64,000 nt of DNA from Fulvia fulva. Taxonomy: Eukaryota > Ascomycota > Dothideomycetes > Mycosphaerellales > Mycosphaerellaceae. A program made the translations under genes and the position numbers. Position 1 is the stretch's first letter. Every line of letters begins with the position of its first letter. The notes below the pieces were generated by a model that worked only from the letters and a program-made list of their open reading frames with translations, did not search any database and was not told where the DNA came from. Where the stretch lies: contig NC_063012.1 in assembly GCF_020509005.1 (NCBI RefSeq), positions 9,610,001 to 9,674,000 of the forward strand, given 5' to 3'. Shown here in pieces: positions 1 to 64,000 of the stretch.

Positions 1-2339
1 TTATTGTTAAGAAGCTAGGTAGAGGACTCCGTGTCGACGTAGACTATAGAGCTGTAAACGCTATTACCGTTAAGAATAGGTACCCGATACCTTAAGTCCG
101 TAAGACCCTAGCTCGTATAAGCGGCGTATAGTAGTTCACTACCTTAGATATTATTATAGTATTTAACGAGCTACGTATCCGTAAAGGCGACGAATAGAAG
201 ACAGTCTTTACTACCCGATATAGTACCTACGAACAGCTTATAGTGCTATTTAGTCTCTATAACGTACTAAGCGCGTTCTAGGTATATATTAACAAAGCAT
301 TATATAGACACCTAGACGACTTCGTGTCTATATACCTAGACGACTATATCGTGTTTACGTATAGTTCATTAAAAGAATACGTGAAACACGTACGTACTAT
401 TATTAGGTGTCTAATTAACGCTCGACTTCCTATAGACGTCTATAAGTACCGCTTCTTCTAGAAGAGCGTTAAGTTCTTAGGACTAATTATTACTAACAAG
501 GGCATTTAGATAGATAAATCCAAGGTCTAGACTATTATAGATTAGGCTACTCTATAGAGCTTAAAGGATATACTATCTTTCCTTAGGCTAGCTAACTTCT
601 ATAGGAGGTTCGTTAATAACTTTTCTGGTATCGTTATACCTTTAACCGACCTTATACGCGGTAACGTACTTAAGAATCGTACACCCTTCGTATAGAGCCT
701 AGACTACTAAAGTACGTTCGAGACCCTAAAGGTAGCATTCTATAAACGCCTAGTATTAGTACATTTTGGTATTACTAAGCCCTACGTCGTAGAAACTAAT
801 TCCTTAGATAGGTGTATAGCTAGCGTATTATCTTAGGTTAGAGAGGACAGTAAATTGTATCCTATCGTATTCTACTCGATAAAGATAAACCTAGTAGAAT
901 ATAATTGCGAGATTTACGATAAGGAGCTAATAGCTATTATTAGAGCGTTTAAGGAATAGAGGCCGGAGCTAATAAGCGCTCCCTCTAAGGTTCTTACCGA
1001 CTATAAGGGCTTAGAGTAGTTCATAACGACTAAGTAGCTTACCCGCCGATAAGTACGCTAGAGCGAGTTCCTATCCGGGTTCGACTTCTAGATAGAATAT
1101 CGCCCTAGTAAGCTTAGGACAAAGCTCGATAGCCTTACGCGCCGTAGACAAGATATAGACAATAAGGATAATATAAAACATAGGTAGTAAGCTATATTAA
1201 AGCTACGTAACCTCCCTCCTAATATATATAAGCGCTTAAAGCTATTAACTATAACTACTCCGCGTACTACGGCCGACTAGTATTAATTACTACTTTACGT
1301 ACTTAAAGTAAACGAGGCCTCTATCAAAGAACTTATCGAGGAAGCCTATACTAAAGACGAGCTAGCGTACGGCATTAAGAAGGCCCTAGACGACAATACT
1401 TGTACTTTACTACGAAATCTAGAAGGCTCTAGCTATATCTCGCTTAGTAACTATAAGTTAGACGGTGACCTAATTAAGATCTAAGGACGTATATACGTAC
1501 CGTATAAGCTTCGTCCGGAGCTAATAGCGAGGCACTACGATACTCTATTAGCTAGGCATCCTAGGCGTAAGAAGATAGTCGACCTACTTACGCGTACGTA
1601 CTACTAGCCTAGTCTAGTAGTAGATGTCGCTAAGTACGTTAAGATCATTACCTATATATACGATCTAAGGCTTTTTATAATATATACTAAGGTATACTCT
1701 AATAGTTACCCGTGCCCTCGGGTATCTATAAGGAGGTAGTACTCGATTACGTAGTAGAGCTACCGGATAGTTATAGTACTAAGGGCGTAAAGTATAACGC
1801 TATCCTCACCCTAACCTATAGACTTACTAAGAGGAAGTATCTTATGCCCGTAGTAGATTTGACCCCTAAGGTAGCGGCTAACGCCGTATTAAAGTACGTA
1901 ATAGAGGATTAGGGCCTATTTGATACGGTAGTATTAGACCGTAGTAGTTAGTAGGTAAGCTAATTCTAGAAGGCTCTAATAGCGTGTCTAGCTATATATA
2001 TAAAGATCTCGACTGCCTTTTACCCTAAGACTAATAGGTAGTTAGAACGTACGAACTAAGCTATAGAATAGTACCTACGCGCGTACGTTAACTATACGTA
2101 GGACGATTAGGTCTAGTAGTTATCTATCGTAGAGTTTGCCCTAAATAATTAATAGAGCGCTACTATAGGTATATTACTGTTCTTCGTAACGCTAGGCCGT
2201 AATCCTCGAATAGAGGTAATACCTTAGGCTACAAGCGGTAACGGTACTAAGCTTCTAAAAGTATAGGCCTTATTAAAGTAGTACGTAGAGATTTCGCGAC
2301 TTTTATAGAGAACGTTAACGTATACTATATTATATAGCT
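1..2339 (+). pseudogene. Gypsy-A pol remnant (RT, RNase H, integrase)
   Basis: Read through stops, the first 100 bases give [18 protein letters not shown], the Gypsy RT fingerprint. The polymerase motif appears as YLDDYIVF near 331-356. RNase H is recognisable at about 757-800 (VVHFGITKPYVVETN). The integrase zinc-finger histidines are seen near 1530-1580 (HYDTLLARHPRRKK). The integrase core is the only open stretch (1712-1912, with DYVVELPDSYSTKG). No functional protein is possible. Assignment to Ty3/Gypsy rests on the motifs and on the order RT-RH-IN-chromodomain. Confidence 0.85.
2325..2339. repeat. Target-site duplication of LINE-1a (left copy)
   Basis: CTATATTATATAGCT occurs here and again at 5625-5639, exactly flanking the LINE. 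The first bases of the right copy could also belong to the LINE tail, so the true duplication is 11-15 bp. Confidence 0.9.
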
Positions 2340-5300
2340 CCCCGCACGTGCTTCTATGTCAGCAAGGACATACTAGAATCCGACTGGGAGGTAGTGTACT
2401 ACGCAGACGAAGAAGGCGGGGGCGATATTACCTCCCTCCACGTGGGTAGCACCTGGATACACAACCTATACATGCAACCGCCAGCCTCGAGGTCTAGCCG
2501 CGACCTAGGGGTCTGCAGACACCTAGACAGTGCGCTCAAGAGACAAGGGTGCCACATCGTAGTAGGAGACTTCAACATACACCACCCTTCCTGGGAAAGC
2601 CTTATGCAGCCGCACCCTATAGCCGACGAAGTACTCGACTTGATGGCGAGCAACGCAATTGCCCTCAATACCCCGAAGGACCTGGGCACCTGGAAGAGAG
2701 GGGGACTCCAAGGCACGATCGACCTCTCCTGGATCTCAGATAGCCACTACCACACGGTAACCTACTGTGGGATCGAACATGAACTCGAGGCGTCGTCAGA
2801 CCACATGCCAGTCAGGACCTCTATTGCGACACAGATACAACGCACACCAGCGAGAACCCCTAAGCCAAACTGGGGAAAGGCCCACTGGGCCAACATCCAG
2901 GCGTACCTCGATGACTCCAAGAGGCTAGTCCAGATCGCGCAGCAGCAATACAACAGTAAAGACGAGATAGACGAAGCAGTCCAGGGGTTGACAGACGAAA
3001 TAAGAAAAGCGACCTCACTCCACGTTCCGCTTGCCCAACCAACGACATGGTCCAAACCATACTGGACGCCGGAGTGCACTGCGGTAGTAAGAGAAGCAAG
3101 GAGAGCCCGCCGGGTGTGGACGAGCAGCCATAGCGAGGAGGCCTGGAACGTATACAGGGAGGCATGCCAACAGAAGAAAGCCATAATACGGAGGGAGAAA
3201 GCAGTCGGCTGGAGGGCCACAGTGGAAGAAATCGCCGGCAAGCCAGAGAGGATGTGGAAGCTAGCGAAATGGGCCCGACAGGACCCTACACAGGGCCCCT
3301 CCTTCTCTATCCCAGCGCTACAATCGCCTAGTGGCCCGGTTAGCGACCCCGAGGCCAAGGCGCGTCTACTGGCTAGCAAGTTCTTCCCACCCCCAGTCGA
3401 GGCTGATCTAAGCGACATAAACAGCTCTACTCCCCTAGCCCCTAGCATCGCGGTCTAACAGGAGGTGTCCGAGGGAGAAGTCACCGCTGTGCTGAGGAAG
3501 TTGCCGGCGAAGAAAGCCCCGGGGCCGGATGGGATCCCAAACGAGCTACTAAAGAAGTGTAGAGATCAACTAGCCCCAGCAGTTGCAGCGATCTTCAACG
3601 CCTGCCTACAGACCGGATACCACCCGATAGCTTTTAAACAATCGACGACAGTGGTCCTACGCAAGCCGCAGAAGGAAGACTATACGCAGGTGAAGTCGTA
3701 CCGCCCAATTGCGCTCCTTAACACTCTTGGGAAGGCGCTTGAGAAGCTGGTTGCAACGAGACTCTCCGAGGCGACAGAGGAACACTCCCTACTCCCGGAC
3801 ACCCAGATGGGTGCGCGCCCACAGCGATCGACGCTATCCGCGATGGAACTTATCACCTCTCAGGTAAAGGCCATCTGGTATAAGAATAGGGACAAGGTGG
3901 CTTCCTTACTTAGCCTAGACATATCGGGAGCCTTCGACTACGTGTCACACCCGCGGCTTCTCTACATCCTAAGGTCGAAAGGACTCCCTGAGTGGCTTGT
4001 CAACTTCGTACGGTCCTACCTCCAAAACCGCAGTACGTCGATCCTGGTCGGCCAGTACAGAAGCCCATTTCAAGCAGTCCACACTGGAATCCCGCAAGGC
4101 TCAACGCTAGCACCTATTCTGTTCCTCTTCTTTATGGCGACGCTGCTCCCAGCCCTAGAATCCCAGAACACCGCTGCGAGCGGCTTCGTAGACGACACAA
4201 ACATCCTAGCGTGGTCTTCCTCGACTGAGGAGAACTGTAGGCTACTAGAAGAGAAGCACAAGATCTGCGAGGACTGGGCTAGGAGGCACGGGGCTCGGTT
4301 TGCCCCAGAAAAGTACAATCTGATACACTTTACGCGCCGGCCACGGTTCCACAATATGCAAGCTTCTATCCAGATACAGGGGCACACGACTAACCCGGCA
4401 AATCAGCTCAGGATCCTCGGACTATGGGTGGACCCGGCGCTACGGTGGAGGAAGCACGTACAGGCAATATTACGGAAAGCTGAACAGAATATAGCATCAT
4501 GCCAGAGGCTCACTGCGTCCACATGGGGGGCGGACTTCCGGCAGTCACGACTTCTATATACGGCTATTGTACGGCCAGTCCTTACCTATGGCAGCCAAGT
4601 GTGGTCCTTAGGCGAGAGGGCCTGCCCATCGAAGGGACTCGTCGCGCCGCTAGCGAAGATCCAAAACCAATGCCTAAGGAAGGTCACCGGGGCATATAAG
4701 TCGACACCAACGAGGATGCTTGAGCACGAGACCGCTATACCGCCGATCGACCTATACATCCAGGGACTACGGACCTCCTACTTAGGCAAGTCGGCACAGT
4801 ACCCAGTACAGAAGGTCATCGCCAGTGCAGTCGCAAGGGCCCGCGAATCAGTACCAGCGCATAAGGGCATTCGACCCGGAAACGAGCCGAACTACCGGGC
4901 AAGGGACGAACAGCTAGCAACACAATGGGAAGGTGAGAAATCGTTTGTAGAGCAACTATGGAAAGAGAGGTGGAACAACCAGGTTGTAGGGCATAGTGGA
5001 CGCCCTCAGCCAGCGGGACAACCTAAGGAATGGTCAGCTACAAAATCCGCGGTCAAGCACCCCCCGAAGCTCATCCACTACCGCCTTACGAGGGCACAGA
5101 GTAGCATAGCAACCCAACTGCGAAGCGAACACATCGGCCTCCAGGGGTACCTATCATGGAGGAAGGTCCCAGGATACACGAATACTAGCTGCCCCTGCGG
5201 CTATCGCTCCCAGAACGTACGGCACGCACTCCTCGTCTGTCCGAGGTGGTCGCTAGGAAGGGGGGAGTGGATGGTAAAGGCGAGGAACCGGACGATTGGG

Positions 5301-5447
5301 GCACTTCTTAACAACGCTGAAGACCTACGGCGCATTACGAACTGGATACTAGAGAAGGGCTGGCTAGAACAGTACCGCCTAGTAGGAGCAGTGCAGGAAG
5401 AGAGGACACGACGCAGCGCGACGAGACCGGCTAGGAGCGGGGGCTAA
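2340..5447 (+). pseudogene. LINE-1a ORF2: endonuclease + reverse transcriptase, one nonsense codon
   Basis: One reading frame runs from the truncation point to 5447, broken only by TAA at 3456-3458. The next open stretch is in the same frame, and CAA to TAA is the change RIP makes. The frame first reads PRTCFYVSKDI and VYYADEEGGGD, mid-endonuclease sequence. The endonuclease shows VGDFNIHHPSW and EASSDHMPV, the Asp/Asn and Ser-Asp-His motifs of the APE-type family. RT motifs follow: SLDISGAFD, GIPQGSTLAP and FVDDTNILAWS (Val where Ala is usual). Near the C-terminus is a zinc knuckle, CPCGYRSQNVRHALLVC. It would nick target DNA and copy LINE RNA there. The N-terminal endonuclease is missing, so it cannot be autonomous. 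Confidence 0.9.
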
Positions 5448-5519
5448 CGGGGTAGTGACATGGACTACGTACGTTCAGAGGGAAAGCTAATCTAGACAAG
5501 GAGTAGTCGGGGGCGGGAA

Positions 5520-5544
5520 GGGTTTTCACCTATTCGGGTTTCCC
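5520..5544 (+). promoter_or_regulatory. Conserved LINE 3' stem-loop
   Basis: GGG (5520-5522) pairs with CCC (5542-5544) and ACC (5528-5530) with GGT (5537-5539), leaving an asymmetric internal loop of five bases (TTTTC) against two (TT). The same fold, with a changed but still paired outer stem, is present in the other two LINE families here (28173-28199 and 41632-41657). A role in recognition of the RNA by the reverse transcriptase is inferred. Confidence 0.6.
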
Positions 5545-5610
5545 TTTGTACATAACAATAGATATATACCTGCATAGGCCGGATAGGGTCCTAGAACAGG
5601 GGAATGACAA

Positions 5611-5639
5611 ATCTATCTATCTATCTATATTATATAGCT
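5611..5639 (+). repeat. LINE-1a (TCTA)n tail and right target-site duplication
   Basis: The 3' UTR ends with AATGACAA followed by about four TCTA units that run into the duplicated target (5625-5639). The tail is a short tetranucleotide repeat, not poly(A). Confidence 0.85.
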
Positions 5640-6240
5640 TAGATATACCTAAGAGCGGTACGTAGACACCGTAGCGAATAAGCGTAAGCCTATACTAAGA
5701 TACGCGATTAGTAATAAGGTTTAGCTAGATACTAGAAACATCCCTACTTAAAGGCCCTATAAGAAACTTGACTATAAGAATGTAGGTCCCTTTATAATTA
5801 CCCGTAAGATTAACGTAGACGTATATAAGCTCGACCTTTAGGAAAGTATACGTATATACCCGAGGCTCTATACTAGCGTACTACGCCTAGTAAACGACGA
5901 CCTATTCCCTAATTAAAGCTAAGGTCAACTACTTATCGAGGCCTCCGAAGGCAATAGCGAGGAGCTAGATAAATACGTAGTTAAGGCGATTATAGATAGT
6001 AGATAGACTAGTAGAGCTAAGAAGTATATAAAGTATACCGTCCGTTAGGAAGGTAGTACTATTATAGAAGTACCTTATAGCAAATTAAAAGGTAGTACCG
6101 AGGAAGCGATAGTAGATTATTATTATAAGAACCTATTAGCGGCCGGTCTACTACCTAGATAGCGTAAGCCTAAAGGTTAGATATTGGACGACCTAGATAT
6201 TGTTCCCGATAGTCGACCCTACGACGCCTGCGTAATATAG
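5640..6240 (+). pseudogene. Gypsy-A integrase C-terminus and chromodomain remnant
   Basis: Downstream of the LINE the Gypsy frame resumes. At about 5968-6060 it reads through stops as YVVEAIIDSR and then KKYIKYTVR, typical of the chromodomain at the end of chromovirus integrases, which targets integration to marked chromatin. Stops and frame breaks are frequent. Confidence 0.6.
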
Positions 6241-6667
6241 ATATAACTTAAGGTAAGCTAAGGCTTAATATATAGTTAGCTTATCTAAGGTATACTACGG
6301 TATAATATAGACTCGACTTAAGGCTTACTACGGTAAGATATATAGTCTCTCTATAGTTAACCCGGCGTAAGCTAGTACTTCCTAATAGTACGGTTCTTAC
6401 TTACGGATGTACCCTACGGCGATATATTTCCGCGTACGAGGGCGTACGGCGGTTTAAGAGGGGTAGTAGTATTACGGTTTATCTCGTAAGGCTATACTTA
6501 GTATTACGTAACCTAGTACGCTAGCGTGCCCGGACCCTAGACCCTAACCTCGACGTTTACTTTATTACGGCTTTGCGACTTTCTTATCTTCTCTTCTTCG
6601 TAGAACTTATTCGATTCTAAGGTATTAATACGTTTACGCACTATCTTACGCCTTGTCCGTATTATCC
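6241..6667 (+). repeat. Gypsy-A 3' non-coding tail and partial 3' LTR
   Basis: RIPed non-coding sequence. A purine-rich stretch (AAGAGGGGTAGTAG, about 6455-6468) directly precedes TATTACGG, which would be TGTTACGG before RIP. This looks like a polypurine tract followed by an LTR start. The LTR is cut off at 6667 by Gypsy-B. Confidence 0.5.
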
Positions 6668-6744
6668 TATTACGAGCGAGAGTACTATAATAGGGTCGGG
6701 CAAAGATATATATAGTTACGCGAGCTATCTAAGAGAGCGCGAGA
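6668..6744 (-). repeat. Gypsy-B left LTR, first piece
   Basis: These 77 bp align with the start of the intact LTR copy at 28807. The LTR resumes at 20749 after the Copia-A insertion. The last five bases, CGAGA (6740-6744), are the Copia-A target duplication. Confidence 0.85.
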
Positions 6745-6951
6745 TATTACGTTAGAAGTATAGAAAGTTATTATACGGGCTTATATAGGGTGTTTTAAGA
6801 GCAGGTTATGTATTGTATATATCTATCTAGAATAGACAAGTGTTACTCTTAAAGAGGCTATAGGTAACTAATTAGTCACCTAATTCTTAGCGTACGTAGC
6901 CTTAAGTTTTAATAATAGGATATTACCTATATATACGCTCGGATCGCGACA
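6745..6951 (-). repeat. Copia-A 3' LTR with polypurine tract beside it
   Basis: This aligns with 20537-20743. Immediately inside it, at 6952-6961, the minus strand reads AAGGGGGGTG, a polypurine tract, confirming this is the 3' LTR of a minus-strand element. The bases to 7276 are featureless RIPed 3' non-coding sequence. Confidence 0.85.
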
Positions 6952-7276
6952 CACCCCCCTTAGCTCGTACGCTAGAGTAAATGAGCTGATTCCTATATGA
7001 TCGCGTATACCCTGTCATAACTACCCCTCCTACCTATAGTAGTGACGTCAGGCCCTCGGTATTACTACTACTATAGTAAGGGTAAGTCAGCTATTTTAAG
7101 TAAAGTAAGGTAAGGTGAGTAAGGTGAGCTTTATACCCCTTCCTTTATTCCTTACTTTCACTACTACTATTGTTACCTATATAATAAAGTATAGAATATA
7201 TAACTATTGCCGATAAGATAGCTTAGGTAATAGTCCCGTTATACGGACTTTTACTTAAGTGTGTAATCATCTTACC

Positions 7277-7494
7277 TATTAAACAGGTACGAGTTGCGTA
7301 GTAGTGGAAGACGGCGGATCACACAAAAGACGAAGAAGGACCCAATGGGATAGCGTGTATCTACATACAGTATCGCCGGTGTTGGTGTAGGTGTTTCAGG
7401 AGGGACAGCTGTACTCAGGACTTGACTAGCAAGCCCTGATTACTAATCCCCCTAAGCACTCAATGTTGACCCTATGACCTGCATATTCTCAACA
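7277..7494 (-). repeat. Copia-B 3' LTR
   Basis: This aligns over its whole length with 11788-12005. The minus strand just inside reads GAGTGGGAG, a short polypurine tract. Confidence 0.95.
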
Positions 7495-7648
7495 CTCCCA
7501 CTCAGGTCAGAAGGTCTCAAACAATCCCTTATACAAGCTAGAGCTGCCTCACAAAGTTTTGAAACTGCTGGCCATTGAGGGGCTTAGTCAGCCCATCAGC
7601 AACTATGTCCTTTGTGTGGCAGTAATCTACTGCAATCTTCTTTTGCCA

Positions 7649-9738
7649 CTAGAGATTCCTGACATAGTAGTATGCCACATCAATATGCTTTGACCTGTCA
7701 TGGACATGGGCATTTTTGACAAAGGTCAAAGCTGCTTGGTTGTCACCCATAAGCTTCACGGGTCTCAGCTCATCAACAGTACTGCTTGCCTTCATCCTAG
7801 GTTGGAATGAACACTCTCCAACCAGGTCAGGACACCTCATCTCTCTAAGGACTGCAGCAAGAAACTGTGACTACTTAGCTGCTGCATTCATGGCCATGAA
7901 CTCAGCCTCCATTGTTGATGTGGCAACAGACTTCTGCTTCCTACTCATCCAGGACACAGGTGATCCACAAAGGAACCACACATGTCCAAGGATTGAGACT
8001 CTGTCTGCCTTGTCTATGGCATAATCAGAATCTGAGTATCCCTGGAGAATACCTCCTCCTCTTCTGTACATCAAGCCCAGGTCTGGGTATGATCTCAGAT
8101 ATCTGGAGAGTTTCTTCAAGGCTCTAAGATGTTGCTTTGAAGGGTCAGCAACATATGAGCTGATTCTTCCAAGGGGGAAAGCAAGGTCTGGCCTTGTCAT
8201 TGTCATTGGCCACATCCAGGTACCATTGCAACTCTGGTACTCCTGTTTGTTGCACCTCTCATCCATAGTAGCTGAAGGTCTCAGATCCTCATAGCTGTCC
8301 ATAGGTGAGAGTGTGGGTGTGGCCTTCTCTGGAGAGATGCCCATCTTGGCAAGGTTAGTTTGGATGTAGTGTCCTTGATCAAGCTTTACAGTACCTTGGG
8401 ACCTGTTTCTGGTAATCCTCATTCCAAGGATCTTCTCAGGTTCCCCAAGATCTTTGATCTTGAACACTCTTCTAAATTCAGCCTTGAACCACTGAACATC
8501 TGACAGCTTTGGAGCTGCAATGGGGATGTCATCCACATAGGTGAGGACCATGATGTCTCTTCCTCTGTGGATGAGTAGGCATGGATCCACCTGGGACTAG
8601 GTGGATCCAATCTGTTCTAGCTTGGCAACACAGAGCTTGTTCTAATCTCTAGCTGCTTGCTTCAGTCCATACAGGCTTCTAAGGACCTTGAAGACCATAT
8701 TTGGTGGAATTTCGACACCTGGGGGTGGGATCATGTAGATGTCTTCAAGAAGGCTGCTTTCGGTGAAAGCATTGTTCACATCCACCTGGTGCATCTCAAG
8801 ATCTCTCTCACATACTACAGCCATGAAGACCCTAAGGGTATCATGCCTAACAGTAGGTGCAAAGGTCTTTTCAAAGTCAACACCATATTTCTGTGAAAAC
8901 CCTCTTACAACCAGTCTTGCCTTGAACTCTTCAATGGCTCCACTGATCATTCTTTTCACATCAAAAACCCACTTAGATGTAACCAGGTTTGCACCCCTTG
9001 GTAGTACAACTGGATCCAAGGTGTTGTTGCTTCCTAAGGCAATAAGTTCTTTCTGGATTGCCTCTTTCCACATATGTCCCCAATTGGGGTCTCCCACTGC
9101 CTCCTTGTAGGACTTTGGGATTGGCACTTCCTGCCGGTAGGCTATGGCCTGCCTAACAGCAGCAAATGCATATCCCTCCACATCATTCAGGATTTCCTCA
9201 ACCCAGCTCATAGTTGGATCAAGATGAAACATCTGAGCAATCAATGCCCTATGATGCTTGGCTTCATGCTCAGCAGAGCCATCATCTTCATCCCCCCTTG
9301 ACCTCTTGTTGCCTGCAAGCTGAGGTGGCTGGTGAGGTTGATCCTCCTGAACAAGTTCCTCTTCCTTTTCTTTTCTTGGAGTCCCCTCTACTCCAATCTT
9401 CTGGTACTCTCTAATGTCTTTTGGAGGTTGGGGAAGTTGCACAAACACTGTTTTAGCAAGGAAAGAATTTCCCTTGCACCATCACTACGGATTGCAGATA
9501 GAAAACACCTTGAGCTGTTCTCTACCTGAACCTTCCATTCCTTTAGAGCTGTAGGAGCATCACTCCTAGCCTTCAAAGGGACCACCCACTTCTTCCTCAA
9601 GAAGTTGTCTACAATCTCAAGCCAGTACTTGAAGCCAAGTCTTGAGACTGCACCTTGAAAAGGCCCACAGATGTCAATAGAGATGAGGGCCAGCCTCTCT
9701 CCTTTCCTCTCTGTGGCAGGTCCTTTGAACTTCCTCAT
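7649..9738 (-). pseudogene. Copia-B pol: integrase core, RT and RNase H, broken
   Basis: Reading leftward from 9738, the integrase core shows SIDICGPF and RSDGARE, the first two catalytic Asp residues. The frame then shifts near 9448 and passes into an acidic linker, so the third catalytic residue appears to be deleted. RT follows with FKARLVVRGF, VDVNNAFTESSLLEDIYM, LRSLYGLKQAARD and TYVDDIPI. RNase H follows with GYSDSDYAIDKADR and STMEAEFMAM, ending near 7649 with MGDNQAALTFVKN and DRSKHIDVAYYYVRNL. In-frame stops occur near 8642 and 8591 and again between 7871 and 7840. Motif order is that of Ty1/Copia. Confidence 0.9.
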
Positions 9739-9960
9739 GTCTGCAAGGGAGCAGACCTTGCAGTTCTGGTGTTCAGAAGGAACAGGAATGGGATCTTTCT
9801 TGTCAGTGACTCTATGCAGGTTTCTTAGCAGTCCCTTGCTAAGGTGTGCACATCTTCTATGCTATAGCTCCCACTGGTCCTGGGACTCAGTGGCAGTCAT
9901 AGCCTGTTCCAATTCACACTCAAAATGTGTACCTAACTTGGACAGATCCAAGTCATGCTC

Positions 9961-11162
9961 CTATAGAGAGGCATATGCTTGAGGCATAGCTTCAAGCTGC
10001 TCTGAAACACTTTGAATGAATGGAACACCCCCTCTCAGCTTTGTCTGGACAACAGGTTTTCCAGGAAGGGATTTGAGGGTGAAACTGGGCGGTTGGACAG
10101 CAAACTGTTGGCTGAACTGATTCCAAGAGACAAGGCTAACTCCAAGGCCAGGAACAAACAAAACATTCTTCAAGACAATCTGCTTCCCAGAAGGACCACC
10201 CATCACTGCACTCCCCTCATGTGTGGCATGTAGGTAGCCACCCCCAACCTTGATCCACTTCCTCTTCTGAAGAGGTTTCAGGGTCCTGAAAAGTGAATCC
10301 TGGTCAGTCATATGGAATGAAGCACAAGAGTCAAGCAACCACTCTGAGGAGGGGTACTTGCTTTTGGCTTCCACAGTTGAATGGGCAACCTCATCAACTT
10401 CATCATCCTCTGATGGTGTCTCAGGGTCTGATAAGTCTTCCTGGGTTGCACAGGCTCTTCCTTGTAAGGTCCTTCATCACCACTAGGATGTCCCTCAGGC
10501 TTGGGGATGGGGACCTCGTTCTCGGTGGTGATGATTGTCTCTTTGCAACAGAGGTGTTTCCTCTGTTGAGCTTGTCCTTCCTGACAGCATGCTTGGCTCC
10601 AGAGAGGTGTGGGCAATCCTTGATCACATGATCACCATCACAGAGATGGCAGGTGATCTTGCCCTGGAAACCTCTTCCTACAAACATTGCTGTTTCCTTG
10701 GATGCAACTTCCAGCCTGGATTCATGTGACTCAAGCAGTTGTAGACAATCTTCATATGACAGTCCTGGCTAGGCCAGGATAGTGTTCTTGGTCCCAAGAT
10801 ACACCTCAGGCAGGGCTTGAAGCAGATGCTTCAGCTTCCTTGTAGGCTCTCTGTAGTGAGCCTCTGCTGGGTCAACTTCAGCAATCCTTCTTACAAGATT
10901 GCCAAGGTGGACCCAGGCCTGTCTGATGGTCATGCCATCTATCATTCTGAAGTTGATCAATTCTTGAACAACTGTCATTGCATATGCAGCATGAACCTTG
11001 CTGTACTTTGCCCTCATCTTGAGCCAGATCTCTCCAGCTTGTCTCATCTATTTGCTTTCCTCCCAACTGGACTGTATCTTGACTCTTCAAGTCCAGGTAA
11101 GGGATCTGATGACTCAGATGGTGTTGAGGAGCTGGGTGTGCTTGATAATAGATGGCCTCCAT
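9961..11162 (-). pseudogene. Copia-B gag and protease, broken
   Basis: The gag core is 10769-11047 (AGEIWLKMRAKYSKVHAA, a Copia gag-type segment). A TAG at its end separates it from 10421-10687 in the same frame. That stretch holds a zinc knuckle with unusual spacing, CHLCDGDHVIKDC, where only three residues separate the second Cys from His (four is usual). After a frameshift the protease is 9961-10374, with LLDSCASFHMTDQDSLF, so Cys replaces Gly in the usual Asp-Ser-Gly motif. The related Copia-D copy (from 48727) has Tyr there, consistent with a RIPed Cys codon, so the change may be old in the family. Confidence 0.8.
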
Positions 11163-11787
11163 CTACAACCCAAAGCACATCTTGAGCTTCAAGATGGTCT
11201 TGTATCAATGAGAACCATGTCCTCTAGTTGTCCTTGGTTAGGATAGGTGCTGCTCTCCTCCTACCAAGGGTGCTGTGTCCGGTTTCCTCCATGCTTTTAT
11301 ATATAGGACAGGATGGCTGCCTACAGAAGAAAGGTATTCGTTCGTACGCGATCGGATCGATAGGAGGTGAACCGAACGCGAGGTTGATAGTGGAGAGAAT
11401 GGCTGTCCACAAGAAAGCGAGGAAAGTCGGTCGTAAGGATCGTGTTTCTGAGACACTGTCTGTAGCTCTCTCAGGGGAGGGTGTTCTGAGACACTACGGC
11501 TCTCTCAGATGGAACAGTTAGTCGATGCGAACGCGATGTCCGGAGAGCGACTCTTCTCAGTAAGCTCGCCCACTTGTCTGAGGTATTGGCACAGGCTCCC
11601 TGACTCGGAGTCTGACAGTGCCTCACTAGGCTCTTTCACGTCTTATATGCACCTACAGCGCGGCTGTAGCTTCCTGTGCAATGCGGGTGCGGCCTCCAGT
11701 CTGCCTTCCTTTTGTTCTGAAGAGGAATAACTCTAATACGACTTTGTCGAGGGTGAAACACCGAGTTGCTAACCCGGGCTCATAACC
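11163..11787 (-). promoter_or_regulatory. Copia-B 5' leader with half-tRNA primer-binding site
   Basis: The minus strand directly after the 5' LTR reads GGTTATGAGCCCGG (about 11774-11787). This is complementary to the anticodon stem-loop (GGGCTCATAACC) of initiator tRNA-Met rather than to a tRNA 3' end. Copia and Ty5 are known to prime with a cleaved half-tRNA of this kind. The remaining 600 bp is leader without a credible ORF; a RIPed version lies at 48300-48725. Confidence 0.7.
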
Positions 11788-12005
11788 TGTTAAACAGGTA
11801 CGAGTTGCGTAGCAGTGGAAGACGGCGGATCACACAAAAGACGAAGAAGGACCCAATGGGATAGCGTGTATCTACATACAGTATCGCCGGTGTTGGTGTA
11901 GGTGTTTCAGGAGGGACAGCTATACTTAGGACTTGACTAGCAAGCCCTGATTACTAATCCCCCTAAGCACTCAATGTTGACCCTATGACCTGCATATTCT
12001 CAACA
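11788..12005 (-). repeat. Copia-B 5' LTR
   Basis: 218 bp, with intact TGTTAAACAGG and TATTCTCAACA ends (+ strand). It is followed by the duplication TTACC. Confidence 0.95.
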
Positions 12006-12287
12006 TTACCTACCGGCAAATATTAGAGGTCCTAAGTTCAATCTAGGGGTAGCCTTAGTCCTGTCGTATACTTAAACATATATTGTCGTCCGCTAAACTT
12101 ATTGAATTGTCCGATAATTACTCTATACTAAGTTATTTCGCTCCGGCGAATAGTAAGAGAGCTCGCTCTGCCCCTAGGGAGTATAAGATACTAGTTAGTA
12201 GCGTAATACACTAGGCTGTCTACGACAGAGCTTATACTATATAAGGTGTAATAGGGCTCTAATAGGTAATACCGGAGTAACGGTATT

Positions 12288-12326
12288 AGAAAGTTAAAAA
12301 GGCACCTTCGGGGTGCCTTACTTTCT
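12288..12326. other. Two-part hairpin with TTCG loop
   Basis: AGAAAGT/ACTTTCT (7 bp) and AAGGCACC/GGTGCCTT (8 bp) form one stem with a four-base bulge on the left and loop TTCGG. It keeps CA and TG in a neighbourhood nearly stripped of them. The function is unknown. Confidence 0.6.
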
Positions 12327-12520
12327 ATACTTTTGAAGGTCATTACCTTAGGGTAGTAACACCTTTTTGTTTTAGGCAAGTGTGTACTATATATAAGGTA
12401 CGAAAGTAGCGGATAATGTAGTAACAAGGTAGTAGTATTGTTACTAGTAGTAAGTTAGAGGCGTTTCTCGCTTTCTAATTAGACGCGCTACTTTTGTCGC
12501 GCGCGTACGCTACTACTAGT

Positions 12521-12579
12521 AATAGGGGTGTTTCTCGCCCTTACGCTATTAGCTAATAGGAGTCCGAGAAACACCTATT
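12521..12579. other. Inverted repeat, 15-bp arms
   Basis: The left arm (12521-12537) is AATAGG, two extra G, then TGTTTCTCG. The right arm is CGAGAAACACCTATT (12565-12579). Arms pair fully apart from a GG bulge and also retain TG/CA. Confidence 0.5.
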
Positions 12580-14897
12580 AATAATAGTACTAGGGCCGTA
12601 CCGGTGAATAGTAGATACTTTACCCTAGCTTCGTTATCGTCTATAGTATTAGTAGCTACTAGTACCCGTGTTTTGCGCCTACTAGCGCTTCTAGAGAGGT
12701 GTCCGTAAAGATAAAGCCGTTCGGTATTCGTTTCGAGATAAGGTAAGGCCGCTACTACGGGCTTCTTAGGCGTCTATTAGCCCGTTACCTCCTAATACGG
12801 CTATAGAGGGTACTAAGGTACGTAGGTCTACGCCTTCCTTAGCTATATTAAGTAGCTTAACGAAGTACTTATACTTCTGTAGTAGAAGCAGCTTAGTCAG
12901 CCCGTCTATAGGTATGTCATTAGTACTAAGATACTTGATCTTAATGTCTCTACGCTAGTCTCGTAATCGGAGCTAGTAGTAGTAGATATTAACGTAGCGT
13001 AGCTTCGTATTAAGCTTTTGCCCTTATTAGTTAATAAGGCGGATAGTCTACGTATTGTCGTAGTATAAGTAGGTACGCTAATTAAACTAAAGGTATATCT
13101 TAGTAAAGACTCGTTCCTACTATATAAGCTCTAAGGCGGCTTACGAAAGCCCGAGTAGCTCAGCCTCTATTAAGGACTTAGTGATAGTGATTTGTTTAGA
13201 TGCCTTATAATCTACTAGTCTACCGAATAGTATAAAGACCTAGCTATTTAAGCTAGTCCTATTATTATTATTTATACCGTAGGACGCGTCCGATGCTCTA
13301 AAGAACTCGTAGTTACTACCGAGGTGCTCTAGTTAGCTATAAAGGCTAGTGATGTATTTGCTAGCGCTATATATAAGGTAGAGGTTCTTAGTCTCTAGGA
13401 TAATAGCGTAAGTACTAATCTATAAGCTTAAGGTATGTCTTAGTTAGCTTAGTTAGATACTACGATAGTATAGATAAGGAAAAGGCGATATTAGGCCGCG
13501 TATATATAGCGGCGAAGTTAAGGGATCCTATACGTTAGTAGTACGTAAGGATAGCGATAGAGGTGGGTTAATGACCCTCTAGAACGGTCTAATCAAGGTG
13601 TTAATCTACTAGTACTATCGTTTTGCGTATATTCGTAGATATACTAAATTTGGCGGCTAGCTTCTTAAAGTAGTCTTCTTAAGAGAGCTATAGTAAGCGC
13701 TTGTTCCTGTCGCGCGTAACCTTAATTCCTAGGAACTAGGAGAGATTAGCGAGCTCGTATATCTCGTACTTAGTAAGTAGCCGCTACTTGATACTAGTAG
13801 TATAGGCCTTATGCTTACGGTAGTAGAGTATAACTAGGGCGTTAACGTAAAAGAAGAATATAACCTTGTTATTATAGTAGATATATTCGGAGTCTAATAG
13901 GGGTACTAGTCTAAGGGAGGCTAGCGTCTCGGTTAGGGAGTTATACTATAATAAAGGGGACTCCTTTAGACCGTAGAGGGCCTTAACTAGCTTAAGGGCG
14001 TGTCTATAGGATGGCCTGTCGATTCTAGGAGGTGGTTATAGATATATAGTATATAGTAGGTCCGAGTTTAGGAAGGCGTTAACAATATCAAATTGTTCGG
14101 CTTCTAGGTCAAAGCTCGCGGCTATAGTATAGTAGAGGCGGAATATACTTACTAGTAGTATAGCGGCGTATATGTCTAAGTATATTCCTTACAAATCGCC
14201 TCTTACGTATAGCCTAGCCTTAAAGCTCTTTAGTATACCGTACTCGTCTAGTTTATATTTATATACCTACTTAAGCGGTAGTAGTAGCTAAAGTCCCTCC
14301 TCTTACTAAGTATCCTAATCCCTCTCTTCCTTTATTACCTATCTAAATGTGCCTATTGCTAGGGCTTTAGCAAACTCCTTAGCTATAGCTTCGATCTACT
14401 ATTAGGAGAAGCGGTGTTTTATAGCGGCTCGGTAGTTAGAAGGTTCGGGCGGGAGGTCATCGCGGTATATAGAGGTAGTAGTATTGACACGCCTTAGAGG
14501 GCTGTTACCTCTTCGTATAGGGCTTCGATCGCTCTTATCGCGATAGGCGCGTGTTCTAGGTCGTATACCGGACATCTAGCTAATAATTATATTAGCGACT
14601 ATAATCTAGTATAGTATATAGTAGAAGTAGGCTATTCGTAGGCGCTTTCTATTCTCTATAACTATATAGTTAGACTCCTCTAGTATATAGAGCTCTAGGT
14701 CTAGGGGGAAGAGTAGTATATTAGACGCGTTATATATTAACGCGTCTTTTAGTAGTATAAATGTGAATAGATATAGCTCGCGATTAGGGTCCGTATTACC
14801 TATAATCTCCTTACGGTCTTCTACGGTAAGGGCATCTATTATCTACTACTATAGGGTGTCGGAGTAGTTAGTAGTGTTGTGTACTAACTACTATATA

Positions 14898-17332
14898 GAT
14901 AGATAGATTTGTCATTCCCCTATTCTAGGACCCTATCCGGCCTATATAGGTATATATCTATTATTATATACAAAGGGAAACCCGAATAGGTGAAAACCCT
15001 TCCCGCCCCCGACTACTCCTTGTCTAGATTAGCTTTCCCTCTGAACGTACGTAGTCTATGTCACTACCCCGTTAGCCCCCGCTCCTAGCCGGTCTCGTCG
15101 CGCTACGTCGTGTCCTCTCTTCCTACACTACTCCTACTAGGCGGTACTGTTCTAGCTAGCCCTTCTCTAGTATCTAGTTCGTAATACGCCGTAGGTCTTT
15201 AGCGTTATTAAGAAGTGCCCTAATCGTCCGGTTCCTCGCCTTTGCCATCTACTCCCCCCTTCCTAGCGACCACCTCGGATAGACGAGGAGTACGTACCGT
15301 ACGTTCTAGGAGCGATAGCCGTAGGGGCAGCTAGTATTCGTGTATCCTAGAACCTTCCTCTATAATAGGTACCCCTAGAGGCCGATGTGTTCGCTTCGTA
15401 GTTGGGTTACTATACTACTCTATGCCCTCGTAAGGCGGTAGTAGATAAGCTTCGGGGGGTGCTTGACCGCGGATTTTGTAGCTAACTATTCCTTAGGTTG
15501 TCCCGCTAGCTAAGGGCGTCTACTATGCCCTACAACCTAGTTGTTCCACCTCTCTTTCTATAGTTGCTCTATAAACGATTTCTTACCTTCCTATTATGTT
15601 ACTAGCTGTTCGTCCCTTACCTAGTAGTTCGGCTCGTTTCCGGGTCGAATGCCCTTATACGCTAGTACTGATTCGCGGGCCCTTACGACTGTACTAGCGA
15701 TGACCTTCTATACTAGGTACTGTGCCGACTTGCCTAAGTAGGAGGTCCGTAGTCCCTAGATATATAGGTCGATCGGCGGTATAGCGGTCTCGTACTTAAG
15801 CATCCTCGTTAGTATCGACTTATATACCCCGGTGACCTTCCTTAGGCATTAGTTTTAGATCTTCGCTAGCGGCGCGACGAGTCCCTTCGATAGGCAGGCC
15901 CTCTCGCCTAAGGACTACACTTAGCTACTATAGGTAAGGACTAGCCGTATAATAGCCGTATATAGAAGTCGTAACTACCGGAAGTCCGCCCCCTATATAG
16001 ACGTAGTGAGCCTCTAGTATAATGCTATATTCTGTTTAGCTTTCCGTAATATTGCCTATACGTGCTTCCTCTACCGTAGCGCCGGGTCCACCTATAGTCC
16101 GAGGATCCTGAGCTAATTTACCGGGTTAGTCGTATACCCCTATATCTAGATAGAAGCTTGTATATTATAGAACCGTAGCCGGCGCGTAAAGTGTATTAGA
16201 TTGTACTTTTCTAGGGCAAACCGAGCCCCGTGCCTCCTAGCCTAGTCCTCGTAGCAAGGAAGGAATCGTATTTAGTAAGCTAGCTACGAGATAAGGTGAC
16301 AAGTCTTAACCGCGCTTTCCTACTTATCTAGTACTACCGTATAGCCTCGTTTCGAGAGGTTAGCCCGGAGCAAAAGCTTCCCTCTACGCCCTCCCTCCCT
16401 ATTTACACCTTAAGCCAATATCTACCTCTATAGGCCTAAGCCCTTTAGTGCTCTCTATTGACCGATATACGCATCCGTCCTCTCGGGCTATATAGATAGT
16501 GTTAGCCGTCGCTACTAGTATATACTACGCCCTAGGTTTTGACGCCCTTCGCGTTACCGTAGCCTATCTCTAGAAAGCGGCCGTCTATGCCTCGCAGGTT
16601 TGCTCGGGGTACACACTACGCCGGGCAGCGTACTCCTTACGTTTCTACCTACTAACTAATATAAAGTTCCTTATCGCCCTACCCTCGATCCTCCCCGATT
16701 ATAGAACTAATCCACTTGTATTATACGTCTTTTCCCCGTCCTAATAGCCGTCTTTTCCTTGCTTAGGCTATCGTCTTTTCCTCGTCGCAATCTACTATAT
16801 CAGACTAGGTGCGTTATGTAGCGGGATAGGTAGTGCCTTAGGCAAAACCCTCGTTCCTATACCGGGTGTTTAATAGGCCCTTATAGGCTTCGTCGCGTGT
16901 CTACCTACCTACCGCATTGCCCGCTAGTAAACACTAGATTGTTTCGTAGTCCGCTCGACGCCGTTATATAGTCCGCTCAGTTGTTGTTCTATAGTCCGCT
17001 CGTCTAATGTTCGTCGCTTAGCCCGCTCGGTTTACGGTCTCCGGAGGTGAAAATTCTATACTTATACTAGAGGTGTCCTATCGAGCGTATAGGCCACGGT
17101 TCCGCGCCCTTCTTATACGTAGAAAGAAGAGGGACTCGCTCCCGACACGAGTACACGCTCGTCGGATAGTTTTCATACCCGTTTTGCTAGTAGTCCTCTA
17201 TTCGCCGCGGCTTCGCCTACGTTACGCGCCCGTCGCGCCTACGACGCTCTAGCGTAAGAATACTTGGCTCTCTCGTAGCTAGACGAGAGGTTCGTAGCCG
17301 ACACTACGTACAGGTGATTCTCGTCGTCGACC
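14898..17332 (-). mobile_element. LINE-1 chimera 1: truncated LINE (14898-16254) joined to the 1078-bp module (16255-17332)
   Basis: The minus strand reads module, then LINE ORF2 from the middle of RT to the 3' UTR and a TCTA tail. The duplication AACTACTATATA flanks the whole (14886-14897 and 17333-17344), so both parts arrived in one event. The LINE part corresponds to LINE-1a from about 4265 onward. Heavily RIPed; no ORFs remain. Confidence 0.92.
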
Positions 17333-17344
17333 AACTACTATATA

Positions 17345-20300
17345 TTGTCTTAAGTCACGTGATCTGTTACGTGCTCGATTTGCCGGTCTTTTTAGTTATA
17401 TATTACTAACTAGCGGTATTACGGCTAGTATAGTTCTTACCTAAGGAGCTTTTAGTAGGCGTCTCGAGGTTATTAGGTATACGGCTACTAAGCCTATTCT
17501 TCTACCCCCTCGGCCTATACTATGTCTAGCTCGTAATAAGCGATATATAGGTCGTAGTATTATTTAGGCTCTTTAGCCGGTTCCGCTATTACGATATTCT
17601 CTATAGGGGTTATATACCCTACTATTAGGCGTAATAGGTTATAGAATGTAGTCTTATCGAAGAGGACGTCCTTAACTCGTATAACCCTATCTTTTAATAG
17701 GTCCTATACGCGGTAGATGTTAGTAGAGTCGTATCCTATAAGGTAGCCTATAAGCGCTCTCTCTTAGAGTTTCTCGCTCTTACTAGGTTGATCTAGTCTA
17801 TAGATAAACACGTATATAAGGGAGCTATATACTACTATATAACCTACGTTCGGAATTCGTCTTATTACTAATTCGAATAGGGTCTTCTAGCCCTTTAACT
17901 AGATAGGGGAACGCTAGAGGATATATACCGCTACTATAGTACATTCTAGCTAAAGCTTTTCCGGCGATCGTATATAGATACGAATACTTCTACTTATAGT
18001 AATGATTAGAGCTCTAGCTCTTTCTACTAGGTCCTACGTAGGCGCGTCTTCTACGGTTACGTACTATTCAATCTTGTTGTTATTAATAACTAAGCGAAAT
18101 ACCTTCCTAATAGCGGGCTCGTTATCGCTATAGAAGTATACGAACCTACGACTAATAAAGTTGATAAAGCTTAGTAGGCTATTAAAGTAAGCTAATACCG
18201 ATTACTAATCCCTGTTCTTAATAGTAAACTAGAAGTATCTATAGGTATCTAGATCGTAGAAGTAGATAAGGTACCTATTACCGTTATAGGCGACAGTGAA
18301 TTCTACTAAGTCTATAGCTATATAGCCGTATAGGGTTATTACTCTAATAGGCTAAGACCGATTATATATCTTATAAGCTTTACTAAGCCTATATACTCTA
18401 TAATGTATAGTAAGGGGTACGCTTAGACTATCGTTAATAATCACCTCCTTAACTCTAAGCGGCAACTACTTAATACGTTCAGCGCTAATATAACTAAAGA
18501 TTTAATACTACTAGCGGCTAGAGAGCTTTTGGTATTTAATAGGGGTCCTACTAGACGTAGCTATACCTTTAGTGCCCCTAGTACTGTTTATAACTACGAG
18601 AACGGTACGGTTACTATCCTCTTAAGTAGTTAGAGATACTACGCTATTAGTAGGTTCATCGCCGATGTTTATACCCCTACTAATAGTGCTAATAAAGTGC
18701 GCGTTACGTATCTTTTTAGTGACCTTCGGTAGTACTAGGCCCTCTTTTATAGGCTATTAGTAAATGATAGGTGACTTAGGTAGTATAACCACCTTAAAGA
18801 AAGGGATTATACTAGTAGGGCGGTATAGGTCTATCAATTTAGTGTCGTTGTGCTATATTGAATTACTACGTCCGTACTACTAGAGTCCGGCTCTTTCTAT
18901 ACGTATATAAGAGATAACGTTTATATAAAAGCCTAGGAAGTAAGCTACATCTAGTAAGGTGAATGAATGGCCCCTAATTGATATATAAATACGCCCTAAC
19001 GCTATAATTAGAAAGGTAGTTGTTCTAGCCTAGATTTCTAAGGTAGTAAGGCGCTCTATAATGAACTCTATACCCTCCTAGTTATAATGATTGATTGTAT
19101 AAGTGTCTAAACAGTTATTATATACCTAGTAATCCCTAAAGTTGACGCTCAACTTACTAATTAAGCTAGAAAGAACAGTAAGGCCAATAAAGCCCTTATC
19201 GCTTAGTAATACCTTCTTCGTATTAGTAATAGCCTTGTTACGTTCCTAGTCCTTACGATTGTTACGATTTAACACGCTAAGTAGACGCTCGCCGTCGTCG
19301 CTTAAGTAGTAGTTAATAAAGTTTTTCTAGTACTTCTTCTACTACTCTAAGCGCTAATCCTTTACTAGGCGCTTATTAGAGTTAATTATATCGCATAAGA
19401 ACAGGCCCTTATAATAGGTGTCCTTAGGCTCGCCGGTAATGTTCTAGTAGCCGCTTAGCCTATTATTGTCCTTGTCTTTGTTCTTATCGCCGCGGCTACT
19501 ACTACGACCCTTATTACCGCGGCTATTACTACGGTTGTTATTACCGCGGCTACTACTACGGTCATCCTCCTTTTAACTAGCACCTATAGGTACTGTTCTA
19601 TCCTCTACTTCTACTAAGGTTTCTCTAGAGAAGGTTACGAAGACTAATCGACCGTTAGTTATTACTAGTACGGTATTGCGTATCTATTCGAGGTAACGCT
19701 TAGTAAGCTTTTGTAGTAACATTTTGTTACGCTTCTACTCGTTATTTAGAGAAGCACCGTAGGCTAGAGCCTACTTCTACTAAATAGTAAGTAGGAAGTG
19801 TCTACTAAGGTCGTCGTACTCGGCGTAGTTATACTTAAGTATCTTAGTCTATAAAACTAACTAGTCTAAGTACTAGTTATTGATTCTATATACGCTAGCC
19901 TTCTAAAGCCTAGATAGCTTAAGCGTAAGCTACCGCTTACGTAGTATATCGTCTAGACTATACTAATCCTTAAGAGCCTAGTATTTCGCTCTAAGGGTGT
20001 TCTAGCCGTATATTAGCTCTTACCCTAGCTCTATCGTCGTACGGATAAGGTAGGTAATGAGCTTTAATCGCGTAGTATTAAAGATGTCGTATATCCGTTG
20101 CCTTCGTTCTACGTCTGTTTGTCGTAGCTTAATAAGGTCTCTTAATATAGCGTCTCCTACCGTGTACGCTTATTAGATTTCCTTAAACGTTAAGTAAGTA
20201 GGCTCTATTAGCTCGTTACTTAGTTAGTAAGGATCTATATACTTCTAGACATTTAAAGACTCTACGTAGAGCTCTAGCTAACGGTCAAACTTGTCCTATT

Positions 20301-20536
20301 AGTTATAGCTCTTTAGAACTACGGTACCCTAAGGTAGGGCACCGGTAGTCACCGGCGTCTCGGTAGTAGCTATAACTACAAAATAGGTTATAGGCTAGTA
20401 AAAGTTCTACGCGGGTTCACTAGGCCTAGAGGATACTACTATACTAGTTGTAGTAGTAGTGCTATAACGATATAAACTCTACCTTAGGGCTTCCTTGTCG
20501 TAGCAAATGTTAGTAAGCGCTAATCGGGCTTATAAC
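17345..20536 (-). pseudogene. Copia-A integrase, protease and gag remnants
   Basis: From 20.5 kb leftward this parallels 59.4-62.6 kb on the plus strand. Gag is about 19.6-20.5 kb. A low-complexity stretch near 19480-19570 encodes Arg/Ser/Gly-rich repeats (SRGNKGRSSSRG in the relative). Protease is about 18.7-19.2 kb and integrase 17.4-18.5 kb. The primer-binding site next to the LTR is the RIPed half-tRNA type (TTATAAGCCCG). Stops fill all frames. Confidence 0.7.
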
Positions 20537-20743
20537 TATCACGTTAGAAGTGTAGGAAGTTATTATACGGGCTTATATAGGATGTTTTAAAAGTAGGTTA
20601 TATATTATATATATCTATCTAGAATAGACAAGTGTTGCTCTTAAAGAGGCTATAGGTGACTAATTAGTCACCTAATTCTTAGCGTACGTGGCCTTAAGTT
20701 TTAATAATAGGATGTTACCTATATATACGCTCGGATCGCGACA
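20537..20743 (-). repeat. Copia-A 5' LTR, containing a 22-bp palindrome
   Basis: 207 bp. The perfect palindrome at 20653-20674 is centred on TGACTAATTAGTCA, two inverted TGACTAA half-sites like those bound by bZIP proteins of the Gcn4/AP-1 type. The same palindrome is in the LTRs at 6745 (one mismatch), 52373 and 54181. Confidence 0.85.
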
Positions 20744-20748
20744 CGAGA

Positions 20749-20870
20749 GGCGCGAGAAGATAAAGTAGCGTAAATCGAGCTAGCGGGTACTAGCGGCCGC
20801 TAGCGCGCGGCCGTACGGCCGACGATACTATATTACGAGGCAGTTCGTAGAAAAGGGCTATCTCGTAATA
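20749..20870 (-). repeat. Gypsy-B left LTR, second piece
   Basis: It continues the LTR interrupted at 6744 and ends CTCGTAATA. It is collinear with 28885-29005. Confidence 0.85.
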
Positions 20871-22630
20871 GTACTCCCCCTCCTCGAATAAGGAGCTCCT
20901 ACGACGCTTCTACGTTTAATACTCGGAGCGTATAGGGGGCTCTCGCTAGTACTTATACCGGTACTAGTCTCGAGAGCTTTATCGAGGAAGCTATAGTTAT
21001 GCCGCGTTTATATATACGGTCCGAGGGTTAGCGCTAGCCCGTATTAAGTTACCGGCTAATCGAGTCCGTCGAAGGTAGGCTTAGGTTTATCTAGGTATCG
21101 CTAGTAGAACGCGATCGCGAGTTCTTTATATCTAGGTAGTACGGCTAACTACTTAGCCTAGCTCCGTATATAATCCTTCTAAATAACTATATACTATATA
21201 TCGTTATACCTAATCTTAGAATCTACTAGATCCTCTACTTCGTACTCCTCCGATACCTAGCCTTCGCGTTCGACAATTACGGGCGCTAGTAGTAGTTTAC
21301 GTTATCTAGGTATCCCTTCGGTTACTACGCGGCGTAACTTACTCGTATAGAACACGTTATAAATTTGTATCCTATCGCTAAGGTCGAGTTTATACGAGCG
21401 TCTACCTACGGCCTTAACGACCCGAAACGGCCTAAGGAACTTATAATCGAGTTTTTTACTTAGGCGTATAGTCCTAATATCACGGGCATCTAGTAGAACT
21501 ATATCGTTAGGCTAGTAGGTAGGCGCTAGCGCTCGCCGAGTATTTACGGCTTCGGCCGTTTATACTTACGTAAAAGTATATAGGTCGCGTAGCTTATCTA
21601 GGCGGTCGCGGCGTATAGACTCGAGTACCCGCCGTATTTCTACTTAAGTGTCTTATATATTATTAACTAACGCATTAGCGGCCTCGACGTTAGGTACTTC
21701 CCGAGCTATAACTTATAGTTTAGCTAGGCTACTAAACTCTATCCGTAGGTAGCGGCTAGAGCCGGCGAAGAATAGAGTTATTCTAGTACTTATAAACTCG
21801 TAATTATTAAGGGCGAACTCGGCGTCTAGTAGTAACTCGACCTAGTTATCTTATTAATAGTTAGTATAGGCGCGGATATACTATTCGAGTACTTAGTTTA
21901 TACGTTGTAATTGCCCGTCCGTTTCTAGATAGAAGGCTATAGAAAGATCTTAGTAGATACTAAGCCTTACGTAGAGTCTACGGAAGAGCGTACTAACAAA
22001 TTACGTACCTCTATCGCTTACGACTATCTCCGGTAGGCCGTATACGGGGATTATATACTTATAGAATAAGGTAGCGGCGTACTTAGCGTTTAAGTTATTA
22101 GTAGGGGGTAGCCGTACGTATTTAGTTAGTATATTAGTAACTATTATAATATATTTATAGATTAGTCTAGTATCGGGATCTTTACTAGCGGGTACGTCGA
22201 CGATAAAGTCTACTACGATATACTTCTATTCGTAACCGGGCGTATAGTATAGGGACAGGGTGCCTTACTTTAGTAGTCTTAATAGAGTCGAGCGCCTATA
22301 TATTAGGTAGTATCGTACGTATCTTACGACGTTACTTACTATACTAGGCTAGAAGAGGTTTTGCCGTTATAGTAGATTAAAAGTCCTCGCTATACCTTAG
22401 TAGCTAGCTACTCTACTATTATAGTACTTACGTACTACCCGGGTACGGAGGTTCTAAGAGGCTAGGATATATAAGGCTTTATCGACGTTTAGTCGATCCG
22501 CGATAATTTTATAATCTAATACGGCGATCTTCTATTATTATAGCTATACGTTAGCGATCCCCTACTAGAGATCGGACTTTAGTTTAAGTATACGTATCGT
22601 TATAGACCGGCTATTATATACTTCTATATA
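20871..22630 (-). pseudogene. Gypsy-B integrase and C-terminal region
   Basis: The minus strand read through stops gives YKLDLSDRIQIYNVFY and then SKLRRVV near 21300-21430. This is the region after the integrase core that in intact elements reads like YKLDLP..PVFHVSLL. The integrase zinc-finger and core region extends to about 22.5 kb. RIP has left no ORF. Confidence 0.65.
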
Positions 22631-25414
22631 GATAGATAGATTTGTTATTCCCCTATTCTAGGACCCTATCCGGCCTATATAGGTATATATCTATTGTTAT
22701 ATATAAAGGGGAACCCGAATAGGTAAAAACCCTTCCCGCCCCCGACTACTCCTTATCTAGTTTAGCTTTCCCTCTGAACGTACGTAGTCTATATCACTAC
22801 CCCGTTAGCCCCCGCTCCTAGCCGGTCTCGTCGCGCTACGTCGTGTCCTCTCTTCCTATACTGCTCCTACTAGGCGGTACTGTTCTAGCTAGACCTTCTC
22901 TAGTATCTAGTTCGTAATGCGCCGTAGGTCCTTAGCGTTATTAGGAAGTGCCCTAATCGTCCGGTTCCTCGCCTTTGCTACCTACTCCCCCCTTCCTAGC
23001 GACTACCTCGGATAGACGAGGAGTACGTACCGTACGTTCTAAGAGCGATAGCCGTAGGGGCAGCTAATATTCGTGTATCCTAGAACCTTCCTCTATAATA
23101 GGTACCCCTAGAGGCCGATATACTCGCTTCGTAGTTAGGTTACTATACTACTCTATACGCTTGTAAGGCGGTAGTAGATAAGCTTCGGGGGGTACTTAAC
23201 CGCGGATTTTGTAGCTAACTATTCCTTAGGTTGTCCCGCTAGCTAAGGGCGTCTACTATACCCTACAACCTAGTTGTTCTACCTCTCTTTCTATAGTTGC
23301 TCTATAAACGATTTCTTACCTTCCTATTATATTACTAGCTATTCGTCCCTTGCCCGGTAGTTCGGCTCGTTTCCGGGTCGAATGCCCTTATACGCTAGTA
23401 CTAATTCGCGGGCCCTTACGACTATACTAGCGATGACCTTCTATACTAGGTACTATACCGACTTGCCTAAGTAGGAGGTCTATAGTCCCTAGATATATAG
23501 GTCGATCGGCGGTATAGCGGTCTCGTACTTAAGTATCCTCGTTAGTATCGACTTATATACCCCGGTAACCTTCCTTAGGCATTAGTTTTAGATCTTCGCT
23601 AGCGGCGCGACGAGTCCCTTCGATAGGTAGGCCCTCTTACCTAAGGACTATACTTAGCTACTATAGGTAAGGACTGGCCGTATAATAGCCGTATATAGAA
23701 GTCGTAACTACCGGAAGTCCGCCCCCTATATAGACGTAGTGAGCCTCTAGTATAATGCTATATTCTGTTTAGCTTTCCGTAATATTGCCTATACGTACTT
23801 CCTCTACCGTAGCGCCGGGTCCACCTATAGTCCGAGGATCCTAAGCTGATTTGCCGAGTTAGTCGTGTGCCCCTATATCTAGATAGAAGCTTGCATATTA
23901 TAGAACCGTGGCCGGCGCGTAAAGTGTATTAGATTGTACTTTTCTAGGGCAAACCGAGCCCCGTACCTCCTAGCCTAGTCCTCGTAGATCTTATGCTTCT
24001 CTTCTAGTAGCCTATAGTTCTCCTTAGTCGAGGAAGACTACGCTAGGATGTTTATATCGTCTACGAAGCCGCTCGTAGCGGTGTTCTGGGATTCTAGGGC
24101 TAGGAGCAGCGTCGCTATAAAGAAGAGGAACAGAATAGGTACTAGCGTTAAGCCTTACGGGATTCTAGTATAGACTGCTTAAAATGGGCTTCTATACTAG
24201 CTAACTAGGATCGACGTACTACGGTTTTAGAGGTAGGACCGTACGAAGTTAATAAGCTACTTAGGGAGTCCTTTCGACCTTAGGATATAGAGTAGCCGCG
24301 GGTATAACACGTAGTCGAAGGCTCCCGATATGTCTAGTAAGGAAGGAATCGTATTTAGTAAGCTAGCTACGAGATAAGGTAACAAGACTTAACCGCGCTT
24401 TCCTACTTATCTAGTACTACCGTATAGCCTCGTTTCGAGAGGTTAGCCCGGAGCAAAAGCTTCCCTCTACGCCCTCCCTCCCTATTTACTCCTTAAGCTA
24501 ATATCTACCTCTATAGGCCTAAGCCCTTTAGTACTCTCTATTGACCGACATACGTATCCGTCCTCTCGGGCTATATAGACAGTATTAGCCGTCGCTACTA
24601 GTATATACTACGCCCTAGGTTTTAACGCCCTTCGCGTTACCGTAGCCTATCTCTAGAAAGCGGCCGTCTATACCTCGTAGGTTTGCTCGGGGCACACACT
24701 ACGCCGGGTAGCGTACTCCTTACGTTTCTACCTACTAACTAATATGAAGTTCCTTATTACCCTACCCTCGATCCTCCCCGATTATAGAACTAATCTACTT
24801 GTATTATACGTCTTTTCCCCGTCCTAATAGCCGTCTTTTCCTTGCTTAGGCTATCGTCTTTTCCTCGTCGTAATCTACTATATTAGACTAGGTGCGTTAT
24901 ATAGCGGGATAGGTAGTACCTTAGGCAAAACCCTCGTTCCTATACCGGGTATTTAATAGGCCCTTATAGGCTTCGTCGCGTATCTACCTACCTACCGTAT
25001 TGCCCGCTAGCAAATACTAGATTGTTTCGTAGTCCGCTCGACGCCGTTATATAGTCCGCTTAGTTGTAATTCTGTAGTCCGCTCGTCTAATGTTCGTCGC
25101 TTAGCCCGCTCGGTTTACGGTCTCCGGAGGTAAAAATTCTGTACTTATACTAGAGGTGTCCTATCGAGCGTATAGGCTACGGTTCCGCGCCCTTCTTATA
25201 CGTAGAAAGAAGAGGGACTCGCTTCGACATAAGTATACGCTCGTCGGATAGTTTTTATACCCGTTTTACTAGTAGTCCTCTATTCGCCGCGGCTTCGCCT
25301 ATATTACGCGCCCGTCGCGCCTACGACGCTCTAGCGTAAGAGTACTTAGCTCTCTCGTAGCTAGACGAGAGGTTCGTAGCCGACACTACGTATAGGTGAT
25401 TCTCGTCGTCGACC
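22631..25414 (-). mobile_element. LINE-1 chimera 2: truncated LINE (22631-24337) joined to the module (24338-25414)
   Basis: The duplication TATACTTCTATATA (22617-22630 and 25415-25428) flanks both parts together. The LINE part starts at a point matching LINE-1a about 3916 (CTAGACATATC, in RT motif A). The module is one base shorter than the others because of a small change near 25220, and is heavily RIPed. Confidence 0.92.
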
Positions 25415-26097
25415 TATACTTCTATATATAGTTTTTCTTTATATAACTCCGTTTACTCCCGTTCCTCTAGTAGCGTAGGTTTGTCTAACGGCTCTATACT
25501 TCCTTCGATAGGTTACTCGTTACTAGGTATCTCTTCGACTAGGACTCTATTATCTAGTTCCGAGTCGACGTTACTACGTACTTTGTCCTCTACTTACTTA
25601 AGATAGCTATTAGTAGTGTTAATACGGCCTACTAGCTTATTAGTAATCTTCTTATAGTGTTCCTTAGTTATAGTGTTGTCTAAGGCTATTTATAGTATCT
25701 AGATACAGGCCTTAGCGTCTTCCTAGGATGTCTAATATATTATAGTATCGGCTTATATCTTATCTCGTTCGGTCGCTATATCCTATCGGTCTTCGAAGAC
25801 GACATTATATTCTTCTTAGAGCTTCGCGAGTTTAGAGTCGACTTGCTCGCGTTCCTCGCGATAGCGTCGTACCTAGGCTCGAGAGTAGGCGAGTATGACT
25901 TTCTAGTAAGCGTACCTATCTATAGTACTCTTAACTTTAAGATAAATAGTATTAGGCTATAAGGTAACTACTCTCTTAAATACTTTAGTATTGGCGATCT
26001 TATAGTTTATTAGATCGTACTCGAAGTCTATATCGTTAAATTCGATCTAGTCTATACGAGGAGGCGCTATACTATTAATAAACTATATAAAGTCGAT
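25415..26097 (-). pseudogene. Gypsy-B gag-like remnant
   Basis: The minus strand gives a charged, helical sequence such as VRRYREEREQVDSKLAKL and EEYNVVFED between stops, resembling a Gypsy gag coiled region. It is directly continuous with integrase sequence once the LINE at 22631 is removed, so protease, RT and RNase H are absent. Confidence 0.45.
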
Positions 26098-27175
26098 GGT
26101 CGACGACGAGAATCACCTGTACGTGGTGTCGGCTACGAACCTCTCGTCTAGCTACGAGAGAGCCAAGTATTCTCACGCTGGAGCGTCGTGGGCGCGACGG
26201 GCGCGCAACGTAGGCGAAGCCGCGGCGAACAGAGGACTACCAGCAAAACGGGTATGAAAACCATCCGACGAGCGTGTACTCGTGTCGGGAGCGAGTCCCT
26301 CTTCTTTCTACGTGTAAGAAGGGCGCGGAACCGTGGCCTATACGCTCGACAGGACACCTCTGGTATGAGTGCAGAATTTTCACCTCCGGAGACCGCAAAC
26401 CGAGCGGGCTGAGCGACGAACATTGGACGAGCGGACTACAGAACAACAACTGAGCGGACTATGCAACGGCGTCGAGCGGACTACGAAACAATCTGGTGTT
26501 TGCCAGCGGGCAATGCGGTGGGTAGGTGGACACGCGACGAAGCCTGTAAGGGCCTGTTGAACACCCGGTATGGGAACGAGGGTTTTGCCTGAGGCACTGC
26601 CTGTCCCGCTACACAACGCACCTAGTCTGACATGGTAGATTGCGACGAGGAAAAGACGATAGCCTGAGCAAGGAAAAGACGGCTGTTAGGACGGGGAAAA
26701 GACGTACAATGCAAGTGGATTAGTTCTGTGATCGGGGAGGATCGAGGGCAGGGTGATAAGGAACTTCATATTGGTTAGTAGGTGGAAACGCAAGGAGTAC
26801 GCTGCCCGGCGTGGTGTGTGCCCCGAGCAAACCTGCGAGGCATGGACGGCCGCTTTCTAGAGATAGGCTGCGGTAACGCGAAGGGCGTCAAAACCTGGGG
26901 CGTGGTGTACACTGGCAGCGACGGCTGACACTGTCTGTACAGCCCGAGAGGACGGATGCGCATGTCGGTCAATAGAGAGCACTAAAGGGCTTAGGCCTAT
27001 GGAGGTGGATATTGGCTTAAGGAGCAAACAGGGAGGGAGGGCGTAGAGGGAAGCTTTTGCTCCGGGCTAACCTCTCGAAACGAGGCTACACGGTGGTGCT
27101 AGATGAGTGGGAAAGCGCGGTTAAGACTTGTCACCTTATCTCGTAGCTAGCTTGCTAAATACGATTCCTTCCTTG
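26098..27175 (+). ncRNA. 1078-bp 5' module, intact reference copy (WEIRD-like)
   Basis: It starts GGTCGACGACG and ends CCTTCCTTG. All short ORFs inside it are identical in the copy at 44946-46023, but they differ in frame and strand and none resembles a known protein. It folds well on paper: ACGAC/GTCGT and GAGAAT/ATTCTC enclose two hairpins at the 5' end (26103-26189). Further hairpins are at 26301-26321 and 27074-27084. Four GAGCGGRCTR motifs lie between 26402 and 26483, and three GGAAAAGACG motifs between 26649 and 26704. No poly(A) or LTR ends are seen. Best read as a DNA copy of a structured RNA; size and setting match the WEIRD sequence reported with Magnaporthe LINEs, from memory. Confidence 0.7.
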
Positions 27176-27176
27176 C

Positions 27177-28085
27177 CAAGACAAGATCCCAAAGAGAATT
27201 GCAGATCCCATCAGCAGAGCCCAAGCCTCCTGTCTGAAAAAGGTGCTTGGAGCATACAAGTCAACTCCAACAAGGGTGGTCGAAATGGAGTCTGGCTCCC
27301 CACCAGCCAAGCTCTACCTTCAAGGGTTGAGATACCAGTATGCAGGAAAGACGTCTGCATACCCAGCCCAGCTAGTAATCCAGAAGGCAGTCAACAAAAT
27401 CAGGAGCCAGTGCACAAGAAGGCACAGACAAGCAAGACCCAATCCAGCCCCACAGAAGCAGCAGGACCTGCAGAAGTTCAAAGAACTAACAGAACAGCTG
27501 CACCTAGCCCAGCAGGAACAGGACAGAAGGGCTCAAGGGAGAGGATCAGCAGCCAGCCAAGGGAAGAAGCAACAGTCTCTAGCTGAAAGGATGGCAGGAC
27601 TCCTCTGGAAGACTGAATGGACAAGAACCCCACAGAGGCCAGGAACCCCAAAGGCACTCCAACAGTTTGGTAGCCACAACTACCTACTGTACTCAGACCT
27701 GACCAGGTCAGAAGCAAGCATAGCAATACAAATCCGCTCTGAACACATCGGAGTCAGGGCATACCTGCATCAGAGAAAAGTCCCAGGTATCGAAGACAAG
27801 AGTTGCCCATGCGGCTACCTGTCCCAGAATGTCGAACATAGACTTCTGGTTTGCAAAGAATGGAGTACAGGGAGAGGTGAATGGAGGGCAAGGGCAAGGA
27901 ACAGAAACTTCCAAGCCATGATCAGCAATAAGGGAGACCTCCAGAGAATTACAAGGTGGATCATCCACCAAGGATTTTTGGAGCAGTTCTCTCTTACTAG
28001 GGAAACAGAGAGATGGATTGAGGAGAGAAAGAAGGAGGAGGAGAGCAGGAAGAGGGGGACAACTCTAGGGTTGCAGACAAGGTAG
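27177..28085 (+). pseudogene. LINE-3 ORF2 C-terminal part
   Basis: Open from the junction to TAG at 28083-28085 without a natural start. It begins with KIPKRIADPISRAQASCLKK and continues VLGAYKSTPTRVVEMESG, homologous to the region after RT in LINE-1 and LINE-2. The zinc knuckle CPCGYLSQNVEHRLLVC is near residue 220 of the fragment. The endonuclease and RT are missing because of 5' truncation, so it is a fragment without catalytic domains despite the clean frame. Confidence 0.85.
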
Positions 28086-28172
28086 TCAGAGGCTAACCAC
28101 CATGACACTAGTGCACCCTAATGGAAGGAAAACTGAGAACTCATGGCAAGGAAGCTATTAGAGAAGGAGAGG

Positions 28173-28199
28173 AGGTTTTTACCTAGGAATAGGTTTCCT
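28173..28199 (+). promoter_or_regulatory. Conserved LINE 3' stem-loop (LINE-3)
   Basis: AGG (28173-28175) pairs with CCT (28197-28199) and ACC (28181-28183) with GGT (28192-28194), with the same five-against-two internal loop as in LINE-1. The outer pair differs from LINE-1 but remains paired. Confidence 0.6.
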
Positions 28200-28283
28200 A
28201 CCTTATGCAGTAACATATATAGACATAAACCCGCATGGGCCGGAGGGCACCACAACGGGTAAATGAATTATCTATCTATCTAT

Positions 28284-28806
28284 CTATATAAAGTCGATAC
28301 CTTTACTATCGTCTTCGTAAGACGAGAGACGAGTATCTTCGATATCTAGTCGTACTAGCTTTTTGTCTTCTACCTTACTACCCTCGTGTCGTATTAAAGA
28401 CTAAGGCGTATTATTAGTTATAGGAATTTATAAATCGGGTATATATAGATAAGAGAGAGTAGACCTATCTGTTCTGTTTCCTTACTTATACTATATCCTA
28501 CTTACGCGGTCCGGATATATACTATCGCTAAGGATCGAGTTGAGCTAGTTCTAAAGTTCTAGGTTCTAAGGGTCTACGGTTAGTAACTCGGCTAAGATAG
28601 AGGGCGTGTAATATAGATATTACTATCGCTAAATAGTAGTGCTAGGTCGTGTACTTAAAGGTCGTAGGGGAGGGCGTCGAGAGGCCTCGTCGGCGTTCTC
28701 TATTATTGCGAATTAATCGTACGGTCTAGTACTATCGTACTATCTCGGGCGGTCTTAGTATCGCACGTAGAGGTTAGCTCTCTACTCGTAGGTAGGCGTA
28801 ACTAAC
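28284..28806 (-). other. Gypsy-B 5' leader / gag start, RIPed
   Basis: This lies between the LINE-3 chimera and the 5' LTR. No protein signal can be followed. On the minus strand the bases next to the LTR, GTTAGTTACGCC, occupy the primer-binding position, but the tRNA was not recognised. Confidence 0.4.
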
Positions 28807-29005
28807 TATTACGGGCGAGAGTACTATAATAGGGTCGGGCAAAGATATATATAGTTACGCGAGCTATCTAAGAGAGCGCGAGAGGCGTAAGAAGATAAAG
28901 TAGCGCGAATCGAGCTAGCGGGCACTAGCGGCCGCTAGCGCGCGGGCGTACGGCCGACGATACTATATTACGAGGCAGTTTGTAGAAAAGGGCTGTCTCG
29001 TAATA
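28807..29005 (-). repeat. Gypsy-B 5' LTR (uninterrupted)
   Basis: 199 bp, ends TATTACGGG and CTCGTAATA. It preserves the empty site of the Copia-A insertion (GCGCGAGAGGCG near 28876) and serves as the reference for the split left LTR. Confidence 0.85.
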
Positions 29006-30117
29006 CATCCCTAGATATATAGTCTCCTATAAAGTTTGAGTAGGCCTACTTATTTATATACGTATAGATTGAGTGTCTATACTATTAGTATTTAAAGTAT
29101 TAGAGGATACGAAAGGATAAGGGGTACTTTTCGACTATCTTAAGGCTATATTACTAGATTAGGCCTTATTCTATTACTAGATCCGCCGCTTTCGCGTCTT
29201 ATAGCTATATAATTAGTACCGAGGCCTTCTTACCTTCTAGCTATTTCCTATAGAGCTAAGTCGCCTTCTAGATTAGAAAGTTAAGAGTGACCGGGTTATC
29301 CTCTTAGAGAGTACGTAGGTAACCTTAGTTAGTTAGGTCGAACTCTTTAGGTATATCGTAGATATATTACTTCGTTAAGACCTTTACTAATACCGTAACC
29401 TTAGATACCTACTATAGCTATACCTCTAGGTACCTACTAGTAGTAGTAGAGCTAGTATAGATCTATAGAGTACCGTTAGACTATTAGTTCACTACGACCA
29501 CCCCTAGTTAATTAATTCGCTAGGCGAGCTCCTTATTCGATAGCTTCGTAACTTTGGCCTAGTCTTCCTTTACTATAATACGGATCGTAACTATATCGTA
29601 CGTTAGGCGGGGGCCTAGTATCGATACCGCGACTAATACCTAGCTATAGAGGTATCGATTCCGGGTAGCCTTATTAATTGCCTAAGACGTAGTCCTTATT
29701 TCTTATTACCCTCGGTAATACGATAGTACTAGCGCCGTACGTAGCTAAGTAATTATTACCTAGAGAGACCGGTATAGGAGCTAATTATTAGTTTCTATAC
29801 TTTTTACGTCCTCTATAAGTTGCTACTAGTTGTCTTAGGGGAGCTTCGCCTATAGAGCCGTAGGCGCCGGTAGTACCGTAGCCTAGACTACTATTACCTA
29901 GGAGTTACCTAATATAGCTAGGCACCTCCGCGGCGTTTAGAGCTAAAGAAATAGAGTAAAGAGAACTTTAAGCTGTCCAAATTTAATAAGGTAGAACTCC
30001 CTTATTTTTAGGGGTAGTAGCCTACTCTATAGATCGTTAGAATAGCCTTAATAAGGGCTTTTAAATATATCGTATTTATTAATAAGCGTGTCTTACATTA
30101 AGGGGATAAAGTATCTA
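29006..30117 (-). mobile_element. LINE-1 ORF1 / 5' fragment, RIPed
   Basis: This aligns with 58226-59340 of the full-length LINE, the gag-like ORF1 and 5' UTR. It stops abruptly at the Gypsy-B duplication on the left. The matching 3' half is not found left of Gypsy-B, so it was lost or rearranged. The right end merges near 30085-30117 into Copia-A2. Confidence 0.75.
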
Positions 30118-31389
30118 GACTTTAACGTTATTAGTAGATAATAGGTAACGTAGGTAGTATAACTACCTTAAAGAAAGGGATTGTACTAGTAGGGTAGTAT
30201 AGGGCTATTAATTTAGCATCGTTATACTATATTAAATTGCTACGTCCGTACTACTAGAGTCCGGCTATTTCTATACGTCTATAAGAGATAACGTTTATAT
30301 AAAAGCCTAGGTAGTAAGCAATATCTAGCAAGGGGAATAAATAGCCCTAATTGATAAATAAATACGCCCTAACGCTATAATTAGAAAGGTAGTTGTTCTA
30401 GCCTAGATTTCTAAGGTAGTAAGGCGCTCTATAATAAACTCTATACTCTCCTAGTTATAATAATTGATTATATAAGTGTCTAAACAGTTATTAGATACCT
30501 AGTAGTCCCTAAAAGTAACGCTTAACTTACTAATTAAGCTAGAAAGAACAGTAAGGCTAATAAAGCCCTTATCGCTTAGTAATGCCTTCTTCGTATTAGT
30601 AAAAGCCTTGTTACGTTCCTAGTCCTTACGATCGTTACGATTTAATACGCTAAGTAGACGCTCGCCGTTATCGCTTAAGTAGTAGTTAATAAAGTTTTTC
30701 TAGTACTTCTTCTACTACTCTAAGCGCTAAACCTTTACTAGGTACTAATCGGGGTTAATTATATTATATAAGAACAGGCCCTTATAATAGGTGTCCTTAG
30801 GCTCGCCGGTAATGTTCTAGTAGCTACTTAGCCTATTATTATCCTTATCTTTATTCTTATCGCCGCGGCTACTACTACGACCCTTATTACCGCGGCTATT
30901 ACTACGGTTATTAATACTACGGCTACTACTACGGTTAACCTCCTTTTAACTAGTACCTATAGGTACTATTTCGTCCCCTACTATTAAATAGGTATAGTAT
31001 ATATATACACGGAAGTCAGGACACGTAATAGGGAAGGAGGAAGGACTAATATAGTCTACGAAGGTATATAGTAGAACAGTGTTTAGTACTAAAGGTATCT
31101 CTACTATCGGTATAGAGACTATGTCTCTTATACCTATATAGAGGGATATTACTCTAGTCCTAGTTCTGTTTCACTACGCCTTATCGGTTTTACCTATATC
31201 TTATCCTACGACGGTAGTTCCTCCGACAGTCTCGTATTAACTAGCTAAGCGACTTTAGGTCCTCTAAGTCGCTCCTACTATTTGTACGGTATCTTAGTAG
31301 TATTACCGTACTATTATCTCGACTAGCTTAGTATATACTAAGTCAGTCTTAGTACCGCACGACCTACCTACTAACCTATATTCGTAATA

Positions 31390-34300
31390 CTCCTACTTAG
31401 GTCGTAAGGCAAGGAACGATTGTTCCTACTATACTAGCTATAGCTATCGTACGAAGGTCTAGAACTAGGGGCCGGCTAGCGGTTTAGTTAAACTATCTAC
31501 TACTATCTCCTTAGTATAGTAGTACTCTACTTTGATCTTTCTCTACTACTAGAGGTGCCTAATAGAGTTATAGGTAACATTAATATATTTAGATCTTTCG
31601 TAGATATAGGCGTCCTTAACTAAGGTTAGAGCCGCCTAGTTATCCCCTATAAGGCGCACTAGTCTTAGTTCATCGACGGTGCTCTTATCGGCTAGGACTA
31701 TTAGTTAGAAAGAGTAGTCTCCTACTAGCCCCGCGTAGTTTATCTCTCGGAGGATAGCCGCTAGGAACTAGGATTATTTCGCGGCGGCGTTTATCGCTAT
31801 AAACTCTGCCTCTATAGTAGAGGTTACTATAGACTTTTACTTCTTACTTATCTAGGGTATAGGCGTACCGTATACTAGCTAGACATGTCCTAGAATTAAG
31901 ACCCTGTCTACTCGATCTATTACGTAGTCGGAGTCTAAGTATCCGGTTAGGGTACTACTACTACGTCTAAATATTAACCCTAGGTCGAGAAACGACCTTA
32001 GGTATCTCGAGACCTTCTTTAGTACTTTTATATACCGCTTTGTTAGATCCGCGACATATATACTAGTTCTCCCGAGTATAAAGGCTAGGTCTAGGCTCGT
32101 TATAGTTATTAGCTATATCTAGGTCCTCTTATCGCTCTAGTAGTTATCCTTACTATATCTCTCGTCGTTCGGGGCTATAGGACAGAGACTATCGTAACTA
32201 TCTATTAGCGAGAGTATTAGGCTTGCCTTTTCTTTTACTATGTCTATTTTAGTAAGGGCCTTACGGATATAATAGACCTAGTCGAGCTTTAGTGTACCGT
32301 TACGCCTATCGCGAGTAATCTTTAGTCCTAGTAGTTTCTCCGGTTGCCCGAGATCCTTAATTATAAAGTATTACGTAAACTACTTCTTAACTATTAGATA
32401 TCGGCTAACCTTAGTACTATAATAGGCATGTCGTCTATATAGGTAAGTAGTATAATATCTCTCTTAGTATAAGTTAGGAGACATAGGTCTACCTCGGACT
32501 AGTAGAATCCTATTTTGACTAACGTAGTAATATAGAGCTTATTCTAGTCTCTAGCTACCTACTTTAGGCCGTAGAGACTCCGGAGTACCTTAAGGACCGT
32601 ATTCGGTAGGGTTTCGACTCCTAGTAGGGGTTTTATATAGATGTCTTCGGCTAGGTAGCTTTAGGTAAACGTATTGTTAACGTCGACCTAGTATATCTCG
32701 AGATCTCGCTCGTAAACTACTACTTTAAAGACCCTTAGGGTGTTATAGCGTACTATAGGTACGAATATCTCTTCGAATTTAACGACGAATTTCTATAAAA
32801 ACCCTCTTACGACAAGTCTTACCTTGAACTTTTCGATTACTCCGCTAATAAGTCTCTTTACGTTAAAGACCTACTTAGAGGTGACTATATTTACCCCCCT
32901 TAGAGCGACAGCCGTTTCCTAGGTATTATTACTTAATAACGAGAGTAGCTCGGTATCGATAGCGTCCTTCTATAAGTAGCCCTATTTAGGATCCCCTACT
33001 ATAGCCTTATATATCTTCGGGATAGGTACTTCCTATTAGTAGGCGATACCGGGTCCGAATATAGTAAAGGCGTATTCTTAGACTTCGTCGAATAGTTCCT
33101 CTACTATAGCTATAAATATACGTTCGTCGGTGTCGGTAAGTCTATTGTTTACCTATAGTAGTTAGTAGAACAAAGCTATTATAGCTTTATAGTACTTAGC
33201 CTTATAGTCCTAGTCCTAGCCGTAGTTATTATTAGGATCCCTAGTCCTTTTCCTCCGGACGATCAGTTCTAGTAGCTCCGGGGTTTCCTCGATCTTCTTA
33301 TAGTCCGCGATATTATCTAGTCTACCGGGAAGTTAGACATAGAGCAGTCTTAAGACAGTTAGTCCTTTGTCCTTAGCCGTAGCGGGTTCGGTCTCTATAT
33401 AGAGAGCGGGGATTAGCTAGGTCGGTTCTTCTATAGAGGACTCGGCTACTTTAGTAGTAGGAAGTTAGGGTATTATACTACCCGAGGATCGTAAGATTGC
33501 TATCGGGGTATCCGCTAGTCGCTATAGTAGTAGTCGCGAGACCGCCGGTAGTCGACCGACTAGCCTTCGTTCGGGTGCCTTACTAGGTTAGTTTATAAAG
33601 GAGATACCTAAATCTAGATCTCCCCCCTTCTTGTTTTCGAACTAATCTACTTAGCTATGCTACCTAATAGCTCGTATATCTAGCTCCTAGAACAACTATT
33701 ACTTAGTCGATTGACCGTATCTAAAGAAAACAGCTTCCTTATCCCGGTTTATTAACTTATCCTATCGTAGCCCTTTTAGATATAATTTCGGTTCTACGTA
33801 AACTACTGCCCTACAGCCCTATACTCTTAGGTGATCTACCGTCGGTACTTTGCTAGTAAATGCTTCTTCCGGCGAAAGTTAGATACCGTTAAGTAACGGT
33901 CCGTTCGGTAGTAGGTTACGTATAACCGCCTATACCTCTAGCGCTTTAGGCTAGAATTCTACCGGCATCCCCGATTCCTCGAGTATTACGCGGATCGCGT
34001 TCTCCGATACCTAGATTAACCTTTCTACTACTCCGTTTTATATAGAGTTATAAGTATCCGTCGTATCGTATTAAACCCCCGATTCTTTCTCCTATTCTTT
34101 TAGAACTATTAGTAGCTTAGGTATATTATTACTCCGTCCTACTCTTACGTAGTATTTCGATACTTTCTCTATAGTTAGCCGCTATTATCGTAGTACTTAC
34201 GGTACGTCGGATTTGTTCTTAAGCGGGATTACCTACTTCTTTCTTAAGAAGTTATCTACGATCTCTAGCTAGTATTTAAAACCTAGCCTAGATGTCGTAT

Positions 34301-36078
34301 TTTCGAAGGGTCCGTAGATATCGATAGATATAAGCGTAAGTCTTTCGTTCTTTCGTTCTACGATAGCGCCTTTAAACTTCCGTATATTCGCGATAGCGTA
34401 TACTTTATAGTTATACTCGTCCGGGATAGGAATCGGGTCATTCTTATTACTTACCCTATAGACGTTCCGGAGTAATCCTTTACCTAGGTGTACGAATCTT
34501 CTATACTAAAGCTCCTACTAATCCTCGGTAGTTACCGCGGCTAGAGCTTCCTTATATAACATCTCCGGGGGCCTATTATCTACCTAGTTTAGGGAGTTAG
34601 ATATCGAAGATACTACCGGTACCCCCCCTCGTAGTACTGTTCGTACGATAGGCTTTCCGCTCTTATACTTAAGTATAAAGTTTAGAGGTTCGATATCGAA
34701 TTACTTACTAAACTACCTCTATAAAACTAGATTAACTCCGAGATTAGGAACAAACAAGACTTTCTCTAGCGTAATTTATTTCCCTATTAGTCCTCCTATA
34801 GTTACTATTACTTTATAGAATATATCTAGGTACCCCCTACCGACTTTAATTACTTTCCTTCTCGCTAGTTTCCTAAGCGATCTAAATAGAGACTTATTGT
34901 CAGTTATATATAAGTAGGTATAGGAGTCTAGTAACTATTCGGAGGCGGGAAACTTGCCTTTTACTTCGGTAGTAGAATAGGCGACTTCGTCGTCGTATAT
35001 TTCCTCGGTATCGCTTTCTCGTAAGATATAGGCTCGTATCGCCTTTGCCTTTGTCTTATTATCGGATTAGCTTCTTCTATCCTTCTACCATTTCCTAGAC
35101 TTCTTAAGGGCGTTTTAGGCCTTCTCTAGACTCCGGACTAGCTCTTAGTAGGACTTCTTCTCCGGTTACTTCTAGGTATTCTTCTTTTTAATAAACTCCT
35201 TTACGGAATCTAGTTCCGGGCACGATATAACTAGGTAGTTACTATCGTAGATAAAGTAGCCGCTCTTACCCCCTTACCTCTAGGAGTATAGAGCGGTCTC
35301 GCTCTTACTCTCTTAGATCCGTAATTTATAGGATTTAAGTAAGGTTATAGCGGATTCCTAGCCTAGGTTTTACTAGGCTAGGATAGTGTCCCTAGTACTA
35401 GCGTAGACGTCCGGGAGGCTACTTAGTAGGTACTTAAACCTCCGGATAGGGTCCTTATAGTAGGTCTCTTTACTATCTGTTTCGGTAATCTATATAGATA
35501 GGTTACCTAGATATATCTACCCTTATCTAATTATCTAATCGTCCGGTAGCTTAAACGATACTAGCTATTTTATAAGCGCTACTACGTATACCTTATAGAC
35601 CTTACTATACTTCTTCTATAGAAGTTTCTAGATCTCTTTCGTATCTCGTATATCTAAGATTTCTTAGTTATCCTCCTCGGATAAATATACTAAGATAGTA
35701 TATCTCGCTATACCGTTTGCCTTCGAAGTAATCTTAGGCGTAACGGATTCTAGGAGATCAGCCGACGAGTCGTCGATAACCTAGAATACCTCCCGGCTCT
35801 CGAGATAGTCTCGTAGTATAATAAACTAGCGCTTCTAGTTCTTATAAGTAAGGGTAGGGCCGACCTTCCGGGGGCCCTCGTAACTCGTTAAGTCTTCTAT
35901 AGCGAAGGTAGCCTTAGATATATAGTAAGCTCTACTTAATAACGGCGGTTAGAATAAGCTTAGACTCCCCGAGTCTATTAGTACGTTACCGTACGGATTC
36001 CGGGTATAGGGTATAATACTCTACGTCGTACTTCCTTAGTATATCGATATCCTATTAAGCAAACTCGGGCTTATAACC
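31390..36078 (-). pseudogene. Copia-C gag-pol, destroyed by RIP
   Basis: Domains are recognised on the minus strand by similarity to Copia-B through stops: gag about 35.2-36.07 kb, protease about 34.7-35.0 kb, integrase about 33.7-34.6 kb, RT about 32.0-33.1 kb (YIDDMPII near 32405-32450), RNase H about 31.45-32.0 kb. Unlike Copia-B, the integrase seems complete in length. TAG/TAA codons occur every few dozen bases. Confidence 0.75.
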
Positions 36079-36443
36079 TATTAAATAGGTATAGTATATA
36101 TATATACGGAAGTTAGGACACGTAGTAGGGAAGGAAGAAGGACTAATATAGTATATAAAGGTATATAGTAGAATAGTATTTAGTACTAAAGGTGTCTCTA
36201 CTATCGGTATAGAGACTACGTCTCTTATACCTATATAGAGGAATATTGCTCTAGTCCTAGTTCTATTTTACTACGCCTTATCGGTTTTACCGATATCTTA
36301 TCCTACGACGGCAGGTCCTCCGACAGTCTCGTATTAACTAGCTAAGCGACTTTAGGTCCTCTAAGTCGCTCCTACTATTCGTACGGTATCTCGGTAGTAT
36401 TACCGTACTATTATCTTGACTAGCTTAGTATATACTAAGTTAG

Positions 36444-38549
36444 GTCGACGACGAGAATTATCTATACGTAGTGTCGGCTACGAACCTCTCGTCTTACTAC
36501 GAGAGAGCTAAGTATTCTTACGCTAGAGCGTCGTAGGCGCGACGGGCGCGTAACGTAGGCGAAGCCGCGGCGAATAGAGGACTACTAGTAAAACGGGTAT
36601 AAAAACTATCCGACGAGCGTATACTCGTGTCGGGAGCGAGTCCCTCTTCTTTCTATATATAAGAAGAGCGCGGAACCGTAGCCTATACGCTCGATAGGAC
36701 ACCTCTAGTATAAGTATAGAATTTTTACCTCCGGAGCCCGTAAACCGAGCGGGCTAAGCGACGAATATTAGACAAGCGGACTATAGAGTAATAACTAAGC
36801 GGACTATACGACGGCGTCGAGCGGACTACGAAACAATCTAGTATTTACTAGCGGGCAATACGGTAGGTAGGTAGACACGCGACGAAGCCTATAAGGGCCT
36901 ATTAAGTACCCGGTATAGGAACGAAGGTTTTACCTAAGGTACTACCTATCCCGCTACATAACGTACCTAGTCTAATATAGTAGATTACGACGAGGAAAAG
37001 ACAATAGCCTAAGTAAGGAAAAGACGGCTATTAGGACGGAGAAAAGACGTATAATATAAGTAGATTAGTTCTATAATTAGGGAGGATCGAGGGTAGGGTA
37101 ATAAGGAACTTTATATTAGTTAGTAGGTAGAAACGTAAGGAGTACGCTACCCGGCGTAGTATGTACCCCGAGCAAACCTACGAGGTATAGACGGCCGCTT
37201 TCTAGAGATAGGCTACGGTAACGCGAAGGGCGTCAAAACCTAGGGCGTAGTATATACTAGTAGCGACGGCTAATACTATCTATATAGCCCGAGAGGACGG
37301 ATACGTATATCGGTTAATAGAGAGTACTAAAGGGTTTAGGCCTATAGAGGTAGATATTAGCTTAAGGAGTAAATAGGGAGGGAGGGCGTAGAGGGAAGCT
37401 TTTACTCCGGGCGAACCTCTCGAAACGAGGCTATACGGTAGTACTAGATAAGTAGGAAAGCGCGGTTAAGACTTATTACCTTGTCTCGTAGCTAGCTTAC
37501 TAAATACAATTCCTTCCTTACCCTAAACCGGACGTAGGCCGCGAACCTTAGACGGATACTAGGAGCCTATAAGATAACGCTAACGAGAGTAGCGGAGGTA
37601 GAGATAGGGTCCCCCCTAATTAAATATTACATTAAGGGAATGAGGATCTAATACGCTAGAAAGATGGCGGATTATCTAGTATAATAAGCTATTCGGGACT
37701 CTACGGAGAAGATCGCTAGGAGGTAAGACCGACTACCTAGCCTTAGGGTACGTTAAAGCTAAAAGTAAGACGACCTACGTACGTTTAAAGTCGTTAAGCG
37801 AACCTGGGAGTAGCTAGAGAGGAAGGAGGAGGAGGAAAAGGCACGGAGGAAACAGGGTAATAAGGTAAAGACGTAAAGCCTCGTAGAGTAGGTAGCGGGC
37901 TACCTTTAGGAATAGGAATAGAAAGAGAATCCCCTACTAAATCGGGGACCCCTAGCCTTACGCCCCTTATAGAGACATAACTACCTACTCTACCGTAACC
38001 TAATAAGGGCCGAAGTAATTATTACGATATAGATTAGGTCCGAATATATCGGGTTAAGGGCCTACCTATATAGAAGGAAAGTCCCGGACGTATATAGCCT
38101 AGTATACTAGTATAACTATCCGTTATAGAACCCGGAGTATATAATACTACGGTGCCCGTAATAGGTAGGTAGACGAGGCTAGTAGAGAGCTAAGGTAGTA
38201 AGACGCGACTACTAGTTAATCGTAACGGACAAGCGAGACGTAAAACGGATAGTATAGTAGATACTATAGTAGGGCTTTCTTAAATAGTTCGCGCTAGCTA
38301 GCGAGACGGAGGAGTAGATAGAGAAGAGGCGGGAGGTTAAGGGGGTATAGATAGGGTAGTTATTAGGGTAGGCCTATAATACTAGTATACCCTTAATAAG
38401 GAAAACACGAAAGAAGGTAAGGTTAAGAACGTATAGGAGAGGAGAGGGGGTTTTTACTCTATAATACAAGTTTCCCCTTTATAACTAGAAGTAGGTAGTA
38501 TAGCTATATAGGCTAATAGGCTCTATAACAGCTTAATGAACAATATATA
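36444..38549 (+). mobile_element. LINE-2 chimera 1: module (36443/4-37520) plus LINE-2 3' part, RIPed
   Basis: Sits in the right LTR of Copia-C with the duplication ATATACTAAGTYAG on either side of the composite insertion (before 36444 and around 41346-41359). The LINE part starts at 37521 within the region encoding RVLGAYK in the intact LINE-2 and ends in CAGCTTAATGAACAATATATA. Its tail was later entered by the LINE-1 chimera at 38550. Confidence 0.88.
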
Positions 38550-41331
38550 GATAGATAGATAGATTTGTTATTCCCCTGTTCTAGGACCCTATCCGGCCTA
38601 TATAGGTATATATCTATTGTTATATACAAAGGGAAACCCGAATAGGTGAAAACCCTTCCCGCCCCCGACTACTCCTTATCTAGATTAGCTTTCCCTCTAA
38701 ACGTACGTAGTCTATATCACTGCCCCGTTAGCCCCCGCTCCTCGCCGGTCTCGTCGCGCTACGTTATATCCTCTCTTCCTATACTGCTCCTACTAGGCGG
38801 TACTATTCTAGCTAGCCCTTCTCTAGTATCTAGTTCGTAATACGCCGTAGGTCCTTAGCGTTATTAAGAAGTGCCCTAATCGTCCGGTTCCTCGCCTTTA
38901 CTATCTACTCCCCCCTTCCTAGCGACTACCTCGGATAGACGAGGAGTACGTACCGTACGTTCTAGGAGCGATAGCCGTAGGGGTAGCTAGTATTCGTGTA
39001 TCCTAGAACCTTCCTCTATAATAGGTACCCCTAGAGGCCGATATGCTCGCTTCGTAGTTAGGTTGCTACACTACTCTATACTCTCGTAAGGCGGTAGTAG
39101 ATAAGCTTCGGGGGGTGCTTAACCCCGGATTTTATAGCTAACTATTCCTTAGGTTGTCCCGCTAGCTAAGGGCGTCTACTATACCCTACAACCTAGTTGT
39201 TCTACCTCTCTTTCTATAGTTGCTCTATAAACGATTTCTTACCTTCCTATTATATTACTAGCTATTCGTCCCTTGCCCGGTAGTTCGGCTCGTTTCCGGG
39301 TCGAATGCCCTTATACGCTAGTACTAATTCGCGGGCCCTTACGACTATACTAGCGATGACCTTCTATACTAGGTACTATGCCGACTTGCCTAAGTAGGAG
39401 GTCCGTAGTCCCTAGATATATAGGTCGATCGGCGGTATAGCGGTCTCGTACTTAAGTATCCTCGTTAGTATCGACTTATATGCCCCGGTGACCTTCCTTA
39501 GGCATTAGTTTTGGATCTTCGCTAGGGGCGCGACGAGTCCCTTCGATAGGTAGGCCCTCTCGCCTAAGGACTATACTTGGCTACTATAGGTAAGGACTGG
39601 CCGTATAATAGCCGTATATAGAAGTCGTAACTACCGGAAGTCCGCCCCCTATATAGACGTAGTAAGCCTCTAGTATAATGCTATATTCTGTTTAGCTTTC
39701 CGTAATATTGCCTATACGTACTTCCTCTACCGTAGCGCCGGGTCTACCTATAGTCCGAGGATCCTAAGCTAATTTGCCGGGTTAGTCGTATGCCCCTATA
39801 TCTAGTAAGGAAGGAATCGTATTTAGTAAGCTAGCTACGAGATAAGGTAACAAGTCTTAACCGCGCTTTCCTACTTATCTAGTACTACCGTATAGCCTCG
39901 TTTCGAGAGGTTAGCCCGGGGTAAAAGCTTCCCTCTACGCCCTCCCTCCCTATTTGCTCCTTAAGCTAATATCCACCTCTATAGGCCTAAGCCCTTTACT
40001 GCTCTCTATTGACCGATATACGTATCTGTCATGGTCTCCCCACAGAGTGTACAGAAGGTGGGGACAGAAGAGCCTCAGAGCGCTCAGAAGTCGTCAAGAA
40101 GTGACAGTCCAGCTTGGTGTATGAACGCCAAGAATCACATACCCCGCAACATTCACTACGGGACCCAGCCCTCCAGATTCACCCCTCTACCAAACCTTGA
40201 AGCACGTGGAAGACTCGGAACGTAGGGCAGGTTGGAATAAGGTTTTGAGCAAAGCTGCTAAGCGCGGCTTCGCACGGGTTAGCCCTGTTGATGCGGGGAC
40301 ACGCACTCGCGAGGGTCGCGTATAAATATCTGGCCTTCCCCAGGCCTCTCTTGCTTTCTTCGTCTTTTGTTTTGTGTAGCAATCATACCATACCCTTTTG
40401 CATCTGCACTTCGCACCTGCATTCTCGCTTTCACCCTTACATCTCACAGGCCAGGCTCTCGCCCTGACAGTATCCGTCCTCTCGGGCTATATAGACAGTA
40501 TTAGCCGTCGCTACTAGTATATACTACGCCCTAGGTTTTAACGCCCTTCGCGTTACCGTAGCCTATCTCTAGAAAGCGGCCGTCTATACCTCGTAGGTTT
40601 GCTCGGGGCACACACTACGCCGGGTATCGTACTCCTTACGTTTCTACCTACTAACTAATATAAAGTTCCTTATTACCCTACCCTCGATCCTCCCCGATTA
40701 TAGAACTAATCTACTTGTATTATACGTCTTTTCTCCGTCCTAATCGCCGTCTTTTCCTTACTTAGGCTATTGTCTTTTCCTCGTCGCAATCTACTATATT
40801 AGACTAGGTACGTTATGTAGCGGGATAGGTAGTACCTTAGGTCAAACCTTCGTTCCTATACCGGGTACTTAATAGGCCCTTATAGGCTTCGTCGCGTGTC
40901 TACCTACCTACCGTATTGCCCGCTAGTAAACACTAGATTGTTTCGTAGTCCGCTCGACGCCGTTATATAGTCCGCTTAGTTGTAATTCTGTAGTCCGCTC
41001 GTCTAATGTTCGTCGCTTAGCCCGCTCGGTTTACGGTCTCCGGAGGTAAAAATTCTATACTTATACTAGAGGTGTCCTATCGAGCGTAGAGGCCACGGTT
41101 CCGCGCCCTTCTTATACGTAGAAAGAAGAGGAACTCGCTCCCGACACGAGTACACGCTCGTCGGATAGTTTTTATACCCGTTTTGCTAGTAGTCCTCTAT
41201 TTACCGAGGCTTCGCCTACGTTACGCGCCCGTCGCGCCTACGACGCTCTAGCGTAAGAGTACTTGGCTCTCTCGTAGCTAGACGAGAGGTTCGTAGCCGA
41301 CACTACGTATAGGTAATTCTCGTCGTCGACC
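38550..41331 (-). mobile_element. LINE-1 chimera 3: truncated LINE (38550-39805) joined to the module (39806-41331, with an inserted solo LTR)
   Basis: AACAATATATA flanks it (38539-38549 and 41332-41342); it landed in the tail of the LINE-2 chimera. The module measures 1526 bp here, and removing the solo LTR with one 5-bp duplication (448 bp) gives exactly 1078. The LINE part begins at a point matching LINE-1a about 4371. Both parts are RIPed. Confidence 0.9.
40027..40469 (+). repeat. Un-RIPed solo LTR (443 bp)
   Basis: TGTCA..TGACA ends and a perfect five-base duplication GTATC (40022-40026 and 40470-40474) mark a solo LTR left by recombination between the LTRs of a former full element. TATAAATA at 40321-40328, downstream of a GC-rich stretch, is a probable promoter and sets the orientation. 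It is unrelated to the other LTRs here. It lacks RIP although the surrounding module is heavily RIPed, so it arrived later. An apparent 64-codon ORF inside is not credible. Confidence 0.92.
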
Positions 41332-41631
41332 AACAATATATATATATATACTAAGTCAGTCTTAGTACCGTACAACATGCCTACTAACCTATATTTATAG
41401 TATTTACTAAGGTTTCTCCGGAGAAGGTTACGAAGACTAATCGACCTATAGTTATTATTAAATAGGTACGAGTTACGTAGTAGTAGAAGACGGCGGATCA
41501 TACGAAAGACGAAGAAGGACCTAATAGGATAGCGTTTATCTATATATAGATAGATAGATAGATATTTCATTAAGCTGTTGTAGTGCCCTTTGGCCTATGC
41601 AGCTATGCTATCTTGTTTTTGTATATATAGA

Positions 41632-41657
41632 GGGGAAACCGTGTTGGTGAAAACCCC
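41632..41657 (-). promoter_or_regulatory. Conserved LINE 3' stem-loop (LINE-2)
   Basis: On the + strand GGGG (41632-41635) pairs with CCCC (41654-41657) and ACC (41638-41640) with GGT (41646-41648). The two-against-five internal loop is the same as in LINE-1 and LINE-3, with a longer outer stem. Confidence 0.6.
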
Positions 41658-41746
41658 TCCTCCTTCCCGCCTGTCTTTTCCTCCTCGTTGTCGTCTTAAA
41701 TTTCCCTTGTTAGGGGTACGCTAGTGTCATGGGCCTGCCCTGATGA

Positions 41747-44700
41747 CTACCCTATCTGCAACCCCCCTCGCTTCCGCCTCTTGTCTATCCACTCCTCCGT
41801 CTCGCTCGCGAGGCTAAACTGCTGGAGGTATCCCTGCTGTAGTATCCACCGAGAGATTCGGCGAATGTTGCCTTTGTCCCTAATAATTGACTTGTAGTCT
41901 CTCCTTCCCGCTTGGTGCCTCCAATTTCCCCTGCCTCTCGCCCACTGCGGGCATCGTAGTAGCATATGTTCTGGGTTTTGCGATGGGTAGCCACACTGGC
42001 AGGCTGGGCTATAGATGTCTAGTGCGCGTCTTCTGAACAGGTAGGCCCTTAATCCAATGTGTTCGGACCTGATTTGGATCGCTATGCTTGCTTCGGCCCT
42101 TGTCAGGTCCCTATATAGCTGGTAATTGTGTCTCTGGAAGGCTCGGAGCGCTATCGGGCCTGTTGTCTTAGGGGGCTTCCTTTTCCAGTCCTGCTCCCAT
42201 AGGCAGCTCGCTATCTGTTCCGCTAGGTTTTGGGTCTTAGCCTTGCTCCCGCCGGCCTGGCGAGTCCTACGCTCCTCCTCCTTTCGTGCTAGCCATTCGG
42301 TGCTTGCCTGTACGGCCGTAAAGGTCGTAAGGTCATCCTCTTTTTGGCTTGTCCTATATCCTGCCCCTCTCCGGTAGCGGCTTTCTATCTTATTCTTTGC
42401 CTCCTGGATCGTGGTTTGTGCTAGGTAACCTGTCGTCTTTGCCGCGTATTGAATTCTCATTCCCCGGATGTACTGGCCGATTGGTGGTATTCCTGTCTCC
42501 ATTTCTACCGTGCTTATTGACGTTGTCTTGTATGCGCCTAGTACCCTACGTAGGTTGCCTGCCTGTGTCCTGTTTAGGGGTTGCTCTATCCGTTTCGGGA
42601 TCGGCTTGCCTGCGCCTCCTGTTCCCCAAATCTGTGCCCCGTACAACATAGCTGGTCTGACGATCGCCTTATACATTACTCTTGCCTTGTCGAATGTTGC
42701 TCCCCATGTAGATGCCGTAAGCCTCTTTATCGAGGCTTCATTGACTTGCGCTCGACTCTGGGCTTTCTTAATCTGTACATTCCAGCTTAGCTTCGGGTCG
42801 AGCCAGATCCCTAGTACTCGTAGCTCCGCTGATGGCTTGGTCTCGTAGCCTTGGATTCTTACCGCCGCCTTCATATTATGGTGTGTTCTCGCTTTACTGA
42901 AGTGTATAAGTTGGTACTTTTCAGGGGCGAACCGGGCACCATGCTTCTTTGCCCACTCCTCGCATTTCTTGTGCCTATCTTCAAGGAGGCGACAGTTCTC
43001 TTCTGTCGAGTCTGACCAGGCTAGGATGTTTGTATCGTCTACGAACCCCGATGCTGAGGTTTGCGGAGAGGTGAGTAGGGGGATTAGATCCGACATAAAT
43101 ATTAGAAACAGGATAGGGGAGAGAGTAGATCCCTGAGGTATTCCAGTCTCTGCCTTCACCGGGTCGGACGTGTACCTTCCTAGGACTAGGTATGTCGTCC
43201 GTTCCTGGAGAAAGGAGAAGACGAACGACGTTGCCCACTGGGGGATGCCTTTCTGCTGTAGGATATGTATTAGCCTTTGGTGTGAGACGTTGTCGAAGGC
43301 CCCTGCGATGTCGAGGGATAGTAAGGACGCCGCTCGGTTCCTGCCGTAGTGCCAGAGGGTCTGGATTTGCTCCGTAATTAGCTCCATTGCTGTTAGTGTC
43401 GATCGCTGGCTTCTTCCCCCCATCTGTGTTGCTGGGAGTACGTGGTTGTCCTCGGCAAGCTGCGTAAGTCTCTGGGCTACTATCTTTTCTAGGACCTTCC
43501 CTATCGTATTTAGAAGTGCTATTGGTCTGTACGACTTGGGCTGAGTATAGTCTTCCTTCTGTGGCTTGCGTAGCACTACTGTCATAGACTCTCTGTACGG
43601 CTTCGGGTGATACCCTAGCCGTAGGCACGCGGTAAATAGGTTTGCAAGGCTCGGCGCGATCTCTTCTCTACACTCTTTTAGCAGTACGTTTGGTATCCTG
43701 TCTGGGCCTGGGGCTTTTCGTCCCTTTAGCTTACTTATGACTCCTGTTACTGTGTTAGGGCTAACCGCCCAATCCATGTCCAGGGGTTCCGGGTATGTGC
43801 TCGGGTCGATGTCCGTAAGGTCTGCCTCTACTTGCGTCGAAAAGAAATGGTCGGCTAACGCTTTTGCCTTGCCCCGGGGCGTAGCCTGGGCAATCCCTTC
43901 GCGGTCTACGATTGGGGGGAAGTGAGGGGCTTGTTGCTCTTCAGGTAGTCGTGCCCATTTAGCAAGTCTCCACATCTGTTCCGGGTTTTCTGTAACGAGC
44001 CCGATCGTCGCTCTCCAGTCCTGCAGCTTATCGCGTCTTATCTGTGCCTTCTTCTCTTGTGTCGCGTGGCAGTATTGCTCCCACGTCTCTTGGGTGTGCT
44101 CCTTCGTCCACTGTCGCCTTGCCCTTCTAGCCTCCCTTACCTTCGTAGAGCATTCAGGGGTCCAGAAGGCCTTCTGCTGCGTTGAGGGCCGGAGTAACGG
44201 CGTGTATTGTTCCGCTGCTTGCCATATGACCGAGGTAATCTGTTCCGCTGCTTGATCTAGCTGAGCTGTCGTCTCGAGTTCTCTATGCTGTGGTAGGTTC
44301 GCTATTAGGAAGCCTCTTATGTCGTCCCAGCGTGCCTTCTTCCAGTTACGGCGTGGTTCGTTTGCTGGCTCCTCTATCGCCTTCACCCCTAGCGTCGTTT
44401 GGATAGGGATATGGTCTGAGGAGGCTTCTAGCGCGTAGTTCGGTCGGCATTGGACTAGTCTCTCTTCAAGTTCTCGTGATAGAAAGCATAGGTCGATCGT
44501 GCTTGCACTAGTACGGGCCTTCCACGTCTCTGTTCCCTTTGGTGTTACTAAGGCCATTCCGTAGCGTGCGGTTATGTCCAGTAGCTTCCCCCCTAGAAAT
44601 GCGTGCGGGGGAGTGAATTCGAGTCCCCACTGTGGGTGGTGGAGGTTGAAGTCGCCGAGGAGTACTTGCTTCGTGTCTTGGCTTAGGGTCCGCTCTAGGT

Positions 44701-44943
44701 GGGCGAGGGTTCCTAGTTCCCTACTCGTCCGACCCCGCGGTGGCGGGTTGTAAACGTTATGGATCTGGATAGGGCCTTGTGTCGTGTCGATCTGGATTGA
44801 TGTTATGTCTCCTAGGTTGCCCTGCTGCGGTAGTATAACCTTCCACGACTCAAGGTCTATAGTCTTGCTTACGTATATACATGTCCTCGGGATGACGCCT
44901 CGTTGGCCCGCGATTACGGTGTGGTATCTCCGGTCATTACAAG
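41747..44943 (-). CDS. LINE-2 ORF2: endonuclease-reverse transcriptase, 5'-truncated but open
   Basis: The frame is open from the junction to the stop at 41747, about 1065 codons. The first in-frame ATG is at 44557, but homology continues upstream (TCIYVSKTIDLESWKVILPQ and GDFNLHHPQW), so ATG is not the native start. The endonuclease keeps LEASSDHIPI. RT keeps LSLDIAGAFDNVSH, GIPQGSTLSP and FVDDTNILAWS, with all three catalytic Asp present. The C-terminal knuckle is CQCGYPSQNPEHMLLRC. The N-terminal endonuclease, including the first metal-binding residues, is lost, so target nicking is probably dead while polymerase could be sound. Encoded behind the module with no evident start. Confidence 0.85.
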
Positions 44944-44945
44944 TG

Positions 44946-46023
44946 CAAGGAAGGAATCGTATTTAGCAAGCTAGCTACGAGATAAGGTGACAAGTCTTAA
45001 CCGCGCTTTCCCACTCATCTAGCACCACCGTGTAGCCTCGTTTCGAGAGGTTAGCCCGGAGCAAAAGCTTCCCTCTACGCCCTCCCTCCCTGTTTGCTCC
45101 TTAAGCCAATATCCACCTCCATAGGCCTAAGCCCTTTAGTGCTCTCTATTGACCGACATGCGCATCCGTCCTCTCGGGCTGTACAGACAGTGTCAGCCGT
45201 CGCTGCCAGTGTACACCACGCCCCAGGTTTTGACGCCCTTCGCGTTACCGCAGCCTATCTCTAGAAAGCGGCCGTCCATGCCTCGCAGGTTTGCTCGGGG
45301 CACACACCACGCCGGGCAGCGTACTCCTTGCGTTTCCACCTACTAACCAATATGAAGTTCCTTATCACCCTGCCCTCGATCCTCCCCGATCACAGAACTA
45401 ATCCACTTGCATTGTACGTCTTTTCCCCGTCCTAACAGCCGTCTTTTCCTTGCTCAGGCTATCGTCTTTTCCTCGTCGCAATCTACCATGTCAGACTAGG
45501 TGCGTTGTGTAGCGGGACAGGCAGTGCCTCAGGCAAAACCCTCGTTCCCATACCGGGTGTTCAACAGGCCCTTACAGGCTTCGTCGCGTGTCCACCTACC
45601 CACCGCATTGCCCGCTGGCAAACACCAGATTGTTTCGTAGTCCGCTCGACGCCGTTGCATAGTCCGCTCAGTTGTTGTTCTGTAGTCCGCTCGTCCAATG
45701 TTCGTCGCTCAGCCCGCTCGGTTTGCGGTCTCCGGAGGTGAAAATTCTGCACTCATACCAGAGGTGTCCTGTCGAGCGTATAGGCCACGGTTCCGCGCCC
45801 TTCTTACACGTAGAAAGAAGAGGGACTCGCTCCCGACACGAGTACACGCTCGTCGGATGGTTTTCATACCCGTTTTGCTGGTAGTCCTCTGTTCGCCGCG
45901 GCTTCGCCTACGTTGCGCGCCCGTCGCGCCCACGACGCTCCAGCGTGAGAATACTTGGCTCTCTCGTAGCTAGACGAGAGGTTCGTAGCCGACACCACGT
46001 ACAGGTGATTCTCGTCGTCGACC
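44946..46023 (-). ncRNA. 1078-bp 5' module, second intact copy
   Basis: Reverse-complement counterpart of 26098-27175 with the same ends and length. All ORFs spanning 45149-45973 read identically in both copies. It is joined at 44945/44946 to LINE-2 endonuclease sequence. Confidence 0.7.
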
Positions 46024-46038
46024 TTTATCTATATATAG

Positions 46039-48145
46039 TATGGCTAGTATTAGTATTAGTATAGGTAGAGACTAGGTGTCCGGATGTTTACTAGCCTATA
46101 GGCTAGTAAACCCTAGTTACGTAATCTAGTTATATAATACACCTATACCTATATACTTGTCCTACGGCCTATATGTTCTTAACACTCCTACTTAGGCTAT
46201 CTAGTCTCCTATAATCCCTTTACGTAAGCTAGAGCTACCTTATAAAGTTTTAGAACTACTAGCTATTAAGGGGCTTTATTAACCTATTAGTAGCTATATC
46301 CTTTATATAGTAGTAGTCTACTACAATCTTCTTCTACTACTAGGGATGTCTAATATAGTTATATATAACATTAATGTTAAGATGTAGCATCTTAAAGGGA
46401 GTTAACAATTAGGAAGTAATCTAGTAGCCTAAGGCATCTACGATGACTCAGCTTATAGGGAGATACCTTCTCTCCCCTTTAGCTTAGATAGACATCCAAT
46501 ACAATCAATATATTAGCTCCTAATATATTGCTATATACTCGTGCTATTAGTCAATTAAAGATTGATCTCTTATTCTACTCCGCTACTATTTACCCGTACC
46601 TGTTTAACAATTAATATACTTTGACCTTTGATCTATATAGACATCTTTAATAAGTAGTAAAGCGGCTTAGTTGTTACCTATAAGCTTGACTAGCCTTAGC
46701 TCGTCAATAGTACCCTTGCCACCCTTATACTCGGCTAGAAAGAGCTCTTTCCTACTAGTTCTAGGCACTCCATTTCCCTAAGAATAGTAGCAAGACATTG
46801 TGACTACTTTACGGCTACGTTTATAGCTATAAACTTAGCTTCTATTATTAATGTTATAATAGACTTCTACTTCCTACTTATCTAGGACATAGGTGATCTA
46901 TAAAGGAACTATACGTATCCTAGAATTAAGACTCTATCCACTTTGTCTATAGCGTAGTCAGAGTCCGAGTATCCCTAGAGATTGCCCCCTCCCTTTCTAT
47001 ATATAAGACCTAGGTCTAGGTACGACCGTAGGTATCGGGAGAGCTTCTTCAAAGCCTTTATATACTACTACGAGGGATTAGTAACATATAAGCTAATTCT
47101 TCTAAGGGGGAATGCTAAGTCTAGCCTTATTATTGTTATTGGCTATATCTAGGTACTATTATAGCTCTAGTAATCCTATTTATTACACCTCTTATCTATA
47201 GGGGCCGTAGGCACTAAATGCTCGTAGCTCTCTATAGGTAAGTAGGTTAGCGTAGCCTTCTCTCTAGCTATGTTTATCTTGGCTAAGTTAGCGTAGACAT
47301 AGTGTCCTTAATCAAGCTTTAAAGTGCCTTAGGACCTGTCTCTTATAATCCTTATTCTAAGGATCTTTATAGGTTTACTAAGATCTTTAATCTTAAACAC
47401 TTTTCTAAGCTTAGCCTTAAACAACTAAACATCTAATAGTTTCGAAGCTATAATAGGTATGTTATCTATATAGGTAAGGACTATAAGGTCTCTATTCGTA
47501 TAGATAAGTAGGTATAGATGTACCTAGGACTAGGTAGATCTAATCTTCTCTAGCTTCGTAATACAGAGCTTGTTCCAGTCTCTAGCTACTTGCTTAAGCC
47601 TATAAAGGCTTCGTAGGACCTTGAACACTATGTTTAGAGGTGCTTCAACTCCTAGGGGTAGGGTTATATAGATGTCTTTAAGGAGGCTGCTTTAGGTAAA
47701 AGCATTATTTATATCTACTAGGTGCATCTCGAGATCTCTCTTACACACTACTACTATATCGGGATCCTAGAATAGCTATTGTTTTGTAGTGTTTTCTGAG
47801 TAGCCTATAAACACGGCTTCTTTTCCTCTGTTTATTAACTTGTCTCTCCTTAAGCCTTAAGGTTAGGCTCTTAGGTCTATATAGACTATAGCTTTATATC
47901 CCTAGACGCGGAAATAGTCGACTAACGGTACTTAGCTAGTAAAGGCTTCTTCTAGTAAAAGAGCAATACTATTAATAATCGGTCTATTAGGCAGTCTATT
48001 TCTGATTATAGTCTATACTTACAAAGCTTCTAGCTAGAACTTAACTAGTATACTAGAGTCTTTAAGTATAGCCCGGACTATATTCTTAGAGGCTTAAATT
48101 GACCTTTCTATAGGTCTATTTTAAAGAGAGTTGTAGGCATCGCTA
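46039..48145 (-). pseudogene. Copia-D left arm: LTR remainder, RNase H and RT
   Basis: LTR sequence continues to about 46180 (ending TTCTTAACA), then a polypurine-like CTCCTACTTAGG (+ strand) and RNase H / RT similar to Copia-B 7500-9000. RIPed. The LTR part holds a perfect 26-bp palindrome at 46086-46111. Confidence 0.7.
46375..46609. repeat. Solo LTR (235 bp), RIPed
   Basis: TGTTAAGATG..TGTTTAACA with perfect duplication ATTAA (46370-46374 and 46610-46614) interrupts Copia-D RNase H. The mirrored right arm lacks it, which confirms the insertion. A related copy is at about 53800-54034. Confidence 0.9.
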
Positions 48146-49732
48146 TAGATAGGCTTGTAGCGGGAATGTCCGTAATAATGTCTTCGAGGACCTAGTCAAC
48201 CTACTTTAATACTAGGTGTATTCTTATTAGCTTGAACTATATTTTGTAGTTCTCTCTTATTAGAATAGGTGCTACTCTCTTTCTTATAAACCAAGTCTCG
48301 TTCTCTATTTTTTATAAGTTAAGGGACAGGTTAGCTACCCTTAGTTAAAAGGATATATTCGGTTATACGCGATCCGATCGAAATGGGATAAACCAAACGC
48401 GAGGTTAATAGCGGAGAGGATAGCTATCTGCTAGGAAGAGGAGGAAAGTCGGTCGGTAAGGATCGTATTAGTACTAAGACACTGTAGCGTAACTCTCTTA
48501 GTAGAGGGGGTTTCTAAGACACTACGGCTCTCTTAGAATAAACAGTTAGTCGATACGAACGCGATGTCCGGAGAGCGAGTCTGCTTAGTAAGCTCGCCTA
48601 CTTGTCTAAGGTATTAGTATAGGCTCCCTGACTCGGAGTTTAATAGTGCCTTACTAGGCTCTTTAACGTCTTATATACACCTATAGTACGGCTATAGCTT
48701 TCTATATAAGGCGGGTGCGGCCTATAAGGGCCTATACGACCTAGGAAGACGTATTAGACTCTAAGATACTATTAGAAGATAATGATGTTAATAAGGTTGC
48801 CTATTCTACTATAGAAGCTAAGGGTAAGTACCCCTTGTCTAAGCAGTTACTTAACTCTTATGCTTCATTATATATAACTGACCAAGATTCACTATTTAGG
48901 ACACTAAAGTATCTTTAAAAGAGGAAGTAGATCAAGGTTAGGGGTGGCTATCTATAAGCTATATATATAGGAAGTGTAGTAATAGGTAGTCCTTCTAGAA
49001 AGTAAATTATCTTAGAAAATGTCCTGTTTGTTCCTAGCCTTAGAGTTAGTCTTGTTTCGTAGAATTAGTTTAGCTAACAGTTTGCTATCTAACTACCTAG
49101 TTTTACCCTAAAATCCTTGTCTAGTAAACCCGTTGTCTAGACTAAACTTCGAGGAGGAGTACCGTTTATCTACTCAATCTCGGAAATTCTTAAGCTATAG
49201 TATACTAGTATACTCTCTTAAGAACGTGACGGTACCGCTATAGCTAATACTAAGTCCGAAGATCAGTAGGAGCTATAGTATAGAAGATGTGCACACCTTA
49301 GTAAGGGACTGCTAAGAAACCTATATAGAGTCACTAATAAGAAAGATCCTATTCCTATTCCTTCTAAACACTAGAATTGCAAGGTCTGCTCCCTTATAAA
49401 TATAAGGAAGTTTAAAGGACCTGCTATAGAGAGGAAAGGGGAGAGGCTGGCCCTTATCTCTATTGATATCTATAGGCCTTTTCAGGGCGTAGTCTCTAGG
49501 CTAGGATACAAACATTAGCTTAAGATTATAGACAACTTCTCTAGGAAGAAGTGGGTAATCCCTTTGAAGGCTAGGAGCGACGCTCCTACAGCCCTACGGG
49601 ATTAGAAGGTCTAGGTAGAACGGTAGTCAAGGTGCTTTCTGTCTACGATCCGTAGTGATAGTACAAAGGAAATTCTCGCCTTACTAAAAGAGTAGGAGAA
49701 GGAGTTTAGCACTTAGATAGACACAACTGATG
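48146..49732. pseudogene. Copia-D centre: leader, then plus-strand protease and integrase
   Basis: 48300-48725 matches the Copia-B leader (11290-11700) and is minus-oriented. From 48727 the plus strand reads protease (SYASLYITDQDSLFR, near 48850-48900). Integrase follows to about 49700 and contains an insert-free region missing from Copia-B. The orientation flips at about 48726. Confidence 0.7.
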
Positions 49733-51680
49733 CCTACAACTCTCTTTAAAATAGACCTATAGAAAGGTCAATTTAAGCCTCTAAGAATATAGTCCGGGCT
49801 ATACTTAAAGACTCTAGTATACTAGTTAAGTTCTAGCTAGAAGCTTTGTAAGCATAGACTATAATCAGAAATAGACTGCCTAATAGACCGATTATTAATA
49901 GTATTGCTCTTTTACTAGAAGAAGCCTTTACTAGCTAAGTACCGTTAGTCGACCATTTCCGCGTCTAGGGATATAAAGCTATAGTCTATATAGACCTAAG
50001 AGCCTAACCTTAAGGCTTAAGGAGAGACAAGTTAATAAACAGAGGAAAAGAAGCCGTGTTTATAGGCTACTCAGAAAACACTACAAAACAATAGCTATTC
50101 TAGGATCCCGATATAGTAGTAGTGTGTAAGAGAGATCTCGAGATGCACCTAGTAGATATAAATAATGCTTTTACCTAAAGTAGCCTCCTTAAAGACATCT
50201 ATAGAATCCTACCCCTAGGAGTTAAAGCACCTCTAAACATAGTGTTCAAGGTCCTACGAAGCCTTTATAGGCTTAAGCAAGTAGCTAGAGACTAGAACAA
50301 GCTCTATGTTATAAAGCTAGAGAAGATTAGATTTACCTAGTCCTAGGTAGATCTATACCTACTTATCTATACGGATAGAGACCTTAAAGTCCTTACCTAT
50401 ATAGATAACATACCTATTATAGCTTCCAAACTATTAGATGTTTAGTTGTTTAAGGCTAAGCTTAGAAAAGTGTTTAAGATTAAAGATCTTAGTAAACCTA
50501 TAAAGATCCTTAGAATAAGGATTATAAGAGATAGGTCCTAAGGCACTTTAAAGCTTGATTAAGGACACTATGTCTACGCTAACTTAGCCAAGATAAACAT
50601 AGCTAGAGAGAAGGCTACGCTAACCTACTTACCTATAGAGAGCTACGAGTATTTAGTGCCTACGGCCCCTATAGATAAGAGGTGTAACAAATAGGATTAC
50701 TAGAGCTATAATAGTACCTAGACATAGCTAATAACATTAATAAGGCTAGACTTAGCATTCCCCCTTAGAAGAATTAGCTTATATGTTACTGATCCCTCGT
50801 AGTAGTATATAAAGGCTTTGAAGAAGCTCTCCCGATACCTACGGTCGTACCTAGACCTAGGTCTTATATATAGAAAGGGAGGGGGCAATCTCTAGGGATA
50901 CTCGGACTCTGACTACGCTATAGACAAAGTGGATAGAGTCTTAATTCTAGGATACGTATAGTTCCTTTATAGATCACCTATGTCCTAGATAAGTAGGAAG
51001 TAGAAGTCTATTATAACATTAATAATAGAAGCTAAGTTTATAGCTATAAACGTAGCCGTAAAGTAGTCACAATGTCTTGCTACTATTCTTAGGGAAATGG
51101 AGTGCCTAGAACTAGAGGGAAAGAGCTCCTTCTAGCCGAGTATAAGGGCAAGTAAGGGCACTGTTAACGAGCTAAGGCTAGTCAAGCTTATAGGTAATAA
51201 CTAAGCCGCTTTCACACTTGTTATAGATACCTATATATATAAAAGGTCAAAGCATATTAATGTTATATATAACTATATTAGACATCTCTAGTAGTAGAAG
51301 AAGATTATAGTAGACTACTACTATATAAAGGACATAGCTACTAATAGGTTAATAAAGCCCCTTAATAGCTAGTAGTTCCAAAACTTTATAAGGTAGCTCT
51401 AGCTTACGTAAAGGGATTGTAGGAGACTATATAGCCTAAGTAGGAGTGTTAAGAACATATAGGCCGTAGGACAAGTATATAGGTGTAGGTATGTTATATA
51501 ACTAGATCACGTGACTAGGGTTTGCTAGCCTATAGGCTAGTAAACATCCGGACACCTAGTATCTACCTATACTAATACTAGCGATACTATATATAGATAT
51601 ACGCTATCCTATTAGGTCCTTCTTCGTCTTTTATATAATCCGCCGTGTTCTACTACTACGTAACTCGTACCTATTTAATA
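49733..51680 (+). pseudogene. Copia-D right arm: integrase end, RT, RNase H and LTR
   Basis: This mirrors the left arm and ends with the LTR in opposite orientation (about 51450-51680). RT and RNase H are recognised by similarity to Copia-B, all with RIP stops. Confidence 0.7.
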
Positions 51681-52372
51681 TAGTCTATAAAACTGACTAG
51701 TCTAAGTACTAGTTATCGATTCTACGTACGCTAGCCTTCTAAAGCCTAGATAGCTTAAGTATAAGCTACCGCTTACGTAGTATATCGTCTAGACTATACT
51801 GATCCTTAAGAGCCTAGTATTTCGCTCTAAGGGTATTCTAGCCGTATATTAGCTCTTACCCTAGCTCTGTCGTTGTACGGATAAGGTAGGTAATAAGCTT
51901 TAATCGCGTAGTAGTAAAGATGTCGTATATCCGTTGCCTTCGGTCTACGTCTGTTTGTCGTAGCTTAATAAGGTCTCTTAATATAGCGTCTCCTACCGTG
52001 TACGCTTATTAGATTTCCTTAAACGTTAAGTAAGTAGGCTCTATTAGCTCGTTACTTAGTTAGTAAGGATCTATATACTTCTAGACATTTAAAGACTCTA
52101 CGTAGAGCTCTAGCTAATAGTTAAACTTGTCCTATTAGTTATAGCTCTTTAGTACTACGGTACTCTAAGGTAGAGTACCGGTAGTTACCGGGGTCTCGGT
52201 AGTAGCTATAACTATAAAATAGGTTATAGGCTAGTAAAATTTCTATACGGGTTTGCTAGGCGTAGGGGGTACTACTATACTAGTTATAGTAGTAGTACTA
52301 TAACGATATAAACTCTACTTTAAGACTTCCTTATCGTAGCGAATATTAGTAAGCGCTAACCGGGCTTATAAC
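51681..52372 (-). pseudogene. Copia-A2 gag start and leader
   Basis: Aligns with Copia-A 19846-20536. It is RIPed non-functional gag with the half-tRNA primer-binding remnant (GTTATAAGCCCGG, minus strand) beside the LTR. Confidence 0.75.
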
Positions 52373-52579
52373 TATTACGTTAGAAGTGTAGGAAGTTATT
52401 GTACGGGCTTATATAGGGTGTTTTAAAAGCAGGTTATGTATTATATGTGTCTATCTAGAATAGACAAGTGTTGCTCTTAAAGAGGCTATAGGTGACTAAT
52501 TAGTCACCTAATTCTTAGCGTACGTAGCCTCAAGTTTCGATAATGGGATGTTGCCCATGTGCACGCTCGGATCGCGACA
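52373..52579 (-). repeat. Copia-A2 5' LTR with an un-RIPed outer end
   Basis: 207 bp. The outermost 50 bases or so (about 52530-52579) keep TG and CA (GTTGCCCATGTGCACGCTCG), while the equivalent bases in the other copies read GTTACCTATATATACGCTCG. This is a direct before/after view of RIP and marks the edge of the RIPed block beside unique DNA. Confidence 0.9.
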
Positions 52580-52734
52580 CTATGCACTCTATGCTAGGCT
52601 ATATCGATGCTTTATCCTTACATCTATATATACATCTAGGTTGCAACTTTTCGTTCCGCTTTCTCTAAAACCCTCGTATACGATAACGGCAAATGCTACA
52701 ACATGTGCCGAAGCGATCTGCTTGTAAAAGTGCA

Positions 52735-52742
52735 TATAAAAG
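52735..52742 (+). promoter_or_regulatory. TATA box of the secreted-protein gene
   Basis: TATAAAAG lies about 92 bp upstream of the chosen ATG. It is followed by a pyrimidine-rich stretch (about 52755-52790) typical of fungal transcription starts. It falls downstream of an earlier in-frame ATG at 52693, arguing against that start. Confidence 0.6.
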
Positions 52743-52833
52743 TCATCAGTCTCGTTACTCCTCCTTCGTCCTTACTTCTTGTTCGCTATCTGAATTTAAG
52801 AAGACCACAAACTTGAAAATCTTCATTTCCAAG

Positions 52834-53094
52834 ATGAGATTGTCCTTTGCGACCTTGTGCGCCGTCACCTTTGCAACCTTGTGCGCCGCCTTTCCGAGTC
52901 AACTTTGGCCACGCATGGCTTTGGACTTCGACCCAAAAGAAAGTCAACACAATTGCATGTACTGCTGGTTTAACGAATCCTGCGATCAGACTTCAAAGGG
53001 CTGTGTAAGTACGGGAAAGCGCTGTCTTCGGAAGAAAGCCTAATTGAAAAATGTGTAGTGTCACTGTTGCTACCCATTCAAGCAAGATTGCTAA
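52834..53094 (+). CDS. Small secreted cysteine-rich protein, candidate effector (one intron)
   Basis: Proposed exons are 52834-53004 and 53059-53094, giving 68 residues. The start has A at -3 and opens a hydrophobic signal peptide (about residues 1-19, ending near CAAFPS). The 54-bp intron has GTAAGT, a CTAAT branch site and TAG, all fungal consensus, in phase 0. Unspliced, the frame ends at 53043 with 69 residues and five mature Cys. Spliced, it ends in Cys and has eight (41, 44, 50, 57, 58, 60, 61, 68), an even number suited to disulfides. No family was recognised. Secretion is inferred; an effector role rests only on size, Cys content and its place in a repeat-rich region. Base composition is ordinary, without RIP. 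Confidence 0.65.
53005..53058 (+). other. Predicted intron of the secreted-protein gene
   Basis: 54 nt, GTAAGT..CTAAT..TAG, with the branch A about 15 nt from the acceptor. It contains the in-frame TAA that would otherwise end the protein. Confidence 0.6.
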
Positions 53095-53540
53095 ACCCCG
53101 CCTAGTGGGTTAGACTACTGTAGAAATTGGACAATCCCTGAAAGTCGGAGTGTAGTAGAATCATCGCACTCGAATGCTTGAATAGAATCGGGAGGCGATC
53201 TAAGAGCTTATTCTACGATCATGTAAGGACACTGTTAGGGATGAAGAGGTTGTGGTGCGATGCTTTGTTGCGTTGCCATCGTCGCGCCTTCTGCAAAGCC
53301 CTTGCTGAAAACTTTGCCCCAAGCCAGGCTTTCACTCCGCAGAAGCTCACGTGCCTTGGTCTACGGGTGACCCTGACGCAAGCTTGGCGGAGCGGGTGGT
53401 GGCTGAATTTCAACACTACGCACAACAACGAGCGATAGCAGCGGTCTGATCTAGGAGATAGGCCTATGATGTGCTGTTGCTATAAGTACGACTAAGCCAC
53501 ACCTGTTTCCCCTAAACTTCTCGGTTTCCTCGTAACTTAG
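53095..53540. other. Unique un-RIPed DNA downstream of the secreted-protein gene
   Basis: No repeat and no RIP signature. The only long frame (53178-53438) lacks an ATG and protein features. It likely holds the 3' UTR and intergenic sequence. Ordinary dinucleotide use ends near 53540. Confidence 0.6.
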
Positions 53541-54089
53541 AATGTGATATATAGGCCTAAAATAGGCTATTAGCGGTTAAAATATACTATTAGCGGTTAT
53601 AAACCTCTAAAGGTAAGCGTAGCGGAGTAGAGCTCTCTACTAACCCTTCTAGACTATAAAGTAGCGTATAATCTACGCTACCGCTACCCGACGTATAGTA
53701 CTTATAATACGATAATATAGACATTAGTAACGAGTATATATTTACGAGTTCGCTAATAGGTTTAGTATAGTAGGTTACGTAACTATAAAACTTAAAAGTT
53801 ATTCAGATATAGCATCTTGAAGAGAGTTAACAATAAGGAAGTGATCTAGTAGCCTAAGGTATTTACAATAACTTAGCTTATAGGAAGATACCTACTCTCC
53901 CCTTTAGCTTAGATAGATATCTAATATAATCAATATATTAGTTCCTAATATATTACTATATACTCGTACTATTAGTTAGTGAAAGATTGATCTCTTACTC
54001 TTCTCTACTACTATTAATACGTACCTATTTAATAAAACTTAATTTTAACTAATAAGAGCCCGGCTTAGCGCTCGTCTAGGGCTAGTAAT
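53541..54089. repeat. RIPed stretch with a solo-LTR-like repeat at about 53800-54034
   Basis: 53800-54034 matches the solo LTR at 46375-46609 in length and sequence. Its flanking five bases (AAAGT and AAACT) differ by G/C, so the duplication is not proven. 53541-53799 holds two direct copies of CTATTAGCGGTTA (53567 and 53587) and otherwise nothing recognisable. Confidence 0.65.
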
Positions 54090-54271
54090 TGTCGCGATCC
54101 GAGCGTATATATAGGTAACATCCTATAATCAAAACTTGAGGCTACGTACGCTAAGAATTAGGTGACTAATTAGTTACCTATATCGCGATTTGAGCGTATA
54201 TATAGGCAACATCCTATTATTAAAACTTAAGTCTACGTACGCTAAGAATTAGGTGACTAATTAGTCACCTA
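54090..54271 (+). repeat. 91-bp tandem duplication at the LTR tip
   Basis: Both units begin at the LTR start (TGTCGCGATCC and TATCGCGATTT) and end at the end of the 22-bp palindrome (ATTAGTYACCTA). RIP differs between units, so the duplication predates at least part of the mutation. Confidence 0.85.
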
Positions 54272-54363
54272 TAGCCTCTTTAAGAGCAATACTTGTCCAT
54301 TCTAGATAGACATATATAATATATAACCTGCTTTTCAAACACCCTATATAAGCCCGTATAATA

Positions 54364-57300
54364 GATAGATAGATTTGTCATTCCCCTGTTCTAGGACCCT
54401 ATCCGGCCTATATAGGTATATATCTATTGTTATGTACAAAGGGAAACCCGAATAGGTGAAAACCCTTCCCGCCCCTAACTACTCCTTATCTAGTTTAGCT
54501 TTCCCTCTAAACGTACGTAGTCTATGTCACTACCCCGTTAGCCCCCGCTCCTAGCCGGTCTCGTCGCGCTACGTCGTGTCCTCTCTTCCTACACTGCTCC
54601 TACTAGGCGGTACTGTTCTAGCTAGCCCTTCTCTAGTATCTAGTTCGTAATACGCCGTAGGTCCTTAGCGTTGTTAAGAAGTGCCCTAATCGTCCGGTTC
54701 CTCGCCTTTGCTATCTACTCCCCCCTTCCTAGCGACCACCTCGGATAGACGAGGAGTGCGTACCGTACGTTCTAGGAGCGATAGCCGTAGCGGCAGCTAG
54801 TATTCGTATATCCTAGAACCTTCCTCTATAATAGGTACCCCTAGAGGCCGATGTGTTCGCTTCGTAGTTAGGTTGCTATACTACTCTATACCCTCGTAAG
54901 GCGGTAGTAGATAAGCTTCGGGGGGTACTTAACCGCGGATTTTGTAGCTAACTATTCCTTAGGTTGTCCCGCTAGCTAAGGGCGTCTACTATGCCCTATA
55001 ACCTAGTTGTTCCACCTCTCTTTCTATAGTTGCTCTATAAACGATTTCTTACCTTCCTATTATATTACTAGCTATTCGTCCCTTACCCGGTAGTTCGGCT
55101 TGTTTCCGGGTCGAATGCCCCTATACGCTAGTACTAATTCGCGGGCCCTTACGACTACACTAGCGATGACCTTCTATACTAGGTACTATGCCGACTTGCC
55201 TAAGTAGGAGGTCCGTAGTCCCTAGATATATAGGTCGATCGGCGGTATAGCGGTCTCGTGCTTAAGCATCCTCGTTAGTGTCGACTTATATACCCCGGTG
55301 ACCTTCCTTAGGCATTAGTTTTGGATCTTCGCTAGCGGCGCGACGAGTCCCTTCGATAGGTAGGCCCTCTCGCCTAAGGACTACACTTGGCTACTATAGG
55401 TAAGGACTGGCCGTATAATAGCCGTATATAGAAGTCGTGACTACCGGAAGTCCGCCCCCTATATAGACGTAGTGAGCCTCTAGTATAATGCTATATTCTG
55501 TTTAGCTTTCCGTAATATTACCTATACGTACTTCCTCTACTATAGCGCCGGGTCCACCTATAGTTCGAGGATCCTAAGCTAATTTGCCGGGTTAGTCGTG
55601 TGCCCCTATATCTAGATAGAAGCTTGCATATTATAGAACCGTAGCCGGCGCGTAAAGTGTATTAGATTGTACTTTTCTAGGGCAAACCGAGCCCCGTACC
55701 TCCTAGCCTAGTCCTCGTAGATCTTATGCTTCTCTTCTAGTAGCCTATAGTTCTCCTTAGTCGAGGAAGACTACGCTAGGATGTTTATGTCGTCTACGAA
55801 GCCGCTTATAGCGGTGTTCTAGGATTCTAGGGCTAGGAGCAGCGTCGCTATAAAGAAGAGGAATAGAATAGGTACTAGCGTTAAGCCTTACGGGATTCTA
55901 GTATAGACTACTTAAAATAGGCTTCTATACTAGCCGACTAGGATCGACGTACTACGGTTTTGGAGGTAGGACCGTACGAAGTTCATAGGCTACTTAGGGA
56001 GTCCCTTCGACCTTAGGATATAGAGTAGCCGCGGGTATAACACGTAGTCGAAGGCTCCCGATATGTCTAGGCTAAGTAAGGAAGCCACCTTGTCCCTATT
56101 CTTATACTAGATAGCCTTTACCTAAGAGGTGATAAGTTCTATCGCGGATAGCGTCGATCGCTATAGGCGCGTACCTATCTAGGTGTCCGGGAGTAGGGAG
56201 TGTTCCTCTACCGCCTCGGAGAGTCTCGTTATAACTAGCTTCTTAAGCGCCTTCCTAAGAGTGTTAAGGAGCGCGATTAGGCGGTACGACTTCACCTACG
56301 TATAGTCTTCCTTCTACGGCTTACGTAGGACCACTATCGTCGATTGTTTAAAAGCTATCGGGTAGTACCCGGTCTATAGGCAGGCGTTAAAGATCGCTAT
56401 AACTACTAGGGCTAGTTGATCTCTACACTTCTTTAGTAGCTCATTTGGGATCCTATCCGGCCCCGGGGCTTTCTTCGTCGGCAACTTCCTTAGTATAGCG
56501 GCAACTTCTCCCTCGGACACCTCCTATTAGACCGCGATGCTAGGGGCTAGGGGAGTAGAGCTGTTTATGTCGCTTAGATTAGCCTCGACTAGGGGCGGGA
56601 AGAACTTGCTAGCTAGTAGACGCGCCTTAGCCTCGGGGTCGCTAACCGGGCTACTAGGCGATTGTAGCGCTAGGATAGAGAAGGAGGGGCCCTATATAGG
56701 GTCCTATCGGGCCCATTTCGCTAGCTTCTACATCTTCTCTAGCTTGCCGGCGATTTCTTCTACTATAGCCCTCTAGCCGACTACTTTCTCCCTTCGTATT
56801 ATAGCTTTCTTCTGTTAGTATGCCTCCCTATATACGTTCTAGGCCTCCTCGCTATAGCTACTCGTCTATACCCGGCGGGCTCTCCTTGCTTCTCTTACTA
56901 CCGCAGTGCACTCCGGCGTCTAGTATAGTTTAGACTATGTCGTTAGTTAGGCAAGCGGAACGTGAAGTAAGGTCGCTTTTCTTATTTCGTCTATCAACCC
57001 CTAGACTGCTTTGTCTATCTCGTCTTTACTATTATATTACTACTACGCGATCTAGACTAGCCTCTTAGAGTTATCGAGGTACGCCTAGATGTTGGCCTAG
57101 TAGGCCTTTCCCTAGTTTAGCTTAGGGGTTCTTGCTAGTGTGCGTTATATCTATATCGTAATAGAGGTCCTGACTAGTATATAGTCTAACGACGCCTCGA
57201 GTTTATATCCAATCCTATAGTAGGTTATTATATAGTAGTAGCTATCTAAGATCTAGGAGAGGTCGATTGTGCCTTAGAGTCCCCCTCTCTTCTAGGTACC

Positions 57301-59346
57301 TAGGTCCTTCGGGGTATTAAGGGCAATTGCGTTGCTCGCTATCAAGTCGAGTACTTCGTCGGCTATAGGGTACGGCTATATAAGGCTTTCCTAGGAAGGG
57401 TAGTATATATTGAAGTCTCCTACTACGATGTGGTACCCTTGTCTCTTAAGCGCACTGTCTAGGTGTCTATAGACCCCTAGGTCGCGGCTAGACCTCGAGG
57501 CTAGCGGTTGTATATATAGGTTATATATCTAGGTGCTACCTACGTGGAGGGAGGTAATATCGCCCCCGCCTTCTTCGTCTACGTAGTACACTACCTCCTA
57601 GTCGGATTCTAGTATATCCTTGCTAACATAGAAGCACGTGCGGGGTCTGCCGTCGCCTCGTAGGCATGTCGTATAGCCTAGTGACTTGTAGGTCGTTAGT
57701 CTCTTATAGTGCGGATTAATCTATAGCTCCTAGATTATAAGGACGTAGTGGACGCGCGGGTCCGCCTCGTATAGGAAATAGTTCTAGACTGTATCCTTGC
57801 TATAGTTGACGTTATACTAGATGATGCTAAGCGTGTCGAGGCTAGTTATCGGCATCGACAATCATTTCCTCTATATCGTCCTATGTCCTACTACCCTATA
57901 CGTCCTAGTCTACGCCTATCGGCTATGTACTAAAGGGGAGCCGGGCCTAGTTAGATTCCCTCGCCGTAGCTAGTAGAGCACGTGGCCTCCCGTACGCCCT
58001 AGGTTACGTATCCTTTATATCGTTCTCGGCCCTAGGGCGCTTATACCCGACCGCCGCTATTTAGTTCCGGTATAGGCTAGCCTTACGGTCGCCGTAGAAT
58101 CTTAGGGCGACGGTTCTGTTTGTGATTGCCTTGTTTTTCGCTAGTTTCCGCTATAGGCATTCCGTACTATACGATAGGTAGTGCCCCGGACAGTTCGCGT
58201 ACCGTCTCGTAGTCGATATATAGTCCCTAGACATATAGTCTCCTATATAGTTCGAGCAGGCCTACTTATTTATACACGTATAGGTTTGGTGTCTATACTA
58301 TTAGCATTTGAAGCATTAGAGGACACGAAAGGATAAGGAGTGCTTTTCTACTATCTTAAGGCTATATTGCTAGACTAGGCCTTGTTCTATCGCTAGATCC
58401 GCCGCTTTCGCGTCTTATAGCTATACTATTAGCGCCGAGGCCTTCTTGCCTTCTAGCCATTTCCTATAGAGCCAAGTCGCCTTCTAGATTAGAGAGTTAA
58501 GAGTGACCGGGTTGTCCTCTTAGAGAGCGCGTAGGTGACCCTAGTTAGTTAGGTCAAACTCCTTAGGTATGTCGTGGACTAGGATCGTGAATTGTTTCGT
58601 TAAGACCTTCGCTAATGCCGTAACCTTAGATACCTACTATAGCTATACCTCTAGGTGCCTCCTAGCAGTAGTAGAGCTAGTATAGATCTATAGAGTGCCG
58701 TTAGACTATTAGTTCACTACGACCACCCCTAGTTAGTTGATTCGTTAGGCGAGCTCCTTGTTCGATAGCTTCGTAACTTCGGCCTAGTCTTCCTTTACTA
58801 CAATACGGATCGTAACTATATCGTGCGTTAGGCGGGGACTAGTATCGATGCCGCGACCGATGCCTAGCTATAGGGGTATTGATTCCGGGTAGCCTTGCTA
58901 ATCGCCTAGGACGTCGTCCTTATTTCTTATTGCCCTCGGTAACACGACAGTATAAGCGCCGTGCGTAGCTTAGTAATCATTACCTATAGAGACCGGTAAG
59001 GGAGCTAATCGTTAGTTTCTATACTTTTTGCGTCCTCTATAAGTTGCTACTAGTTGTCTTAGGGGGGCTTTGCCTATAGGGCCGTAGGCGCCGTTAGTAC
59101 CGTAGCCTAGGCTACTATTGCCTAGGAGTTGCCTAATGTAGCTAGGCACCTCCGCGGCGTTTAGAGCTGAAGAAACAGGGTGAAGAGAGCTTTAAGCTGT
59201 CCAGATTGAATAAGGTATAACTCCCTTAGTCCTAGGGGTAGTAGCCTGCTTTATATATCGTTAGAATCGCCTTAATAAGAGCTTTCGAATGTGTCTTATT
59301 TTGGCGTAGAGATCGATAAGCGTTTTTTTCCGAATCGGCGTTTACT
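54364..59346 (-). mobile_element. LINE-1c: full-length LINE, RIPed, without the 5' module
   Basis: AGCCCGTATAATA flanks it (54351-54363 and 59347-59359). Read on the minus strand, 59346 to about 59200 is the 5' UTR. ORF1 follows, with gag-type CCHC knuckle remnants at about 58150-58350. ORF2 (endonuclease about 57.0-57.85 kb, RT about 55.6-56.9 kb) and the 3' UTR come next, with the tail at 54364. At 4983 bp it is the only copy with the complete 5' end. It starts AGTAAACGCCG on the minus strand, quite unlike the module. Stops are frequent in both ORFs. Confidence 0.9.
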
Positions 59347-59383
59347 AGCCCGTATAATAACTTCCTACACTTCTAACGTAATA

Positions 59384-62300
59384 GTTATAAGCCCGGTTAG
59401 CGCTTACTAATATTCGCTACGATAAGGAAGCCCTAAAGCAGAGTTTATATCGTTATAGCACTACTACTATAACTAGTATAGCAGTATCCCCTAGGCCTAG
59501 TAAACCCGCGTAGAACTTTTACTAGCCTATAACCTATTTTGTAGTTATAGCTACTACCGAGACGCCGGTAACTACTAGTGCCCTACCTTAGGGTACCGTA
59601 GTTCTAAAGAGCTATAACTAATAGGACAAGTTTGACCGTTAGCTAGAGCTCTATATAGAGTCTTTAAATGTCTAGAAGTATATAGATCCTTACTAACTAA
59701 GTAACGAGCTAATAGAGCCTACTTACTTAACGTTTAAGGAAATCTAATAAGCGTATACGGTAGGAGACGCTATATTAAGAGATCTTATTAAGCTGCGATA
59801 AACAGACGTAGACCGAAGGCAACGGATATACGACATCTTTACTACTACGTAATTAAAGCTTATTACCTACCTTATCCGTACGACGACAGAGCTAGGGTAA
59901 GAGCTAATATACGGCTAGAATACCCTTAGAGCGAAATACTAGGCTCTTAAGGATCAGTATAGTCTAGACGATATACTACGTAAGCGGTAGCTTATACTTA
60001 AGCTGTCTAGGCTTTAGAAGGCTAGCGTACGTAGAATCGATAACTAGTACTTAGACTAGTTAGTTTTATAGACTAAGATACTTAAGTATAACTACGCCGA
60101 GTACGACGACCTTAGTAGACACTTCCTACTTACTATTTAGTAGAAGTAGGCTCTAGCCTATAGTACTTCTCTATATAACGAGTAGAAGCGTAACAAAATG
60201 TTACTACAAAAGCTTACTAAGCGTTACCTCGAATAGATACGCGATACCGTACTAGTAATAACTAATAGTCGATTAGTCTTCGTAACCTTCTCCGGAGAAA
60301 CCTTAGTAGAGGATGAAATAGTACCTATAGGTACTAGTTAAAAGGAGGGTGACCGTAGTAGTAGCCGTAGTATTAACCGTAGTAATAGCCGCGGTAATAA
60401 GGGTCGTAGTAGTAGCCGCGGCGATAAGAACAAAGATAAGGACAATAATAGGCCAAGCGGCTACTAGAACATTACCGGCGAGCCTAAGGACACCTATTAT
60501 AAGGGCCTGTTCTTATACGATATAATCAACCCCGATAAGCGCCTAGTAAAGGATTAGCGCTTAGAGTAGTAGAAGAAGTACTAGAAAAACTTTATTAACT
60601 ACTACTTAAGCGACGACGGCGAGCGTCTACTTAGCGTGTTGAATCGTAATAATCGTAAGGACTAGGAACGTGACAAGGCTATTACTAACACGAAGAAGGC
60701 ATTACTAAGCGATAAGGGCTTTATTAGCCTTACTGTTCTTTCTAGCTCAATTAGCAAGTTAAGCGTCAACTTCAGGGACTACTAGGTAGATAATAACTGT
60801 TTAGACACTTATGTGATCAATTATTATAACTAGGAGGGTATAGAGTTTATTATAGAGCGCCTTCCTACCTTAGAAATCTAGGCTAGAACAACCACCTTTC
60901 TAATTATAGCGTTAGGGCGTATTTATATATCAATTAGGGGCCATTCATTCACCTTGCTAGATGTGGCTTACTACCTAGGCTTTTATATAAACGTCATCTC
61001 TTATATACGTATAGAAACGGCCGGACTCTAGTAGTACGGACGTAGCAATTCAATATAGTATAACGACACTAAATTGATAGACCTAGACCGCCCTACTAGT
61101 ATAATCCCTTTCTTTAAGGTGGTTATACTACCTAAGTCACCTATCATTTACTAATAGCCTATAAAAGAGGGCCTAGTACTACCGAAGGTCACTAAAAAGA
61201 TACGTAACGCGCACTTTATCAGTACTATTAGTAGGGGTATAAACATCGGCGATGAACCTACTAATAGCGTAGTATCTCTAACTACTTAAGAGGATAGTAA
61301 CCGTACCGTTCTCGTAGTTATAAACAGTACTAGGGGCACTAAAGGTATAGCTACGTCTAGTAGGACCCCTATTAAATACCGAAAGCTCTCTAGCCGCTAG
61401 TAGTATTAAATCTTTAGTTATATTAGCGCTGAACGTATTAAGTAGTTGCCGCTTAGAGTTAAGGAGGTGATTATTAACGATAGTCTAAGCGTACCCCTTA
61501 CTATATATTATAGAGTATATAGGCTTAGTAAAGCTTATAAGGTATATAATCGGTCTTAGCCTAGTAGGGTAATGACCCTATACGGCTATATAGCTATAGA
61601 CTTAGTAGAATTTACTATCGCCTATAACGGTAATAGGTACCTCGTCTACTTCTACGATCTAGATACCTATAGACACTTCTAGTTTACTATTAAGAATAGA
61701 GATTAGTAATCGGTATTAGCTTGCTTTAATAGCCTACTAAGCTTTATTAACTTTATTAGTCGTAGGTTCGTATACTTCTATAGCGACGGCGAGCCCGCTA
61801 TTAGGAAGGTGTTTTGCTTAGTCATCAATAATAACAAGATTAAATAGCACGTAACCGCGGAATACGCGCCTACGTAGGACCTAGTAAAAAGAGCTAGAGC
61901 TCTAGTCATCACTATAAGTAGAACTATTCGTATCTACGTACGATTACCGGAAAAGCTTTAGCTAGAATATACTATAGTAGCGGTATATATCCTCTAGCGA
62001 TCCCCTATCTAGTTAAAGGGCTAGAAGACCCTATTCGAATTAGTAATAAGACGAATTCCGAACGTAGGTTATATAGTAGTATATAGCTCCCTTGTATACG
62101 TGTTTATCTATAGACTAGATCAACCTAGTAAGAGCGAGAAACTCTAAGAGAGAGCGCTTATAGGCTACCTTATAGGATACGACTTTACTAATATCTACCG
62201 CTTATAGGACCTATTAAAAGATAGGGTTATACGAGTTAAGGACGTCCTCTTCGATAAGACCACATTCTATAACCTATTACGCCTAATAGTAGGGTATATA

Positions 62301-64000
62301 ACCCCTATAGAGAATATCGTAATAGCGGAACCGGCTAAAGAGCCTAAATAATACTACGACCTATATATCGCTTATTACGAGCTAGACATAGTACAGGCCG
62401 AGGGGGTAGAAGAATAGGCTTAGTAGCCGTATACCTAATAACCTCGAGACGCCTACTAAAAGCTCCTTAGGTAAGAACTATACTAGCCGTAACACCGCGA
62501 GTTAGTAATATATAACTAAAAGGACCGGCAAATAGAGTACATAACAGATTACGTAACTTAAGACAATATATAGTAGTTAGTATATAACACTACTAACTAC
62601 TACGACACCCTATAGTAGTAGATAATAGATGCCCTTACCGTAGAAGACCGTAAGGAGATTATAGGTAATACGGACCCTAATCGCGAGCTATATCTATTCA
62701 TATTTACACTACTAGAAGACGCGTTAATATATAACGCGTCTAATATACTACTCTTCCCCCTAGAGCTAGAGCTCTATATACTAGAGGAGTCTAACTATAT
62801 AGTTATAGAGAATAGAAAGCGCCTACGAACGGCCTACTTCTACTCTATACTATACTAGATTATAGTCGCTAATATAATTATCGGCTAGATGTCCGGTATA
62901 CGACCTAGAATACGCGCCTACTACGATAAGAGCGATCGAAGCCCTATACGAAGAGGTAATAGCCCTCTAAGGCGTATTAATACTACTACCTCTATATACC
63001 GCGATAACCTTCCGCCCGAACCTTCTAACTACCGAGCCGCTATAAAATACCGCTTCTCCTAATAGTAGATCGAAGCTATAGCTAAGGAGTTTACTAAAGC
63101 CCTAGTAACAGGCACATTTAGATAGGTAATAAAGGAAGAGAAGGATTAGGATGCTTAGTAAGAGGAGGGACTTTAGCTACTATAACCGCTAAAGTAGGTA
63201 TATAAATATAAACTAGACGAGTACGGTATACTAAAGAGCTTTAAGGCTAGGCTATACGTAAGAGGCGATTTATAAGGAATATACTTAGATATATACGCCG
63301 CTATACTACTAGTAAGTATATTCCGCCTCTACTATACTCTAGCCGCGAGCTTCGACCTAGAAGCCGAACAATTCGATATTATTAACGCCTTCCTAAACTC
63401 GGACCTACTATATACTATATATCTATAACCACCTCCTAGAGTCGACAGGCCATCCTATAGACACGCCCTTAAGCTAGTTAAGGCCCTCTACGGTCTAAAG
63501 GAGTCCCCTTTATTATAGTACAACTCCCTAACCAAGACGCTAGCCTCCCTTAGACTAGTACCCCTATCGGACTCCGAATATATCTACTATAATAACAAGG
63601 TTATATTCTTCTTTTACGTTAACGACCTAGTTATACTCTACTACCGTAAGCACAAGGCCTATACTACTAATATCAAGTAGCGGCTACTTACTAAGTACGA
63701 GATATACGAGCTCGGTAATCTCTCCTAGTTCCTAGGAATAAAGGCTACGCGCGATAGAAACAAGCGCTTACTATAGCTCTCTTAAGAAGACTATATTTAG
63801 AAGCTAGCCGCTAAATTTAATATATCTACGAATATACGCAAAACGATAGTACTAGTAGATTAACACCTTGATTAGACCGTTCTAGAGGGTCATTAACCCA
63901 CCTCTATTGCTATTCTTACGTACTAATAACGTATAGGATCCCTTAACTTCGCCGCTATATATACGCGGCCTAATATCGTCTTCTCCTTATCTATACTATC
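59384..64000 (+). pseudogene. Copia-A3 gag-pol remnant
   Basis: The primer-binding remnant GTTATAAGCCCGG follows the LTR. Gag is about 59.45-60.35 kb and ends in the Arg/Ser/Gly-rich repeat (SRGNKGRSSSRG at about 60390-60420). Protease is about 60.75-61.0 kb. Integrase is about 61.4-62.3 kb (IAIDLVEF near 61590). RT begins about 63.05 kb, with VKALYGLKESPLL and KVIFFFYVNDLVILYY near 63480 and 63595-63640. All frames are broken by TAG/TAA. RNase H and the 3' LTR lie beyond the window. Confidence 0.8.

Follow-up and report, generated by a model that had tools for sequence, protein, structure and literature searches.

A fixed 1078-nt noncoding module joined to 5′-truncated LINEs in Fulvia fulva, and a purine-pyrimidine-cytosine rule at the joints

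Module–LINE chimeras in the 64-kb window

The window, by which we mean the whole 64-kb stretch of DNA analysed here, carries six copies of one module, each of them lying in LINE sense on the 5′ side of a LINE (Table 1). BLASTN of the copy at 26098-27175 (c3) against the window returned these six copies and none besides, with the same ends and at the places named in the original prediction, and the module measures 1078 bp as had been claimed there, the 1077 bp of c2 being due to one missing base. Same-strand LINE reverse-transcriptase sequence adjoins the 3′ side of each of the six modules and its start point differs each time, which bears out the claim of six different LINE breakpoints. Moreover, a single target duplication of 11-15 bp surrounds module and LINE as one unit in all six chimeras, again in agreement with the prediction; it is exact in five copies (12, 14, 15, 11, and 15 bp), and in c4 it is 14 bp long with one mismatch, its right half lying outside the nested c5 copy. 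The LINE tails in the window are of the (ATCT)n type and the insertion targets are CTATATA-like. Two LINEs of the window have no module and served as an internal comparison. The c3 sequence is one of ten copies that are 100% identical over 1078 nt among the best 40 of 656 genome candidates. Copia-type reverse-transcriptase-like frames, seen by translation on the minus strand at 7871-9448, lie outside the present finding.

Table 1. Features of the module–LINE chimeras and of the module-less LINEs in the window
Feature	Position	Strand	Remarks
LINE, 5′-truncated, without module	2340..5624	+	15-bp duplication 2325-2339 / 5625-5639
LINE (family B) joined to c1	14898..16254	-	3′ duplication 14886-14897, 12 bp
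Module c1	16255..17332	-	93.1% to query
LINE (family B) joined to c2	22631..24337	-	3′ duplication 22617-22630, 14 bp
Module c2, 1077 nt	24338/9-25414	-	90.5% to query, one gap
Left target duplication of c3	26083..26097	+	15 bp, CTATATA type
Module c3, 1078 nt	26098..27175	+	query copy (BLASTN)
LINE (here family A), 5′-truncated, joined to c3	27176..28283	+	(ATCT)n tail at end
Right target duplication of c3	28284..28298	+	
Target duplication of c4	36429-36442 / 41345-41358		14 bp, one mismatch
Module c4	36443..37520	+	88.2% to query
LINE joined to c4	37521..38540	+	3′ limit approximate; tail split by c5 insertion
LINE joined to c5	38550..39805	-	3′ duplication 38539-38549, 11 bp
Module c5	39806/7-41331	-	89-92% to query, split by insertion
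Insertion inside c5	~40031-40471		~441 bp; labelled a solo LTR in the original prediction
3′ target duplication of c6	41535..41549	-	15 bp, partner 46024-46038
LINE (family C), 5′-truncated, joined to c6	41550..44945	-	3396 nt; open frame of 936 aa with RVT_1
Module c6	44946..46023	-	100% identical to c3
Long LINE without module	54364..59346	-	4983 nt; 13-bp duplication; converted from minus-strand count

The LINEs carry the domains PF14529 and PF00078, and their best named relatives come from Stemphylium and Passalora fulva. According to the part of the genome paper available to us, Tad1 LINEs make up 16.3% of the Race 5 assembly published for Cladosporium fulvum (PMC9453070), and the LINEs joined to the module probably belong to Tad1.

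Module ends and LINE partners across the genome

The genome searched comprises 67,169,167 bases on 14 contigs. A pattern that covers the final 21 nt of the module and tolerates mutations found 596 module 3′ ends and its reversed control none, while a stricter 24-mer found 200 intact ends genome-wide; in a DNA search with the module, the best 40 of 656 candidates were scored. The 148 of the 200 intact ends that were read consist of a first set of 110 (99 of the 100 places listed on contigs C1-C4, C1:8835401 being left out, plus 11 elsewhere) and of 38 on C5-C11. Directly joined to a LINE are 145 of the 148, and the other three run into a truncated second module, so that hits mostly free of LINEs, an outcome that would have spoken against the original prediction, are absent among the ends read. 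In the first set, ORF2-type protein matches follow 101 ends and eight further ends match 5′ LINE parts. Of these eight, L001 and L085 are tied to a LINE through L090; L004, L049, L070, and L071 through the long LINE near 59 kb of the window; and L011 and L086 through the 5′ part of a LINE whose first frame has 430 codons and whose ORF2 start matches at 62% identity. L022 passes from the module into a second, truncated module and then into a LINE. On C5-C11, L136 and L155 each continue into a truncated module that is itself joined to a LINE at its end (L153 and L156), and the other 36 ends join LINEs; the LINE of L145 was recognised by a 21-residue endonuclease match scoring 28.9 bits, where 20 shuffles reached 21.6 at most. 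No stand-alone copy of the module was found among the intact ends read, and the 102 copies whose last 190 nt match one of the two main haplotypes exactly (70 and 32) are all chimeric.

The module is also fixed in length. For 110 copies with an intact 3′ end the 5′ side was also retrieved; 102 of these measure exactly 1078 nt, and the remaining eight comprise five with small indels, one of full length with a mutated start, and two that are 5′-truncated. Hence ragged module ends are absent as well, the module being full length in 108 of 110 copies overall (30 of which had been chosen by whole-length score) and in 78 of the 80 for which the 3′ end was the sole criterion of choice. A target-like motif occurs in the flanks of 96 of 105 copies, compared to 14% of 2000 random 22-mers from the window.

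Some copies are repeated at the DNA level. In L039 (G000:C1:8824500-8834499) and at C1:8835401, module plus LINE recur with a spacing of ~4.67 kb, and since the two copies within L039 have the same 5′ flank and joint, this is a duplication of DNA and not a pair of separate insertions. Three module ends at G000:C10:2914007, 2925203, and 2936399 are exactly 11,196 bp apart, apparently through tandem duplication. L006 and L025 have at least 20 nt of 5′ flank in common and different LINE breakpoints; these are perhaps two insertions into copies of one repeated target.

Both in the window and at the joints read across the genome, the LINEs fused to the module belong to several families. LINE 3′ ends counted by pattern genome-wide number 1184 for family B, 579 for C, 241 for E, and 49 for A. 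On contig C1, where partners were paired by position only, by nearest distance within 8 kb, a module lies upstream of 37 of the 99 family-C ends, 7 of 40 for family E, 2 of 15 for A, and 6 of 100 for B (B to 4.55 Mb). Forty-eight of the 100 modules listed on C1 stayed unpaired, partly because family B is covered to 4.55 Mb; below that position, with the lists of all four families present, 28 of 46 modules are paired and 18 are not.

The LINEs themselves have a preferred 5′ end, at which 29 of the best 40 hits among 198 candidates start at the same base (AAAAATGGCG); in these best 40, six further hits start a few bases off and five extend at least 8 bases further. Flanks were read at eight such ends, six without the module and two with it past ~28 nt, and a direct joint between module and complete LINE, as a single master element would carry, occurs at none of them. 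Given that LINEs with a complete 5′ part exist without the module, the module is not LINE 5′ sequence. The ~28 nt between the module and the complete LINE 5′ part differ between the two copies concerned (L113 and L114, at the same loci as L011 and L086), and most of those in L113 are common to a module-less copy, L115. We read these two as cases in which the LINE RNA had started slightly upstream and a template jump followed; possibly the LINE 5′ end is instead variable or longer than its common start. The sequence upstream of the common LINE start in L113, L114, and L115 is also possibly a 5′ transduction by a LINE transcript begun upstream.

The donor motif and the joining step

For the breakpoint count, L034, L035, and L036 were dropped beforehand as loci identical to L026, L019, and L018, L015 and L039_1 were omitted as duplicated regions (here and in the haplotype count), and L041, L055, L074, L084, and L095 were omitted as having module sequence for context; 8 of 146 copies without context were left out, and breakpoints differing solely by C/T or G/A were counted as one. 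The 77 distinct clean donor breakpoints that result (74 in the LINE, 3 in the module) follow a sharp rule, since 68 of them fall at RY|C, the bar marking the joint, compared to 6.4% RYC among the triplets of two LINE sequences (binomial tail about 5e-71). Position -1 is a pyrimidine in 77 of 77 and position +1 a C in 74 of 77, and GC|C was found at 23 of 81 breakpoints before cleaning. The three module-to-module joints are all RY|C as well (AC|C, AT|C, and AC|C). Breakpoints are reused, one site 8 times and two sites 7 times, and families A, B, and C share one place within the reverse-transcriptase domain. Nine of the 77 sites break the rule, including a family-A site used 7 times, which is without the C. 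With TTG as the module end, microhomology cannot account for the RY at -2/-1, and therefore pairing alone fails to explain the motif.

It is quite probable, in our judgment, that the chimeras were made by template jumping during target-primed reverse transcription. This had been proposed as the simplest reading, and the ends read support it, with LINE-free hits, ragged modules, and a master element all absent from them; as read from the sequence, it draws on the chimeric structure, the enclosing duplications, fixed ends, and varied breakpoints, the RY|C rule, and the apparent module-to-module jumps. The LINE reverse transcriptase, which may be Tad1-like, would begin at a CTATATA-type target, copy the LINE RNA from its (ATCT)n tail, and stop once it has copied a C whose 5′ neighbours in the RNA are purine-pyrimidine. 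It would then resume on a second template, a separate noncoding RNA of ~1.08 kb that is presumably a discrete molecule ending in C, starting from the fixed 3′ end of this RNA and copying it to the 5′ end, after which the insertion would close. The joint C is probably shared, the last cDNA base (G) pairing with the 3′-terminal C of the acceptor RNA. Indeed, in the portion of the R2 study at hand, the R2 reverse transcriptase in vitro jumps best with an overhang of 1 to 2 nt complementary to the acceptor 3′ end (PMC8857657).

RNA cutting or ligation before reverse transcription is a serious rival, because cutting at RY|C would also yield the motif. The LINE RNA would be cut between Y and C, its 3′ piece ligated to the 3′ end of the module RNA, and the chimera then reverse-transcribed; in a mixed form, which we group with it, the enzyme would run off the cut LINE RNA and then jump end to end. 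A motif this sharp is as nuclease-like as it is stop-like, module-to-module fusions are compatible with ligation, and ligation is among the mechanisms named for human U6/LINE-1 chimeras in the text available to us (PMC13174262). However, ligation does not require the joint C, which is expected if one nucleotide pairs, and cut LINE RNAs should leave RY|C on module-less insertions too, whereas the 5′ ends of the two module-less truncated LINEs that have context are both off RY|C, one coming after GA|C and the other, near a reused site, not fitting. These two ends, which also speak against pausing as a general property, are too few to count and prove nothing by themselves. On balance we think ligation unlikely, and it is the enzyme, by our inference, that made the jump. 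The fixed donor end and the many acceptor sites would likewise suit trans-splicing, with the module as a spliced leader and LINE RNA supplying cryptic 3′ splice sites. At 3′ splice sites the joint is preceded by AG, yet none of the 77 joints has a purine at -1, a contradiction that leaves trans-splicing with practically no probability. Little better is the case for the module as the 5′ region of a LINE master whose internally deleted versions would be the chimeras, which we hold to be extremely improbable: the module is indeed always in LINE sense and always 5′, but it is joined to several LINE families, and the flanks contradict such a master, LINEs with a complete ORF1 start and an ORF2 start (match from residue 1) being module-less in six of eight and separated from the module by the differing ~28 nt in the other two.

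Source of the module RNA and comparison with known systems

The module appears to be the copy of a discrete RNA. It has 56% G+C, its longest stop-to-stop frame is 101 codons, and it ends in TTCCTTCCTTG without an (ATCT)n tail. No A-tract was found at any joint listed, so that this RNA was probably non-polyadenylated or was entered upstream of any tail. An Rfam search of the module returned no family (a single chance-level match, E 2.7), and its fold shows no excess stability over 25 dinucleotide shuffles (z about +1.8); a viroid-like rod was rejected, as the predicted fold is less stable than the shuffles. Telomerase RNA was also dismissed, for the template motif CTAACCC does not occur in repeated form and there is a single CTAACC at module base 970. 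A Pol III gene is contradicted by three internal T4 runs and the lack of any match to the A- and B-box consensus, and a SINE by the same lack of a Pol III box match together with the end without (ATCT)n. As for an rDNA spacer, the genome paper, in the part at our disposal, reports a 44.5-kb locus on Chr4 with five copies of the rDNA (PMC9453070), and if C4 is Chr4, as we assumed, the eight exact-end module copies on it form no array like that locus; an 18S query gave no match and was uninformative.

The aligned modules, 105 in number after omission of three copies without a recognised 5′ end, fall into 78 distinct sequences, of which 11 recur 2 to 10 times at 100% identity. Members of such identical groups mostly differ in breakpoint and often in LINE family, and the eight largest groups are 1 to 10 sites apart from each other, the largest being inflated by the choice of the first 30 loci for query likeness. 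One group (L056, L075, and L097) lies 8 sites off the commonest sequence, with seven of these in the CpA/TpG context typical of RIP, and it is this context that dominates the changes in old module copies. All four combinations are present at module sites 100/111 and 111/518, so that the variants do not form a single lineage unless changes recurred or sites recombined, perhaps by strand transfer from one module RNA to another.

Taken together, several genomic copies of the module seem to have acted as RNA sources. The original prediction had called for a search for a stand-alone source locus, which came up empty among the 148 of 200 intact ends, and for this reason chimeric copies are the likeliest sources, alleles of one lost or unassembled gene being possible too. 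Where the RNA comes from is a question apart from the joining step. It may have been made by one ordinary host noncoding RNA gene that the assembly does not contain, that an intron near the 3′ end divides, or that the isolate has lost, an explanation that is plausible, if short of probable. The fixed 5′ and 3′ ends and the noncoding character (frame of at most 101 codons) accord with such a gene, assemblies can have gaps, the reading spans 148 of the 200 intact ends and few of the ~400 mutated ones, and several alleles of one gene in the population could have served as sources. Against it stands the fact that every one of the 102 copies with the exact 190-nt end of either main haplotype is chimeric, and the eleven identical groups with differing breakpoints, together with the RIP-marked group of three (seven of eight differences), disfavour a single current gene. 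Alternatively, and this we put forward tentatively, the module could be a self-propagating noncoding RNA element without a stand-alone gene, its RNA being made from its own chimeric copies with a 3′ end set by internal signals, and could multiply solely as the second template of LINE reverse transcription. If so, it would be a retroposon with template jumping as its sole route of spread, and WEIRD, discussed below, may be another. An extrachromosomal replicon of viroid or satellite type caught by the LINE enzyme would account for the missing gene and for the fact that the ends read include no stand-alone DNA source, but is very improbable, given a fold no more stable than 25 shuffles, no Rfam ribozyme match, and RIP-type changes common to identical copies, which point to DNA sources.

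A comparable fusion has already been described in the rice blast fungus (PMC2104539, of which we draw on the accessible parts), and the likeness to MINE chimeras (WEIRD plus MGL LINE) suggested in the original prediction is borne out in structure. In both MINE of Magnaporthe grisea and the chimeras reported here, a full-length copy of a noncoding RNA of ~1.1 kb (1113 nt in MINE; 1078 here, where the RNA is presumed) lies 5′ of a truncated LINE, within enclosing duplications (10-20 bp and 11-15 bp, respectively), and both have reused breakpoints, tripartite forms, and no solo copy found (PMC2104539). Unlike MINE, the three tripartites seen here are module-module-LINE, the module ends number 596 versus 31 MINEs, and several LINE families and signs of several source copies are involved (PMC2104539). 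The breakpoint of MINE is stated as GCC*A/U, and no microhomology is reported in the sections available; its agreement with our rule is accordingly our own re-reading of Table 3, in which 10 of the 13 distinct sites are RYC and 12 are RYY when the joint base is counted as shared (PMC2104539). The module is not WEIRD, as far as primer sites can tell. Two WEIRD primer sequences taken from the portion at hand of PMC3978060 matched it at 11 of 20 bases, a level that shuffled modules also reach, and one MINE primer did no better; the proposed check against WEIRD thus gave no match above shuffles at either site. The chimeras work like MINE, but by the primer-site test their RNA is not WEIRD, to which it may be distantly related. 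An ordinary host noncoding RNA gene has been proposed as the source of WEIRD. That no stand-alone gene turned up among the ends read, along with signs of several sources, one of them RIP-marked, reopens the question of the origin of WEIRD and points to RNAs of this kind as possible mobile elements themselves.

In the literature on Cladosporium fulvum, as covered by titles, the openings of abstracts, and term searches of two genome papers, no such chimeras are reported. Fusion of a LINE with foreign RNA has mostly been reported as an occasional event; here more than a third of the family-C 3′ ends on C1 (37 of 99) have a module upstream, always the same RNA and with one donor motif. The U6/LINE-1 chimeras of mammals likewise have a full-length RNA in sense orientation on the LINE 5′ side within target duplications, whereas the module RNA is far longer, has no Rfam family, and contributes to a large share of one LINE family, and no counterpart of the sharp RY|C rule was seen in the available text on U6/LINE-1 (PMC13174262). 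Jumping by R2 in vitro, in the part of that work at hand, also takes place onto the acceptor 3′ end and is helped by complementarity of 1 to 2 nt, unlike which the jump proposed here is deduced from genomic joints and has a strong donor-site specificity (PMC8857657). The RYC rule, fitting the Magnaporthe table as well, offers a testable handle on template release by the LINE enzyme or on a nuclease.
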